NCBI RefSeq assembly: GCF_019565455.1
Contig: NZ_CP067377.1
Span: forward strand, 3,292,001-3,356,000
Length of the DNA stretch: 64,000 bases
Direction: 5' to 3'
Origin: Flavobacterium oreochromis
Lineage (GTDB): Bacteria; Bacteroidota; Bacteroidia; Flavobacteriales; Flavobacteriaceae
Numbering within the stretch: the stretch's first letter is position 1; each line of letters starts with the position of its first letter. This document shows positions 1-64,000 of this stretch, in pieces. The position numbers and the translations under genes were made by a program. The notes below the pieces were generated by a model. It made no database searches and was not told the DNA's origin. It saw nothing but the letters and a program-made list of their open reading frames with translations.

Positions 1-7
1 TGAAATC

Positions 8-949
8 ATGCCTTTACTAAAAGAGTTCTTCTTCAAACCTTTTAGAGAAAAAGAAGAAAATTACTATCAGTTTGCACATGATGTAGATTTAGAGTACAAT
101 GAAATGTACAATCTAGCAACCGAAATTTTTTCAAATCCTGCTAACATTCACGATCTTTCAAAAAAAATAACAAAACATCTTTTTGAGCAGTCTAACCATC
201 CGCATATCAAGAATGGTGAAGTATACATTACCTATCTAACAAACGTTTCAATTGACAATAAACCAGTAGATGCAATTGGTGTTTTTAAAAGTGAAATAAA
301 ATCAGATTTTCTTCAATTTGAAGAAAAAGGAACTAATCTTGAGATGATTTTGCAACAAGGAATTAACTTACAAAAGTTAGATAAAGGTTGTCTTATTTTT
401 AACTACAAAAAAGAAGAAGGTTATAAAATTCTAACGGTAGATAGTAATCGCTATGATGCCCGTTATTGGTTAGAGCATTTCTTAAGTGTTGATGCTTTTC
501 AAGATGAAAATTTTATGACTAAAAAATATTTAAAATTCTGTCAAGATTTTGCAAAAGAAGTAGTTTTACCAGCTGAAGATAAAAAAGAAGAAGTTCTTTT
601 TATGAACCGAGCTGTAAATCATTTTGCTAAAAATGATAATTTTGAAGAATCAACATTTTTAAATGACGTATTAGATAATCCTGATTTAATTTCTGAATTT
701 AAAAATTACAAAGTTGATAAAGGAGAAAAATATAGTATTGAAGATTTAACTAATTTTCCAATTGCTAATCAAGCCGTAACAGATGTTCGTAGAAAAATGA
801 AAAATGTAATAGAATTAGATACGAATATTCAAATAAAATTAGATTTCGTAAACCCAGAAAGTGCTGAAAAATTTGTAGAAAAAGGTTGGGATGAAGAAAG
901 ACAGATGTATTATTATTTAGTGTATTTCAATAAAGAACAAAAATCGTAA
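8..949 (+). CDS. Nucleoid-associated protein (NdpA/YejK-like, 37-kDa family)
   Basis: A 313-residue soluble protein that I place in the 37-kDa nucleoid-associated family (E. coli YejK/NdpA-like). The recognisable stretch is the N-terminal third, with the pattern ITYLTNVSIDNKPVDAIGVF followed by a short FKSE segment; members carry a similar block in which the protein announces whether it binds nucleoid DNA. Length fits the family (about 335 residues in E. coli). No signal peptide or membrane segment is visible. It starts with ATG almost at the window edge and ends 3 bases before pepT, so the two may be co-transcribed. The family is poorly characterised functionally; the assignment rests on overall sequence pattern, not on catalytic residues. 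Confidence 0.75.
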   Translation: MPLLKEFFFKPFREKEENYYQFAHDVDLEYNEMYNLATEIFSNPANIHDLSKKITKHLFEQSNHPHIKNGEVYITYLTNVSIDNKPVDAIGVFKSEIKSDFLQFEEKGTNLEMILQQGINLQKLDKGCLIFNYKKEEGYKILTVDSNRYDARYWLEHFLSVDAFQDENFMTKKYLKFCQDFAKEVVLPAEDKKEEVLFMNRAVNHFAKNDNFEESTFLNDVLDNPDLISEFKNYKVDKGEKYSIEDLTNFPIANQAVTDVRRKMKNVIELDTNIQIKLDFVNPESAEKFVEKGWDEERQMYYYLVYFNKEQKS

Positions 950-952
950 TTT

Positions 953-2194
953 ATGCAACATATCATAGATCGCTTTATAGGCTATGTAACAATAGATACA
1001 GAAGCAGACCCAAATTCTAATACAACACCAAGTTCTGCTAAACAATGGGATTTAGCTAACAAATTAGTAGAAGAGTTAAAAAACATAGGAATGCAGGATG
1101 TAAGTATAGACGATAAAGCCTATATTCAAGCTACTTTACCTTCTAATATCAACGAAGAAGTCCCTACTATTGGTTTTGTTTCACATTTTGATACAACACC
1201 TGATTTTACAGGTGCTAATATAAAACCACAAATTGTACCTAACTATGATGGTAAAGATATTGTTTTAAATCAAGAAAAAAACATCATTCTCTCACCTAGC
1301 TATTTTGAGGATTTATTGCTATACAAAGGGCAAACGCTTATTACTACGGATGGGACTACCCTATTAGGTGCTGATGACAAAGCAGGTATAACTGAAATTA
1401 TGACTGCGATGGAGTACTTAATTCAAAATCCACAAATTAAGCACGGTACAATAAAAGTAGGATTTACTCCTGACGAAGAAATAGGTCGTGGTGCTGATTT
1501 CTTTGATGTAGAAAAATTTGGTTGCGACTGGGCCTATACCATGGACGGTAGTCAAATAGGTGAATTAGAATATGAAAACTTTAATGCTGCTGGTGTAAAA
1601 CTTACATTTAAAGGTAAAAGTGTTCATCCTGGTTATGCAAAAGGTAAAATGATCAATTCAATGCTTTTGGCTAATAAATATATTAGCAAATTACCTAAAA
1701 AAGAAGTACCAGAAAGAACAAAAGATTATCAAGGTTTTTTCCATGTAGTTGATATAAAAGGTAGCATAGAAGAAACAACCGTTCAACTAATTATTCGCGA
1801 CCATAACCGTAAAAAATTTGAAAAACGCAAAAAAATAGCACAAAAACTAGCTGATAAAATCAATTCAAAATATAAAAAACAATTTGGTGACAATATTGTA
1901 GATATAGAAATAAAAGATCAGTACTATAATATGCGTGAAAAAGTAGAACCAATGATGCATATAGTAAAAATAGCCGAAAAAGCTATGAAAAATTTAGGCA
2001 TTACTCCTATTATTAAACCAATACGTGGTGGTACTGATGGATCAAGATTATCGTATATGGGATTACCGTGTCCTAATATTTTTGCTGGTGGTCATAACTT
2101 TCATGGAAAATATGAATACGTTCCTGTAGAAAGTATGCAAAAAGCCGTAGATGTAATTATAGAAATAGCACAATTAGTTGCAAAACAAAAATAA
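953..2194 (+). CDS. pepT: Peptidase T (tripeptide aminopeptidase)
   Basis: A 413-residue cytosolic M20 zinc aminopeptidase that removes the N-terminal residue from tripeptides. Metal-site motifs are in order: SHFDTTPDF near residue 78 (His and Asp ligands), TTLLGADDKAG near 134-144 (bridging Asp), FTPDEEIGRGA near 171 (catalytic Glu pair) and TMDGSQIGELEYENFNAA near 196; the C-terminal GGTDGSRLS and FAGGHNFHGKYE blocks complete the site. Length matches the family (about 408). The dimerisation domain with SVHPGYAKGKMINS sits in the middle. It follows the nucleoid-associated gene by 3 bases, which suggests one transcript. Intact and highly typical. Confidence 0.96.
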   Translation: MQHIIDRFIGYVTIDTEADPNSNTTPSSAKQWDLANKLVEELKNIGMQDVSIDDKAYIQATLPSNINEEVPTIGFVSHFDTTPDFTGANIKPQIVPNYDGKDIVLNQEKNIILSPSYFEDLLLYKGQTLITTDGTTLLGADDKAGITEIMTAMEYLIQNPQIKHGTIKVGFTPDEEIGRGADFFDVEKFGCDWAYTMDGSQIGELEYENFNAAGVKLTFKGKSVHPGYAKGKMINSMLLANKYISKLPKKEVPERTKDYQGFFHVVDIKGSIEETTVQLIIRDHNRKKFEKRKKIAQKLADKINSKYKKQFGDNIVDIEIKDQYYNMREKVEPMMHIVKIAEKAMKNLGITPIIKPIRGGTDGSRLSYMGLPCPNIFAGGHNFHGKYEYVPVESMQKAVDVIIEIAQLVAKQK

Positions 2195-2202
2195 ATATAC
2201 TA

Positions 2203-2345
2203 AATAGGTGTCTTAAAAATTAACATTTCATCTTCTATCCTTATCTTAAGAAAAACTTCTTTGTTAAGATAAAATGATAAGATAAGCTTAACTTTTAAGT
2301 AAAATTTATTAAAATAAATAAACTTATATTTTTTAGACACCTATT
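2203..2345. mobile_element. MITE-like element A (143 bp, terminal inverted repeats)
   Basis: The ends form an inverted repeat: AATAGGTGTCTTAAAAA at 2203 reads inward and its near-complement ends at 2345 (TTTTTTAGACACCTATT). The interior has further pairing potential (CTTATCTTAAG against its partner about 20 bases later) and no coding capacity. This is the structure of a non-autonomous miniature element or a large hairpin repeat. No transposase with matching ends is present in the window, and I cannot define a target duplication. Confidence 0.6.
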
Positions 2346-2452
2346 CTCTTTAAACTATAAATTTTTAATTGAATTATATAATCAATTATTTTTCAATTCA
2401 TATGACTACTACTTCATATTTTTTTGAATAGTCTGATGTCTACTATAATAAA

Positions 2453-2584
2453 GGAGACTGTCCAAAAAGTCCGCAATCTTGTCATTGCGACCAAAGGGAT
2501 AAATCACATAGTACTGATTATAAGACTCCTCCTTCCCTTAGAGTAACAAACTGTGTATTGATTTTTTACTTTTAGGACAACCTC
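2453..2584. mobile_element. MITE-like element B, copy 1 (about 132 bp)
   Basis: A non-coding element bounded by imperfect terminal inverted repeats: GACTGTCCAAAAAGT near 2456 and, inverted, GGTTGTCCTAAAAGT at the right end. A collinear copy of exactly the same length lies at 42415-42544, where it interrupts the cobalamin riboswitch; over 2461-2584 versus 42421-42544 the two agree at roughly five of six positions without gaps. Shared internal blocks include CCGCAATCTTGTCATT and ACAAACTGTGT. Both copies have AATAAA or AA immediately outside, so a short AA-rich target is possible. Confidence 0.75.
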
Positions 2585-3165
2585 AATAAATTCAAAAAAA
2601 TATCTCGAACGAGTACTCTATTTCATTTTAATATTTAAGAACTAAAATAAATATATAAATTTTAGTTAGTATAATCTTTTTATAAAAGAGTTACAGATTT
2701 AAATTCTTTAAAAATAACAAATATTTTTACAGATATCAATAAGTACAAAAAGTAGCCGATTTAATCAAGGTATTTCTCTAATATTCATCAATTTATATGA
2801 TAATAGTTCAAAATATAATAAGGAAACGGGTAAACAGAAACAACTAAAAAACTTCCATTCTAAGCATTCTGAAAATCTATTAACAGAACAACAAAAAAAT
2901 TAACAAAGGACTAGTATAGTAGTTAGACATTACAAAAATAATTCAAAGAAAATCTGCTTATGATTGGGATATCACTGTTTCATTTCTGATAGAAAAAAGT
3001 ATTCTATTAAAATATTTTGATAGAGGTCTTTTTCTTCAGTAACCTGTTTATTATTTCACAAATAAAATGTTTTTTATAAAAGTAATTAAACTTTATATTT
3101 TATTTATTAAGATAAAAAATAAATCAAGAGAATAAATAATATTTTTATGAATAGTTCCTCATAAA
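2585..3165. other. Non-coding, no gene recognised
   Basis: About 580 very AT-rich bases between element B and the terminator of the thioredoxin gene. I see no ORF with a recognisable product on either strand, no tRNA and no clear repeat. Short reading frames on the plus strand around 2820-2900 do not resemble a known family. It could hold eroded remnants of a former gene. Confidence 0.5.
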
Positions 3166-3201
3166 AATACCCCAAAAGAGTATTTAACTTTTCGGGGTAT
3201 T
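3166..3201 (-). terminator. Terminator of the thioredoxin lipoprotein gene
   Basis: The arms AATACCCCAAAAG and CTTTTCGGGGTATT pair with one bulge, leaving a 9-base loop, about 50 bases after the end of the minus-strand thioredoxin-family gene. A-rich and T-rich flanks fit an intrinsic terminator. Confidence 0.7.
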
Positions 3202-3252
3202 CAGAAAAAAATATTTCTACTTTATAAATATAATATTATATAACTTTATTGA

Positions 3253-4395
3253 TTATTTAACTAATATTTTTTGAATTTCGTTTTCTAAATCTTTACCAAA
3301 AAGATTAGTTCCTATTATATTTCCCTTTTTCATCAACGAGAACCGTTGAAGGAATACTTTCTATCTGATAAATTTTAGCAATCGGATCTTCCCATTGCAT
3401 CAAATTAGACACATGATTCCATAGTAATTGATCTTTCTTAATTGCTTCTTTCCATTTCGCTACATCTTTATCTAAAGATACGCTTATAATATTTAATCCT
3501 TTTGGATGCCATTTTTTATAAAGTGCCACCACATTTGGATTTTCTTTTCGGCAAGGACCACACCAAGAAGCCCAAAAATCAATCAAAGTCACTTTTCCTA
3601 AAACTTGCTTTAAACTTAATGTTTTCCCTTCAGGTGTTTTAGCCGTAAAATTGGGAGCTTTTATTTCATTTTTTTTTTTGCTCCTACCATTGTTTTTTCA
3701 AATTCCTCTAATTGTTTCTTAATCTTTTTACCAGCAGCTGTTTCTTTAATATCCTTTTCTAAAGCATCGAACGATTTTTTTATCTTAGCTATATCTGCGT
3801 TAGGTGTATTAAAAAGTGTCGGAATTAATAATAAGGAAATAAATGATTTTGGATTTTCATTAATATATTTATCTCCAGAAACAATAAATTCTTCTTGAAA
3901 TTTAGAAAATTCAGCATTTAACTTCTTCATTGTTACTGAGTCATTAGCTTTCTGAGCTTCTTGCATTTTTGCAATATTTGCTTTTTGAAATGACATCATA
4001 CGCTTAGAAATACCCATCATTTGAGAATTATATTTAACTAATTCATCATTATTATAAGTACCTGCAATTTTAGCTAAAGGTATACTATCCTTATTTATTT
4101 TTGCTGTTATATTTCCTTTTTCTAAAATAAATATAAATCCTCCTTGTTGATTTTCAATAGAAACCATATGCACCTGTGGTTCTTTAGCTTCTCCTTCAAA
4201 AACAAATTTACCCTTTTCTATTTTTGCAGTGTCAATAGCTACTGGCATTCCTGTATTTTCATCTTGTTTTTGTAAAAAAACCTTTGTTCCATCTTTCAGA
4301 CCATTTACTTCTCCTTCAAATTTAAATCCATCACCTATTATACCATTACATGCAATAGCCAAAGTTACTAAACTAATTCCTAAAATTTTTTTCAT
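3253..4395 (-). pseudogene. DUF4369/thioredoxin (TlpA-like) lipoprotein, two frameshifts
   Basis: Reads as one thiol-disulfide oxidoreductase of the Bacteroidota type: lipoprotein signal (TLAIACNG, lipobox Cys near residue 16), DUF4369 domain (EGEVNGLKDGTKVFLQ), helical linker, then a thioredoxin domain with DFWASWCGPCRKEN (CxxC active site) and ESIPSTVLVD (cis-Pro loop). It would act at the periplasmic side of a membrane. The frame breaks inside a run of 11 A near 3670, just before NEIKAPNFTAKTPEG, and again at about 3315 near VLVDEKGK, where one base is extra; after correction the protein ends NLFGKDLENEIQKILVK at 3253. As written only a 244-residue N-terminal and a 95-residue thioredoxin piece are open. 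Either a genuine pseudogene or indel error. Confidence 0.8.
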
Positions 4396-4449
4396 CTGTA
4401 TGTATTTGTTAATAATATAAAAAACTATAAAATAGTTTTACTAATTTTG

Positions 4450-4476
4450 AAACACAAAAATAACCTTTTTGTGTTT
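4450..4476. promoter_or_regulatory. Inverted repeat with -7 box between divergent genes
   Basis: The perfect 11-bp arms AAACACAAAAA and TTTTTGTGTTT, 5 bases apart, lie in the 113-bp space between the divergent thioredoxin lipoprotein (minus) and a hypothetical gene (plus). On the minus strand the repeat contains TATTTTTG, which fits the flavobacterial -7 consensus TAnnTTTG. It may be a promoter, an operator, or both; no matching TTG -33 box is evident. Confidence 0.45.
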
Positions 4477-4508
4477 ACATAAATCATTTTTAAGTTTTAT
4501 TTAAAATT

Positions 4509-5057
4509 TTGAAACAAACAAATTCCAAATATTACCCTAAAGTAAATTCTTTAAAGAAAACTTTTTGTGTCTTTCAAGAGGTATCACATTCATCAATTTC
4601 TAATTTAACTCCTGATTTTATCAGTAAATCGGGAAGTGAATATTATTACTCTCAGAAAGGAATTTACAGATTATCTAATCATTGGGGACGATTTGCTAAT
4701 GCTAAATGGAGACTGATAGACAATTCATTAGAACCTTCGAAATACAAAGTAGGTTTTGCCACTTGGGATAGTTTTTTTCCGGATAATGATATTGAAAAAT
4801 TATACTATATTCATTGGGATCAAACTCATAATGAAATACATTATCAACATAAACAAACAAAGAATTATGATGGCTTAGCTATTTTAAGAACAAGTAAAGA
4901 AACTCAAAAAAGATTAAAAAATGCTCGTAATATTTTAAATCTCACCAACTGGGCAAAATATTTTGATGAAGAGATTTCACTTCTAAGAAAAAAAATAATA
5001 CATGATTTAACATATACTGAATTAAGTTTAGACGAAATAAAAAAGAAATATTTATGA
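4509..5057 (+). CDS. Conserved hypothetical protein, 182 aa
   Basis: I do not recognise the family. The protein is soluble, with no signal peptide or membrane segment, and has an aromatic-rich middle (RLSNHWGRFANAKWRL, FATWDSF, YYIHWDQTHNEIHY) and a charged helical C-terminus ending LSLDEIKKKYL. The only available start in frame is TTG at 4509; no ATG follows before the conserved-looking region. It overlaps the next gene by 4 bases (ATGA), so the two are translationally coupled. It is divergent from the thioredoxin lipoprotein gene. Confidence 0.6.
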   Translation: MKQTNSKYYPKVNSLKKTFCVFQEVSHSSISNLTPDFISKSGSEYYYSQKGIYRLSNHWGRFANAKWRLIDNSLEPSKYKVGFATWDSFFPDNDIEKLYYIHWDQTHNEIHYQHKQTKNYDGLAILRTSKETQKRLKNARNILNLTNWAKYFDEEISLLRKKIIHDLTYTELSLDEIKKKYL

Positions 5058-5290
5058 GCCGTAAAAATGAAGAAAATATTCAGAAATTTAATACTAAATT
5101 GAGAAAAGCTAAAATTAAAAATGAAACTAAGAAAATAGAAAGAAAAAATAAACTAAAAGAAATTAGCAAAATTTTTTCGAAAAAAATAATTCAAATATAT
5201 AGCTTTTTTTGTTTAAATTATAAAAAATTTAAGCATTATTTTCCTACATACTTTTATTTTTTTTTTACTAAATTTGAGAATAAGAATTAG
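5054..5290 (+). CDS. Small basic hypothetical protein, 78 aa
   Basis: A 78-residue protein beginning at the ATGA overlap with the preceding gene. The first 45 residues are a highly charged Lys/Glu-rich helix (for example KKIERKNKLKEISK); the rest is rich in Phe and Tyr. No known domain is recognised. Support is the tight translational overlap; composition alone would not establish it as a gene in such AT-rich DNA. Confidence 0.4.
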   Translation: MSRKNEENIQKFNTKLRKAKIKNETKKIERKNKLKEISKIFSKKIIQIYSFFCLNYKKFKHYFPTYFYFFFTKFENKN

Positions 5291-5362
5291 TTCTTTTAAA
5301 TTATAATTCTTAAATCATATTATCTTTTATAAACAGCGTAATATAATGTTTAAAATAAATTT

Positions 5363-6051
5363 ATGGAGGATTTAGTCAAAAAAAGACAATACGATTAGTA
5401 AGTTTTATTTACTTTGCTACTGCATTGCTCTTTTTAATAAACGAAATCTTTAAAATAAATCCTCTATTATCATATTTTGGTTTATTAAGACTTATTTTAT
5501 TACAAATCCTCTATATATACAGTTCGTCTAAGAGAAATTATCTTTTTATAGGTGTTATTCTTTTTGTTATTATAAGTAACTTCTTTTTTCAAAATAAAGT
5601 AAAATCTTTTTTAGTGTATGGATTAATTGCCTACTTAATTAATCGATTGTTAAGCCTTATATTAGTTTATAAAACTATAAGTAAAAAAAGGATAATTCCA
5701 ATTTTAATTGCTACATTTCCATTCTTATTTTTCTATCTATATGTAATTTTTTTAATTGATGATTTTTATAATCTAAATTTTTTAATGCTTATCTCTAATG
5801 CTGTTTTAATGTCTATACTTGGAGGGCTTGCTCTATCTAATTATTATTTAGAAAACAATGAAGTCAGTAATAAAAACTATTTTTTACTTATTACCATTAT
5901 TTTATTTGTAATGCAAAATTTAATATTTACTCTTCAAAAATATTATACTCTAGAAAAACTTTTTGAACCTATTAATATTGTATTAAATACATCTTCTCTA
6001 TATATTTTCTATAGATATATTATTTTAAGCGAAGAGTCCAATAATAATTAA
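5363..6051 (+). pseudogene. YhhN-like (lysoplasmalogenase-type) membrane protein, frameshifted
   Basis: An integral membrane protein of about 229 residues with seven to eight hydrophobic segments, for example LIAYLINRLLSLILVY and ILIATFPFLFFYLYVIFLI. The segment order and the late NYYLENNEVSNKNYFLL loop suggest the YhhN family, whose characterised members hydrolyse the vinyl ether of lysoplasmalogens; that assignment is tentative. The ATG at 5363 opens MEDLVKKK, but a run of seven A at 5378-5384 puts it out of frame with the rest; eight A would give MEDLVKKKTIRLVSFIYFA and one continuous gene. Without that base only the frame from about 5387 is open. It converges on the sod gene and shares a bidirectional terminator with it. 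Confidence 0.65.
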
Positions 6052-6077
6052 AATACATTCTTTATTATTGGACTCTT
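6032..6077. terminator. Bidirectional terminator between convergent genes
   Basis: Perfect 16-bp arms, AAGAGTCCAATAATAA and its complement, with a 14-base loop. The left arm overlaps the last codons of the plus-strand membrane protein gene and the right arm lies just after the minus-strand superoxide dismutase gene, so it can serve both. Confidence 0.75.
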
Positions 6078-6091
6078 TATTATTAAAAAAA

Positions 6092-6949
6092 TTATTCTTT
6101 TTCTTTTTTATCTTCTGAAGGAACTAAATCAACTTCTTCTTCTATGGTTGTGGTAGAAACAGGATTTGTTGTAGGATAAGTCAATTTTGAAAAAGCATTA
6201 TATCTCTCTTCTATTTTAGGCCAGTTAACAATACTAAAGAATGTATTTGCATATTCTTTTTTTCTATTTTGAAATTTTAAATAATAAGCGTGCTCCCACA
6301 TATCTAAACATAACAAAGGAACTCCTTTAATACCTAATCCTTTCATTTGAGGAGCATCATTATTAGCTGTTGTTATAATTTTTAATTTTCCATATCTATC
6401 TGAAAGCAGCCAAGTCCAACCAGAACCATTAATTTTTACAGAAGTATCTGAAAAATTTTGTATAAATTGATCAAAAGAACCAAAATCTCTATTAATTGCA
6501 TCTAATAATTCTCCGCTAGGCTGCCCTCCTGCTTTTGGAGCAATAGACTCTAGGTAAAAATTATGATTATATACTGCTCCTGCATAATTACGAATATCTG
6601 CATCAGAATAATTTAAATTTTTAAATATATTTAAAAGATCTAATACTTCATATTTTGTACCTATAACTGCCTTATTTAAAGCATTTACATAAGGTAATAA
6701 ATATTTTGAATAATGCAACTCCAAAGTATTAGAATCTACATAAGGTTCTAAAGCTTTATATTCAAAAGGTAAATTATATAATTGAAAAGCTCCTTCATTA
6801 GCTTTTAAGTCTGAAGGTTTAGTCTCTGTCTTTTCAACAGCCATTATAGGAGTAGCTGGAACGTCTACAACTTCTACTAAAGTATCTTTTTTACAACTTA
6901 AAAGAGATAATACAAGGCAGTTTATGATAAAAAAAACTTTTTTATTCAT
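6092..6949 (-). CDS. sod: Lipoprotein Fe/Mn superoxide dismutase
   Basis: A 285-residue Fe/Mn-type superoxide dismutase with an N-terminal lipoprotein signal (VLSLLSCKKD, lipobox Cys near residue 19) and a 45-residue linker before the enzyme domain, so it should be anchored in a membrane facing the periplasm or outside, where it would remove superoxide. The four expected metal ligands are visible: His in LELHYSKYL, His in YNHNFYLES, and Asp and His in LDMWEHAYYL. The usual HHxxHH at the first ligand is reduced to HYSKY, and the C-terminus carries an acidic tail (EEEVDLVPSEDKKEKE). Secreted or lipidated SODs occur in Bacteroidota. It is followed by the acyl-CoA-binding gene upstream at 27 bases spacing, on the same strand. 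Confidence 0.85.
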   Translation of the reverse strand: MNKKVFFIINCLVLSLLSCKKDTLVEVVDVPATPIMAVEKTETKPSDLKANEGAFQLYNLPFEYKALEPYVDSNTLELHYSKYLLPYVNALNKAVIGTKYEVLDLLNIFKNLNYSDADIRNYAGAVYNHNFYLESIAPKAGGQPSGELLDAINRDFGSFDQFIQNFSDTSVKINGSGWTWLLSDRYGKLKIITTANNDAPQMKGLGIKGVPLLCLDMWEHAYYLKFQNRKKEYANTFFSIVNWPKIEERYNAFSKLTYPTTNPVSTTTIEEEVDLVPSEDKKEKE

Positions 6950-6976
6950 TTATTGTAACTATTTCGTTTACTAAAT

Positions 6977-7216
6977 CTATATATTTTTTTTAGCTTCCTC
7001 AATAGACAAATTACTTACTTGCATCCAAGCATTTAATTTAAAAGCATCCCGTACGTCTAAACTATTATAATTCATATTAGACATAGAACCATAACTCGCT
7101 TGTTTATAATAAGCATATAAACGTAGCATAACGTCTTGAGGAAGAGAATCCTGTTGCATTTTAGAAACTTTAATAAAAGCTTCTTTAAATTTCGTATCTA
7201 ATTCTTGATCAAACAT
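6977..7216 (-). CDS. Acyl-CoA-binding protein
   Basis: A 79-residue four-helix acyl-CoA-binding protein (ACBP family), a cytosolic carrier of long-chain acyl-CoA esters. Typical positions are present: FKEAFIKV near the start, LYAYYKQAS (the signature LYxxYKQA), and AWMQVSNLSIEEAKK in the last helices. An upstream in-frame extension exists, but the ATG at 7216, right after the psd stop codon, gives the usual 80-90-residue length and begins MFDQELDTKF, so I use it. It sits at the end of the cdsA-psd phospholipid cluster, which suits a role in lipid metabolism. Confidence 0.85.
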   Translation of the reverse strand: MFDQELDTKFKEAFIKVSKMQQDSLPQDVMLRLYAYYKQASYGSMSNMNYNSLDVRDAFKLNAWMQVSNLSIEEAKKNI

Positions 7217-7217
7217 T

Positions 7218-7871
7218 TTAGGCTTGGGCAATAACTGTAAAATTTCCAATTGCTTTTTGTTCTAATTTTACATTAACCTTAGTACCTAAAGGTAAATATA
7301 AATCTACGCGAGAACCAAATTTTATAAATCCAGCATCTGTACCTTGAACGGCTACATCTCCTTCTTCAGCATAATTTACTATTCTTTTGGCTAGGGCTCC
7401 TGCAATCTGACGATACATAATTTCACCAAAAGCTTCATTTTTTACCACTACAGATGTTCGTTCGTTTTCTGTACTAGCTTTTGGATGCCAAGCTACTAAG
7501 TATTTACCTGGGTGATATTTACTATATTTCACTACACCTGATACAGCATAACGTGTAACATGTACATTGATAGGTGACATAAATATAGAAACCATTAAAC
7601 GTTTATCCTTAAAATATTCTTCTTCATATACCTCTTCTATCACTACTACTTTACCATCAACAGGTGCTAAAATTGTATGCTCATTAGGTTGTATTTTTCT
7701 ATTAGGATTTCGAAAAAATTGTAAAATCATTACATATAGAAACAAGACTACTATTTGTATAGTCAAACGTAACCATGTAATATTAATTAAAAACTTATCA
7801 GCTAAAAATAAGCTAATAATCATTATTAATGAAGCTACTGAAATAATTTTAATTCCTTCTTTATGAAACAT
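7218..7871 (-). CDS. psd: Phosphatidylserine decarboxylase (short form)
   Basis: A 217-residue short (class II) phosphatidylserine decarboxylase precursor that makes phosphatidylethanolamine. Two hydrophobic segments near residues 8-50 anchor it in the inner membrane. The catalytic core includes ILAPVDGKVVV, IFMSPINVHVTRYAVSG, and the Gly-Ser self-cleavage site in FIKFGSRVDLYLP near residue 186, which would yield the pyruvoyl group. It overlaps cdsA by 11 bases and is directly followed by the acyl-CoA-binding gene, forming a phospholipid operon. Confidence 0.95.
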   Translation of the reverse strand: MFHKEGIKIISVASLIMIISLFLADKFLINITWLRLTIQIVVLFLYVMILQFFRNPNRKIQPNEHTILAPVDGKVVVIEEVYEEEYFKDKRLMVSIFMSPINVHVTRYAVSGVVKYSKYHPGKYLVAWHPKASTENERTSVVVKNEAFGEIMYRQIAGALAKRIVNYAEEGDVAVQGTDAGFIKFGSRVDLYLPLGTKVNVKLEQKAIGNFTVIAQA

Positions 7872-8664
7872 ATCCTACAATTTTTAATAATAAATAAACA
7901 AATGGGGCTGTAAAAATAATACTATCTAGTCGGTCTAATATTCCACCGTGACCAGGCATAATATTTCCACTATCTTTAACTCCAGCTAAACGTTTGAATT
8001 TTGATTCTACTAAATCACCAACTGTACCAAAACAGCTTGTAAATAGAGCAATTAAAACCCAATATATTACTGGTAACAAATTTACATAATATCGACTGAT
8101 TATAAAACTTGCCAAGATGGCAAAAATAGTTCCTCCTAAAAAACCTTCTATTGTTTTTTTAGGTGAAATCTTTTCAAATAATTTTTTCTTCCCAAATTTT
8201 TTCCCAACGATATAGGCAAAAGTATCATTTGTCCATATCAAAATAAAAATTCCTATAATAATATGGGGATAATGTTTAGTTTCTATTTGTCCTAATTTGG
8301 TAATTAATATAAACGGTATAATAATATAACCTATCAAAATAATCCAATTTAGGTAATTTATATTTTTAATTTTATTATCAAGTAACCAATTGATAAGAAA
8401 TATTAAAACAATCAAGCTAATAATGGTTAACATCCAATTATTAAAATGATAATTATTAAAATAGGTAAAGTTTAGATAAGAAACAGCAGCTAGTAGAAAA
8501 GCTAATAGTTTATTTATTTTAACTAAATTGGTAAATTCATTTACTGCTTGCAATAAGAAAAGTCCAAAAAGAATTAAAAAGGATTCTTCTGAATATAGAG
8601 TAGCAGACACTAACAAAGCAACATATACAATGCCTGATAATGCACGGACTAATGTTTCGTTCAT
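7861..8664 (-). CDS. cdsA: Phosphatidate cytidylyltransferase
   Basis: A 267-residue polytopic enzyme that converts phosphatidic acid and CTP to CDP-diacylglycerol. About eight membrane segments are visible and the C-terminal signature is intact: GDLVESKFKRLAGVKDSG followed by PGHGGILDRLDS near residue 237. The IWTNDTFAYIVGKKFGK block is also typical. It overlaps psd by 11 bases and begins 1 base after the LUD-domain gene ends, so the four genes from 9270 to 6977 probably form one transcript. Confidence 0.95.
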   Translation of the reverse strand: MNETLVRALSGIVYVALLVSATLYSEESFLILFGLFLLQAVNEFTNLVKINKLLAFLLAAVSYLNFTYFNNYHFNNWMLTIISLIVLIFLINWLLDNKIKNINYLNWIILIGYIIIPFILITKLGQIETKHYPHIIIGIFILIWTNDTFAYIVGKKFGKKKLFEKISPKKTIEGFLGGTIFAILASFIISRYYVNLLPVIYWVLIALFTSCFGTVGDLVESKFKRLAGVKDSGNIMPGHGGILDRLDSIIFTAPFVYLLLKIVGYVS

Positions 8665-8665
8665 G

Positions 8666-9270
8666 CTATAAATCTTCTAATAAAAGTAAATACAAATTTT
8701 TTGGAGAACTTCCATAATGAAGAAAATCTTCTTCTTTGACTTTTTCAAAATACTTAATGGTTGTAATATTAGTCGGATAGTTGGTCGTGTAACGTTTTTT
8801 TATCTCACGTAATCCGTCACTTTTACCAGGAACCATTTGACTAGTAGCTGCTATAACCACTATGTTATCTGGTAATTCATTAATTTTATTATGTTTTATC
8901 TGACTAGAAGAAAACATAATAGAGCCATCTTCAGCAATTAGTCCTTCACAAGTTGCTAATAAAAATTTAGGATTTGCAATATTAGAATAACTTATATTAT
9001 TCGAATCAAGCATCCGAAATAGTTTTGATTCTAGACAAATAGCTTCTGATTCGAACCAATCATTCTCTTCTAAGATATTTTCAAACTGTTCGTTTAGTTC
9101 TGCTAAATTCTCGCAGTATAAGAATTTACCTCCATTTTTTTAAAATTTAAGGTAAACAATTCATCTACTGGCAAATTAACATTTACTTCTTGAAAAGGGT
9201 TATATTCACTTTCATTAGCTTCTTGAGAAGCATCATTACTTGACCCAAAAATTTTCCTAAAAATACTCAT
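8666..9270 (-). pseudogene. LUD-domain protein (LutC-like), frameshifted
   Basis: Corrected for one indel this is a ~200-residue LUD-domain protein of the LutC/YkgG type: it starts MSIFRKIFGSSND at 9270 and continues to KFLLATCEGLIAEDGSI and VVIAATSQMVP, ending with LYLLLLED. The frame is broken at a run of seven A (coding strand) near 9135; an eighth A joins FTLNFKK to NGGKFLYCENLAELN. Characterised LutC proteins take part in lactate oxidation, but orphan copies next to cdsA, as here, are common in Flavobacteriia and their role is not known. Only the C-terminal 115 residues are open as written. Confidence 0.75.
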
Positions 9271-9314
9271 ATATTACTTACAAATAGAAGTAGTTTGGTT
9301 TAATAGGCAAAGTT

Positions 9315-9356
9315 AAAAAAAACTCAATCTAATTTTAACATAAGATTGAGTTTTTT
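9315..9356 (-). terminator. Terminator downstream of ftsH
   Basis: The arms AAAAAACTCAATCT and AGATTGAGTTTTTT pair perfectly with a short loop. It lies about 20 bases after the ftsH stop codon on the minus strand, with a T run following the stem in that direction. Confidence 0.8.
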
Positions 9357-9377
9357 AAAGATTTTATTAACTAAGTT

Positions 9378-11300
9378 TTAAACAATTTCTTCTTGTAAAG
9401 GTTTGTCATAAGGACGTTTTCCAAAGATTTCTTCTAAATCATCCTTAAAGATTACTTCTTTTTCAATTAAAATATCTGCTAAACGCTCTAACTTTTCTTT
9501 GTTTTCTTGAAGAATATGAATAGCACGTTGATATTGTTTTTCAATAATAGAGGATATTTCTTTATCAATTGTTAAAGCTGTTTCTTCTGAATAAGGTTTA
9601 GAAAAGTTATAATCTGATTGACCTGATGAATCATAATAAGTTACATTCCCTAATGCTTCATTTAATCCGTATATGGTAACCATAGCACGAGCTTGTTTTG
9701 TAACTTTTTCTAAATCGCTTAAAGCACCTGTAGAAATCATATCAAAAACTACTTTTTCAGCAGCACGACCTCCCATTGTTGCGCACATTTCATCTAACAT
9801 TTGATGTGGTCTAACAATTTGCCTTTCTTCAGGTAAATACCAAGCTGCCCCTAAACTTTGTCCTCTTGGCACAATAGTAACTTTTACTAATGGTGCAGCA
9901 TGTTCTAGCATCCAGCTTACTGTAGCATGTCCTGCTTCATGAATAGCTATTGCTCGCTTTTCTTCTGGGGTAATAATTTTGTTTTTCTTTTCTAATCCTC
10001 CAATAATTCGATCTACAGCATCTAAAAAATCTTGTTTATCTACTGCTGACTTATTATTTCTAGCTGCAATCAGGGCTGCTTCATTACATACATTAGCTAT
10101 GTCAGCTCCTGAAAATCCAGGCGTTTGTTTTGACAAAAAGTCAGTATCTAATCCTTCTACCTTTTTCAAAGGTTTTAGATGTACTTCAAAAATTTCTTTA
10201 CGTTCTCTAATATCTGGTAAATCAACATAAATCTGTCTATCAAAGCGTCCTGCACGCATTAATGCTTTATCTAGCACATCTGCACGGTTAGTGGCTGCTA
10301 ATACAATTACACTTGTATCTGTTCCAAAACCATCCATTTCTGTTAAAAGTTGATTTAATGTATTTTCACGTTCATCATTAGAACCTGAAAAATTACTCTT
10401 TCCTCTAGCTCTACCTACAGCATCTATTTCATCAATAAAGATAATTGCTGGTGATTTTTCTTTGGCTTGTTTAAATAAATCACGTACTCTAGAAGCTCCT
10501 ACTCCAACAAACATTTCTACGAAATCTGATCCTGAAAGAGAAAAGAATGGCACTTTAGCCTCACCTGCTACTGCTTTTGCTAATAATGTTTTTCCTGTAC
10601 CTGGAGGACCTACTAATAAAGCTCCTTTAGGTATCTTACCTCCTAAATCTGTATATTTCTGAGGATTTTTTAAGAATTCTACAATTTCTTGTATTTCTTC
10701 TTTGGCTCCTTCTAATCCTGCTACGTCTTTAAATGTAACTTTTACATCTGTTTTTTCATCAAAAAGTTTTGCTTTTGAACGGCCAATATTAAAAATTTGA
10801 CCTCCTCCTCCAGAACCTCCTCCAGACATACGGCGCATCATAAAAACCCAAAATCCAATTAGAATAAAAATTGGTAGTAATTGAATCATAAAGTCAGTCC
10901 AACCTCCTGATGTTTTATATTCATATTGGGAGATTTTTTTTCCTAATTTTGCTTCTTTTAGGTCTTTAGAAAAACTTCCATCTTCCCCACTAATTTCAAA
11001 AGAATAATGAGGACCTAAATTTTTATTACCTAATATATCTTCTTTAGCTAGTTTTTTATGGGCTTCTTTGGATAAAGCATTTTCTTTTAAATAAACCGTA
11101 ACGAAACGATCATTATCAACTTCTACTTTATCTACATCTCCTGCTTCTAAAAACTCATAAAATTTAGAAACATTTGTTTTAGTAGGCTCAACCCAACGAG
11201 ACTGCCCTGATAAATACATCCCTATAAATACAGCTCCTATCAAGCCATATATCCACCAAGGATTAAATTTAAAATTATTTTGCTTATTTTCTTTTGACAT
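9378..11300 (-). CDS. ftsH: ATP-dependent zinc metalloprotease FtsH
   Basis: A 640-residue inner-membrane AAA+ protease that degrades misfolded and regulatory membrane proteins. Two membrane segments flank a periplasmic domain (near residues 13-31 and 135-155), then come a Gly/Ser-rich linker (GGGSGGGGQ), Walker A GPPGTGKT near 235, Walker [12 protein letters not shown] near 290, the second region of homology around [19 protein letters not shown], and the zinc site [10 protein letters not shown] near 455. Intact and of usual length. rsfS lies 14 bases upstream on the same strand, so they are probably co-transcribed. Confidence 0.98.
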
Positions 11301-11314
11301 AGATACTCTAACAA

Positions 11315-11686
11315 TTAATATTTATTTTCGATTGATGTAATTTTAGCATCTCCCCAAAGACTTTCTATGTTGTAATATTCTCTAATATGTTTTTGGAATA
11401 CATGAACTACGATGTGTACATAATCCATTAATACCCATTCTCCATTATCAGTTCCTTCAACATGCCAAGGTTTTTCTTTGAGCTCTTTTGAAACAGCTTT
11501 TTGAACTGAATTTACAATTGCATTTACTTGTGTATTTGAGGTACCATTGCAAATAACAAAATAATCACAAACTGTATTTTCTAATTCTCTAAGATCTAAA
11601 ATATCTATATCATTACCTTTTACGTCTTCAATACCTTTAATGATATTTGCTAATAAAATATCGTTTCCTACTTCTTTGTTCGCCAT
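11315..11686 (-). CDS. rsfS: Ribosome silencing factor
   Basis: A 123-residue RsfS (Iojap/YbeB) protein that binds ribosomal protein uL14 and prevents subunit joining under poor nutrition. Family hallmarks are the block CDYFVICNGTSNTQVNAIVN, the KEKPWHVEGTDNGEWVLMDY segment, and HVFQKHIREYYNIESLW near the C-terminus. It precedes ftsH by 14 bases, an arrangement common in Flavobacteriia, and is divergent from birA across a 100-bp space. Confidence 0.95.
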   Translation of the reverse strand: MANKEVGNDILLANIIKGIEDVKGNDIDILDLRELENTVCDYFVICNGTSNTQVNAIVNSVQKAVSKELKEKPWHVEGTDNGEWVLMDYVHIVVHVFQKHIREYYNIESLWGDAKITSIENKY

Positions 11687-11709
11687 TTATCTTTAATAAT
11701 TATTTTTCG

Positions 11710-11717
11710 CAAAGTTA
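11710..11717 (-). promoter_or_regulatory. -7 box of the rsfS-ftsH promoter
   Basis: TAACTTTG on the minus strand fits the flavobacterial consensus TAnnTTTG and lies 24 bases before the rsfS ATG. No clear TTG at the -33 position was found. Confidence 0.5.
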
Positions 11718-11786
11718 TTGTTTTTTGTCTTTATTTTGAAAGATAAAAAATAGATACTTAAATTTTACTATTTCAAATCACAGTAC

Positions 11787-12517
11787 ATGAAGTTAATCAA
11801 ACTCAATGCCATAGATTCTACAAATGATTTTTAAAAAAACTTTCACAAAATCAATACCTTGAAAATTTTACTGTAGTAACAGCTCAAAGCCAATGGAAAG
11901 GTAAAGGACAAATGGGTAGCAACTGGGTTACAGAAAAAGATAAAAACTTAATAACCAGTATATTAATAAAAAAAATAATTAATACAAATATTACTATTTT
12001 TGATCTTAATATAACGGTTGCAGTAACGATAAAAGAAGCTCTTGAAAAATATGAAATTCCTGACTTATCTATAAAATGGCCCAACGACATTATGTCAGGC
12101 AATAAAAAGATTTCAGGTATACTAATTGAAAACAACTTTAAAGAAAATCAGGAAGTTGAATCTATCATAGGAATTGGTCTAAATATTAATCAAGAAAATT
12201 TTGATAATTTACCTAAAGCATCTTCTTTGAAATCTATTACAGGAAAGGAATATGTGATAGAGGAAATATTATTTTCTATTTTAAAAAGACTAGAGAAAAA
12301 TCTAAAAGAAATAAAAGAAGGTAAAAAGATGATACTATGGGAAAAATATCACAATTTTTTATTTAAATTCAACAAACCTGCTGCTTTTGAAGATTCATTT
12401 AACCACAAATTTATGGGAATTATTAAAAAGGTGAATCAAGATGGGCTAATTGAAATTATATTAGAAGATGAAAGTATTAAAGTATTCGGAATAAAAGAAA
12501 TTAAAATGCTTTATTAA
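11787..12517 (+). pseudogene. birA: Biotin--[acetyl-CoA-carboxylase] ligase, frameshifted
   Basis: A biotin protein ligase without a DNA-binding domain, about 243 residues, which would biotinylate the carrier protein of acetyl-CoA carboxylase. It opens MKLIKLNAIDSTNDF at 11787, then hits an in-frame TAA because a run of five T should be six; restored, it reads NDFLKKLSQNQYLENFTVV and continues TAQSQWKGKGQMGSNWVT (equivalent of the GRGRxGRxW biotinyl-AMP loop, here GKGQMGSNW), IKWPNDIMSGNKKISGIL and IGIGLNINQE. The remaining 201 residues are open from an internal ATG, which would lack the first substrate-binding segment. birA is normally essential, so an error or a read-through mechanism is more likely than loss. 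Confidence 0.8.
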
Positions 12518-12563
12518 GTATTACTTTAAAATTAATTCTTTGGTCCTTCCTTTAAGCTTAAAA

Positions 12564-13904
12564 GACACTATCCTAAAAAGTGTGTAAGTTATAATAATGG
12601 GGTTTGACTTTTAATTAAAGTTGAACCCTTTTTTCAAATATAGTTAAGAACTGATTAAGAATTAGTCCCCAATTAGGTATTGGCATTGACCATTTTTTGG
12701 TTGCTTCTCTTAATGCCAAATATACAGATTTTAAAACAGCTTCATCCGTAGGGAATGATAATTTGTTTTTAGTGTATTTTCTAATTTTCCCATTTAGATT
12801 TTCAATTAAATTAGTGGTATAAATGATTTTTCTGATTTCTAAAGAGAAGTCAAAAAAAACGGTAGTTCTTCCCAGTTCTCTTCCCAAGATTTTACTCCAT
12901 AAGGATGTTTATGATTCCATTTATTAGCAAAATCTTCCAAAGCTCCTTTGGCGGCTTGTTTGGTTGGAGCGTCATAAATCTGCTTCATATCTCTAGAAAA
13001 TTCTTTTTATCTTTCCAGACTACATAGCGAGCTGAGTTCCTGATTTGATGTACCACACAGATTTGTGTTTGTGATTCTGGGAATACGTTTTTAATGGTTT
13101 GGGTAAAGCCCTTTAGGTTGTCAGTGGCTGTAATGAGGATATCTTCAAGACCTCTGGCTTTTAAATCGGTCAATACACCCAACCAAAAACTAGCGCTTTC
13201 ATTCTTGCCTAGCCACATACCTAAAACCTCTTTTTTACCATCTCTATTAAGGCCTACGGCTAGATAAATAGTTTTATTGATAACCTTTGAGTTTTCACGA
13301 ACTTTAAATACAATGCCATCCATCCAAACAATTAAATAGACTGGATCTAATGGTCGATTTTGCCAAGCTATAATGTCATTAGACACTAATTCAGTAATGC
13401 GGTATATACTCGAAGTAGAAATGTCAAAGTTGTATACTTCTCTAATCTGTTCTTCAATATCACTAACACTCATCCCTTTTGCATATAATGACACGATTAC
13501 ATTCTCTAAACCATCAACCATATTTTGCCTTTTAGGGACAATCATTGGATTGAATGAAGCTTCTCTATCTCTAGGAACTTGAATCTCAGATTCACCAAAT
13601 GAGGTTTTAACTTTTTTAGTTGAAAAACCATTACCAGAGTTGGAAGAAGTTGATTTTTCGTGTTTATCGTAACCTAAATGAGAGTCTAACTCACCATTTA
13701 AGATAGCTTCTAATCCACGTTTTTGTAATTGGGCAAGAAATCCATTTAGATCTTCGCCTGTTTTGAATTGCTTCAAAAAATCATCTGATAATAATAAATC
13801 TTCTTTTTTCATAAGACTGAGTAATATTTAAAATTAAACAAAAAAATAATGGGGTTTTAAAACCCCATTATTTTTTATACTTACACAGTTTATGTTATAG
13901 TACC
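12564..13904. mobile_element. IS256-family insertion sequence
   Basis: About 1.34 kb with imperfect terminal inverted repeats. The left end reads GACACTATCCTAAAAAGTGT and continues with GTAAG and AATAATGGGG; the right end, inverted, reads GGTACTATAACATAAACTGT and continues likewise. A symmetric GGGGTTTTAAAACCCC lies just inside the right end at 13852-13867. The element contains only the minus-strand transposase. The 8-9-bp target duplication expected for the family is not obvious in the flanks, so a boundary may be off by a few bases. Confidence 0.85.
12615..13812 (-). pseudogene. IS256-family transposase, frameshifted
   Basis: A mutator-type DDE transposase of about 400 residues when repaired: DSHLGYDKHEK, VPRDREASFNP, ISTSSIYRITE, then YLIVWMDGIVFKV (first catalytic Asp) and ILITATDNLKGF (second Asp), with CVVHQIRNSARYV, and the C-terminal [17 protein letters not shown] that carries the Glu ([15 protein letters not shown]). 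Two one-base losses split it: in AAAAAG near 13005, after VWKDKK, and in a run of eight T near 12858, after WEELPFF. As written the element could not move on its own. It separates birA from the toxin-immunity remnant. Confidence 0.9.
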
Positions 13905-13941
13905 TCGAAAAAACCATAGTTATCGAGGAAAAACTTACAAA

Positions 13942-14783
13942 TCATTCCTCTATCTTATTCAATACACCTTGCTCTTTCAAATAATCAATAAATGCCCATT
14001 CAAACTCATCTACAGTCATTATATAACCTGTTTGCTTTTCTTGTTCTTCTATAATTTTATAAAAATTTAATCGATGTTTTCTGTAATTACATTTAGAACT
14101 ATAAAAAATATCAACATTCTCAACATAAAAATTCGCCCAAGGGAGTTTGTCTATAATTAGATTTTTTATCACTATGAGTGATTCTTTTTCCGATTCTGAT
14201 GATTTTTCAATATTTTCATCAGTAATAGACTCTATATCAAATCTCCAGTTTATAGCAAGAAATAAAACATCTCTTATAAAAGAGGTAAAAGTAAAACTTA
14301 CTCCTCCTCGTGTTGAATAATACTCTTTCTCATTAATATGGTAAATAATAGGATTTTCTGAGCGACTGTCAATAAAACCCAAACTAAACCAACGATGGTA
14401 TTGTGTTATGAAAATTAATTTATTAACATCAATAATATCTTTAAAATAAAAAAATCATCATCACCAGTATCATAATCAAGAAAACCTTTTTCTCTTATAA
14501 TTATTTCTTTATAATTCTCATTGATACCCACCGACATCGCCTCTTTTATGTCGTTTATTGTCATATCGAAATAATCTTCTGTTTTTCTTACTCTTATTTT
14601 AGTCCCAAATAAAATCAAAAAAGCATACAATGCCGCTGGAAATTTAATTTGATGCTCTTTTTCAAATTGATGTATAACAGTTTCATCTAAACCTTCAACT
14701 TCATCAACTAATGTTAGTTTTGTATCTAATACAAACTGTTTCACAGATTCATAAAATGGAATATATTTCTCTCCTCTTTTCAT
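13942..14783 (-). pseudogene. SUKH/SMI1-KNR4-like immunity protein, frameshifted
   Basis: Repaired length about 280 residues. The N-terminal half has the SUKH-superfamily pattern: LDETVIHQFEKEHQIKFPAA followed by LYAFLILFGTK, typical of immunity proteins of contact-dependent or polymorphic toxin systems. The frame is lost in a run of seven T near 14450; an eighth T gives FFYFKDIIDVNKLIFITQYH and joins the C-terminal part starting LGFIDSRSENPIIYHI. It lies directly downstream of a toxin C-terminal fragment on the same strand, the usual toxin-then-immunity order, and next to an IS256 element. Confidence 0.65.
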
Positions 14784-14793
14784 AATTATTTTT

Positions 14794-15370
14794 TTAATAA
14801 ATAACTCCGTGCTTTTCTTTTACTTCAACTCCTGCTTTACTTTCATTACATTTACCAATAATAGCTTCACAAGACTCACAAGGACTCATTTCGGTAGTAA
14901 TATTAATTTTTACATTTGAGCCGCTTAAAATTTGTTCTACTAATTTAGTTCTATCTGCTCCATTGGGTATTTTTGATATCTTTTTCACGAGCCAAAAGAT
15001 CCATAAAATATTCAACTATATTAGCCTCAATATCTTGTCCTCCACCAGATATTGCAAAAAAACGATTATTACTAACTGTTGGTCTAATTGTTTTGTTTAT
15101 ACTCGAAGCAATTACATCCATATTTGCTTCAAGAGACATTAAATCTCTTATGTATCTTGCTTGCATTTCTACTGCTAAAATATTAGTTTCAGTTGCAAAT
15201 GATTCCCATATTTCAAATAAACCATTATATTGAAGTTTATTTAAATTACCAGAAGTGGTATTAGCAAAATCATCCACAAAAACTTTTTGTTTAGCAATAG
15301 TAAGAGCGAGTACTTTATTTAAAACAGTTATATCAATACCTTTTGCACATAGTTTATGGACAGCAGTTGA
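14794..15370 (-). pseudogene. C-terminal remnant of a polymorphic toxin, possibly deaminase-fold
   Basis: Two overlapping frames make one C-terminal fragment of about 185 residues: a helical region (TNILAVEMQARYIRDLMSLE), then NRFFAISGGGQDIEANIVEY, a one-base break near 14970 (one A too many after EKDIK), and KLVEQILSGSNVKINITTEM followed by SPCESCEAIIGKCNES. The PCxSC motif near the end resembles the second zinc motif of deaminase-type toxin tips; the first motif (usually HxE or CxE) would correspond to QDIE and lacks the His/Cys. There is no start, trafficking or repeat region, so this is a displaced or truncated tip. An SUKH-like immunity gene follows directly. The deaminase assignment is tentative. 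Confidence 0.5.
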
Positions 15371-15751
15371 GTATTAGATGCAAATTTATGGGGTTTTCTT
15401 ACTTTATTTTACTACAAATATTTTTAAAGTTATCTCTTATCCCTAAAATAATTATTAAAAGACTTTTAATGTATCTTATTTAAACACACTTTTAAATTAT
15501 CTAATTCTACATAATCATAAGAGAATATAATTAAAATTATCAAACTATTTTTTAAAAAACTACAAAACAATCTAAATAAACAAAAGGAATTATTAATAAG
15601 TTTAACTCTTGTATATTTCATATATTTACATTTAAAAATCACCTCTATAGGTATTAAAAAACAAAATATCCCTCTTAACAGCATTCTATTTACAGGAATT
15701 ATTCACAAATATTTAGGAATTTTAAACTATCTTTTTTAAAGAACTTAACTC
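15371..15751. other. Non-coding, no gene recognised
   Basis: About 380 AT-rich bases between the toxin remnant and the msrB promoter. One 72-codon minus-strand frame at 15466-15684 has no recognisable pattern and composition expected by chance. I see no repeat or RNA gene. Confidence 0.5.
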
Positions 15752-15759
15752 TAACTTTG
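15752..15759 (+). promoter_or_regulatory. -7 box of the msrB promoter
   Basis: TAACTTTG fits TAnnTTTG and lies 25 bases before the msrB ATG. A long A-rich leader follows, as is usual for flavobacterial genes lacking a Shine-Dalgarno sequence. Confidence 0.5.
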
Positions 15760-15784
15760 TGTAACGAAATAAAAAATAAAAATT

Positions 15785-16243
15785 ATGGATGCAAAAACAT
15801 TAAACTGGGCAGATGTAATCAGATTTACTAACAAAGGAAACCTAACACCTGATAAACGAATTGAAAAAACAGATGATGAATGGAGAAATATACTAACTGA
15901 CGAACAATTTTATATTACAAGAAAAAAAGGCACAGAAGCTCGTTTTTCAGGGGAACATTGTTCACGCCATGAACCAGGAATATACAATTGTGCTTGTTGT
16001 GAGACTCCTCTTTTTGATTCAACAGAAAAATTTAATTCAGGAACTGGTTGGCCTAGTTTTACTCAACCAATAAAAGAAAATGCTATTAAGTACGAAAAAG
16101 ATGCTTCATTTGGAATGATCAGAGTAGAAGTAATGTGCAATGTATGTGATGCTCATTTAGGTCACGTTTTTCCTGATGGACCAGAACCAAGCGGGTTACG
16201 CTACTGTATTAATTCTATTTCATTAAATAAAGACGAAAAATAA
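15785..16243 (+). CDS. msrB: Peptide-methionine (R)-S-oxide reductase
   Basis: A 152-residue MsrB that reduces methionine-R-sulfoxide in oxidised proteins. Zinc-binding CxxC pairs are present (YNCACCETPLF and VMCNVCDAHLGHVF), as are the FNSGTGWPSF block and the catalytic Cys in LRYCINSISL near the C-terminus. No signal peptide, so cytosolic. The damaged msrA follows 120 bases downstream on the same strand, consistent with a former msrB-msrA pair. Confidence 0.96.
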   Translation: MDAKTLNWADVIRFTNKGNLTPDKRIEKTDDEWRNILTDEQFYITRKKGTEARFSGEHCSRHEPGIYNCACCETPLFDSTEKFNSGTGWPSFTQPIKENAIKYEKDASFGMIRVEVMCNVCDAHLGHVFPDGPEPSGLRYCINSISLNKDEK

Positions 16244-16363
16244 AAAAATCTTAGTAACAAATGTTTTTGAAGAATAAAAATACCTGTAAAATGTATCTGA
16301 AGTAATAATAGTATTTATAAGATATACTAGAATCAACTTTATTCATTTAATTATTCAAATTTA

Positions 16364-16914
16364 TGCGGAAGGAAAACAGAACATTCAAAAGTAGTAAACG
16401 TTGAATTTGAGACAGGTAAAATATGTATTGAAGCTATAATTCAAAGAGTAAAAGGCGTAGAAAAGGTGGTTTCTGAGTATACAGGTGGACACCCCCCCAC
16501 TTATAGAGAGGTATGCAATGGTAATACAGGACATGCAGAAGTCATACAGATAACTTTTGATAGCATTATTTTATCATACGAAGAATTACTGATTATCTTT
16601 ATGACTAATCATAATCCTACCACACTAAATCATCAAGGAGCAGATTATGGAACACAATATAGATCAGCTATATTTTATCATAATACTCAACAAAAAAACA
16701 TTATTAAAGAAGTAATTAAAAATTAAATCCATTTTATCAAAATAAAATTATTACTGAACTTACACCTAATAAAAACTTTTTACCCTGCTTAAGATTCTCA
16801 TCAAGATTATTATAATCAAAACACTTATGCAGGCTATTGTCAAGCAGTCATTACACCTAAAATTTCAAAATTAAAAAAATGTATGCAGACAAAATCAAAG
16901 ATAATATTACATAA
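16364..16914 (+). pseudogene. msrA: Peptide-methionine (S)-S-oxide reductase, degenerate
   Basis: The central part, RVKGVEKVV, EYTGGHPPTYREVCNGNTGH and AEVIQITFD, is clearly MsrA, and the tail SHQDYYNQNTYAGYCQAVIT continuing PKISKLKKMYADKIKDNIT is the MsrA C-terminus ending at 16914. The start region has two stops near 16400 and the catalytic GCFWC motif is replaced by GKICIEA, so the nucleophilic site is destroyed by substitution and deletion, not only by indels. A stop (AATTAA) near 16725 and another near 16777 interrupt the C-terminal half. This is a genuine pseudogene. The downstream TlpA-like gene overlaps its tail. Confidence 0.8.
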
Positions 16915-17500
16915 CTATTTCTTTACGATAGCATTACTTATCTTTCTAATAAGCTGTAGTAAAATACAAAAAAAACATATTAACAACACAAAAAAACATA
17001 CAATGAACACAACTCAATCATATGGCATCGAAGGATTAAAGGCCCCCGAATGGAATATTAAAGTTTGGGTAGACGAAAATGGAAACAAAAGAAACCCTAT
17101 TCAACTATCCGATCTAAAAGGAAAATTTAAGGTTATTTACTGCTTTCAAAGTTGGTGCCCTGGATGTCATAGTATAGGACTTCCTTCCTTACAAGCAATG
17201 ACAAAAGCACTAAAAGAGAATAAAAACATACAATTCTTAGCTATTCAAACCGTATTTGAAGGGAATAGTAGTAATACCTATGAAAAAATGCTAGAAATTC
17301 AAAAAAAATACAATCTAAAAATTCCATTTGCTCAAGACAATGGAAATTCTAGCACTAACAATATATCAAATATAATGGTAAACTATAGAACAGGTGGTAC
17401 CCCTTGGTTTATATTTATTGACCAAAATGATAACGTAGTTTTTAATGATTATCATTTAGATACAGAAAAAGCAATTAGCTACTTAAAACAGATAAAATAA
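16883..17500 (+). CDS. Thioredoxin-like (TlpA/redoxin) lipoprotein
   Basis: A 205-residue protein with a lipoprotein signal (FTIALLIFLISCSKIQ, lipobox Cys near residue 26) and a thioredoxin fold: GIEGLKAPEW, KVIYCFQSWCPGCHSIGLP with a CPGC active site near residue 93, and GTPWFIFIDQ with the cis-Pro. It should work as a periplasmic-side thiol oxidoreductase. The ATG at 16883 lies inside the decayed msrA tail in another frame; an internal ATG at residue 41 would give a cytosolic form, but the signal peptide makes the longer start more credible. Proximity to msrB fits oxidative-damage repair. Confidence 0.8.
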   Translation: MQTKSKIILHNYFFTIALLIFLISCSKIQKKHINNTKKHTMNTTQSYGIEGLKAPEWNIKVWVDENGNKRNPIQLSDLKGKFKVIYCFQSWCPGCHSIGLPSLQAMTKALKENKNIQFLAIQTVFEGNSSNTYEKMLEIQKKYNLKIPFAQDNGNSSTNNISNIMVNYRTGGTPWFIFIDQNDNVVFNDYHLDTEKAISYLKQIK

Positions 17501-17507
17501 ACCAATC

Positions 17508-17786
17508 ATGACCATGTCAGACATACAACATTACCCGGAACTTAAAATATTCATCATGAAAGTTGGGGACGACTTTGCAAAAATAGAATATACCGAAAAA
17601 AACAACTGTTACTATTTAATTCATTCAGAAGTTCCCAAAAAATTGAGAGGTCAAGGAATAGGAAAAGAATTAGTAGAAAAAACCTTTGAATATCTACACG
17701 AACATAAAATAAAAGGAATAGCCATATGTTCATACATTAAAACAATCGTTAATAAAAGCGATAAACTAAAAAAAATCTCATTATGA
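17508..17786 (+). CDS. Small GNAT-family N-acetyltransferase
   Basis: A 92-residue single-domain GNAT protein of the short YjdJ/NATD1-like kind. The acetyl-CoA loop is seen in VPKKLRGQGIGKELVEKTFE (R/QxxGxG/A) and the C-terminal CSYIKTIVNKSD block, with the C-S/P-Y-I motif typical of these mini-GNATs. Substrate unknown. It starts 8 bases after the TlpA-like gene and ends just before the SirB1 gene, so a small operon is likely. The start at 17508 (MTM) or the second Met at 17514 are both possible. Confidence 0.8.
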   Translation: MTMSDIQHYPELKIFIMKVGDDFAKIEYTEKNNCYYLIHSEVPKKLRGQGIGKELVEKTFEYLHEHKIKGIAICSYIKTIVNKSDKLKKISL

Positions 17787-17798
17787 AAGGAATTAACC

Positions 17799-18682
17799 GT
17801 GAAAACATTAAATATTGATAAAAATAAAACAACCGCATTAATACAATTATTAGACGATCCGAATACAGAAATATATAATACAGTAAAAAAGAAATACTCT
17901 TATTAGGAAGTCAACTAATTCCTTTTTTACAAGAAGAATTTGATCATTCAAATAGTGATCTGCAAAAATACCGCCTAGCAGAACTACTCGATAATTTTAA
18001 ATTAGAACATTTAAAGAATGAAATAGTCAAATGGAGTCAAAATGAAACAAACAATTTACTCAAAGGATTATTTTTGATTGCTAAATTTGGTTATCCAAAC
18101 TTAAATGAAAATGAAGTAATAACAACAATTCAATTGCTCACCCAAGAAATTAAACCATTAGTGCAAAACAAAAGCAACTATGAAATTATGCAAGCAATGA
18201 ATACTGTAATATTAGATGATCATAAATTTGGAGGTAATTATAAAAATTATAAAGGAATTAACAACTCATTCATCAACAAAGTTATACAAGATAAAGTAGG
18301 AAACCCTATCATGATATGTGTTTTGTATCTATTAGTTGCACAACAATTAAACATACATCTAATAGGAATAAATTCTCCAAAACATTTCATATTAGCTATA
18401 TTAAATAATAACCCTACTGAATTATCCTTTTACAACGATGAACCTATTAATCAAATAGACTTTTTTATAGATCCGTTTTATCAAGGAGTATTTTATGGAA
18501 ACGATCGCTTTAATTCCATCCTAACTGAAATTAATTTTGATTTAAATGAAAAAATTTTTCTTCCAGCAACGAACTTAGATATTATTAAAAGAGTAATGAA
18601 GAACCTTATTTATGCGCTACATACTACAGGTGAAAAAAAATCAGCAACTGATCTATTAAAAATTGTAGACTTATTATCATAA
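17799..18682 (+). pseudogene. SirB1/transglutaminase-like family protein, frameshifted
   Basis: Repaired, this is a 290-residue SirB1-type protein: a GTG start at 17799 gives MKTLNIDKNKTTALIQLLDD, and a missing A in a run of six near 17893 joins NTVKKEILLLGSQLIPFLQE to the long open part. The transglutaminase-like core reads FIDPFYQGVFYG and VGNPIMICVLYLLVAQQLNI, although the usual catalytic Cys/His set is not obvious (HFILAI supplies a His). Function of SirB1 proteins in Bacteroidota is unknown. It lies 13 bases after the GNAT gene. Confidence 0.7.
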
Positions 18683-18764
18683 TTCAAAAGTATCTTTCTT
18701 CTTTGTAAAACATTAAAATACAAACATCTAACTCTCCCATTAATTAAAAAATAATATTCATCCT

Positions 18765-19044
18765 ATGAAAGCAACTTTTAATAACAAAATTATAGCTGAA
18801 AGTAATGATACTATTAGTCATGAAGGAACTACTTATTTTCCACATCAAAGCATAAAAAAGAATATTTTAAACCTAGTAAAATAAACTCAATTTGCAATGA
18901 AAAGGTATAGCTCAATATTATAATATTGAAGTAAATGGTAAATTTAGAGATGACGCAGCATGGTATTATCCAGAAATAATAAATAATGCTAAATTCATAG
19001 AAAATTATGTAGCCTTCTGGAAAGGTATTAAAATTGAAGAATAA
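18765..19044 (+). pseudogene. DUF427-family protein, two frameshifts
   Basis: A roughly 93-residue DUF427 protein when repaired: MKATFNNKIIAESNDTIS, then HEGTTYFPHQSIKKEYFKPS, then KGIAQYYNIEVNGKFRDDAA, then WYYPEIINNAKFIENYVAFW, which carries the W-Y-Y-P block of the family. One A is missing from a run of six near 18848 and one from a run of four near 18900. The family adopts a small beta-barrel fold; its function is not established. The metalloprotease gene begins 7 bases later. Confidence 0.75.
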
Positions 19045-19051
19045 AATAATA

Positions 19052-19921
19052 ATGAAACGATTAGCAAACCACAAAAAAATACCATTATTCATCCATTCAT
19101 TTTTGGGGTTTGCTTTTTTATTAGTTGCTTGCCAGAATAATCATCCCAATAATACAGAATACACTTGTATTTCAAAACCTTGCAATACAAACGGAAAAAA
19201 GGAACTACTTCATCTAAAAAACACACTAAATTATACACACTACATATACTTTCCAGCTAATATAATTATAGCTTCTCCTCATGTTAAAAATTATTTAAAA
19301 TATAAAAACATAATAAAAAACCTAAATTATAAAATAACTAAATCAAAAATTAAAATCATACTTAATTCTAAAATACGTCGCATTCATCAAAAATATACTA
19401 TTGATGAAATAGCCTATAATGATGCAATAAGAACAAAAATTGAATCAAAAATAACAACAAGGCAATTAACTTTTATTATTGTACCTTCCGCTAAAAAATT
19501 AAATGGTTTTACTTATACTTTAAACCAAAATTTTGAATATTACCTAGGACTAGGCTATAATTTAATATACATATCTGATAATCCAACCATAGGATTAGCC
19601 ACATTTGCACATGAAATTGGACATTTTTTTGGACTACAACACACCTTCGGATCTTCATCAAAACAATTTAGCTCAAAAGAAAGTATACAAGGTAACAATT
19701 GTAATTCTGAGGGAGATTTTATCTGTGATACACCTACAGATTATAATTTGCCTATAGATAAAAACTGCCAATACGTTGGCATTAATTATAAAAACTACAC
19801 CCCTCCTATTCAAAATTTTATGAGCTATTCACCAGGATTCTGTAGAAATCATTTCACTAATGAACAACTAGACCTAATGAGTAAATTTGCTAGATCATAT
19901 AGAAAAAACATATACTTTTAA
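19052..19921 (+). CDS. M43 (pappalysin-like) zinc metalloprotease lipoprotein
   Basis: A 289-residue secreted metalloprotease. The N-terminus is a lipoprotein signal (FLGFAFLLVACQNN). The extended zinc motif is HEIGHFFGLQHTF near residue 189 (HExxHxxGxxH), followed by GDFICDTPTDYNL and, later, the Met-turn FMSYSPGFCRNHFT, which together are characteristic of family M43 of Bacteroidota (cytophagalysin/pappalysin type). A TTG-started extension is open upstream, but the ATG at 19052 gives a clean signal peptide. Likely an extracellular protease; substrate unknown. Confidence 0.88.
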   Translation: MKRLANHKKIPLFIHSFLGFAFLLVACQNNHPNNTEYTCISKPCNTNGKKELLHLKNTLNYTHYIYFPANIIIASPHVKNYLKYKNIIKNLNYKITKSKIKIILNSKIRRIHQKYTIDEIAYNDAIRTKIESKITTRQLTFIIVPSAKKLNGFTYTLNQNFEYYLGLGYNLIYISDNPTIGLATFAHEIGHFFGLQHTFGSSSKQFSSKESIQGNNCNSEGDFICDTPTDYNLPIDKNCQYVGINYKNYTPPIQNFMSYSPGFCRNHFTNEQLDLMSKFARSYRKNIYF

Positions 19922-20100
19922 CCTCTATCATTTCATAATTTAATACGAGTAAACAAATCATAATCAAAACAAATCTAACCTTACCTCATTCTTCTGATGC
20001 TGATTTTTTTTTCCTGTAAATTAAAATTCCTTCAACTATTTTTGTTTTTTTACTTACAGATATAGTATTTTTAACCAATAAAATAAATTCTAGAACTATT

Positions 20101-21138
20101 ATGACAAATAAAATTCCAGTAACGATAATAACAGGTTTCTTAGGTTCAGGAAAAACTACTATTATTAAAAACTTATTAGTAAACAACAATGGGAAACGAT
20201 TAGCTGTTATTGTAAATGAATTTGGAGAAATGGGAATTGATGGCGAATTATTAAAATCTTGTTGCGCCTTTGAAGAAGATATAATGGAATTAAATAATGG
20301 CTGTGTTTGTTGTACTGTACAAGATGAGTTTTTACCCATTATGTTGCAATTGATGGAACGCAAAGAGACTATCGATCATATTATAATTGAAACTTCGGGA
20401 CTTGCCTTACCTAAACCTTTATTACACGCTTTTAATTGGCCAGAATTAAAACCACAAATCACGGTAGATGCGGTGGTAACAGTGGTTGATGCAGTAGGTC
20501 AAGCTACGGGTGAAATATGTGATCGTGCTAGAGTTGAAGCTCAACGATTAGCAGATGATTCCTTAGATCACGAAACTCCTATTGAAGAGTTGTTTGAAGA
20601 TCAATTATCTTGTGCAGATTTGATCGTAATGACTAAAAAAGATTTATTAGATCACGATCAATTTGAAGAAGTTCAAACGATTATTACAAACAAAATTAGA
20701 CCTAATGTAAAAATAGTAAGTGCTAATAAAGGAAATATTGCTTCAGATATATTACTTGGTGTGGGAGCACAAGCAGAAAACGACTTAGAAAGCCGTCACT
20801 CACATCACGAGGAAGACCACGCAAATGGTCACGAACACGATCACGACGATCATATTGATTCTGTAGTAGTTGAAATAACTGCACCGCATACTCAAGAAAC
20901 CTTAGTAGCAACTTTGAAAGAAATTATTGAGGAACACGAAATTTATAGAATAAAAGGGTTTATAAATGTTCCTGAAAAACCAATGCGTATGGTACTTCAA
21001 GGTGTTTCAACACGTTTTGAAAGTTATTTTGATCGTAAATGGAAAGAAGACGAAACTAGAAAAACGAGTTTAGTTATCATAGGTGATGAATTAAAGCATA
21101 AAAATTTGCAACAAATTATCAACGAAAGATTAAATTAA
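20101..21138 (+). CDS. cobW: CobW-type metallochaperone GTPase
   Basis: A 345-residue G3E GTPase. Walker A is GFLGSGKTT near residue 12, the metal-binding motif is NGCVCCTV (CxCC) near 71, and VMTKKDLL provides base recognition. A His/Asp-rich insertion between residues 232 and 253 (SHHEEDHANGHEHDHDD) should bind metal. CobW proteins are thought to deliver cobalt to CobN-type cobaltochelatase, and here the gene directly precedes cobN by 75 bases, which supports that role over a zinc-chaperone role. Intact. Confidence 0.93.
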   Translation: MTNKIPVTIITGFLGSGKTTIIKNLLVNNNGKRLAVIVNEFGEMGIDGELLKSCCAFEEDIMELNNGCVCCTVQDEFLPIMLQLMERKETIDHIIIETSGLALPKPLLHAFNWPELKPQITVDAVVTVVDAVGQATGEICDRARVEAQRLADDSLDHETPIEELFEDQLSCADLIVMTKKDLLDHDQFEEVQTIITNKIRPNVKIVSANKGNIASDILLGVGAQAENDLESRHSHHEEDHANGHEHDHDDHIDSVVVEITAPHTQETLVATLKEIIEEHEIYRIKGFINVPEKPMRMVLQGVSTRFESYFDRKWKEDETRKTSLVIIGDELKHKNLQQIINERLN

Positions 21139-21212
21139 ACCAAATTGAAAGTATATTTGAATGGGTAATTAACAACTGTTGATTATCCATTTTTTAATTT
21201 TGACTACTAGAA

Positions 21213-24200
21213 ATGCATTTAATACCAACAATTCCTGGAGGATGGAATCCTAATGAGGACGGTGTGTTTTACATCGAACAATCAAAAGGTGATATCATTT
21301 TTTTATCGGCAGCAGATACTGAAATCAACTCTTTAAATAATGCTTATAAAGAATTTAAAAACAGCAAGATAACAAACGAGATACCTAGTCTTAGAATGAC
21401 TAACCTTACCTACTTAAAACAAGAACTCACTATAGACAAATATGTTGAAGAGGTTATTTCCGAATCTAAACTAGTTATATGCAGGTTATTAGGAGGACAA
21501 AGTTATTATCCTTATCTGGTTGAATCCTTAGAAATAGTGTGCCGAAAAAAAATATCCCTGTACTTTTCTTATCAGGATATGATATTCCTGATATTGAATT
21601 AATGAATCTATCCACTGTAGATGTAGCTGTTTCTGATTTGGTTTGGAAATATTTTTGTGCAGGAGGAAAAGATAATTTAATCGAGTTATTACGTTTTATT
21701 CAGCATCATTTTTTTGGTGCAAAAGAATTAGTTTATAAAGAACCACAACGTATCCCTGATTTATTTTTGTATGATTTAGAAGAGGGAATTTTAACCAAAG
21801 AACAAACATTAAATAGAGTATTCAATTCGGTAATTTTAGTTTATAAATCTCATTACTTGGCAGATAATTTAGAACCTGTATATGCAATCTATCAAAAACT
21901 GAAAGAAAAAAATATACATCCTATTATAGCTTTTGCTAATAATCTTCGAGATAAAAACACAACGAATGAATTGCACGAATTACTTACCCAATATCAAAAT
22001 CTAGCACTAAGTTCGCTTATTAACACAACGAGTTTTTCAATAAAATCACTTACCGAAAACGAAGACGATTTTATTTTTCAAAAACTCAATATTCCAGTTA
22101 TTCAAGCAATTTTTGCTTCGTGTACAAAAACCATTTGGGAAAATAATTTATTTGGCTTAACTCCTACAGATATTGCGATAAATGCCGCTTTACCCGAACT
22201 AGATGGTCGAATTATTACTACAGCAGTTTCTTTTAAAGTAGCTTTAGGGAAAGATTCTATCACGGATTCTGATATTTTAAAATATGAAACTCATCAGGAG
22301 GGTGTCGATTTTGTAGTTGATTTTGCTTATCGCTGGCATCAATTACAAACCAAAAAAAATACAGAGAAACGCATTGCTTTGATAATGCCTAACTATCCTA
22401 ACAAAGATAGTCGTCTAGCAAATGGTGTAGGACTTGACACGCCTGAAAGTATGATTAACATTATCAAAGCACTTAAAGAAAATGAATACCAGTTAGGAAA
22501 TTTTATTCCTAACTCGAGCGAAGAATTAATTCAATTAATTACTCATTATATAACGAATGATGTTGATACCACACAAACTCGTCCGTTTCAAATTTCTTTG
22601 TCATTAGAAGATTTTTATAAAAAATACAATTTTCTAAGCCCGCAACTAAAAGCACAACTTGAAAAACAGTGGGGAAAACCCGAAGATTCTCCTTTTTGTA
22701 GTAATGGAAAATTTGCGATTGCTGGTTTTTTATTGGGTAATATATTTGTAAGTATTCAACCAGCGAGAGGTTATAATCAAGATGAAAAAGCCATATATCA
22801 TTCACCTGATTTACCTCCTACCTACAACTATTTAGCTTATTATTTTTGGGTAAATTCTATTTTTCAAGCCGATGCAGTGGTACACGTAGGTAAACACGGG
22901 AATTTAGAATGGTTACCAGGAAAAAGTATCGCCTTAAGTAAAGAAAGTTGTTATCCACGCGTATTGTTTGAAGCCATTCCGCATTTTTATCCATTCATTG
23001 TCAATGATCCTGGTGAAGGCACACAAGCAAAACGCCGAAATCAAGCAGTAATACTAGATCATCTTATTCCGCCTATGACACGAGCAGAAAATTATGGTAG
23101 TCTTACTAAATTAGAGCATTTGATAGACGAATACTATGAAGCGTTTACCCTTGATCCAAAACGAGCTTCTGCTCTTAAAAAACAAATTAAAGCTTTGGTT
23201 CAAGAAGCGCATTTGGATACTGATTTACAAACTTCCGCGGAAGACATAGACGAATTATTAGTAAAACTAGATGGCTATTTATGTGATTTAAAAGAAGCGC
23301 AAATAAGAGATGGTTTACATATTTTTGGAAAAGTACCTGAAAATGATCAATTATTAGACTTATTAATTGCCTTACATCGTTTGCCATCAGGAGCAATTAA
23401 AGGAATAACACAGGCATTAGCTTTCGACTTAACCTTAGCTTTTGATCCTTTACAGTGTGATTATTCAAACCCTTTTGAAAATAAAATTCTGCAAGTATAT
23501 TGCAGAACAATTGGAGATGCAATAGAGCAACTCGAATTATTAGCAAGAGAATACCTTTCTCAGTTTTTAATAAACAGAAAAGTAACAGGACATTCGTCTT
23601 TTGATGAAGTACTTGATTATATAGCAAATACAACTTATCCAAAAATCCTGCAAACAACTAATGAAATTGAACATTTAATAGCAGGATTGAATGGAAAATA
23701 TGTTCCTTCAGGAAGTTCAGGCGCGCCTACAAGAGGTCGTTTAGATGTATTGCCTACGGGTAGAAATTTTTACTCGGTAGATGTTCGAACCATTCCTTCC
23801 CCTACTGCTTATACTTTAGGAATTAAAAGTGCCAATTTAATCATTGAGCGTTATCTGCAAGAAAATGGCGATTATCCTGAAACTATTGGACTTTCGGTAT
23901 GGGGAACTTCTACGATGCGCACAGGTGGTGACGACATTGCACAAGCCTTTGCTTTAATGGGGGTAAAACCTGTTTGGGAAGGTGCTAATCGTAGAGTAAT
24001 TGATTTTGAAATCATTTCTCTTTTAACTCTTAAACGACCAAGGGTAGATGTTATGTTACGTATATCTGGATTTTTTAGAGACGCTTTTCCAGATGTAATT
24101 TCATTATTTAATAAAGTAGTTGAACGATTAGCTCAACTAGATGAAGATCCAGAAAGCAATCCTATAAGAAAACGTTTTTTAAAAGAAAAAGCGACTTGGT

Positions 24201-24946
24201 TATCCAAAGGAATTACTGAAGAGAAGGCACATAAACGCGCATTGTTTCGTGTTTTTGGCTCAAAACCTGGTGCTTATGGTGCTGGATTACAAGCGGTGAT
24301 AGATGAGAAAAATTGGCAAACCAAAGAAGATTTAGCCAAAGTATATATGCAATGGAGTGGGTATGCTTATGGAAATGATAGACTAGGCGAATCGGCACAC
24401 GAAGTTTTCGAACAGCGTTTGTCTGACATTCAAATTGTAATGCACAATCAGGACAATCGAGAACACGATATTTTAGATTCTGATGATTATTATCAATTTC
24501 AAGGAGGATTGACTAATGCGGTGCAAACGGTAAGTGGTCAGCAACCTACAGTGTATTTTGGTGATCATTCTCGTCCTGAAAATCCTAGAGTAAAAACACT
24601 CAAAGAAGAATTATTAAAAGTATATCGTTCCCGAGTAATTAATCCGAAATGGATTGAAGGAGTAAAACGACACGGATATAAAGGTGCTTTTGAAATGGCA
24701 GCCACAATGGATTACCTCTTTGCCTATGATGCTACTACAGATATGATAGACGATTTTATGTATGAAGGCATTACGCAAGAATATTTATTTAACCCCGAAA
24801 ACAAAGCATTTATTGAAAAAGTAAATCCTTGGGCATTAAGAGATATGACCGAAAGAATGCTTGAAGCAATTCAGCGGGGTATGTGGAAAGAACCAAAACC
24901 TGAAACACTAGAAAAACTACAGCAACTTTTTATAAATGCAGAATAA
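21213..24946 (+). pseudogene. cobN: Cobaltochelatase large subunit CobN, frameshifted
   Basis: The ATP-dependent cobaltochelatase subunit that binds the corrin ring, about 1244 residues. It opens MHLIPTIPGGWNPNEDGVFY and breaks after EIVCRKK in a run of eight A near 21545; nine A join it to NIPVLFLSGYDIPDIE and the 1135-residue remainder. Key CobN blocks are present: ADAVVHVGKHGNLEWLPGKS, VNDPGEGTQAKRRNQAVILD, PPMTRAENYGSL, GLSVWGTSTMRTGGDDIAQA and SPTAYTLGIKSANL. The frameshift removes the first ~110 residues from the large frame, which could restart at GTG 21539. ChlI/ChlD partners lie convergently at 25603-27281. Some Bacteroidota CobN-like proteins are of uncertain specificity; the B12 context here argues for cobalt. 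Confidence 0.92.
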
Positions 24947-24963
24947 TTATGATGTAGGAAAGC

Positions 24964-24998
24964 TATACCTGTCAGGTCTCTTAAACCTGACAGGTATA
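24964..24998. terminator. Bidirectional terminator / palindromic repeat between cobN and pduO
   Basis: Perfect 14-bp arms TATACCTGTCAGGT and ACCTGACAGGTATA with a 7-base loop, in the 59-bp gap between the convergent cobN (plus) and pduO (minus) genes. The CCTGTCAGGT core is itself palindromic. It lacks strong T runs, so it may be a dispersed repeat unit acting as a terminator. Confidence 0.6.
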
Positions 24999-25005
24999 AC
25001 TATCA

Positions 25006-25590
25006 TTATTTCCCTTCAGGTTGTTTCTTTCTTTTGTACAAAAACAATTGCCATTTTTCTTCGGCTACACCCGCTTTGTCCATTTCGGCACGACCTAAAA
25101 TAAAGAACAAATCCGAAAGTCGGTTTATATAAGCAGGAATATAATCATCAACCTCATCTTCTTTCATTAAACTTACTAATAATCGTTCACCTCGACGAAT
25201 TTGTGTACGTACCACGTGACATAAAGCAGATATTTCATTTCCCCCAGGAAGTAAAAAATAATCCGATTTGGTTGTCATTGCAGCCTCCAATTCATCTATC
25301 CAAGTTTCACAAAAAGAAGCACCATCCTCAGGTTTTGGATTCGGGTTAATTTTTTTACAATCAGACGGACGTGCTAAATGCGACATCATATCCATCATAT
25401 CTTTTTGAATTTTATGCAAATTAGGTTGCCATTCGTGTGTAGGTCCTAATTTAGCTCGCAGTAATCCAATGGTAGAATTTACCTCATCTAAAGTGCCATA
25501 ACAATTTACTCGAACATCATCTTTATAAACACGGCTTCCGCCAAATAATCCTGTTTTACCAGTGTCTCCTTTTTTAGTGTATATTTTCAT
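25006..25590 (-). CDS. pduO: Cob(I)alamin adenosyltransferase, PduO type
   Basis: A 194-residue ATP:cob(I)alamin adenosyltransferase of the PduO/CobO-equivalent fold. The N-terminal nucleotide-binding signature MKIYTKKGDTGKTGLFGGSR is intact, and the C-terminal VRTQIRRGERLLVSL and YINRLSDLFFILGR helices carry the conserved Arg and Asp/Asn residues. It makes the 5'-deoxyadenosyl ligand of coenzyme B12. It is the last gene of the long minus-strand cob operon, 12 bases after the chlI-D gene. Intact. Confidence 0.95.
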   Translation of the reverse strand: MKIYTKKGDTGKTGLFGGSRVYKDDVRVNCYGTLDEVNSTIGLLRAKLGPTHEWQPNLHKIQKDMMDMMSHLARPSDCKKINPNPKPEDGASFCETWIDELEAAMTTKSDYFLLPGGNEISALCHVVRTQIRRGERLLVSLMKEDEVDDYIPAYINRLSDLFFILGRAEMDKAGVAEEKWQLFLYKRKKQPEGK

Positions 25591-25602
25591 TTATTTAATA
25601 TT

Positions 25603-27281
25603 TTAATGTAACATAGATTGATAACTCACTCTCATTTCGTTTGCTAATTTTTTAGCTAAAGCTAATTTTATAAAACCTTTTTCAGTATCTATAATCGTTG
25701 TATGGTTAAACATTTTTAGGTATTTTTTAAAATACGAAACTGCCTCAACAAATGGGTTTTCAGTTTTACCTTGATTAATTTTACCATCGGTGAGTATGTA
25801 TAAAAGTGTTTCTTCTTGTGGCGTTTTTGATTTTAATAATTGGTGTACTAATTGTAATCCAGCGCTTAAATTTGTTTTGCCTCCTGAGCGTAATTGCTGA
25901 ATTTGTGCGATGAATGTTTCTATATTTTGCGAAAGTTGTAACACAATCGAGGCTGTACCATTTTGTAATGCCACCGCAGAAAGCAGGATTTTTTTATGTT
26001 TAAATTTATGCAGCGTTTGGGAAATTAATCCTTTTATAAAAGAAATTTGTTGGTCTTGTATCATCGAACTACTGGAATCTATTAAAAATACCAAGTGAAT
26101 TTTAGATTGCGAAATAGCATTTTTATAATGAATCTTAAATGCATTCGTAAGTAAATATTCTTTTACTGTTTGCAAAACGTTTATACTTGTTGATGTTGTT
26201 CCAAAAGAAGTTGTTTTGTTTTTCTGCAACATCTCACTTTTAAAAAACAATCCTTTTTTGAGATTCCTTCGGGGGTTTGAATTTTTAGATACTGATTTGT
26301 AGCTGTGGCTTGTAACAAATAATCATTTAATCCCGAGTTTGTATTTTCATTTTGTTCTTGAGTAGTTTCGTTATTTTGCTGGTTATTTCCTTTGTTTTCG
26401 TTATTTTGATTATTTTCTGGAAAATGTTTTGCTCTATGATTTAGAACCAAAGGCGCTATTTTTTCAAGATGGTCTAAGGTGACTTCATTAACATTTTCAA
26501 AAGCTGCAAAAGCTCGGCTGGCTTTCATTAGCAATATATCGGCACGTAATCCTTCTACTTGATGGGAAATACATTTTTCGGCAATATTTTCTTTTATTTC
26601 GGACGAAAAGTGTATTTGAGAAAGTTGTCTTCTTGCTCTTGCTATTTGGTTAGCTAATTCCTTTTCTTGGTTTTCAAATTGAAGGCAAAACAAATTTGAA
26701 TCAATATCAAAATTCAAACGCCTATTTACAATCTCTATTCTTATATCCTTATCACTCGGTGTTTTTATAGTCACAGATAATCCGAAACGATCTAATAATT
26801 GCGGACGCAAATCGCCTTCTTCTGGGTTCATTGTTCCTACCAAACAAAATTTACTATCTAGCCATTGCGAAATGGTATCTCGTTCTAAATAATACCCTCC
26901 ACTTGAAGAAGCATCTAGCAAAACATCCATTAAATAATCATTTAACAAATTAATTTCGTCAATATATAAAATACCTTGATGTGCTTTGGCTAATAATCCT
27001 TTTTGTACTTCTACTTTTTTATCATTAATTAATCGCTCTAAATGAATAGCACCTAAAACACGATCTTCGGTAGCTCCTATTGGCAAATTAACAAAGGGAA
27101 AATCTGTTTCAATATTTTTCATCAAGCCTTGCAAAGCACGAACTGTAGTTGTTTTTCCTGTTCCTTTATCTCCTTGAACTAAAACTCCTCCAAGTGATGG
27201 ATCAATCATACATAAAAGTAAGGCCAATTTAAAATCGTCTTGCCCACAAATGGCTGTAAAAGGGAAACTTTTGTGTTCCAT
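25603..27281 (-). pseudogene. chlID: Fused ChlI-ChlD-type chelatase subunit (AAA+ and VWA), frameshifted
   Basis: Reads as a single ~560-residue chelatase motor subunit. N-terminal half: AAA+ ATPase of the magnesium-chelatase I type, Walker A GDKGTGKTT near residue 38, Walker B ILYIDEINLLND near 106, and FCLVGTMNPEEGDLRPQLLD. Then a Gln/Asn-rich linker (NNQNNENKGNNQQNNE, residues about 293-320) typical of ChlD, and a von Willebrand A domain with the MIDAS motif FLIDSSSSM and YILTDGKINQG. The join is out of frame by one A in a run of six near 26263; an extra A gives EGISKKGLFFKSEMLQ. It is the expected partner of CobN, replacing CobS and CobT. As written, two ORFs overlap by 70 bases. Confidence 0.88.
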
Positions 27282-27282
27282 A

Positions 27283-27981
27283 TTAACTATTTATAGCGTT
27301 ATAAATCCAAAGAATTCCAATAAATATAGAGAAAACACCTACTGTTGCATTCATTATTTTGAAAGCTATTTGATTTCGTTCAATAAAGCGAGAAACCGAG
27401 AAAGTCAGTACACAACTGTAAGTAGTCATAGCGATGATAATTCCTATACTTTGCAAAACAATAACCCCTATGGCGGTATAAGCATCTTTTGATGCCATAA
27501 CGAGTGCAATAGAACAAGCTCCACCTGTACCCGCTAAACCGTGTAACATTCCTACCCAAAAGGTACGACTTAATAAGTTCATAGCTATTTCTTCTCCTTG
27601 CTTACCGTGTATATGTAATACGTTTGTAGTATGTTCATGATCTGGAATAGCTCGATGATCAGCCATTATTTTTTTAAGTTCATGATTACGACGAATGGCT
27701 GATATACCTAACCAAATCATTACAGGTCCTACTAACATTTCAGCATAAGTAGATAAATTAAGTGGTAATGTAGATTTTAATAATAAGGCAAAAGCACTAA
27801 AAAGCAATAAGGATACAGAGTGCCCTAAAGCCCATTGGGAAGAGCGCCATAAAAGTGTTCCTAAACCTATTTTATTGCTTCTACGTTCTGATGCTAATAC
27901 AGAAACCGCCACCATATGATCGGGTTCAAAAGAGTGTTGTATACCTAGTAAAAGTGAATCTGTAAATAAATAACCTATCAT
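27283..27981 (-). CDS. NicO-type nickel/cobalt transporter
   Basis: A 232-residue membrane protein with about six hydrophobic segments. The metal signature sits near residue 17 (HSFEPDHMVAVSVL, an HxxxxDH-type motif in the first helix), a His-containing loop follows (PDHEHTTNVLHIHGKQ, near residue 112), and FWVGMLHGLAGTGGACSIAL resembles the second conserved block of NicO/UreH-like proteins. Its location inside the cob operon, between cbiD and chlI-D, indicates cobalt import. The start codon lies in a 100-bp tandem duplication shared with the end of cbiD. Confidence 0.85.
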   Translation of the reverse strand: MIGYLFTDSLLLGIQHSFEPDHMVAVSVLASERRSNKIGLGTLLWRSSQWALGHSVSLLLFSAFALLLKSTLPLNLSTYAEMLVGPVMIWLGISAIRRNHELKKIMADHRAIPDHEHTTNVLHIHGKQGEEIAMNLLSRTFWVGMLHGLAGTGGACSIALVMASKDAYTAIGVIVLQSIGIIIAMTTYSCVLTFSVSRFIERNQIAFKIMNATVGVFSIFIGILWIYNAINS

Positions 27982-28160
27982 TTTATTATTTTTATATATT
28001 ATTATTTAATTAATAATCATTTAGTTAACACCTATTATCTTATTATTTACATTAATTATTTGTAAATAAATAACCTATTATTTTATTATTTTCACATATC
28101 ATTATTTAACTAATAATCATTTAGTTAACATCTATTATCTTATCATTTGCATCAATTAAA
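27961..28160. repeat. 100-bp tandem duplication at the cbiD/nicO junction
   Basis: 27961-28060 and 28061-28160 are two directly repeated 100-base units, about 89 percent identical and without gaps. Each holds TGTAAATAAATAACCTAT (start of the transporter on the minus strand), a shared spacer and TTAGTTAACA-type sequence equal to the last codons of cbiD. The first unit keeps the real nicO start and a ghost cbiD tail; the second keeps the real cbiD tail and a ghost nicO start (ATA in place of ATG). Nearly all differences are transitions. Confidence 0.85.
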
Positions 28161-29206
28161 AGAATCTTTAGTTCTACTTTTGGAATATGGGATTTACAAA
28201 CAGTATAACAATGTTCTTGTAAAGATTTAAAAAATGGTTCTTCCGCTGTAAAATCAAAAATCTCAGTAAGTCTTCTAGCCATATTCAAATCTAAAATTGG
28301 AGCGCATTGTTCGTTAGTATAACCACACTTTTTTGCCATTTCATAAATAAACTCTTTATCCCAAGTCGATTTACCACTGTGGGTATCTAATTCGCCTTGT
28401 GCTAATTTAGCCGCTTTACCAATCATTATTCCAATAGTTACTTTTTGGAGTGCTACCGAATTTATTTTTGTCAAAGTTTCACCTATCCAATTTCCGTATT
28501 GAATAAAAGCAAAATCTGGTAAATGGTTAAATTGTGCTTTTAATAAATTTTCTGAACGACCACCAGAATTGATAACTATTTCATTACAACCATTAGCTAA
28601 GGCAACATCTATACCTTGTGTAATACTAGCTATATAAGCCGATGCGCTAAATGGTTTCACAATTCCTGTTGTTCCTAAAATTGAAATTCCGTTTAAAATG
28701 CCAATTCTTGCATTGAGTGTTTTTTTTGCAATTTCTTCTCCATTTTCAACAAAAATTTCCACGTTTACACCTTTATTACATTGCTTTGTATGCTTTACGA
28801 AGTGTATTGCATCGGTAATCATTTTTCTAGGGACAGGATTTATAGCAGGTTCACCTACTTTAATAGCAAGTCCAGGCAAAGTAACCACGCCCACACCTTT
28901 ACCTTGTTTAAAAAGAACCTCCTGACTTTCATTTAATGAAATGATACAACCAATCGTAGCTCCGTGCGTAACATCAGGATCGTCACCAGCATCTTTAATA
29001 GTAGTACAGGTAGCATATTCGGAAGTATAAACACAAGAAGTGATTTTAAATTTTACTTTTTCGCCTAATGGTAATGTAATTTCTACTTCGTTTATCTCTC
29101 TTTGTTCCAAAAGGCTTATCAATGCGGCTTTAGCACAAGCCGTTGCACAAGCACCAGTTGTATAACCACTGCGTAAAGGACCTTCTGGAACGGGTAGTAG
29201 AGCCAT
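28121..29206 (-). CDS. cbiD: Cobalt-precorrin-5B C1-methyltransferase
   Basis: A 361-residue CbiD, the C1 methyltransferase of the oxygen-independent B12 route. Typical blocks: RSGYTTGACATACAKAAL near residue 12, DAGDDPDVTHGATIGC, GVGVVTLPGLAIKVGEPAIN, ILGTTGIVKPFSASAYIASI and GKAAKLAQGELDTHSGKS. No membrane segment. It begins 1 base after cobK ends upstream and its last codons lie in the 100-bp duplication. Its presence marks the pathway as CbiD/CbiG type, not the CobG/CobF aerobic type. Intact. Confidence 0.96.
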   Translation of the reverse strand: MALLPVPEGPLRSGYTTGACATACAKAALISLLEQREINEVEITLPLGEKVKFKITSCVYTSEYATCTTIKDAGDDPDVTHGATIGCIISLNESQEVLFKQGKGVGVVTLPGLAIKVGEPAINPVPRKMITDAIHFVKHTKQCNKGVNVEIFVENGEEIAKKTLNARIGILNGISILGTTGIVKPFSASAYIASITQGIDVALANGCNEIVINSGGRSENLLKAQFNHLPDFAFIQYGNWIGETLTKINSVALQKVTIGIMIGKAAKLAQGELDTHSGKSTWDKEFIYEMAKKCGYTNEQCAPILDLNMARRLTEIFDFTAEEPFFKSLQEHCYTVCKSHIPKVELKILLIDANDKIIDVN

Positions 29207-29207
29207 T

Positions 29208-29962
29208 TTATTGATTTATAAGTAAAGAGTTAAACAATTCATTTTCATTGGAAACGAGTATAAAACTACTTGGCAAAGGTTTTCTTTCTATAACTATTAT
29301 AGGAATATTACAATATTTTGCTGCGTTTATCTTTACTGACAAATATCCTGATTCTCCACTTTCTTTAGTAATGACTGCCTCGCAATTGTATTTTTTTATC
29401 GTTGCAATTTCATCATCTATATTAGTATTAGGAAATTCTAAAATTAAATTTTGGCTTGGAAATCCTACTTTTTCAGCTATAGTCACAGAAGTTTCTCTAG
29501 GTAAAATCCTAAAGTAAGTGGTGTGTTTTTCCCAATAAGGTTTTAGCTTTTCAATAGTTTGCACACCTGTCAATGCTAGTAAATTAGAAAAAGTATGAGT
29601 ATGCAAATAATTTATAGCTTCTTCATAATTTTTTACATAATTAACTTCTTTAGAAACTATTCTTTCTGGATAAGCTCGTTCAAAACGAAATACTGGAATT
29701 GCTAAAACAGTACTTACCTCTTCTATACACTGATGCAATAATTCAGCAAATGGATGTGAAGCGTGAATGATTGTTTTTATGTGGTTCTTTTGGCAAAACG
29801 AAATTAAATCGGTCGTAGTGAATGCACCAAAACGGTAGTGTCCGAATTGACCTTGATCAAATTCAATCTCCGTTTTAGTAGAATAAAAGTAAGGCAAAGC
29901 TCGTTTTTCAAGCCACTTTGCTACTTTTTTCCTTCGGTTGTACCACCAAAAACTAATATCAT
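29208..29962 (-). pseudogene. cobK: Precorrin-6A reductase, frameshifted
   Basis: A ~251-residue CobK/CbiJ, the NAD(P)H-dependent reductase of precorrin-6A or its cobalt form. The true start is ATG at 29962, giving MILVFGGTTEGKKVAKWLEK (dinucleotide-binding GGTTEG), but a run of six A that should be seven near 29925 inserts a stop after GKK. Downstream blocks are good: IHASHPFAELLHQC, IPVFRFERAYP, LLALTGVQTIEKLKPYW and AVITKESGESGYLSVK. The longer open frame that runs to 30062 translates the upstream repeat array in another frame and is not the natural N-terminus. Confidence 0.85.
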
Positions 29963-30060
29963 ATTTTTTTTTAATTGAAAATTTATAATTGACAGTTGAT
30001 AATTGATAATTGATAATTGATAATTGACAATTATTAGATACCGTGTAATTTAAATTATCC

Positions 30061-30324
30061 ATTGTTAATTGTTAATTGTTCATTGCTAATTGTCCATTGT
30101 TAATTGTTCATTGCTAATTGTCCATTGTTAATTGTCCATTGTTAATTGTCCATTGTTAATTGTCCATTGTTAATTGTCCATTGTTAATTGTCCATTGTTA
30201 ATTGTCCATTGTTAATTGTCCATTGTTAATTGTCCATTGTTAATTGTCCATTGTTAATTGTCCATTGTTAATTGTCCATTGTTAATTATCCATTGTTCAT
30301 TGCTAATTGTCCATTGTCAATTAT
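30061..30324. repeat. 14-bp minisatellite between cbiG-cobM and cobK
   Basis: About 18 near-perfect head-to-tail copies of the 14-mer TCCATTGTTAATTG, with variants (GTTCATTGCTAATT) at both ends. On the operon strand each unit contains ATGGACAATTAAC, that is ATG-GAC-AAT-TAA. Related GATAATTGATAATTG units continue to about 29990. The array lies exactly between two cob genes and overlaps the last codons of cbiG-cobM. There are no unique spacers, so it is not a CRISPR. Confidence 0.9.
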
Positions 30325-32155
30325 TATTTATTTTCACTTCTTTTCCAGTTCTAAAAATATGTTTCCATTCTGGACTATATAAATACGAACGATTTTTTCT
30401 TGCTCCAATGGCCGCTCCTACAATTACTAAAGTGGTTAATGTTAGTTTGTTATCACGAATAATTTGAGCTAATTCTGTGAGTTTGCCCACAAATACTCTT
30501 TCGTCCTGCCAAGTAACTCGGTATAAAACCGCTACAGGTGTATCTTCGGGATAATGTTCTAATAATTGTTCTTGAACTGATTTAGCAATTGTAGCACTCA
30601 AAAAGATGCACATCGTTGCTCGATGTTTTGCCATTTCGTTTAATTTTTCATTTTCAGGAAGTGGTGTTTTTCCTTCTCCTCTGGTAAGGATAATACTTTG
30701 TACTACTTCTGGAATGGTAAATTCTGATTTTAAATAGGCTGCTGCTGCTTGAAAAGAGGAAATTCCAGGAACAATAGAATATTCCATTCCTTTTTCATCA
30801 AAAATTGTCATCTGTTCTTGAATTGCTCCATATATAGAAGGATCTCCTGATTGTAAACGAACAATTAAGTTTCCTTTTTCATAATGCTCACACATTATTT
30901 CAATTTGTTCTTCCAAAGTCATACTTGCCGAATTACGTACAATTGCACTTGGTTTAGCATAATGTGTTAATTCTATAGGAATAAGACTCCCTGCATATAA
31001 AATTAAATCGGCATCTTCTAATAATTCTTTTCCTTTTACAGAAATTAAATCGGCTGCTCCTGGACCTGCCCCTACAATGATAATTTCAGCTTTGCGCTGT
31101 GCTTTGGCATCTAATGATAAAGCAATGGTGTGTTTTTTACCTGATGATAAATGTATTTTTTTCTTTTCTAAAATTACTTCATTGTTTTGTGCTAATAGCA
31201 TCGCTGCTGCTTCGGAAACACTATAAACTCCTAATTTACTCATTACTACTTCCGATGGATTTATGGCATTTTTTGAGTTCAATTCTTCTGCCGTAAAAGT
31301 GATAAATGGAATTTTTAAAGTAGTAGCCAAAGTTATAAAAGCCTCTTCGTCGTGTTTTACATCCAAAGAACCTAACGATTTTATAGCTTCAACTGCTATA
31401 TGTTGTTCTTGCAATTGATTTCTAAATGAATTTTCTAACAAATCGTATTCAATACCACGTGAACAACCCATTCCCATAGTTATTACGGGCGCATAATAGT
31501 ATAAGGCTGGTATGGGTGCTTCATATACCTTATAGGTTACTGCAATTAATAATTCATATTTAGAAAAATCAATATCGTTATATCGATAATGTATAGTTAC
31601 AAAATCAGGTTTATTCCTTTCTAAGAATGTACATCCTTTATCTTTTATATCTAATAATAAGGCGGTAGGTTTATTATTCACAAATAAGGAAATGATTTTA
31701 TTCATTTCGATACTACTTTTACTTTTCCAATTATAAGTTGCAGGTAAAGTGTCTAATGCCCAAATATTTTGTGTATCACTTGAGGTGGTAATAACTGCTT
31801 GTGCCCCTATAACTTTAGAAAGATTTTGGGTTAAAGCATTTGCACCTCCTAAATGTCCTGATAATACAGCTTGAACAAAAGTACCTGCATCATCAATATT
31901 TATTACAGCGGGGTCTTTTGTTTTATTTTCAATATAAGGTGCAATACTTCTTACACAAATTCCTAATGCACCAATAAAAACAAAAGAATCAAATTTTGAA
32001 AAATTGTTTTCTAAAAAAGAATGGATAGATTCTATTTGAGTAACCTTGCTATGAGATCTAGTAGAAACTACTATTGATTTTTGAAATTCTTTTTGAATGA
32101 TTAATCCAAGTTCTACACCTTTATCTGTACTTGCTATGATGGCTGTTTTATTCAT
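30317..32155 (-). CDS. cbiG-cobM: Fused cobalt-precorrin-5A hydrolase and precorrin-4 C11-methyltransferase
   Basis: A 612-residue bifunctional enzyme. Residues 1 to about 345 are CbiG, which opens the lactone and releases the C20 fragment: IGALGICVRSIAPYIENKTK, INIDDAGTFVQAVLSGHLGG and MGMGCSRG. From about 358 the SAM-dependent methyltransferase CobM/CbiF starts at IIIVGAGPGAADLISVKG, continuing LYAGSLIP, RLQSGDPSIYGAIQEQ and VPGISSFQAAAAYL. Both halves look complete and the gene has no frameshift. It overlaps the start of cbiE/T by 8 bases; the repeat array starts at its stop codon. Confidence 0.95.
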   Translation of the reverse strand: MNKTAIIASTDKGVELGLIIQKEFQKSIVVSTRSHSKVTQIESIHSFLENNFSKFDSFVFIGALGICVRSIAPYIENKTKDPAVINIDDAGTFVQAVLSGHLGGANALTQNLSKVIGAQAVITTSSDTQNIWALDTLPATYNWKSKSSIEMNKIISLFVNNKPTALLLDIKDKGCTFLERNKPDFVTIHYRYNDIDFSKYELLIAVTYKVYEAPIPALYYYAPVITMGMGCSRGIEYDLLENSFRNQLQEQHIAVEAIKSLGSLDVKHDEEAFITLATTLKIPFITFTAEELNSKNAINPSEVVMSKLGVYSVSEAAAMLLAQNNEVILEKKKIHLSSGKKHTIALSLDAKAQRKAEIIIVGAGPGAADLISVKGKELLEDADLILYAGSLIPIELTHYAKPSAIVRNSASMTLEEQIEIMCEHYEKGNLIVRLQSGDPSIYGAIQEQMTIFDEKGMEYSIVPGISSFQAAAAYLKSEFTIPEVVQSIILTRGEGKTPLPENEKLNEMAKHRATMCIFLSATIAKSVQEQLLEHYPEDTPVAVLYRVTWQDERVFVGKLTELAQIIRDNKLTLTTLVIVGAAIGARKNRSYLYSPEWKHIFRTGKEVKINNN

Positions 32156-33403
32156 TTTTTCTTTTTTCTGCTGTTAATATGGTAATTGGATTATGTTTAT
32201 CTAAGGTAATTTCTATAGATTCAAGTAACTGATAGTTTATTTTGTTACTACACTTAATAAAAGCTTCCTTACTTTCATTTTTTACTGTATTCATTACGAT
32301 TCTTCCGCCTGCTACTAGATATTGATCGATTAACAAGATAAGTTCTTCTAATCGGTTGCCGTGTCCACCAATAAAAACGGTATCAGGAGCGGTAACTGTG
32401 TTTAAATCTATTTCAAAAAAATCACCTATTAATTTATTGATTCCTGGTGTGGAATGTTTTTTTGTGTTTTCATCAAAAATGGAGCTGCACTCTTCTCGTA
32501 TTTCAAAAGCAAAAATATCTAAATGTGGAAATTGTGTTTTTGCTTCGATAGAAACTGATCCTGTACAAAAGCCTACATCCCAAAAAGTCTTTCGATTAGG
32601 CAAATCTAATTGCGAAAGGCTTATTAATCGTATAGGCATTTTAGTAATCATATTTGGACGATTTTCTAAGCCTATAAAGGCTGCATCTTTGATACCAAAC
32701 TGTTTTTTCTTTTCAGTTTTTTTTAGTAACAACAAACAATTGAGTGCATCAAATGTTTGTAGGGAGGCAGCTTTTAAACTCAAAGAAGATATTTTTTCAT
32801 TTTCACCTTCTAAAGCTTCTCCTACAATCATTGTATAATTATCAAAATTATAGTCAAGCATTCTTTGTGCTATGGCACTAGGTGTTTTTGTGGCATCTGT
32901 TAACACTCCTATCAAATTAGTTTGCTGTAAAAGTGCTATGTCTAATTCTTTCCAAGAACGTCCGTGAACCGAAGTACTTACCATATTTTGGTACGGTATG
33001 GTATTTTTTGACACAATAATTGCAAACTATTAAAATGCGGGTAAATTTGAACTCTAGCCGTAGGGTCATTTTTTTTGATTGTATTTGCAAAACCATAGAA
33101 TAAAGGATCGCCTGAGGCAAAAACAACTATTGGTTGTTCTATTTTTTTATACGTTTCAAAAAGAACTGACATTTCTTTTGCAATTTCAATCCATTGATGG
33201 TTAGTAGGCAAAAACTCTTTTATTAGTTCATAGTGTCTTTTTCCTCCTGAGAAAACCTGATGTTGCTGTACTATTTTTTTTACCTCAGCACTTAAATCCA
33301 TTTGTGGATTATTTGAAATACCAATAACGTAATATTTTACCAATGAAAATGGTAAAGTACAGGCTTCAACGGGTGTTGTATAAGGTAAATTATTGTTATT
33401 CAT
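32148..33403 (-). pseudogene. cobL: Precorrin-6B methyltransferase/decarboxylase CbiE-CbiT, frameshifted
   Basis: A fused CbiE-CbiT (CobL) of about 418 residues that methylates C5 and C15 and decarboxylates the C12 acetate. CbiE half: YYVIGISNNPQMDL, SGGKRHYELIKEFLP, VVFASGDPLFYGFA. CbiT half: FWDVGFCTGSVSIEAK (SAM site) and VFIGGHGNRLEELI. The frame breaks near 33000, after CQKIPYR; restoring one base gives PYRYQNMVSTSVHGRSW, and this break is not in a long homopolymer. The start ATG is at 33403; a TTG at 33424 would overlap bluB by 8 bases. As written, two overlapping ORFs cover the two halves. Confidence 0.88.
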
Positions 33404-33416
33404 AATTTGTACTTCG

Positions 33417-34061
33417 TTAATCAATCGTTCTAACCACGCTGTTTTTTTCTTTTCTCTTTTCCCATTTAAGGGTTTCTAATTCAGGTTGTGTATAAAACTT
33501 ATCAACGTATCCTACACATAAATAAGCTACCAACTTATTTTCGTTAGGTACAGTTAAAATATGTTTCACTTTTTCTTCATTTAAAATACTTACCCATCCC
33601 AGTCCTATATTTAAAGAACGAGCGGTAAGCCACATATTTTGAACGGCACAAACCACACTATATAAACCCATTTCAGGCATACTCGTTTGACCAAGTACTG
33701 GTTTTTCGGCTGGTTTATAGAATACTGCTATATTTATAGGTGCTTCTAAAATTCCTTCTAATTTTAGTTTAATATATTCTTCTTGTTTTTCATCTTTAAA
33801 ATAATCTAAAGCCTTATGATTTTCTTCTTCAAAACTTTGTTTTATTTGTTCTTTAATGCTTGTATTTTTTATAATTACAAACTCCCACGGTTGAGAAAAT
33901 CCTACCGATGGTGCGTGTAATGCGGAAAATAATAATTTATCTAGTAAATCATTTTCAATAGCCTTATTTAAAAATCGAGTACCCCGAACATCTCTTCTGT
34001 TTACAATGATTTCTTCTAAAAGAGCAGCCTCTTGTTTACTAAACAACTTCCCTTTTTCCAT
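33417..34061 (-). CDS. bluB: 5,6-dimethylbenzimidazole synthase
   Basis: A 214-residue nitroreductase-fold flavoenzyme that cleaves FMNH2 with oxygen to make the lower ligand base of B12. BluB signatures: VNRRDVRGTRFLNK with the conserved Asp of RRDVR, ALHAPSVGFSQPWEFVII, and SLNIGLGWVSIL. I start it at ATG 34061 (MEKGKLFSKQEAALL), 23 bases inside cobJ-cobH; the longer open frame to 34100 lacks conserved residues. Since it needs oxygen, its presence shows that B12 is made under oxic conditions. Intact. Confidence 0.93.
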   Translation of the reverse strand: MEKGKLFSKQEAALLEEIIVNRRDVRGTRFLNKAIENDLLDKLLFSALHAPSVGFSQPWEFVIIKNTSIKEQIKQSFEEENHKALDYFKDEKQEEYIKLKLEGILEAPINIAVFYKPAEKPVLGQTSMPEMGLYSVVCAVQNMWLTARSLNIGLGWVSILNEEKVKHILTVPNENKLVAYLCVGYVDKFYTQPELETLKWEKRKEKNSVVRTID

Positions 34062-35427
34062 CCTGATAATTATTTTTTGTATGTACTGTAAAAGCTGCAT
34101 TCACGATACTTGCTGCTACATTACTTCCTCCTTTACGCCCTTTGATGATAACATAAGGAATGGTTAACAAAGCTTGTAACTTTAATTTTGATTCTATTAC
34201 ATTAACAAATCCTACTGGAGCACCTACAACTCCTATAGGGTTACATTTTTGTTCTATTATTTGTTCGCAAATTTCAAATAAGGCTGTAGGAGCATTACCT
34301 ATAACATACAAAGCTTCTGGATGTTTTTGTAAGGCTAATCTAATTCCTGCTTGGCTACGTGTGATATTCTCTTTTTCGGCTAAAGCGGTTGCTTCAGGAT
34401 CATTCAAATAGCATAGCACTTGGTTATTATATTCTTTTGAAAACGCTTTGGTAATACCTGATTGTACCATTGTAACATCGGTTATAATAGTGCCACCGTT
34501 TTTAAGATAAGTATTCCATCTATTTATAGCATCTCCATTAGCTATATAAAGATCCTCATATTCAAAATCGGCAGTGGTATGAATGCAACGCATTACTGCC
34601 CATTTATCATTTTCAGCAAGATCGTTTCGTTGTAAATTTCCTTCTATTTGACGAAAACTTTCCTCCTGAATTTCTTGTCCAGTATGTGGTTTTCGTGCCA
34701 AATATCCTCTAGGTGTCACCAAGAAATTTTTGAACTGATAGGTTTGTGAGTTTCCTATCATTACCAGCGAAAACATATCCACCATTTCGGTTTCAAATTC
34801 ACCCAAAGTGGTGATAGTAATATGTTCGTCAGGGCGTGTTACTTGGCGGATTATCGCTACAGGTGTAGCTGGATTACGATATTCTAAGAAAATTTCTTTT
34901 AATCGATCGAGTTGCCAAAAACGTTTTTTGCTTCTTGGGTTGTATAATGAAGTTACAAAATCACCTTTAGCAGCGGCATAAATTCTATTTTCAATAGTTG
35001 TCCAAGGAGTCATTAAATCAGATAATGAAATACAACAAAAATCGTGTCCTAGTGGCGCTCCTAATTTTCCTGCTGAAGCAATAAAGGCACTAATTCCTGG
35101 AATAGTTTGTAAGTCTATATCCTTATCTGTTTGTGTACTGGCATATTGATAAACTAAAGATGCCATTGCATAAATTCCCGCATCGCCTGAGCTTATTACC
35201 ACTACGTGTTTCCCTTTTTCACAGGCATTGACTGCTAAAACAGCACGTGCTTCTTCCTCGGTTAATTCTTTACCTATACACTCACAGTTTTCTTTTAGCA
35301 AGTGTTCAATAAATTGAAAATAATAATGATAACCTATAACCACATCGGCATCTGCTAAAACACTTTGTGCAAAAGGTAAAATATATTCTTGTCCTCCAGG
35401 GCCTATGCCTACTACGCTTAATTTCAT
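34039..35427 (-). CDS. cobJ-cobH: Fused precorrin-3B C17-methyltransferase and precorrin-8X methylmutase
   Basis: A 462-residue fusion. Residues 1 to about 245 are the SAM methyltransferase CobJ/CbiH: LSVVGIGPGGQEYILPFA, VVISSGDAGIYAMASLVY, LYNPRSKKRFWQL, SLVMIGNSQTY. From about 270 the CobH/CbiC methylmutase follows, with the conserved His in MRCIHTTADFEYEDL, DVTMVQSGI, YVIGNAPTAL and PVGFVNVIESK near the end, and KGRKGGSNVAASIVNA. It overlaps cobI by 4 bases (ATGA) and bluB by 23. No frameshift. The fusion joins steps that are not consecutive in the pathway. Confidence 0.95.
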   Translation of the reverse strand: MKLSVVGIGPGGQEYILPFAQSVLADADVVIGYHYYFQFIEHLLKENCECIGKELTEEEARAVLAVNACEKGKHVVVISSGDAGIYAMASLVYQYASTQTDKDIDLQTIPGISAFIASAGKLGAPLGHDFCCISLSDLMTPWTTIENRIYAAAKGDFVTSLYNPRSKKRFWQLDRLKEIFLEYRNPATPVAIIRQVTRPDEHITITTLGEFETEMVDMFSLVMIGNSQTYQFKNFLVTPRGYLARKPHTGQEIQEESFRQIEGNLQRNDLAENDKWAVMRCIHTTADFEYEDLYIANGDAINRWNTYLKNGGTIITDVTMVQSGITKAFSKEYNNQVLCYLNDPEATALAEKENITRSQAGIRLALQKHPEALYVIGNAPTALFEICEQIIEQKCNPIGVVGAPVGFVNVIESKLKLQALLTIPYVIIKGRKGGSNVAASIVNAAFTVHTKNNYQDGKREVV

Positions 35428-36129
35428 TTTCTTTTTTTATAATTAACAAAGAGAAATAAGGAATCTCTCTATTTTTAATATCTTCTAAATTAGTGGTAAT
35501 GTATTGCTGTGTGGTGCCTAATCGTTCGCAATATAAAACGGTTAAATTATTCGATTCTAAAAAGAACTTAATTTATGAAAGACACTTCTTATCTTAATAA
35601 GAACCACCGTATCATTATCTTGTAATGATTTTTCTAATTCAGCTATATGCTGGATTCTTGGGATAATAACAATCTTTTCATTTAAAATAGCTAAAGGCAT
35701 TTGATGTTGTGCCGCTCCTAAGATAAATGAAGGAACTCCTGCTATAATTTCGACCTCTAACTGGTGTTTTTGTAGATGTTCCAAAAGATAAGCAAAGGTG
35801 CTGTAAAACAAACTATCACCTTCACTTACAAAAGCAATAGTCAACCCCTTATCATAGTCTTGTACGATGGATTGAAAAGTAGCCCAATAAGTAGCTTCAG
35901 CTTGTGAGCGATCATCAGACATTTGAAGAAACATCCCAACTAATTTACGTTCATCTAATTGATGGTATTGTAAAATAGGTAACGAAAAGCTTGTTGTTTT
36001 CCCATTAGTCAATAAAGAACCTGGATAATAAATTTTATCCGCCTTTTCTAGAATTTTTAATCCTTTCAACGTAATCAATTCTGGATCACCAGGCCCTAAC
36101 GAAACGGCATAAATCTTTCCTTTTTTCAT
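35424..36129 (-). pseudogene. cobI: Precorrin-2 C20-methyltransferase, frameshifted
   Basis: A ~235-residue CobI/CbiL that adds the C20 methyl group. Good blocks: YAVSLGPGDPELITLKGLKI, AFVSEGDSLFYSTFAYLL, IAGVPSFILGAAQHQMPLAI. The frame ends early after FHKLSSF because a run of five T near 35570 should be six; restored, it continues LESNNLTVLYCERLGTTQQY, then KNREIPYFSLLII, and stops in the ATGA overlap with cobJ-cobH at 35424. The lost part is the C-terminal ~45 residues of the methyltransferase fold. It follows cbiX by 24 bases. Confidence 0.88.
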
Positions 36130-36153
36130 GAATTATATCTTTATGAACGAGCT

Positions 36154-37090
36154 TTAAATTCCTAAAAGTTTTTTTAATCCTGAAAAACTTGATTTTTTAG
36201 TTGTAATTTTTTCTTCTTCTTCAAACAAAATTCCTTTTACCGCTAGATGATGTCCTATTTGTTCTTTGCCTACTTCTTCTTCAAAACCAATTATTTGTGT
36301 ACGGTATTTACACAACTGACAATTCATATTAGGACTTCCTTGCTCTACCTCAGCAATACGTTCGTCTATCGTTTGTAATAACAATTCGTCACATTCAAAA
36401 GAAGCTGTATAATGATATTCATTAGAAGCGTTTTGAGCAAATGTTTCTACTTGCGAATATATTTTTTTAATAAAACTCCTGTAAATAAAAACACTGGTAA
36501 AACCACTACTCGTTTAAAAGGGAGTTTATCTACTAAAACTAAACTATCATTTAATAAAGGTTGTGTAACTCCTATGTATGTAGTTGTAGCAAAGCCAAAA
36601 CCCATACCTTCCCAAAGCATTCGGGTCATTTTTGCAATATCTGAATTAGCATCAGGATCGGCAGTACCACGACCTACTACTAACAAGCAGGTTTCTTTTC
36701 TATCAATACTGGGCAAGGTTACCTCTATGTTTTCTATTAATTTTTTTGAAAGTTGCAATATAGAAGGAGTGATTCCAAAATGTTTCCCTAATGTAATTTT
36801 TAAATCAGGGTACTGACTTTGTATTGCATTCATTTCGTATGGTATGTCGTTTTTTGCATGACTTCCAGCAAAAAGAATTGCAGGAATAGCAATAATTTCA
36901 CGTACTCCATTTGTATACAAACGTTCTACAGCGGCAGCATATACTGGATGAGAAAATTCTAGAAACCCGTAATCTACTTCATAGTTAGGATAACGTAATT
37001 TTAAAAGACGTACTAATTCTTTAAATCCAGTTACACCTTCGGGATCACGACTGCCGTGTCCGCAAATTAGAATTCCTTTTTAGCATTCAT
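36154..37090 (-). pseudogene. cbiX: Sirohydrochlorin cobaltochelatase CbiX (long form), two frameshifts
   Basis: A ~310-residue two-domain class II chelatase that inserts cobalt into sirohydrochlorin. Repaired, it starts MNAKKGILICGHGSRDPEG at 37090, with SHAKNDIPYEMN supplying another active-site His, and the second domain has VGRGTADPDANSD. The C-terminal extension has MNCQLCKYR, the M-x-C-x-x-C motif known from long CbiX proteins that bind an iron-sulfur cluster. One A is missing from a run of five near 37078 and one from a run of seven near 36458 (VLLKKIYSQVETFAQ when restored). It overlaps the end of cobA by 11 bases. Confidence 0.87.
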
Positions 37091-37867
37091 TTTCTTCTAT
37101 AATTTTAATCGGATTACTATCTATAGGAAAAGCATATTTTCCTACTATAAACACTACAGGCATAGGAACTGTTTCTAATTTTAATTTTTGTTCCATTTCA
37201 TCTAAAGTTCCGCTAAAAATTGTTTCTTCTTCTTGAGAAACTTTAGAAACTGCCGAAATGTAAAGTATTTCATGAGGTGTAATTTTCTTAAAAGTTGCAA
37301 TCACTTCTTTTAAATTTTTATACCCCATGTACATAATGAGTGTAGTTCCTGTTTTGAGCATATTCGCTAATGCTTCTAATTGCTCAAAATCGTAAGTAGC
37401 TGTATGCCCTGTACAAAATAATACAGAGTTTGTTTTGTTACGTTCTGTAAGTGGAATATGTTGCGAGTTAGCCGCTGCTATTCCTGAGGTAATTCCAGGT
37501 ACTACTTCAAAAGAAATTGCATTTTGGGTTAAAAAACGAATTTCTTCCGCTACTCTACCATAAATAAAGGAATCACCTGACTTAAGACGTACAATTTTTT
37601 TCCTTCTTTTGCATACTTAATAAAAAGTTCATGTATGGTATCTTGTCGTTCCATAGCGTCTTGCACATCACCATATTTTCTACCTACATATATTTTTTGA
37701 GCATGAGTTGAAGCTAAATCTAAAATTTCTGTTGAGATTAAATTATCATATAATATCACTTCTGCTTCTTGAATGCGTTTTACAGCTTTTACAGTAAGCA
37801 ATTCAGCATCGCCAGGTCCTGCACCCACAATACTTATGGTCTTTTCTTTTTTATTTTGTAAATCCAT
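37080..37867 (-). pseudogene. cobA: Uroporphyrinogen-III C-methyltransferase, frameshifted
   Basis: A ~262-residue SUMT that makes precorrin-2 from uroporphyrinogen III, the branch point into B12 and siroheme. SAM-site motif: ISIVGAGPGDAELLTVKAVK. The frame is lost after KEGKK at a run of seven A near 37600; eight A restore IVRLKSGDSFIYGRVAEEIR, then FEVVPGITSGIAAANSQHIP, and the C-terminal half (TLIMYMGYKNLKEVI, VPMPVVFIVGKYA) follows in the new frame to 37080. No siroheme-synthase dehydrogenase/ferrochelatase domain is fused. It starts 3 bases after the SDR gene. Confidence 0.9.
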
Positions 37868-37870
37868 ATA

Positions 37871-38701
37871 CTACTCTTCATTTAATAGATCCAACGGATT
37901 AGGATATTTAAACTGATAGTTTAATCGTGTTTTTAACTTTTCTGAATTAATAATTTTATATGTCAAATTTTGAGTGGTAGCAAATGTAGGCTTTTCTAAC
38001 CCAATTTTTTCAGCTGCTAGTTCGTAATATTCTCTTCTTTTAGGATGTATATCTGTACTTGCATTAAATAATTCGCCCCAAATTTCTTTTTCTATAATGT
38101 TTTCAATAATAGCGATACAATCATCTTGATGAATTACATTTATAGGTGCCTCACCATTTTCTACCTCTTTCTTACCTGCTAAAAAACGTCCTGGCATACG
38201 ATCATAGCCAATTAATCCTGAAAAACGGACTATCGTAGTTTCAAATTGAGTTTGTTCGAGTAACATTTTTTCTACTAAAAGCAATGCTTTTCCGCTCTCT
38301 TTTTCAGGTAATTGTAACTCTGTTTCAGTCACAACTCCATTAGTATCAGGATATACAGAAGTAGAGCTTATAAAAAGCACTTTTTTAATATTACTTTTCA
38401 AAATTTCAGATAATAATTGCTCTATCTGACCTGTGTGAAAAGCAATAACATCTGCTCTTCGCTTAGGCGGGAAATTAATAATTAAAATATCAGAATCTAG
38501 AAAATTTACTATTTCTGGACCTTCAATAGCGGTATTAGTTATTGAAATAAGATAAGGTTGAACTCCTTTTTCTTTTAGTAAAGTTATTTTATCATAACTG
38601 GTTGTAGAACCATTTACGTAAAAACCTTTTTTCACTAAATTTTCGGCTAAAGGTAAACCTAACCAACCGCAACCTAATATACTTATTTTTTGTCTTTTCA
38701 T
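37871..38701 (-). CDS. SDR-family NAD(P)-dependent oxidoreductase/epimerase of unknown role
   Basis: A 276-residue extended SDR (YeeZ-like). Rossmann motif ISILGCGWLGLPLAENLVKK at residues 6-25, ISSTSVYPDTNGVVTE with a Ser/Tyr pair near residue 112, and a C-terminal substrate-binding half. It is sandwiched between NiCoT (1-base overlap) and cobA (3 bases) within the B12 operon. No known cobalamin enzyme has this fold, so its place in the operon suggests an auxiliary reduction or simply co-expression. Intact. Confidence 0.8.
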   Translation of the reverse strand: MKRQKISILGCGWLGLPLAENLVKKGFYVNGSTTSYDKITLLKEKGVQPYLISITNTAIEGPEIVNFLDSDILIINFPPKRRADVIAFHTGQIEQLLSEILKSNIKKVLFISSTSVYPDTNGVVTETELQLPEKESGKALLLVEKMLLEQTQFETTIVRFSGLIGYDRMPGRFLAGKKEVENGEAPINVIHQDDCIAIIENIIEKEIWGELFNASTDIHPKRREYYELAAEKIGLEKPTFATTQNLTYKIINSEKLKTRLNYQFKYPNPLDLLNEE

Positions 38702-39504
38702 TAGTTTTCTTTTATTCTTTTTTGAGAGCGAAGATACAAATCAAAATATAGTAAAAGAATGATTCCAAGAAATCCTAAACCTACTATATTGTTTTGCAAA
38801 TCATTTAATTCTAAACTAGGATTAAAAACAGTGGTTAATTTATAAATAGGAATAATAAAACACATTACTGTAATAAGTATATTTAATTTAAAACGATGTT
38901 TTTGAATATTTGTACGATCAAATGTTTTTAATAGTTTACTCAATAAATAGGAATCAATGGTTCCTGTAAACATTAACCCAATAGAAAAAATAAATCCTCC
39001 TATAACTGAGAATAACCAATGATGGGTTCCAGAAACAGCCAAGCCAAAAGCTGCTATTTGGGAAGAGGTATCAAATATAAATCCAAAAACTACTCCTGTT
39101 ATAAAGACTGTAATGGGACTTAAGTTTTTATCTAAAAATTTAGGTATAAGATATTTTTTTAAACTAAGAGAATTGGTTGGTTTAAATTTTAATAATGAAA
39201 TTATATTACTTACTCCCATTACAAATAATAAGAACATAGGTAACCAATTAAGTAAAAAATCAACTGAAGAAGGAACTTCGAAATTATTCTTTAAATAGCT
39301 TAATGCTAAAGCTATTAAAGTAACCATAACACCATGTCCTAAAGTAAATAGCGTTCCAACCCATCTAGACCAAGAATTTTTATTTTCATGTAAGCGATAC
39401 GTATAATTATCAATTACAGTAATATGATCTGGATCTAAGCCGTGTCGTAAACCTAAAATAAATAGGATTAATAAAGCCGATAAATTATTATTAAGTAGTT
39501 CCAT
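38701..39504 (-). CDS. NiCoT-family cobalt/nickel transporter
   Basis: A 267-residue integral membrane permease of the HoxN/NixA/NhlF family. The signature in helix II, RHGLDPDHITVIDNYTY near residue 20, carries the metal-binding HxxxxDH, and TLFTLGHGVMVTLIAL and FGFIFDTSSQIAAFGLA match the other conserved blocks. About eight membrane segments. Genomic context (B12 operon, after the receptor gene) points to cobalt. The window thus has two different cobalt-uptake proteins. Intact. Confidence 0.92.
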   Translation of the reverse strand: MELLNNNLSALLILFILGLRHGLDPDHITVIDNYTYRLHENKNSWSRWVGTLFTLGHGVMVTLIALALSYLKNNFEVPSSVDFLLNWLPMFLLFVMGVSNIISLLKFKPTNSLSLKKYLIPKFLDKNLSPITVFITGVVFGFIFDTSSQIAAFGLAVSGTHHWLFSVIGGFIFSIGLMFTGTIDSYLLSKLLKTFDRTNIQKHRFKLNILITVMCFIIPIYKLTTVFNPSLELNDLQNNIVGLGFLGIILLLYFDLYLRSQKRIKEN

Positions 39505-39522
39505 TGTTTTTATTATCTAAGA

Positions 39523-41810
39523 TTAAAAGAAATAGGAAAAGCTGGCTTTTACAAAAAAAGGAGTCCCTGGTGTATTATGAAAATCCATAACAGGTTCTAC
39601 TTCATTTTTTAATTGTGATTTGTCATAAAACTGTGCTTCATCCCATTTAATATTTAATATATTTTCAGTAGAAAGACTAACTTCATATTTAGGTTTAGTA
39701 TATCTGATCACTAAATCTGCTATGGTATAGGGTTTAGAAAATACAGATCCATCTTCAATAGCAGGGCGTTTACCCATAAAACGATAGCGTAAACTAGCAT
39801 TAATCCCATTTTCTAATTTTAGCGTTAATCCTCCGGTTGAATTCCATCTAGTATTTAAAGGAATAAAATTTTCTTCTTTTGGAGCATCTCTCAAAAAACT
39901 ATAGGCGTAATTTAGATTAGTATCTGCCCATAGAAAATCTGCAAATTGAATTTTTAAAGACGCATCTATTCCGTATTTTCTAGTTCGACCTAAATTTTCA
40001 AAGCTTCCATCATCTGAAACAAATTTAAATTCTGAACCACTGTCTGTCCACCAAGACGTAAAGCTAAAGATAGATTTTTTATACAATTTTATAATAAAAC
40101 CCAAATCAAGACTTTCAGATTGAGGAACAGGATTATCAGCTACAGGATCTTTACTAACGGCTGTATGTACATAATTAGAATGAAATCCTATACCCCATTT
40201 TGTAAATACTGTAAAATTAGTAGTAGGATTAAAATATAATTGTGCTTTTGGATTGAAACGATAAACCTTTTTTCTACCAGAGTTATCATTGTTCATTTTA
40301 TCATTTAAATAAAAATCAAAAAGTTCATTTCTAAAACCTAATTTAAGAGACCATTTTGGTGCAAACTGCCAATCTTCATCTAAATAAAAACTATAATTAG
40401 TAATTGCTAAATGATCGTTTGCTGCTTTACTTAAAAATCCTCTTCTTAAAACATAATCTCTACCTAATCCTAAAATGTCAGTTCGGGTAACTAATCCTGC
40501 TTCAGAGGATAATTTTGTTGAACTTATATTATCTAATCTACTGTAAGTACTTTTAAAACCGAATAAATCTCTTTTTTCCCATTGTAATATTTCATCTCCA
40601 TTAATAGGATCATTCATAAAAAGGTAAAATTTGAAAATAAGTCAAAAATATTTTTAGAGTAATATAATTGATTTTTCCAAGACTGATTTTCACTGAATTT
40701 AGTATCTAAAATTATATTTGCATTAATTCTTGACGCTATTCCTCCTTCAGAATCATCTAAAGAACCATATCTAGATAGCAAACCCTTTTCTATTGCTCGT
40801 AAAGGTAATTGACCAGAAGCATTCCAACTACTAGAAAAATACGATCCTGACAACAATAATGAAGTTTTTTCTGTTAATTGGGCATTATATCTTCCAAAAA
40901 AATTAAAACGTTTAAATTTTAATTTACTTTCAAAAAAAACCATCTGTATAATTGTATTCTGATGCAAAATAAGCATTGTCATTCCATTTTGAAACTAAAT
41001 GTTTTTGATCTAAAACTTGTATCATAGCTAAAGCTCTTTGGGTATTAAACAAGCCTGATTCAAGCTTGATCATATTTTTTTCTAAACGATATTTAGAATT
41101 AAATTGGGCTGCTCCTGCTACGGAAAAATCACCAAGACTTGCTTCATAAGGTCCTTTAAAAAAATTAGCTGAACCTATAGTTTCAGGAATCATAAAGTGC
41201 ATATCTGCATATCCTTGACCATGTGCATGAGAAGGCATATTTGCAGGTATTCCATCCATTTGAATAGAAAAATCAGTTCCGTGATCATTATCTATTCCTC
41301 TAACAAAAATTTGTTCTGCTTTTCCTCCTCCAGCATGTTGTGCAATAAATAGCCCTGGAACGGCTCTTAGTAAATCTTGAGCTGATTTTATAGGTTGTAA
41401 TTGTAAGCTTATTTGATCTATTTTATTTTCTTGTTTTTTAATAGATGAAGCTGAAATAACTAATTCCGCCAAGTTCATCACATTATGCAACAAGGTAATA
41501 TTAAGCGTTTTTTGTTCGTTTTTTTAAAATTAAGGTTTAAATTAAGCGAATTATATCCCATGTGAGAAATAATAATTGTCTTAGCTCCTTCTGAAATAGA
41601 TTCTATTTTATAAGCTCCATTTTCTTGTGATATGGTACTTTGACCTGATTCTTTTATTCTTATAGTGGCTCCTTCTATTTTATTTTGATTCGTTGCATCT
41701 ATAACATAACCACTAATAGTACTTTGTGATTGTAAAGTAGGAGATAAAAATAGTAGTAACGAAAAACAAATTATATTAAATAATCTTGTTAGTATATGAG
41801 TTTTATTTTT
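39523..41810 (-). pseudogene. btuB: TonB-dependent cobalamin/corrinoid receptor (BtuB-like), multiple frameshifts
   Basis: An outer-membrane TonB-dependent receptor of about 760 residues. It begins with a signal peptide (LFNIICFSLLLFLSPTLQSQ), a carboxypeptidase-regulatory-like domain (STISGYVIDATNQNKIEGAT), a plug (DLLRAVPGLFIAQHAGGGKA, IFVRGIDNDHGTDFSIQMDG) and barrel strands ending NTPGTPFFVKASFSYFF with a terminal Phe. Frame breaks lie near 41505, 40950 (eight T, one too many) and 40620. Its start codon also seems lost: ATAAAACTCAT at about 41803 looks like ATGAAAACTCAT with the G deleted. Position after the riboswitch and before NiCoT makes a corrinoid or cobalt-chelate substrate likely. 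With four defects, this is the most damaged gene of the operon. Confidence 0.85.
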
Positions 41811-42143
41811 TTTAGGTATAAGTTGTTCAATCGTATTACTTGAAGAAAAAAGCAAGTGATCATTTAGTTTCGTATTTTTTAAAATATGAGTAGTAACTAA
41901 ATCATTTGAAGTTTGAACATTCATTTCCTTATACCAAGTATTTTCAGGTTGAATATTTATGATAGGGCCTTTTTTACAAAAACCTTGACACTTGGTTCTA
42001 ATCGTATGAATTTCTTCATTAAGTGCTTGTTCTGTTAGACTTTTTCGGAGTGTTTGAATATTTTCTTCTGCTCCATTATCAGTACAACAAGTACCATTAC
42101 ATAAATAAATGATTTTTTTAATCTTTGATAGATCCTTTGACAT
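41804..42143 (-). CDS. Thioredoxin-like [2Fe-2S] ferredoxin domain protein
   Basis: About 110 residues from ATG 42143 (MSKDLSKIKKIIYLCNGTCC). Cysteines in IYLCNGTCC and IRTKCQGFCKKGP give the four-Cys pattern of thioredoxin-like 2Fe-2S ferredoxins, a type seen at the head of cobalamin operons, where it may support corrin-ring or cobalt reduction. It runs in frame straight into the TonB receptor signal peptide, so as written the ferredoxin and receptor are one 238-residue ORF; I infer this comes from loss of one base at the receptor start. It is the first gene after the riboswitch. An upstream in-frame start at 42194 exists but adds only non-conserved residues. Confidence 0.7.
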
Positions 42144-42264
42144 GTTAATTTTTTTTTTCGTTAATAATCCCGTTAACTGATTATTAGCGACCATAGAAAA
42201 AGGACGTGTGAAATAAGGGAAGCATTACATTCACTCGTTAGCCTTTACTCCGAAAGCCGCGAAT

Positions 42265-42570
42265 CAATGCAAAGGCAGGTCTTCTGACTTGTTCTAATTA
42301 TAACGCCTTCCCGTTTTCTTTTTAAATGAAAATAGTGGCCTTTTGTTATAATCTTTTTTTAGAACTTACAGCAGCGGGTACTGTCCCAGATTTACACTGG
42401 ATTCCCTTTTAATAAAGCTGTCCTAAAAGTCCGCAATCTTGTCATTTCGACCAAAGGGAGAAATGACATAATATTGATTATGAGACTCCTCCTAACGTCG
42501 GAGTGACAAACTGTGTGTTGATTTTTGACTTTTTGGACAGCCTCAACCATTTGCGGGTACGAAAATACAA
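42265..42570 (-). promoter_or_regulatory. Cobalamin riboswitch, interrupted by a MITE
   Basis: Read on the minus strand, the aptamer core is AAAAGGGAATCCAGTG, AAATCTGGGACAGTACCCGC, TGCTGTAAG, GCCACTATTTTC (B12-box region), CGGGAAGGCG and finally AGTCAGAAGACCTGCC at 42268-42283, all in consensus order. The 5' part, TACCCGCAAATGGTT, lies at 42545-42559, beyond a 130-base element. Without it the junction would read CAAATGGTTAAAAGGGAATC, a normal riboswitch sequence. The expression platform leads to the ferredoxin-receptor-cob operon, so this is expected to repress it when adenosylcobalamin is plentiful. Confidence 0.88.
42415..42544. mobile_element. MITE-like element B, copy 2, inside the riboswitch
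   Basis: Collinear with 2453-2584. Ends GCTGTCCTAAAAGTC and, inverted from the right, GGCTGTCCAAAAAGTC pair almost perfectly. AA directly repeats on both sides of the insertion (TTTTAA left, AACCATT right), compatible with a two-base duplication or a TTAA target. It has no ORF. It separates P2-side and P3-side sequences of the cobalamin aptamer. Confidence 0.8.
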
Positions 42571-42617
42571 AAAAGCAGAGCGTTTTTTATAAAAAACTTA
42601 TTTCTACTGAAGTATTA

Positions 42618-43573
42618 TCAAAAACAACCTAAAACTATACCGTTTATTATCAATATGACAACAATAGCAAGAAAAGTAACGGAATGATTTATACAACTTA
42701 CTCTTTTTATTTCAGAATGTGCAATAGTTCTAGGATTTGTTCCAATAAATGGTTTATCAACTATTTTTCCGTGATAGGTATTAGGTCCTCCAAAACGGCA
42801 ATTCATAATTCCTGCTAAGGCGGCTTCCGGATAACCTGAATTAGGACTGGCGTGTTGCTTTCCAAATTTCAATACAAAAAAAAATAAATCAAGTTTTCCA
42901 CTAATTACAATCATCAAAAAAGCAGTGAATCGAGCTGGAATATAATTTGCAACATCATCTAATCGAGCAGCAAATTTTCCAAAATAGAAATATTTATCAC
43001 TCTTGTAGCCTATCATTGAGTCTAAGGTGTTTATCATTTTATAAACCATCATAAAAGGCAATCCGCCTAGAGCGTAATAAAAGAGAGGGGCAATAACACC
43101 ATCGCTCAAGTTTTCTGATAAGGTTTCAAAAACGGCAATTCGTATTTGATTTTCAGTTAGTGATGTAGTATCTCTTCCTACTATCCAAGCTAATCGTTTT
43201 CTTCCTGCCTCTAATCCTTTTTCTTGTAGGGTAGTAAACACTTCCTTTCCTTCTTGAAGAAGACTTTTATTGGCTAGACCATAAAAACAAAAACGGTGGT
43301 AAAAAGTATATAATACAGCGGATGAAGTGCAAACAACAAATTAGAAATAAAATAAAAAAAAGTAAAAACGGCAGTGCATAACAACAGGGTTAGTGCCACT
43401 CCTTTTGCTATTCTAAAACTCCCTTTATTTAAAATACCTTCGCCAAAATAAATAAGATTCCCAAAAAGCCGAATAGGATGTGGCAACTTTCTTGGATCTC
43501 CTAAAAGTAGGTCGAATAAATACCCCAACAGCAACGGAATTGAAAATAAAATTACAGCATTGTCCATTGGCAA
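42618..43573 (-). pseudogene. cbiB: Adenosylcobinamide-phosphate synthase CbiB, frameshifted
   Basis: A ~318-residue membrane enzyme that attaches the aminopropanol phosphate arm to adenosylcobyric acid. The N-terminal part has LLLGYLFDLLLGDPRKLPHP and two membrane segments. The frame is lost after FTTVFVF in a run of five T near 43281; six T give VFYGLANKSLLQEGKEVFTT, joining the 207-residue remainder with ASPNSGYPEAALAGIMNCRF and FGGPNTYHGKIVDKP. It overlaps the aminotransferase-like gene by 22 bases. The next feature downstream is the riboswitch region, so this ends its transcript. Confidence 0.9.
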
Positions 43574-44574
43574 ATTGTATCAATTAATAATTGGTTTTCC
43601 AAAGGTTTTTGAGTCGCTACTCGAAAATAGTGTGCAGACAGTCCTCTAAAGTTACTGGCATCACGAATGAGTAATTGATGATTATGCAAGAGGTATTCTT
43701 TTAAATTAGAAGCCGTTTTTAGTTGGGTTTTACACAAGAAAAAATTAGTATTTGTAGGATAGACTTCTATATGTTCAATTTGTTGTAAAGCATTGTAAAA
43801 ATGAGCTGTATCGGTCATTAATTTTTCTATGGGTAATAACAACTTTGATGCGTTTTTTACAATATATTTCCCTGCTTCGATGGCAAATGTATTAACAGAC
43901 CAAGGCATTTTATTTTTTTCTATGGCTTGTATATTTTGGCTTTGACTAATAATATAACCCAATCGTAAACCTGGAATAGCATACGTTTTTGTTAACGATT
44001 TTACTATTACTAAGTTTGAAAAATTGGTAATTTCATCGATCATAGAAATTGGATGGGTCGTAAAATCAACATAAGCTTCATCAATAACAAAGAGGGTTTC
44101 TGGATTATTTTGTAACAACGAAGAAAGAACGTTTTTAGAAAGCAACAAGCCCGTAGGATTATTTGGGTTTCCTAAAAACAGAGCATCAGTAGCAAACCGA
44201 CTCGTTTCGGTGATTTCTGACCAATTGACAAAATTTAATGACAGGTTATGAATTTGGCAAGCATCATTGTATTCTGCAAACGACGGAATTATAATAGTAG
44301 CCGATTTCTTTTGTAAAAAATGAGCCAGTAAATAAAAGGCTTCGGTAGCTCCATTAGTCACTATAATTTGTTGCGGTTCCAACCGATGCCATTTCGCTAA
44401 TTCATTTTGTAGCGATTCGGCATTAGCTTCTGGATAACGAGCAATATTGTCCCATTGTAACATAAGGTGTTCTTGCAAGCCTTTAGGTGGTCCATCATAA
44501 AAAACATTGGAACTAAAATTTACTTTTATTTTTCCGTTAAATAAATACCCATCATCACCGTGTCCTAAAATCAT
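43552..44574 (-). CDS. cobD: L-threonine-O-3-phosphate decarboxylase
   Basis: A 340-residue PLP enzyme of the histidinol-phosphate aminotransferase fold (fold type I), named CobD in Salmonella and CobC in the aerobic nomenclature. It forms (R)-1-amino-2-propanol phosphate for the nucleotide-loop linker. Visible blocks: HGDDGYLFNGKIKVNFSSNV, IVTNGATEAFYLLAHF, LFLGNPNNPTGLLL, VIDEAYVDF and SLTKTYAIPGLRLGYI with the PLP lysine. It overlaps cobQ by 4 bases and cbiB by 22. The presence of pduX upstream, supplying threonine phosphate, agrees with this role. Intact. Confidence 0.9.
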   Translation of the reverse strand: MILGHGDDGYLFNGKIKVNFSSNVFYDGPPKGLQEHLMLQWDNIARYPEANAESLQNELAKWHRLEPQQIIVTNGATEAFYLLAHFLQKKSATIIIPSFAEYNDACQIHNLSLNFVNWSEITETSRFATDALFLGNPNNPTGLLLSKNVLSSLLQNNPETLFVIDEAYVDFTTHPISMIDEITNFSNLVIVKSLTKTYAIPGLRLGYIISQSQNIQAIEKNKMPWSVNTFAIEAGKYIVKNASKLLLPIEKLMTDTAHFYNALQQIEHIEVYPTNTNFFLCKTQLKTASNLKEYLLHNHQLLIRDASNFRGLSAHYFRVATQKPLENQLLIDTICQWTML

Positions 44575-46051
44575 ATTTCTGTCTGTTTAAGAACGTTATA
44601 AATATATTCGATATCTATATGCTCTCTTAAATGCTGAGCTAATAAATCGTATTGCTCTTCTTTAAAAGTTTTATAATCAAAAGAAGTTGCTACTACTTCT
44701 TTTTTTGTTTGCGAAAGTAAATCTTGAATTACTATTTCGTTATCCAAAATACCGTGAATATACGTACCCCAACAAGTATCTGATAGATAATAGCCTTCCT
44801 TGTTATCATTATCAAAACAGTTAAGATCAAATCCCTCATTTTCCATAGTCGAAATCCCCATATGTATTTCATACCCTTCACATATTTCGGGGTATTTTTT
44901 AAATTGAAATTGTACCTGTCGGGTGGTTTTTTCTGAGCTAAGCACTGTTTTTATAGGTAGTATGCCTAATCCTGACATACTTTCGACTGTTCCTTCTATA
45001 TGATTAGGATCTTCCACAATTTGTCCCATCATTTGGTAACCGCCACAAATTCCTATAACTGTTTTGTTATTTTTATACGCTTTAATAATGGCTTTGGCAA
45101 CGCCATTATTTTTAATATCAATCAAATCAGAAATGGTGTTTTTACTCCCTGGAAGAATTACAATATCGGCTTTTTCTATTTCCGAAGGATCTTTTGTATA
45201 AAATAGATTTACATTTTCTTGACGTTCCAGCACATTAAAATCGGTGTAATTAGATAATCTATTCAGTAAAATAACGGCAATATTTATTTTATCATCAACT
45301 GTAGCGAAACGTTTATGTTGGAGTCCTACTGAATCTTCTTCTTCTATATAAATATCCCCTCGATAAGGTACAACGCCCACCACAGGAATACCACAAAGCT
45401 CCTCTATTATTTTTTTCCTTCTTCAAAAAGTCGTGCATCTCCACGAAATTTATTAATGATAATTCCTTTTATTAAAACTTTTTCTTCGGGTGTTAATAAT
45501 GCTATACTTCCATAAACACTAGCAAATACACCCCCTCTATCAATATCTGCAATTAAAAAAGTCATTGCATTAGCATATTTTGCCATACGCATATTGGTAA
45601 TATCTCTATGTTTTAGATTTAGTTCGGATATGCTTCCTGCTCCTTCTAACACAATAGGGTTGTATTTTTCACTCAATCGATCATAAGCCGCTTGAGCTTC
45701 TTTGAGCAATTCCATTTTATCATTCCCCATAAAATAATCAAACGCAGATTGATTCCCTAAAGGCTTACCATTTAAAACCACCTGTGAACTTTTATCGTTT
45801 GTAGGTTTTAATAAAACAGGATTCATATCAGTACTACAAGCTATGCCACAAGCCTCTGCTTGAACCGCCTGCGCACGACCTATCTCAAGTCCGTCTGGAG
45901 TAGCAAAACTATTAAGCGACATATTTTGCGACTTAAAAGGGGCTGGTGTATAACCGTCTTGTTTAAAAATACGGCAAAATCCAGTATTAATGATACTTTT
46001 ACCTACATCAGAGGCTGTACCAACAAACATTATAGGACGTAACTTTTGCAT
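44571..46051 (-). pseudogene. cobQ: Cobyric acid synthase, frameshifted
   Basis: A ~493-residue glutamine-dependent amidase that amidates four carboxylates of adenosylcobyrinic acid diamide. Synthetase half: MFVGTASDVGKSIINTGFCR (Walker A), PFKSQNMSLNS, LIADIDRGGVFASVYG. Amidotransferase half: NKTVIGICGGYQMMGQIV with the catalytic Cys and EGYEIHMGIS. The frame breaks after FEEGKK at a run of seven A near 45410; eight restore KIIEELCGIPVVGVVPYRGD and a continuous gene. It lies 5 bases after pduX. Confidence 0.92.
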
Positions 46052-46056
46052 AAATT

Positions 46057-46901
46057 TTATTCAATAATTAGCTTTGTGTGCCAATGTTTAGCTACTAAAT
46101 CGCTAACTTCTTTTTCGATCGATTCTAAACGATAGGGTTCTATGAGTAACCCCATATATGTTCCACTATGCGCTACAAATAAACCACAATTATTTGCTAA
46201 GGCAAAATGGTATAATACATCAAATTTATTTTTAGGCAAAATAGCTTGATTAATAACTGCACTTCGTGTAACACATTCAAAAAATGTTGTATAATACCCT
46301 CTTTCCATACTTATTTTTAAGTTATAATAAAGCTTTTTAAACTCTTCTACTTGATTTTCAGAATATTTTCTATCTCGTGATATTTTAACAGTATCAACAT
46401 CTTTATCAGGATCTGAATCAAAATACAACATAACATAAGGAATAACATGAAGGTTTTCTATAATTTCACCTGATTTTTGATTAAACAATAAAGAATTTTG
46501 ATCTAGGCAAGGATCAGTAGGATCTATTTGAGATGCTATTTTATAAAGAAAAGAATTTGTGTAATGTGTTTTATACAATTGATTCAAAGCTAACAAAAGA
46601 CTTAATATATCCGTTGAACTAGAAGATAATCCTTTACCTTCTTCAAAGTTTCGGTCTTGATAAAAGTATATCGGATTAATAAGAGTCCTTTTTTTTCTTT
46701 TATTAATGTATGAAATAATTCTAATGCTTGTCTAGATTTAAAATCTAAGATTGTTTCATTATCTATAGGATTTATACTTACAATAGTATTGGTTTTAAAT
46801 ATTTTAGAAGACTTATTGCTTACTAAAAATGGTTGATTCATATCAAAGACCCCTTGTATGAGCTCCCCCACTTTAGCGTAAGTAGTAATCTTAATTGTCA
46901 T
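46057..46901 (-). pseudogene. pduX: PduX-like L-threonine kinase, frameshifted
   Basis: A ~280-residue GHMP-family kinase that phosphorylates L-threonine for the aminopropanol linker. It opens MTIKITTYAKVGELIQGVFD. After KEKKG a run of eight A near 46691 should be nine; restored, it reads TLINPIYFYQDRNFEEGKGL followed by SSSSTDILSLLLALNQ, the ATP-binding GHMP motif (KGLSSSSTD), and QIDPTDPCLDQNSLLFNQKS follows, typical of PduX. The second piece from 46596 lacks the ATP loop on its own. First gene of its minus-strand block, divergent from cbiA. Confidence 0.85.
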
Positions 46902-46923
46902 TTTCTGTTTCTTTATAAGGTTA

Positions 46924-46958
46924 CAAAGATAAAAATTGGGAATTGATTTTTATCTTTG
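46924..46958. promoter_or_regulatory. Palindromic divergent promoter of pduX and cbiA
   Basis: A perfect 13-bp inverted repeat: CAAAGATAAAAAT at 46924-46936 and ATTTTTATCTTTG at 46946-46958, 9 bases apart. Each arm ends, in outward direction, in TATCTTTG, a match to the flavobacterial -7 box TAnnTTTG, pointing to cbiA on the plus strand (ATG 46964) and pduX on the minus strand (ATG 46901). It may be a symmetric double promoter and/or an operator. The plus-strand box lies only 5 bases before the cbiA ATG, so that transcript would have almost no leader. Confidence 0.55.
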
Positions 46959-46963
46959 AAATT

Positions 46964-48292
46964 ATGAAACCACAATTTCTTATAGCAGCACCCTCTAGTA
47001 ATTCTGGAAAAACGACCATTACTTTAGGTTTATTACGATTATTAAAAAATCAAGGATATAAAGTCCAACCGTTCAAATGTGGACCTGATTATATTGATAC
47101 AAAACACCACACAAAAGCAGCGTGTCAAATAAGTATTAATTTAGATACTTATATGATGGGTGAAAAGCATGTTAAATCATTATATAATGAATATAATAAA
47201 GATGCTGATGTTTCTATCATTGAAGGAGTAATGGGACTTTTTGATGGTGCTAATCGTATGCAAGGAAGTAGTGCTGAAATAGCTATTTTACTGAATATTC
47301 CCGTTATTTTAGTAGTTAATGCTAAATCTATAGCCTATAGCATAGCTCCGTTATTATTTGGACTAAAGCATTTTAATCCAAATATAACAATTGCTGGAGT
47401 CATCTTTAATTTTGTAAATACAGAAAGTCATTATTCATTTTTAAAAGATGCTTGTGATGATGTAGGTATTGAAGCTTTGGGATATATTCCTTCTAATTCA
47501 GAAATAGCAATCCCTTCTCGCCATCTAGGATTGTTTATATCCCCAGAAAATGATTATGAATCAATAATAGAAAATGCAGCTAGGCACTTAGCAAAATTTA
47601 TTGATATAAATCGTATCTTAAGTATTTGTAATACAAATATTTCTAATGTTCCTATTGAAAAAAAATTAATAAACTTAAAAACAACAAAATCATCTTTTTC
47701 AAAAAATTATACTATAGCAGTAGCAAATGATGATGCTTTCAATTTTACTTATTTTGAAAATATAAAAGCTTTAAAAAACATTGGAAAAGTTATCTATTTT
47801 AGCCCTCTAAATGATAAAAAAATGCCTAATGCTGATATCCTCTATTTAGCTGGGGGTTATCCTGAATTATATTTAGAAAACTTAACTGTGAATACTTCTA
47901 TGCGCCAATCTATTTTAAATTTTTGTTCTAATGGAGGAAGAGTAATAGCAGAATGTGGTGGTATGATGTACTTAGGTAATCAAATTATTAATAATGAAGG
48001 AGTTGAATATTCAATGGTAGGTTTTTTACCTATAAAAACATCAATGGAAAAAGCTAAACTTTCTTTAGGATATAGGGAGGTACAACTTGATAATAAAATT
48101 ATTAAAGGACATGAATTTCACTATTCTAAAGTTATTGAAGAAAATAACATCTTAAGTATAGGAAAGGTTTTTAATGCTAAAGGAACAGAAGTAACTACTC
48201 CTATTTATAAATTAAAGAATGTTATAGCATCTTATATTCATTTTTACTGGGGCAATTCTAATATTATAACTAATACTTTTTTTGAGTTATAA
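46964..48292 (+). CDS. cbiA: Cobyrinic acid a,c-diamide synthase
   Basis: A 442-residue CbiA/CobB that amidates the a and c side chains using glutamine and ATP. N-terminal Walker A APSSNSGKTT near residue 8, PFKCGPDYIDTKHH and EGVMGLFDG; C-terminal amidotransferase with YLAGGYPELYLENL, VIAECGGMMYLGN (catalytic Cys) and GHEFHYSKV (His). I start at ATG 46964 (MKPQFLIAAPSS); the TTG-started extension to 46943 covers the promoter palindrome. It is the only plus-strand cob gene in the eastern half, divergent from pduX. Intact. Confidence 0.95.
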   Translation: MKPQFLIAAPSSNSGKTTITLGLLRLLKNQGYKVQPFKCGPDYIDTKHHTKAACQISINLDTYMMGEKHVKSLYNEYNKDADVSIIEGVMGLFDGANRMQGSSAEIAILLNIPVILVVNAKSIAYSIAPLLFGLKHFNPNITIAGVIFNFVNTESHYSFLKDACDDVGIEALGYIPSNSEIAIPSRHLGLFISPENDYESIIENAARHLAKFIDINRILSICNTNISNVPIEKKLINLKTTKSSFSKNYTIAVANDDAFNFTYFENIKALKNIGKVIYFSPLNDKKMPNADILYLAGGYPELYLENLTVNTSMRQSILNFCSNGGRVIAECGGMMYLGNQIINNEGVEYSMVGFLPIKTSMEKAKLSLGYREVQLDNKIIKGHEFHYSKVIEENNILSIGKVFNAKGTEVTTPIYKLKNVIASYIHFYWGNSNIITNTFFEL

Positions 48293-48388
48293 CTGACTAT
48301 ATGATTAAAGTAAAAATTTAATATGATTTATTTTAATATTTCAAGAATTAGGAGTTTATCTTTTTAGAGAAATATTAAAATAAAAAAA

Positions 48389-48407
48389 TCCCGCTCTAAG
48401 AGCGGGA
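48389..48407 (+). terminator. Terminator region after cbiA and after the tRNA-His pair
   Basis: TCCCGCTCTAAGAGCGGGA is a compact GC-rich hairpin flanked by A-rich and T-rich runs. It lies about 100 bases after the cbiA stop (plus) and 15 bases beyond the tRNA-His pair (minus), so it can end transcription in both directions. Confidence 0.75.
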
Positions 48408-48421
48408 CTTTAAAAAACTAG

Positions 48422-48496
<75 letters not shown>

Positions 48497-48536
48497 ATTA
48501 TATATCTTTTTAAAAAACGCTGTAAGCGTTACTTGG

Positions 48537-48611
<75 letters not shown>

Positions 48612-48696
48612 ATTTTTACACAACACCAATCACTTCCGTATTGCGAGTGCAAATATACTACAAAAGTTTAGTTTTGCAAACAATTTTATTAAAAAA

Positions 48697-49413
48697 TTAT
48701 AACAAATTATCTAAAGTACTGACAGCCAAACATCTTTCTACTGTAAATCCTTCAGCATAATTTGTTCCTATTAATCTTCCTAAATCCTGTGCTCGATACT
48801 GAACGCTATCTAAAAAGTTTTTTGAGGTTATAGGAGTTTCTGGTTCTGATGAATTAGGGTCATAAAATTGAGATGAATAAGCTAAAATAGATTGCATTTT
48901 TAATTCCATAAACCCTGAAATATCAACAGCAAAATCTGGTTTTATATTCATCCATTGTATATAATGGTATACTTGCTTAGGACGCCAAGCTTCTTGAAAC
49001 TGCCCCTCTAACTCTGTCTTTATTTTTTGTAATCCTGATAAAAAACAAGCATCAGACACTAAATTACTTCCTTTTGGATGATCTATATGCCTGTCTTCAA
49101 CAGCATTACACAATACTATTTCAGGTTTATATTTACGAATCATTTTTATAACTTCTATTTGATGGTATTCATCATTCTTAAAAAAACCATCTCTAAAGTT
49201 TAAATTCTCTCGTATTTGTATTTTTAAAATTTGAGCTGATTTTGAAGCTTCTAAATCTCTAATTTCAGCTGTACCACGTGTACCTAGCTCTCCTCTCGTT
49301 AAATCTACTACACCTACTTTTTTACCTAAACTAACTTCTTTTGCCAAAGTTCCTGCACAACCTAATTCTACATCATCAGGATGAGCACCGAATGCTAATA
49401 TATCTAATTTCAT
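48697..49413 (-). CDS. bshB1: Bacillithiol biosynthesis deacetylase BshB1
   Basis: A 238-residue zinc N-deacetylase of the LmbE/PIG-L family that deacetylates GlcNAc-malate in bacillithiol synthesis. AHPDDVELGCAGTL near residue 10 holds the metal-binding Asp and the general base, EDRHIDHPKGSNLV gives the third ligand set (HxDH), and LTRGELGTRGTAEIRDLEA is highly typical of BshB1. Cytosolic. It lies 14 bases after the isochorismate synthase gene ends on the same strand. Indicates bacillithiol as the low-molecular-weight thiol. Confidence 0.95.
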   Translation of the reverse strand: MKLDILAFGAHPDDVELGCAGTLAKEVSLGKKVGVVDLTRGELGTRGTAEIRDLEASKSAQILKIQIRENLNFRDGFFKNDEYHQIEVIKMIRKYKPEIVLCNAVEDRHIDHPKGSNLVSDACFLSGLQKIKTELEGQFQEAWRPKQVYHYIQWMNIKPDFAVDISGFMELKMQSILAYSSQFYDPNSSEPETPITSKNFLDSVQYRAQDLGRLIGTNYAEGFTVERCLAVSTLDNLL

Positions 49414-49427
49414 TATTTGAATTATTA

Positions 49428-50495
49428 TTATTTAGAATTGTTTATAATTACTCGCATAGTTTTACTCTTATTGAGCGTTTCGTACCATTCTAACTCAGGA
49501 TTACTACCTATTGTAACTCCACATCCCATGAATAAATTTATTTTTTTTTCTGAAACCTTCATACATCTTAAATTAACATATAAATCAGTTGATTTTTCAT
49601 TTGTACTAAAATCAAAATTTAATTCTCCAAAAAATCCAGTATAAAACTCTCGATCATATCCTTCTGATTTTTCTATGAAAGCTTTTGCTAAATTCTTTGG
49701 TGCTCCACATACTGCTGGAGTTGGATGTAAGACATTTATAAGTTGTTTTAAAACAGTAGTATTAATAAATCCTTTAATATCTGTTCTTAGATGAAATAAA
49801 TTTCCTGCTTTACTTGTATAAGCTTCTGAAACATGAAGATCATCAACTATAGTCTCTAATTCGTTTTTTATAAAATCAGTTACAAATTGTTGTTCTTTCT
49901 TCTCTTTATCACCCCATACCACATTATATTGCTCATTTTTAAAAACTTGAGTCCCCGCTAAAGCCATAGTTTGGAACTCATTTTTTTTAATACTAAATAA
50001 TTTTTCTGGAGTTGCCCCCATCCATAATCCAATCTTTGGATGATACCAAGCATAACATAAAGCAGAAGGGTATTTAAAAAGGATATTTTCAAAAGTTTCA
50101 AATAAATTAAAATCATCTATTTGAACCTCTTCTGTCCTTGAAAGTACTACTTTGTGAAAAACACCAGCATCTATGGTTTGTATCCCATTTTGAACTAACT
50201 CCATAAAACGTTGTTTTTGCACTTGATCTTCTAAAATATTAGCATCTAATTCTTGTATTTGATGATCAAAATAAACGGAGTTGTATTTTATTTCAGATTT
50301 TTCCAATGGAAAAATTATAGGCACTCCACTAAAAGGAGCAAAAACAAAGGCTTCTTCTACAAAATCTTCTGTAAAATAAATATGATCGTTTTCTTGAAAA
50401 ATCCCTACTAATGTTTTCGTATTAGGTTTACGATATACAACAAATGGTAAATTCATTTTTTGTTGAATTCTCACCCTTTCAAATATGCTTTTCAT
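49428..50495 (-). CDS. menF: Isochorismate synthase (MenF type)
   Basis: A 355-residue chorismate-utilising enzyme that makes isochorismate for menaquinone. Core motifs: KVVLSRTEEVQI, LWMGATPEKLFSI, MALAGTQVFKN, LHPTPAVCGAPKNLA and the C-terminal MGCGVTIGSNPELEWYET. The length fits single-domain isochorismate synthase rather than anthranilate synthase. It follows the hot-dog thioesterase by 43 bases on the same strand, as in many Bacteroidota men loci. Intact. Confidence 0.9.
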   Translation of the reverse strand: MKSIFERVRIQQKMNLPFVVYRKPNTKTLVGIFQENDHIYFTEDFVEEAFVFAPFSGVPIIFPLEKSEIKYNSVYFDHQIQELDANILEDQVQKQRFMELVQNGIQTIDAGVFHKVVLSRTEEVQIDDFNLFETFENILFKYPSALCYAWYHPKIGLWMGATPEKLFSIKKNEFQTMALAGTQVFKNEQYNVVWGDKEKKEQQFVTDFIKNELETIVDDLHVSEAYTSKAGNLFHLRTDIKGFINTTVLKQLINVLHPTPAVCGAPKNLAKAFIEKSEGYDREFYTGFFGELNFDFSTNEKSTDLYVNLRCMKVSEKKINLFMGCGVTIGSNPELEWYETLNKSKTMRVIINNSK

Positions 50496-50538
50496 TTAAT
50501 TTTATTACTTAGTTGAAACACTACCCCAAAAAAACAAA

Positions 50539-50967
50539 CTACTGCTCTCTTCTAGGTAATATCATATTTGTTAGTTTACATAATGAGATCAACGATTTAT
50601 TTTCATCTTCAACTCTTATTTCCCATAAATGCAAAGATCTTCCTTTATGAAGTAATTTAGCTGTTGCAGTTACCATTCCTGTCCTTTTACTTTTTAAATG
50701 ATTAGCAGATATTTCTATACCTCTGACCTCCTGTTTATCTAGATTTATAAACATCAATGATGCTGCACTTCCTACACTTTCAGCTAAAGCTACAGTAGCC
50801 CCACCATGCAACAATCCCATTGGTTGGTGTACACTACTGTCTACAGGCATTTTAGCTACAAGATAATCTTCTCCCGCATCTATAAACTCTATTTTTAAAG
50901 TTTGCATCAATGTATTTTGACACAAAACATTGCATTTTTCAACAAATTTTTCTTTATCAAGTATCAT
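50539..50967 (-). CDS. PaaI-family hot-dog thioesterase (possible MenI)
   Basis: A 142-residue single hot-dog thioesterase. HQPMGLLHGGATVALAESVG carries the HGG motif and the acidic residue of the PaaI/YdiI family. It could release 1,4-dihydroxy-2-naphthoate from its CoA ester (MenI role), which fits its place before menF, but the substrate cannot be read from sequence. I use the ATG at 50967 (MILDKEKFVEKC); the ORF is open to 50991. Intact. Confidence 0.85.
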   Translation of the reverse strand: MILDKEKFVEKCNVLCQNTLMQTLKIEFIDAGEDYLVAKMPVDSSVHQPMGLLHGGATVALAESVGSAASLMFINLDKQEVRGIEISANHLKSKRTGMVTATAKLLHKGRSLHLWEIRVEDENKSLISLCKLTNMILPRREQ

Positions 50968-51076
50968 ATTAATAAAATAATATCCTATCAAAAGTACAAA
51001 ATTAGCATTAAAAGATATTGAGAGGATAAAAAAACAATATTTTACATTTTTATTTTCAGTATTTTTATACCAAATT

Positions 51077-52622
51077 ATGATTATAATGCGTCAATACTTC
51101 TTTTTTTTAATCGGTATGATTTCAATATTTATTTCTTGTCGGAAAGATTTTGAAACAGACCCTAGTAACGGACAATTATTTTTTTCTAAAAATACAATCT
51201 ATCTTGATACTGTTTTTTCAGGTATTTCTTCCAGTACTTATTCATTAAAAGTATACAATAGAAGTAACAAAGATATACACATACCTACTATTTCGTTAGC
51301 CAAAGGTACTCTATCAAAATATAGACTCATGATTGATGGTACTACAGGAATAAATAATCAAGGAAAAAACTTCAATAATATAGAGCTTTTGGCTAATGAC
51401 AGTTTATATATTTTTATTGAAGAAACAGCTGACATTAAAGATGCTAACACAACCGATTATCTCTATACTGATCAAATTTTATTTGATACAGGCACAAATC
51501 AGCAAAAAGTTGATTTAGTAACACTTATTCAAGATGCTGTTTTTTTGTATCCTGAAAAAAAGAACAATTAATTCTTGATAATTTAATCCCAAACAATACT
51601 ATTTATGGATTTGAATTAAATGATAAAGACCCAATTAATGGTAATGAGCTTCATTTTACAAACAAAAAACCATATGTTATTTATGGTTATGCTGGAGTTC
51701 CCGCTAACAAAACCCTTATTATAGATCCTGGCGCTAGAATATACTGTCATAATCAGTCTGGAATTTTTGTAAAAAAATCAGGAAGTATTAAAATAAATGG
51801 AGAAGTATCTACTGATCAAAAGAAATTAGAAAAAGAAGTTGTATTTGAAGGAGACCGTTTAGAACCTCAATATGCTGAAATACCTGGTCAATGGGGAGGA
51901 ATTTATTTAGCAGAAGGAAGTAGTAACAATGAATTTCATAATTTAACAATAAAAAATAGTTCATTTGGCATCTTTGTAGATCGAAATGATGGATCTACCA
52001 CTAATATATTCAATACGCAGATATACAATTCTAGCGATTATGGATTAGTTGCTAGAAAAGGGAAAATCTATGGTGAAAATATTGCTATAAACAAATGTGG
52101 GCAAGCCAGTTTAGCCTGTATTTTAGGAGGAGAATATCGTTTTAAATCTTGCACTTTTGCTAATTACTGGAACAATAGCCATCGCCAAATTCCATGTGTT
52201 TACATAGATAACTCTTATAAACAAAAAGACACATTATTTGTCTCTGATCTAATTTTAGCCAGTTTTGTAAATTGTATTATATATGGCAATTATAATCTTG
52301 AAATAGGACTGAAAAAAATGATTCAGCAGCATTTAACGTTGAGTTTAACTATTGTTTAATAAAATTCAATGACACAAATAATCAATACAATATTCCTTTA
52401 TATGATTTTATAAAAAATGCTAGTAATAATAATATTGTAGACACAAGACTTAATAATTTTGATCCCAAATTTAAAGATCCTTCAAAAAATAACCTTAACA
52501 TACTTAAAAATTCTCCTGCTATTGCCAAAGGAAACAATGCTTTCTTAATACCTAAGGACTTAAGTGGTATAAATAGAACCTCTCCACCTGATTTAGGAGC
52601 TTATCAGCATTTAAACGAATAA
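51077..52622 (+). pseudogene. Right-handed beta-helix lipoprotein, two frameshifts
   Basis: Repaired, a ~515-residue surface or periplasmic lipoprotein. Signal and lipobox: FLIGMISIFISCRKDFETDP. An N-terminal domain (FFSKNTIYLDTVFSGISSST) is followed by a parallel beta-helix region with PGQWGGIYLAEGSSNNEFHN, KNSSFGIFVDRNDGS and IYNSSDYGLVARKGKIYGEN, ending DLSGINRTSPPDLGAYQHLN. Seven-A runs that should be eight break the frame near 51560 (PEKKEQLILDN) and 52315 (GLKKDDSAAFN). Function unknown; similar lipoproteins are common in Flavobacteriia. Start either 51077 or the second ATG at 51086. Confidence 0.75.
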
Positions 52623-52652
52623 TAACAATTAATAAATAATAATCTAATTATC

Positions 52653-52690
52653 AAAAAATCCAATTATGTAAATACATAATTGGATTTTTT
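52653..52690. terminator. Bidirectional terminator
   Basis: Perfect 18-bp arms AAAAAATCCAATTATGTA and its complement with a 2-base minimum loop, between the convergent beta-helix gene (plus) and rluF (minus). Each arm starts with six A and ends in six T, the classical symmetric form. Confidence 0.85.
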
Positions 52691-52718
52691 TGTAATCTAT
52701 ATTCTCTTTTAAAGAAAA

Positions 52719-53474
52719 TTATTTGTTCTTATTTAATTTAAAAAAACTAGCCTCTTCTGTTTTACTAGAAGGTGCAATTAATTTACTCAACTCATCTATT
52801 TCACTCTTTGTTAAATCTCTATAACGACCTACAGGAATATCCAACGATATATTTATTATCCTCACTCTTTTTAAACGTAATACTTCATAACCTAAATATT
52901 CACACATACGACGAATCTGTCTATTTAATCCTTGTGTTAATATTATTTTAAAAGTTGTAGTATTAATTTGTTCTACTTTACATTTACGTGTTACAGTTCC
53001 CAAAATAGGAATTCCATCTCCCATTCGTTGTATAAAACGTTCGTTTATAGGTTTATTTACAGTTACAACATACTCCTTTTCATGATTGTTACGAGCCCTT
53101 AATATTTTATTAACGATATCTCCGTCATCTGTCATAAATATAAGTCCTTCACTAGCTTTATCTAATCGACCAATAGGAAAGATTCGCTTAGGATAATTAA
53201 TATAATCAACTATATTATTTTTAACTTTTAAATTAGTCGTACATTCAATCCCTATAGGTTTATGAAAAGCTAAATAAATAGGCTTACTTTTTTTTTCTAG
53301 AATAAGCTTACCATCAACCCTTATTTCATCTTCTAAAGATACCTTTGTTCCTAATTCAGGTACTTTCCCATTAATCGTTATTCTTCCTTGTTCTAATAAT
53401 TTATCTGCTTCACGACGGGAACAAAAACCTGTTTCTGATAAAAATTTATTAATTCTTGTCTTATTCTCTTCCAT
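52719..53474 (-). CDS. rluF: 23S rRNA pseudouridine synthase (RluF/RluB type)
   Basis: A 251-residue RsuA/RluB/E/F-family synthase. N-terminal S4 domain: RINKFLSETGFCSRREADKL. Catalytic motif FPIGRLDKASEGLIFMTDDG with the Asp in GRLDKASEG, and LTQGLNRQIRRMCEYLGYEV, both typical; the NRQIRRMCEYLGYEV block favours RluF (U2604) over RluB. C-terminal extension is basic and poorly conserved. Intact, with a strong terminator at its 3' end. Confidence 0.9.
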   Translation of the reverse strand: MEENKTRINKFLSETGFCSRREADKLLEQGRITINGKVPELGTKVSLEDEIRVDGKLILEKKSKPIYLAFHKPIGIECTTNLKVKNNIVDYINYPKRIFPIGRLDKASEGLIFMTDDGDIVNKILRARNNHEKEYVVTVNKPINERFIQRMGDGIPILGTVTRKCKVEQINTTTFKIILTQGLNRQIRRMCEYLGYEVLRLKRVRIINISLDIPVGRYRDLTKSEIDELSKLIAPSSKTEEASFFKLNKNK

Positions 53475-53623
53475 TTTACAAAGATAGTAATAGATATTAA
53501 AATTATAATTTTAGATGTTAGAAATCAGATCATAGTTTTACAAAAAAAACAGTTATAATGAATCAACTATTTTTTTCTTATTTAAGTTTTTTCACACTAA
53601 CTCACAAAAATTACACTTATTTT

Positions 53624-54465
53624 TTAAGCAAACAGAAACAGACAAATTTCATTAAATACTTTTACATCTTGTAATGAATGACCGAATCCTTTAGTTTGAA
53701 TAAAATGAGCCTTTTTCCATGATTGTATAATTTTTCTTCCTTCATCTATAGAGACTGTCTTATCTTCTAGATCATGAATAACTAATCCTTTTGTTCGTAT
53801 TTCTTTCACAAATAATTGAGCTGAAAATTCTTCTAATTTTTGTTCATATTTTATACTCCATTTATTCTTTAATCCATTTATTAATCTTGAATTTAAGCTT
53901 AACAAATCAGTGTACTTTTTTAGAATAATTGTAAAATCAGAAGGTGCTCCTAGAATAATTATTTTTTCTATAAAAGGTATTTGAAAAGTATATTGATAAT
54001 ACAAACAAGTTTTCCCTCCTATTGAATGCCCTATTAGGTATTGTGGTTGGTATTTTTGAACTATTTTATGAATAAATTGACTATATTGAGGTATATTAAA
54101 TTCACTTCCTTCAGAAAGCCCATGAGCAGGTGCATCAAGAGATATAATAGTACTTCCTGTATTTTTTAAATAAGGGAATAAATATTCCCAACGTGAAGAA
54201 TTACTTTCCCAGCCATGAACTAAAAGTATTTTAATATCGTTACCCTCCCAAACATAAGTGTAAAAAAAGAATCTTCATGATTTAACTTTTCTATTTTAGA
54301 ATTTTGTAAAAATTCAGGAAGCTTTTCTCTCTTTAATTTCCCTTTTCTAGGGTTTGTAAAAAGCTTAAATGCAATATTTATAGCTTTTTCAGGAAACAAA
54401 AAACTTAAAAAATTAAGATATAAACCTATAGATTTCGTAAATAAAAAATAAAAAATTTGATTCAT
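53624..54465 (-). pseudogene. Alpha/beta hydrolase, frameshifted
   Basis: A ~280-residue serine hydrolase. After the first 70 residues a run of seven T near 54263 should be eight; restored, the chain reads SFFTYVWEGNDIKILLVHGW, then LDAPAHGLSEG, then QYLIGHSIGGKTCLYYQY with the nucleophile elbow GHSIGG, and ends with FIQTKGFGHSLQDVKV, which carries the catalytic His. As written only the first 81 and the last 126 residues have start codons. Substrate unknown. Confidence 0.8.
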
Positions 54466-54471
54466 AAAAAA

Positions 54472-54493
54472 AAATCCCGATTTCTCGGGATTT
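54472..54493 (-). terminator. Terminator of the nif3 / zinc-ribbon-like operon
   Basis: AAATCCCGA and TCGGGATTT pair around a TTTC-type loop, 8 bases after the end of the minus-strand gene at 54501. The A run that follows on the plus strand reads as a T run on the minus strand. Confidence 0.75.
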
Positions 54494-54500
54494 AGTATAA

Positions 54501-55277
54501 TTATATTTTAGCAAATAATTGTTCCATTTTTTCTCTTTCTTCATCAGCTAAAACAGCATCAACAAGAATTCTTCCGCTGTGCTCATCAGTAATTACTTTT
54601 TTACGAGCTGCTATTTCCATTTGTGTTTGCGGTGGAATTGTAAAGAATGAACCTGCTGAAGCACCACGTTCAATAGATACTACTGCTAAACCGTTACGAA
54701 CATTTCCACGAATACGCTTATAAGCTTTTAATAAACGTTCTTCAATTTGGTCTTCAAATTCTTGTGACTTACTTACTAAGAAAGCTTCTTCTTTCTCTGT
54801 TTCAGCCATAATTTCTTGTAATTCAGATTTTTTATGCTTCAAGTGAGTTGATTTCCCTTCTAATTTTTCTTTTGTTTGAGCAATTGAAACTTTTTTGTGT
54901 TCAATTGAAGCTTTCATCTCACGAATATGTTTTTCTGCTAATTGAATTTCAAGCTCCTGAAATTCAACCTCTTTCGTTAAAGAATTAAATTCACGATTAT
55001 TGCGAACTTCTTTTTGTTGTGCAGTATATTTTTTAATAGCTTCTTTGTGTTCTTCTATAGAACCCTTTTTACCTTTTATTTGTTCTTCGATTGACTCTAA
55101 ATCAGTTTTTAATTTTTCAACTCTTTTAGTCAAACCAGCAACTTCATCTTCTAAATCTTCCACCTCAAGAGGTAATTCTCCTCTTACGTTTCTAATTTCG
55201 TCGATTCTTGAATCGATTAATTGTAAGTCGTATAACGCTCTTAATTTTTCTTCTACATTCAATTCTTTTGTTGCCAT
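54501..55277 (-). CDS. Coiled-coil protein of the CT398-like zinc-ribbon family (Cys-less)
   Basis: A 258-residue protein with a long antiparallel coiled coil (about residues 20-180, rich in Glu/Lys heptads) and a C-terminal module in which the family usually has a zinc ribbon. Here the position reads ERGASAGSFFTIPPQTQMEI and TDEHSGRILVD; the four Cys expected as CGGC and CxxCGR are Ala or Ser. So metal binding is lost while the fold region is kept, which I believe is usual in Flavobacteriia. Role unknown. It lies 4 bases after nif3 on the same strand, a conserved neighbourhood. Intact. Confidence 0.85.
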   Translation of the reverse strand: MATKELNVEEKLRALYDLQLIDSRIDEIRNVRGELPLEVEDLEDEVAGLTKRVEKLKTDLESIEEQIKGKKGSIEEHKEAIKKYTAQQKEVRNNREFNSLTKEVEFQELEIQLAEKHIREMKASIEHKKVSIAQTKEKLEGKSTHLKHKKSELQEIMAETEKEEAFLVSKSQEFEDQIEERLLKAYKRIRGNVRNGLAVVSIERGASAGSFFTIPPQTQMEIAARKKVITDEHSGRILVDAVLADEEREKMEQLFAKI

Positions 55278-55281
55278 ATTT

Positions 55282-56397
55282 CTACAAGTAATTAACTGGA
55301 TTTGTATTTATTTCAGATAATATAATTCTGTCTTCCGACAAATAGTTCGCAAAACTACAAATTTTTTTCTTAAGAAAATCAACAATATATTTTTTTGTAA
55401 ATCTTTCGCTTTCAAAATGTCCAATGTCTGCCAATAAAATTTTATTTTCAGCCTCATAAAAGTTATGATATTTCAAATCAGCTGTTAGATACGCATCTAC
55501 CCCATTTTGAATAGCATTTTTAATTGCAAAAGCTCCTGAACCTCCTAAAACAGCTACTTTTTTTATTGGTTTTTCTGTAAAATCAGTATGTCTAATACCT
55601 CCACACTGCATCTTTTCTTTTACAAATTCTAAAAATTCCTTTCCATTCATAGGTGTTTCTAGTTCTCCTATCATTCCTAACCCTATATTTTGGTGTAAAT
55701 TTTCTAAATTATATATTTCATAGGCTACTTCTTCATAAACGTGATTTTTAAAAAGGGCTTTCAATATTTTTCCTTGTCTGTATTTTTCAAATGTCACTTC
55801 TATTTTAACTTCTTCTGTTTCTATAAATTCCTGACGCTCTCCTATTTTAGGATTACTATTTTCATTTCCTTTATAAGTCCCTGTACCTTTTGAATTATAG
55901 CTACAACTTTCATAATTACCAATCTTACCAGCTCCTGCTTCAAATAAGGCATTCCGAACTTGCTCTACATTTTCTGGAATAGTATACGTAACCAGCTTTT
56001 GAATAAAATGAGGTTTTGGGATTAAAATTTTAGTATGCTGTAACCCTAAAGCTTTACAAAATATTTTATTAACTCCTTCTTGATGGTTATCCAATGCTGT
56101 ATGCACAGCATAAATAGCAATATCATTTTTAATTGCTTTTAAAATAGCTCTTTCTACATAATTTTTACCTGTAATTTTTTTAATACCTGAAAATAGTATA
56201 GGATGAAAACAAACCACCAGATTACACTTTTTAAACATAGCTTCATCAATTACTGTTTCCAAAGCGTCATGACAGACTAAGACACCTGTAACTTCAAGAT
56301 CTTTATTACCAACTAATAAACCTACATTATCAAAATCTTCTGCATAGGCTAAAGGAGCCATTTCATCTAAAATAGTAATTATATCATTCAGCACCAT
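55282..56397 (-). CDS. Nif3-like dinuclear metal center protein
   Basis: A 371-residue NIF3/YqfO-type protein, hexameric with a two-metal site. APLAYAEDFDNVGLLVGNKD, VCFHPILFSGIKKITGKNYV (His ligand), YAVHTALDNHQEGVN and, in the C-terminal domain, LADIGHFESERFTKK contain the expected His, Asp and Glu ligands. A central insert (near residues 130-230) is the PII-like domain of long forms. Biochemical role disputed (GTP cyclohydrolase-like or tRNA-linked). Co-transcribed with the coiled-coil gene. Intact. Confidence 0.93.
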   Translation of the reverse strand: MVLNDIITILDEMAPLAYAEDFDNVGLLVGNKDLEVTGVLVCHDALETVIDEAMFKKCNLVVCFHPILFSGIKKITGKNYVERAILKAIKNDIAIYAVHTALDNHQEGVNKIFCKALGLQHTKILIPKPHFIQKLVTYTIPENVEQVRNALFEAGAGKIGNYESCSYNSKGTGTYKGNENSNPKIGERQEFIETEEVKIEVTFEKYRQGKILKALFKNHVYEEVAYEIYNLENLHQNIGLGMIGELETPMNGKEFLEFVKEKMQCGGIRHTDFTEKPIKKVAVLGGSGAFAIKNAIQNGVDAYLTADLKYHNFYEAENKILLADIGHFESERFTKKYIVDFLKKKICSFANYLSEDRIILSEINTNPVNYL

Positions 56398-56547
56398 AAA
56401 CTTTTATTTCTTGAATTTTTACAAATTTATTCATTTTAGAAGGAATCTAATAAATAAAAAACGGATATTAATAAAACCGTTATTTTTTAAAAACTCTTTT
56501 TTTAATTTCTGTCAAATTATATTTTTTACTGTTGCCATATGATTTGT

Positions 56548-56555
56548 TACCTTTG
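56548..56555 (+). promoter_or_regulatory. -7 box of the lpxK-punA promoter
   Basis: TACCTTTG matches TAnnTTTG, 16 bases before the lpxK ATG. The divergent nif3 operon begins 150 bases to the left. Confidence 0.5.
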
Positions 56556-56571
56556 TATTATTTGTATTAGA

Positions 56572-57600
56572 ATGAAAACGCTTAGAAAACTACTTTTTCC
56601 CTTTTCTTTATTATATGGTTTAATAACCAATATTCGAAATTATTTATATGATAAAGGATTTTTAAAATCATATAACTTTGATATTCCCATTATTGCAGTT
56701 GGTAATTTAAGTGTAGGAGGAACAGGTAAAACACCACAAATTGAATATTTAGTCCGTTTATTATCTGACCGATACAAAGTAGCAACATTAAGCCGCGGAT
56801 ATAAACGTAAATCAGAAGGTTTTATATTAGCTAATGAAAATGTTACAAGTGAAATATTAGGAGATGAGCCTTATCAATTTTTTCAAAAATTCCCTAATAT
56901 TAAAGTAGCTGTAGATGCTAATAGAAAAGAAGGGATTAAAAAATTATTATCATTACAGGATCAACCAGAGGTTATTTTATTAGATGACGCATTTCAGCAT
57001 AGAAAAGTAAAAGCTGGGTTTTATATAATGCTTTCTTCATATGATGACTTATTTTATAATGATTGCATGTTGCCAACCGGCAACTTGCGTGAAAATAAAA
57101 AGGGGGCTACAAGAGCTGACATGATAATTATCACAAAATGTCCTGAAGAAATTAATGAAATTGCAAAAGATAAAATAATAGAAAAGGTAAAGAAATTTTC
57201 TAAAAAAGCTACCCCTATTTATTTTTCTTATATAGGATATGACGAAAAAGTATTTAACGAGAAGGGAGCTATTAATATCTTATCTCTTGAACAAGATTGT
57301 CTTGTAATATCAGGGATTGCAAAACCTGAGCCTTTTTTTAATTTTTTGAAAGTAAAAAAAGAAAATCAAATGGTCTTTTCTGATCATCATAATTTTACAG
57401 CAAGTGATTTAAAAACTATTTTAAATCGTGCTTCAGGTAGAAAAATTATAACAACAGAAAAAGACTATGTTCGTTTAAAAGGAAAATTACCAAATGAACA
57501 GCTATATTATCTACCTATAAAAAGTATATTAAGTAAAGAAAATATATTATTTGAATCTGAAATTTTAAACTATGTGGGAAAAAGTACAAGAAACCGTTGA
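56572..57600 (+). CDS. lpxK: Tetraacyldisaccharide 4'-kinase
   Basis: A 342-residue inner-membrane kinase that phosphorylates the lipid A disaccharide. N-terminal hydrophobic helix (LLFPFSLLYGLITNIRNYLY), P-loop VGNLSVGGTGKTPQIEYLV near residue 45, LSRGYKRKSEGF, LGDEPYQFFQKFP and LDDAFQHRKVKAG, all typical. The ATG at 56572 gives the family N-terminus; a longer frame begins at 56539. The last 29 bases overlap the purine nucleoside phosphorylase gene. Intact. Confidence 0.96.
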   Translation: MKTLRKLLFPFSLLYGLITNIRNYLYDKGFLKSYNFDIPIIAVGNLSVGGTGKTPQIEYLVRLLSDRYKVATLSRGYKRKSEGFILANENVTSEILGDEPYQFFQKFPNIKVAVDANRKEGIKKLLSLQDQPEVILLDDAFQHRKVKAGFYIMLSSYDDLFYNDCMLPTGNLRENKKGATRADMIIITKCPEEINEIAKDKIIEKVKKFSKKATPIYFSYIGYDEKVFNEKGAINILSLEQDCLVISGIAKPEPFFNFLKVKKENQMVFSDHHNFTASDLKTILNRASGRKIITTEKDYVRLKGKLPNEQLYYLPIKSILSKENILFESEILNYVGKSTRNR

Positions 57601-58384
57601 TTACATTACAAATAGAATCAATTTTGAACCTGAATACGGTATCATTCTAGGTTCTGGATTAGGTGGTTTTACTGATGATATTGAAGTTGAGTTTATATTA
57701 TCTTATAGTGAAATTCCTAATTTCCCTGTATCTACAGTAGAAGGGCATAAAGGAGCATTAGTATTCGGAACTATAGGTTCAAAAAAAGTGGTAGCAATGC
57801 AAGGACGTTTTCACTATTATGAAGGTTATACAATGCAGGAAGTTACTTTTCCTGTACGAGTTATGAAATACATTGGCGTAAACAAATTAATTGTTTCCAA
57901 TGCTTCTGGTGGTGTAAATACTGATTACAATGTAGGCTCTATTGTTTTATTAAAAGATCATGTAAACATGATGCCTGAACACCCTTTACGTGGTAAAAAT
58001 GATGAACGTTTTGGTCCTCGATTTGTAAACATGAGCGAACCCTATAGCAGACAAATGTTATCAAAAGCAAAAGAAATTGCAAATGATTTAGGAATTACAG
58101 TACATGAAGGAATTTATTTAGCATTACAGGGACCTACTTATGAAACCTTAGCTGAATATAAAATGGTAAAAGCTCTTGGCTGTGACTGTGTTGGAATGAG
58201 CACAGTACCAGAAGTTATTGTTGCTAGACACATGGAGCTAGAAACTTTTGGAATTTCAGTTATCACTGATATGGGGGATGCTGAAAATATAGACAGTGTA
58301 ACGCACGAGGAAGTACTACAAGCAGTAAAAAGTACAGAACCTCAAATACGTAAATTAATAAAAGAAATAATTTCACAGTATTAA
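57572..58384 (+). CDS. punA: Purine nucleoside phosphorylase
   Basis: A 270-residue trimeric-type (class I, PNP-I) phosphorylase that splits inosine and guanosine for salvage. Signature blocks: YGIILGSGLGGFTDDI, GRFHYYEGYTMQEVTFPVRV, VSNASGGVNTDYNVGSIVLL, NMMPEHPLRGKNDERFGPRF, GIYLALQGPTYETLAEYK and VGMSTVPEVIVARHM. The start overlaps lpxK by 29 bases, so the pair is coupled. Intact and of usual length. Confidence 0.96.
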   Translation: MWEKVQETVDYITNRINFEPEYGIILGSGLGGFTDDIEVEFILSYSEIPNFPVSTVEGHKGALVFGTIGSKKVVAMQGRFHYYEGYTMQEVTFPVRVMKYIGVNKLIVSNASGGVNTDYNVGSIVLLKDHVNMMPEHPLRGKNDERFGPRFVNMSEPYSRQMLSKAKEIANDLGITVHEGIYLALQGPTYETLAEYKMVKALGCDCVGMSTVPEVIVARHMELETFGISVITDMGDAENIDSVTHEEVLQAVKSTEPQIRKLIKEIISQY

Positions 58385-58393
58385 TTATCTACA

Positions 58394-60568
58394 TCAAACT
58401 AAGTTAGTCTCGATGATCTTATAAAAATCATCGGGATTAAACGGTTTGGTTATAACATCTGTCATACCATATGATAAGAGCATTTCTCTATTTTCATTTA
58501 AAGAAATTGCCGTTAGCGCAATAATAGGTGTTTCATCATCAAATTTTCTAATTTTTTCAGTAGCAATTGTACCATTTATTCCTGGCAAGTGAACATCCAT
58601 TAAAGTTATATCATAATGGTTTTTTCGCATCATTTCAATAGAATCTTCTCCTGTTTCACATAAGGTTACAAGCATTTTCTTCTTTTCTAATATTTTCTTT
58701 GTAATCATTTGATTGATTTTATTATCTTCTACAAGTAAGACTTTTTTACCAATAAATATTTCATTATTTAATGCTTGATCTGAGATTTCTATTTCTGAAG
58801 GTCCTTTTTCTAATTTTAAATCAAAATAAAATCGAGAACCTTTATCTACTGTACTTTCTACTTTTATATTTCCTTTCATTAAGGCTACTAATCGCTTTAC
58901 AATTGTAAGTCCTAATCCTGTACCACCATATTTTCTGTTTATTTCAACTGATCCTTGTGAAAAACTTTCAAAAATTTCTTCTTGTTTATTTTCTGGTATT
59001 CCAATTCCTGTATCTTTAATCTCAAAATGAATATTACAGAAGTTTTTATCTTCTGAAAGTAATTTCGCAATAAATATAACTTCTCCATTTTTTGTAAATT
59101 TCAAAGCATTATTTATTAGATTAATAAAAATTTGGGATATTTTAGTTGTATCTCCAATTAAATTTTTTGGGATTCTTTCATCAATTTCTAATCTAAAAAG
59201 ATTATTATTTTGCTCCGCTAATTCTTTTAGAGACTTATGAATATTATTTACTAGTTCTCTAAAATTAAAATTAATCAGCTCTATTTCTATATTGTTTGAT
59301 TCAATTCTATTAATTTCTAAAATTTCATTTATATAAGTCAAAAGATAATTCCCTGAAAACTTTAACGATTTTAAATATTCAATCTGGCTTTTTTTAGGAT
59401 TTTCTTCTAATAATAAATGCGAAATACCATTAATAGCGTTTAAAGGCGTTCTTAACTCATGACTTACGGTAGATAAAAATTCCGTTCTAGCTTTAGATGC
59501 TTTTTCTATTCTTTCTTTTGCTATTTTTAATTCATTATTCTTTTCCCTTAGTAGCTCATTAGATTTATTACGAATAATATTATTCTTATAAAGAGAAAGA
59601 CTCAACAATGAAAGGATTGTAATAAGTGCTATTGCTAAAATATTGATCAGTTTCGAAAATTGAGTAGCTTTTTCTTGACTTTTCTTATCCTTATCCATTT
59701 TTTCCATTGACTTCATTAAATCGTCTACTTTAACCTGCTCATTGATTAAATGTTGATTTTTGAGTTCACCAACTATTTCCAAAGAATCTTTAATATGAAG
59801 ATGTTTTTTTAAAAACAATAAAGAATTATTAGTCAAAGAAGCTGCTTCATATATCTTACTTAATTCTTCAGTAGATCGTAATTGTAAGCAAGCATTCTTT
59901 TGTTTTTTACTTAACAAATAAGATTTTTTAAAATATTCTAAAGCAGCTATATTTTTCTTTTCCTTACGCTTTATAATACCCAATTGAAAAAAAATTTCTG
60001 ATCTATTTTTATCAATTTCTTTTGTATGAGGACTGTTTAATAGTTTTAATAAATTAGCTTCAGCTAATCTTAAACTCTTTTGTTCAATATAAATTTTGGC
60101 TTTTTCTAATAATAATACAACTTTTGCTTCTGGCAAATCTATATTATCATATACTGAGTTAGCTTTACTAAAATAAGCTTCTGCTTTTATATTATTTGCT
60201 TTATGTAAATGACAAATCCCTATTTTAAAATAAGATAAAGCCAATTTATTAGATGGCTCTAAGGTATTGTAAATAGAAATGGCTCGGATAAACTTTTCTA
60301 TAGCATCATCATACTTTTCGAAATCCAAATAAATAATTCCTAAAGTATAATAACCATTTGCAAGTGAAGCATTATTAGCTACTTTTTGTGCAAAGACAAT
60401 TGATTTATTTGCATTTTCTAAAGCTCTTTCATAAATCTTAAAATCTTTAAAACGCAATGCCTTTTCAGAATAATAATAAGAACTGTCTATAGAAGTGCCT
60501 CTATTATCATAAAATCCTGAAATTTGTAAATTAATAAAAAGAAGTATATATAAATATATTTTGTTCAT
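58394..60568 (-). CDS. Hybrid sensor histidine kinase with TPR input domain
   Basis: A 724-residue membrane sensor. N-terminal signal-like segment (YLYILLFINLQISG), then about six TPR-like helices in the periplasm (residues 30-265, for example YERALENANKSIVFAQKVAN), a membrane segment near 305-327 (LINILAIALITILSLLSLSL), a coiled coil, H-box TEFLSTVSHELRTPLNAING, N-box IFINLINNALKF, G boxes DTGIGIPENK and GGTGLGLTIV, and a C-terminal receiver with VLLVEDNKIN and phospho-accepting Asp in LMDVHLPGINGT. The receiver may pass phosphate to an unlinked protein; no output domain is attached. Its ATG lies inside a hairpin that also follows gap. Confidence 0.93.
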   Translation of the reverse strand: MNKIYLYILLFINLQISGFYDNRGTSIDSSYYYSEKALRFKDFKIYERALENANKSIVFAQKVANNASLANGYYTLGIIYLDFEKYDDAIEKFIRAISIYNTLEPSNKLALSYFKIGICHLHKANNIKAEAYFSKANSVYDNIDLPEAKVVLLLEKAKIYIEQKSLRLAEANLLKLLNSPHTKEIDKNRSEIFFQLGIIKRKEKKNIAALEYFKKSYLLSKKQKNACLQLRSTEELSKIYEAASLTNNSLLFLKKHLHIKDSLEIVGELKNQHLINEQVKVDDLMKSMEKMDKDKKSQEKATQFSKLINILAIALITILSLLSLSLYKNNIIRNKSNELLREKNNELKIAKERIEKASKARTEFLSTVSHELRTPLNAINGISHLLLEENPKKSQIEYLKSLKFSGNYLLTYINEILEINRIESNNIEIELINFNFRELVNNIHKSLKELAEQNNNLFRLEIDERIPKNLIGDTTKISQIFINLINNALKFTKNGEVIFIAKLLSEDKNFCNIHFEIKDTGIGIPENKQEEIFESFSQGSVEINRKYGGTGLGLTIVKRLVALMKGNIKVESTVDKGSRFYFDLKLEKGPSEIEISDQALNNEIFIGKKVLLVEDNKINQMITKKILEKKKMLVTLCETGEDSIEMMRKNHYDITLMDVHLPGINGTIATEKIRKFDDETPIIALTAISLNENREMLLSYGMTDVITKPFNPDDFYKIIETNLV

Positions 60569-60590
60569 AGGGAGTTGAAAAAACTCCCTA
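60568..60590 (-). terminator. Hairpin between gap and the histidine kinase start
   Basis: TAGGGAGTT and AACTCCCTA pair with a 5-base loop. On the minus strand the gene before it in the transcript direction is none on that side (the kinase follows gap in sequence but is transcribed away from 60568 leftwards, after gap ends at 60598). It therefore reads as the terminator of gap, and its last base pair adjoins the kinase ATG. Confidence 0.6.
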
Positions 60591-60597
60591 AATATAA

Positions 60598-61614
60598 TTA
60601 TTTTTTAATAATATATTCAATTAAATTAATAATTCTTGAAGAATAACCTATTTCATTGTCATACCACCCTACTACCTTTACCATTTTATCTATTACAGAT
60701 GTCAATTGTGCATCAAACAAACAGGAATGGGTATTACCTAATATATCAACCGAAACTATTGGATCTTCTGTATATGCTAAAATATTTTTTAATTGATTTT
60801 TAGAAGAATCAAGAAATGCTTGATTAATTTCTTCTATACTAACTTCTTTTTTAACATTAAATGTAATATCAGTAAGAGAACCATCTGGAACAGGAACTCT
60901 GATGCCACAACCGCCTATTTTTCCTACTAAATTAGGGAATATTTTAGTTAATGCCTTTGCTGCTCCCGTTGTTGTAGGCACTATAGACTGCGAAGCTCCT
61001 CTTGCTCTACGCAAGTCTTTATGAGGTTGATCATGCAAACTCTGATCCGTAGTAAATGAATGTACAGTAGTAATATAAGCTTGTTCAATACCACACAATT
61101 CCTCTACTACTTTTATCATAGGTGCAGCATTATTAGTAGTACAACTTGCATTAGAAATAATAACTTCACTTCCATCTAAAATATTCTCATTCACTCCTAA
61201 AACTACTGTCTTGATAGTATCTACTTCTGCCGGTGCTGATAATATCACTTTTTTAGCACCTACCTTAATATGAGCATATATTTCTTCATATGTCTTAAAT
61301 TTTCCTGTACTTTCAATAACAAAATCAATCTCTAAATCGCTCCAATTCAAATTTTTTATTTCTCTTTCATGAAAAAAAGCATAGACTTTTTCATCTATAA
61401 TAATAGAATCTTCATTGTAAGAAACATCAAAAGGTAAAACACCATGTATACTATCATATTTTAATAAATGAGACATAGTCCTATTGTCTGCAATATCATT
61501 AATAGCAACCACTTCTATCATTGGATGATTAAGTAACAATCTAAATAGATTTCTACCAATACGCCCAAAACCATTTATGGCAATTCTTATTTTCGTATCA
61601 AGTTTCAATTTCAA
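60598..61614 (-). CDS. gap: Glyceraldehyde-3-phosphate dehydrogenase
   Basis: A 338-residue NAD-dependent GAPDH for glycolysis/gluconeogenesis. Rossmann motif IRIAINGFGRIGRNLFRL, the catalytic Cys in VIISNASCTTNNAAPMIK, KIFPNLVGKIGGCGIRVPVP and VVGWYDNEIGYSSRIINLIE. In most GAPDHs the fourth residue after the catalytic Cys (CTTNC) is a second Cys; here it is Asn, which removes the usual CxxxC pair but not the nucleophile. No ATG precedes the Rossmann motif closely; TTG at 61614 (TTG-AAA-TTG) seems to be the start. lipA lies 63 bases upstream on the same strand. Confidence 0.95.
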   Translation of the reverse strand: MKLKLDTKIRIAINGFGRIGRNLFRLLLNHPMIEVVAINDIADNRTMSHLLKYDSIHGVLPFDVSYNEDSIIIDEKVYAFFHEREIKNLNWSDLEIDFVIESTGKFKTYEEIYAHIKVGAKKVILSAPAEVDTIKTVVLGVNENILDGSEVIISNASCTTNNAAPMIKVVEELCGIEQAYITTVHSFTTDQSLHDQPHKDLRRARGASQSIVPTTTGAAKALTKIFPNLVGKIGGCGIRVPVPDGSLTDITFNVKKEVSIEEINQAFLDSSKNQLKNILAYTEDPIVSVDILGNTHSCLFDAQLTSVIDKMVKVVGWYDNEIGYSSRIINLIEYIIKK

Positions 61615-61677
61615 AATATAAAATTACTAGCTAAAATACTTTTTAGCTTTTTGTTTATTAAAATTTTTACCCTATTT

Positions 61678-62550
61678 CTAAAGTATATGCTTTTCTGCAT
61701 GATAGCTTGAACGTACTAATGCACCACTTTCTACATGACGAAAACCTAATTCTTTCGCATATTTTTCGTAATTAGTAAATTCTTCTGGAGTAATATAACG
61801 TTTTACTGGTAAATGTTTTTTACTAGGCTGTAAATACTGGCCTATTGTAATAATATCAACATTTTGATTACGAATATCACGAATAGTCTCGTAAACTTCT
61901 TCTTCTGTTTCGCCTAAACCTAACATAATTCCAGATTTAGTCCTACGAATACCTTTTTCTTTTAAATATTTTAAAACAGCTAAACTTCTGTCATATTTAG
62001 CTTGTATACGCACTTCTCTAGTTAAACGACGAACTGTTTCCATATTGTGCGATACAACTTCTGGATTAGCTTCTATAATTCTGTCTATATTACGTTCAAC
62101 TCCCTGAAAATCGGGAATTAATGTTTCTAAAGTTGTCTGAGGATTCATCCTACGAATTGCCTTAATTGTCTCTGCCCAAATAATAGACCCCATATCTTTA
62201 ATATCATCACGATCAACGCTAGTAATAACAGCATGTTTAATTTTCATGATTTTAATAGAACGTGCTACTTTTTCTGGTTCATCCCATTCAATGTCCTCTG
62301 GACGTCCTGTTTTTACACCACAGAAACCACAAGATCTTGTACAAACATTTCCTAAAATCATAAAAGTAGCAGTCCCTTCTCCCCAACATTCTCCCATGTT
62401 AGGACAACTTCCTGAAGTACAAATTGTATTAAGTTTATACTTATCTACCAATCCTCTAAGCTCTGTATATTTTTGACCAATAGGAAGTTTTACTTTAAGC
62501 CATTTAGGTTTTCCTGTTGGGAGTATATTTGAAGTATTTATTGTATCCAT
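61678..62550 (-). CDS. lipA: Lipoyl synthase
   Basis: A 290-residue radical-SAM enzyme that inserts two sulfur atoms into octanoyl groups. The auxiliary cluster motif is CTSGSCPNMGECWG near residue 44 (CxxxxCxxxxxC) and the radical-SAM cluster motif is CTRSCGFC near 72. VDRDDIKDMGS, TLETLIPDFQG, HNMETVRRLTREVR and GLGETEEEV are standard. The 3' end includes the SSYHAEK tail with the conserved RSSYHA. Intact. Confidence 0.97.
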   Translation of the reverse strand: MDTINTSNILPTGKPKWLKVKLPIGQKYTELRGLVDKYKLNTICTSGSCPNMGECWGEGTATFMILGNVCTRSCGFCGVKTGRPEDIEWDEPEKVARSIKIMKIKHAVITSVDRDDIKDMGSIIWAETIKAIRRMNPQTTLETLIPDFQGVERNIDRIIEANPEVVSHNMETVRRLTREVRIQAKYDRSLAVLKYLKEKGIRRTKSGIMLGLGETEEEVYETIRDIRNQNVDIITIGQYLQPSKKHLPVKRYITPEEFTNYEKYAKELGFRHVESGALVRSSYHAEKHIL

Positions 62551-62569
62551 TCTTTGATTTATTTCGCTA

Positions 62570-62577
62570 CAAAGATA
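62570..62577 (-). promoter_or_regulatory. -7 box of the lipA promoter
   Basis: TATCTTTG on the minus strand, 20 bases before the lipA ATG, fits TAnnTTTG. It overlaps the stop codon region of the upstream remnant gene. Confidence 0.5.
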
Positions 62578-62578
62578 A

Positions 62579-62870
62579 TCATTGTTCTAAATAATAATAT
62601 TTCGTCTCTGTGTTAAAATAAGCTAAAAATATCACCTCATCAAAAATACCTCTTTTTATAAAATCTTCATATAAATTTCTCCCTCTTTCCCTAATCCCAA
62701 TTTTAAATTTACCAATATGAAGAAAAGGACTCAACGTAGTTAGTTTCACTTGAACTTTTTCACCTGGATTACAATATTTTTTATCTATAAATTCTTGAGG
62801 AGCATCTCAGTCTCTACCATCATAAAAAAATTGCCCCCTGTACCCCGATGCTACAGCGGTTTTCCTTCCT
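62579..62870 (-). pseudogene. Remnant of an EF-Tu C-terminal-domain-like protein
   Basis: On the minus strand from about 62870 to the stop at 62579 the sequence reads YRGQFFYDGRD, a TGA stop (probably once TGG, giving GRDWDAPQEF), then DAPQEFIDKKYCNPGEKVQV, KLTTLSPFLHIGKFKIGIRE and NTETKYYYLEQ. The GEKVQVKLTTLSPFLHIGKF block resembles small proteins related to domain III of elongation factor Tu. One T is missing before YDGRD, there is a nonsense codon, and no start is recognisable, so it is a 3' fragment. Function unknown. Confidence 0.5.
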
Positions 62871-63034
62871 CCTTCGGCTTCGGTTAAATAATAAATTTCG
62901 GCTTCGAGGTGGGGTGTTGAAAATTATAATTCATTATTCAATTTCAAAATTCAAAGTTTTTGTATTTTCTCTAAAAAGGTAGGCTCATAATAAACTAGAG
63001 CCTACAAAAATTTCAATCGTAAATTCCTTTAATC
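62871..63034. other. Non-coding, no gene recognised
   Basis: Upstream side of the EF-Tu-like remnant. It holds two copies of a CTTCGGCTTCG-type motif (62873 and 62901 region) and a GGTGGGGTG stretch of higher GC than the rest; no conserved reading frame was seen. Confidence 0.4.
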
Positions 63035-63868
63035 TTATTTTCTACTTAAATATTTATACAAAAAAGACTCCTTTAAATAACGAATACATTCTTCTTTATT
63101 TTTCAAAACATCAAATACATTAATTTCATATTTTTGATTTCTGAATGAAAGATAGATTACAGTTGTTTTATCATTTTTAAATTCTATTTGTTCAATAGAA
63201 CCATTCATTTCTTCTAAAAATTTTTTAGCATCTTGGTTTTTTAAAATAGTTTCTGCAAGTTCTAACTCGTCATTACTCTGAGATCTCGTTGCCCAGTCTT
63301 TACACATTAAGTGATAATTGTATTCAAGAGCTCTTTTTATTAATTCAAAATTAGCTTTTTCATTATCTCCTAAATCATTATACAATCTATATTTTAAAAA
63401 AGCCAAATCTACTTTTTGGAAAATATAAGAAGTTAAACTTGTTGTATAAAAAACCAAATCATTATCTGCAATATTAGCATATTTTAATGCTTTTTGATAT
63501 CTTTTATTTTTGGCAAAAAAAGTTGCTAAGTTTGTTGTAGAATAGTACCTATAATTTTTAAATGGTTTTCCTATTTGGTTATTCAATGCTTTATCTTTTA
63601 CTTTTGATTTCTTTATTTTTTCATAAGCTTCCAATAACTTTTTTTCATTATTTGCCTCAATATAATACCATTGAATATTTTGCATCGTTGTGCCAAAAGT
63701 AGCCGTAGAATCATTAGCTTTTGAAATAATATCTTCCCAAACTCTAAGTGCCTTTTCTTTTTGCCCTTCGTTATAATATTTATTCCCTACATCAATTAAG
63801 GAATCTAAATCTGTTTGAGAATAAACACTCGTAACAAATAAGAATACAATAGCAATAATTTTCTTCAT
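63035..63868 (-). CDS. Secreted TPR-like protein of unknown function
   Basis: A 277-residue exported protein, signal peptide MKKIIAIVFLFVTSVYSQ (start taken at the ATG at 63868; the ORF is open to 63892). The mature part is helical with two TPR-like repeats, GNKYYNEGQKEKALRVWEDI and KNKRYQKALKYANIADNDLV, and ends with a basic RYLKESFLYKYLSRK. No enzymatic motif. It may be a periplasmic scaffold. Intact; the neighbours do not suggest a pathway. Confidence 0.7.
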   Translation of the reverse strand: MKKIIAIVFLFVTSVYSQTDLDSLIDVGNKYYNEGQKEKALRVWEDIISKANDSTATFGTTMQNIQWYYIEANNEKKLLEAYEKIKKSKVKDKALNNQIGKPFKNYRYYSTTNLATFFAKNKRYQKALKYANIADNDLVFYTTSLTSYIFQKVDLAFLKYRLYNDLGDNEKANFELIKRALEYNYHLMCKDWATRSQSNDELELAETILKNQDAKKFLEEMNGSIEQIEFKNDKTTVIYLSFRNQKYEINVFDVLKNKEECIRYLKESFLYKYLSRK

Positions 63869-64000
63869 ACCTAATGACTTTAAAACGTACAAATCTATTC
63901 AAAAACAATAATTAATTCAAGTTGCTAGTTGATTGATTTACTTAATTGTAATCCGAATACAAACAATGTTAGTTTTATTAGAAATCCATCCAAGGTAACA

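Follow-up and report, generated by a model that had tools for sequence, protein, structure and literature searches.

What becomes of a metabolite-sensing RNA when a repeat scattered through the genome lies inside it? The question is raised by a cobalamin riboswitch on the minus strand of a 64,000-nucleotide stretch of DNA (the window, here always meaning that whole stretch), in which the closing strand of the aptamer is parted from its core by a 131-nt palindrome. The answer favored here, to which we give a probability of roughly 0.65 on the basis of alignments and predicted folds, is a structure-preserving swap, in which a genome-wide palindromic repeat replaced the P2 helix and the switch probably still works. 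The genome carrying the window (3.54 Mb, single contig) belongs to the group of the fish bacterium Flavobacterium columnare; a CbiB fragment is 85% identical to that of F. covae, 83% to F. columnare, and 78% to F. undicola, the nearest named relatives.

Read 5' to 3' on the minus strand, the locus comprises a putative promoter −7 box, the P1 5' strand, the repeat, the core, the P1 3' strand, a platform hairpin, and the TonB receptor/cob operon. Helix labels P1 to P6 follow the order of the Rfam model and presumably correspond to those of the literature. The features are as follows:

42618..43241, minus strand: part of cbiB, the upstream gene, with a frame break on its 5' side
42560..42567, minus strand: putative promoter −7 box TATTTTCG, immediately 5' of P1, one mismatch to the flavobacterial TAnnTTTG
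42546..42554, minus strand: P1 5' strand GCAAATGGT, orthologous to the P1 strand of relatives
42414..42544, minus strand: palindromic repeat of 131 nt in the P2 position, defined by genome copies, boundaries, predicted fold, and comparison with F. covae
42450..42455, minus strand: decoy P1 strand UUUGGU within the repeat, chosen by the genus-specific covariance model and disfavored by folding
42277..42412, minus strand: aptamer core, P3 to P6 region, from the Rfam RF00174 match
42269..42276, minus strand: P1 3' strand GCCTTTGC, from sequence and predicted pairing
42241..42260, minus strand: post-aptamer hairpin, from sequence, with letters identical in F. columnare
41478..42194, minus strand: first downstream ORF, a 2Fe-2S ferredoxin-like domain followed by the start of a TonB-dependent receptor
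39523..41493, minus strand: remainder of the TonB-dependent receptor, three further ORFs
2458..2584, minus strand: second repeat copy in the window, intergenic, 87% identity

The −7 consensus TAnnTTTG is given in PMC9723704, and at the corresponding place F. covae, F. columnare, and F. undicola carry TACTTTCG. Because the putative box lies 5' of P1, the repeat would be within the transcript. The hairpin at 42241-42260 is a possible kissing-loop partner (L5-L13-like) of the loop at 42375-42380, by analogy with PMC9600662. In F. undicola, the ferredoxin-like/TonB receptor fusion is a single open frame of 873 aa (L113, 5030-7651). Elsewhere in the window, two tRNA genes of identical sequence lie 115 bases apart (48422-48495 and 48537-48610).

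Comparison with relatives indicates what the repeat displaced. Homology with F. covae runs up to 42413 and resumes at 42545; between these points the window has 131 nt and F. covae 21 nt, which constitute its P2 hairpin. The repeat is absent from the riboswitch site in F. columnare, F. covae, and F. undicola, providing the empty sites in related strains that the original prediction, which read the locus as a riboswitch split by an inserted MITE (miniature inverted-repeat element), had proposed to look for. Its description of the split itself was accurate: the palindromic repeat 42544-42414 does lie between the P1 5' strand (42554-42546) and the core (from 42412). Only one base, 42414, had to be added to its limits of 42415-42544. 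The accompanying claim that removal of the element would give a normal aptamer junction fails, since the repeat occupies the site of the 21-nt P2 and its excision would leave the aptamer without P2. An extra hairpin between P2 and P3 had also been proposed; a hairpin able to leave the core intact is indeed predicted, but it takes the P2 position, after P1 and before P3. The alignments establish that relatives carry a short P2 at this site and that the stretch lost to the repeat coincides almost exactly with this hairpin.

The nature of P2 was examined in 16 relatives, consisting of the three named loci and 13 of the 24 loci with borders (4 of 28 were dropped because the motif was missing). P2 lies there between GGU and UUAAAAGGG, its 8 pairs are mostly kept, each being broken in 0-2 of the 16, and double changes in 5 of the 8 pairs support a real helix. 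For the window, an 11-bp P2 is predicted in the same register, composed of the host pair U42545-A42413 and the outer 10 bp of the repeat, whose ten pairs have predicted probabilities of 0.956-1.0; the RF00174 arrangement of P2 between P1 and P3 is, by prediction, supplied by the repeat's own ends. Three of the ten repeat-end pairs are G-U or A-U, at the place where TTT stands instead of the usual repeat end CTC. Two simpler histories were considered and rejected. Plain insertion beside an intact P2 is ruled out because no separate P2 remains, while an insertion within the P2 loop that spared the host stem is ruled out for the riboswitch copy because the stem matches the usual repeat ends GAGGCTGTCC, the outermost U-A pair being the only host-like one. 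To look for the same insertion in nearer kin, 398 genomes of the genus and 120 relatives of G377, two overlapping sets, were screened; none came closer than G377 itself, which is 85% identical across the 716 bases compared.

The element itself is a genuine dispersed repeat with a second copy in the window, as first proposed. The genome contains at least 51 matching pieces, merged by eye into at least 40 places (40 of the 82 candidates scored), and a 17-base repeat-end motif allowing up to 2 mismatches has 99 matches, compared with 2 for the reversed control. Matching pieces number at least 43 in F. columnare (whose entries G421 and G377 give identical place lists and are apparently one genome), at least 96 in F. 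covae, at least 21 in G079, and at least 1 in F. undicola. Thirty copies in the genome were compared with mechanically called ORFs of at least 90 aa: convergent gene ends flank 14 of them, a single gene end adjoins 15, one falls within an ORF, and no copy separates divergent gene starts. Of the 29 F. covae copies that reach 110 nt, 27 adjoin at least one gene end. Arrays spaced by about 150-160 bases are visible by eye in the F. covae genome G422, near 375-377, 2029-2030, 2152-2153, 3065-3068, and 3125-3127 kb.

MITEs are short, non-coding, multicopy elements with terminal inverted repeats, which produce a target-site duplication and share their ends with an autonomous transposon. The repeat has the terminal inverted repeats, the small size, and the copy number, but inspection by eye of the sequence beside 30 copies shows no target-site duplication, and the riboswitch copy substitutes for 21 nt. 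Inspection by eye of the 99 end-motif sites revealed no otherwise unpaired, inward-facing pair of repeat ends within 3 kb, and no full transposon bounded by repeat ends is evident among them. What survives of the proposed MITE insertion is a dispersed hairpin repeat that relatives lack at this site; the insertion gives way to replacement of P2.

Whether the aptamer still closes on its upstream P1 strand is less straightforward. The best Rfam RF00174 match spans 42456-42257 with 85.3 bits (gathering cut-off 31.5), against 108.5-111.9 bits for the three named relatives, and its 5' end falls within the repeat. A genus-specific covariance model trained on 16 relatives places its best match at 42462-42263 (117.7 bits) and uses UUUGGU (42455-42450) as P1. 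The same model scores nine relatives' loci at 89.8-196.2 bits; the four among them from the columnare group and its nearest kin, all in the training set, reach 152.2-165.1 bits, so the window ranks below its nearest kin yet inside the range of the rest. Both the starting points of these matches, which lie inside the repeat, and the lower score relative to the named relatives count against the swap. Taken literally, they describe an aptamer lying wholly 3' of the repeat's middle, with UUUGGU as P1 and the upstream strand irrelevant. This is the outcome that the original prediction had said would defeat its insertion reading, and to the letter it was obtained.

Folding disfavors that parse. The region 42560-42257 has a predicted energy of −88.3 kcal/mol when folded freely; forcing the upstream P1 gives −86.0 and forcing the decoy P1 gives −61.4, which makes the internal P1 about 25 kcal/mol costlier. 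Just 3 pairs of that internal P1 form, and relatives show the upstream strand to be the ancestral P1. An aptamer complete on the 3' side was therefore rejected on folding energy despite the preference of both covariance models, and we consider it highly improbable. We attribute the models' choice to the penalty that they put on a long P2. The swap is read with the upstream P1, in which 42554-42546 can pair with 42276-42269 through 8 bp and one bulged base. The P1 closing helix and conserved core of RF00174 are present, and P1 is weak in the free fold, with a probability of about 0.15 in the free ensemble, which also counts against the swap; the free fold of the F. covae leader likewise lacks the textbook structure.

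The remaining parts of the switch have changed little. By alignment, the core, the P1 strands, the promoter box, and the platform are largely conserved. The core (42412-42274, 139 nt) is 92.0% identical to that of F. columnare (127/138) and 92.8% to that of F. covae (128/138), and the platform matches each at 117 of 124 positions, while the flanking blocks aligned with F. covae are 82.1% (12.1 kb, core included) and 79.4% (5.7 kb) identical. Identity over the initial 204 nt of the downstream gene is 89.7-90.2%, hardly below the aptamer, and this weighs against the swap. When 33 core pairs were compared with F. covae, from strings entered by hand and with three pairs near one helix end one column off register, 7 differed; one is a double change from U-A to C-G, and another, also counting against the swap, is a lost pair (A-C for G-U).

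Such conservation bears on the reading that the B12 operon is decaying under relaxed selection, so that the repeat swap would be tolerated debris and the switch impaired or irrelevant. Frame breaks or stops affect 7 of the 18 mapped F. covae ORFs (at least 120 aa) in the cob block, compared with 4 of 35 in the window's other syntenic blocks, and this proportion suggests that selection may be relaxed. Judged against F. undicola, the six genes near the riboswitch include 4 split ones in the window, 4 in F. covae, and none in F. columnare; the broken operon genes are a further point against a working switch. However, all five window-specific frame-changing indels that were located (1 in cobQ, 1 in cbiB, and 3 in the receptor) are single bases in or adjoining homopolymer runs, and genome completeness is 95.67%, when 25 of 36 same-genus genomes reach 99-100%, which makes sequencing error a live alternative. 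Mapping of the window-specific indels did not place the break that affects the gene upstream of cobQ. Since the aptamer and platform remain 92-94% identical to those of relatives, decay appears somewhat unlikely, though it carries appreciable weight. The cobalamin synthesis cluster extends over 30300-48300 of the window, and its breaks may reflect either real decay or sequencing errors.

The repeat might instead have altered the control of the operon, if transcription stalls or stops at its long duplex or RNase III cleaves that duplex, leaving expression attenuated or uncoupled from B12. The original prediction had also raised a release of the downstream operon from repression; such a release may have occurred, in an operon that itself looks partly broken unless its breaks are sequencing errors. 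The predicted fold of the repeat alone, at −49.7 kcal/mol, and the many copies at gene 3' ends, terminator-like in appearance, are consistent with this idea. The riboswitch copy, however, is followed by AUUAAAAGGG, with no U run, and a scan of 42150-42700, limited to loops of 3-8 and blind to a long hairpin, yielded no terminator-like site. Altered control is judged decidedly unlikely.

How far aptamers of the genus tolerate enlarged hairpins offers another view of the swap. Among 48 aptamer matches in 36 same-genus genomes, 41 were taken, leaving out seven of 62-185 bases, and 40 were measured after L056, missing the motif, was dropped. The P2 spacing has a median of 29 and a maximum of 41 nt, compared with 136 in the window; that none of the 40 has a similarly enlarged P2 counts against the swap, although the measure begins near the model's match and a P2 misplaced as in the window could escape it. 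Growth of other hairpins counts in its favor, the P4 hairpin exceeding the median by more than 20 nt in 9 of 40 and the P6-region hairpin in 6 of 40. The latter is less surprising, since the P6 accessory region is described as highly variable in PMC9600662. Palindrome-like inserts of 47-81 nt occur in P4 of L061, L062, L065, L066, L067, L071, and L073, and in the P6 region of L063, L064, L069, L072, and L073. The P4 insert of G007 has 24 matches in its own genome (itself included, mostly partial) and 18 in G002, which marks it as another dispersed palindromic repeat there; G029 and G019 contain 7 matches apiece, while G003, the carrier of a similar insert, and the comparison genomes G010 and G012 contain 1 apiece. 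For the P6-region insert of G005, its own genome gives 3 matches, itself included, too few to mark it as dispersed.

A more general idea is that the repeat family spreads by whole-hairpin exchange, replacing an existing short hairpin such as a terminator or riboswitch stem and keeping the host structure. At all three presence/absence sites with clean borders, a short hairpin lies on the repeat-free side. In the 2.4 Mb of F. covae sequence compared, 16 of the 30 copies have both flanks, and two are clean sites. One is the riboswitch; at the other, L027, a short terminator-like hairpin stands instead of the repeat in both F. covae and F. columnare. In the opposite direction, both flanks of 6 among 87 F. 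covae places are present in the compared sequence of the window's genome, with one clean site, a short terminator-like hairpin at window 54470-54500 where F. covae carries the repeat. Two of the three sites are gene ends, at which a terminator hairpin would be expected anyway, so the pattern is a lead rather than proof. The odds are lowered by L014, where F. covae has 3 nt and no hairpin and the window's genome has more than 100 nt of other sequence beside the repeat. At six other sites (L002, L003, L008, L009, and L029 by eye, and L028), F. covae carries either the repeat or a palindrome related to it; it has only a 17-nt piece of the repeat at L006 and L011, and no repeat, with borders that are not clean, at L013, L015, L016, L021, and L025. 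The four places examined for F. columnare copies against F. covae carry the repeat in both, whole or cut down, and add no presence/absence site to those above. Spread by hairpin exchange is, for now, doubtful and quite unlikely.

The course of events under the preferred swap can be outlined as follows. Transcription would begin upstream of P1, and the repeat, folding as it is transcribed, would form a single long hairpin whose terminal stem is predicted in the P2 register. Its long arm would be directed outward, like other variable P2 tips, and the core would still bind cobalamin and control the operon. The locus would then be an example from nature in which a dispersed repeat provides one helix of a metabolite-sensing RNA, within a genus that shows which helices of the cobalamin aptamer nature can exchange or enlarge. 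Comparable cases may be overlooked, since the 5' end of an aptamer of this kind can be misplaced by covariance models. Should the hairpin-for-hairpin pattern be true, it would suggest an unrecognized, harmless route by which palindromic repeats spread.

Several known systems resemble parts of this arrangement. In F. psychrophilum, a cobalamin riboswitch described in PMC9723704 precedes a TonB-dependent transporter close to cob genes; the window shares with that RF00174 riboswitch its core, its helix order, and the downstream TonB receptor and cob genes, but has a dispersed 131-nt repeat as P2 where the other has a short hairpin. MITEs, reviewed in PMC10969869, are like the repeat in being short, non-coding, and multicopy, with inverted repeats at their ends, and differ in their target-site duplication and autonomous partner, neither of which was found here by eye (30 copies; 99 end sites). 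Among the open-licence PMC papers listed in searches, no description of a repeat inside a cobalamin aptamer was found, nor any precedent for a repeat substituting for a helix of one aptamer. The SPRITE repeats of pneumococcus, terminator-like and suggested to be terminators, are hairpin repeats enriched at gene 3' ends, likened to the present repeat by description alone, and the accessible part of PMC3049150 places none inside an aptamer. That a dispersed repeat can lie inside a riboswitch leader is already known from the same source: in the trp operon of pneumococcus, a BOX element lies between a pair of T-box riboswitches, and the authors infer from RNA-seq that regulation there still works. 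Both are small dispersed repeats transcribed within a riboswitch leader; the BOX element separates two T boxes, whereas the repeat of the window takes the place of a helix inside one aptamer.
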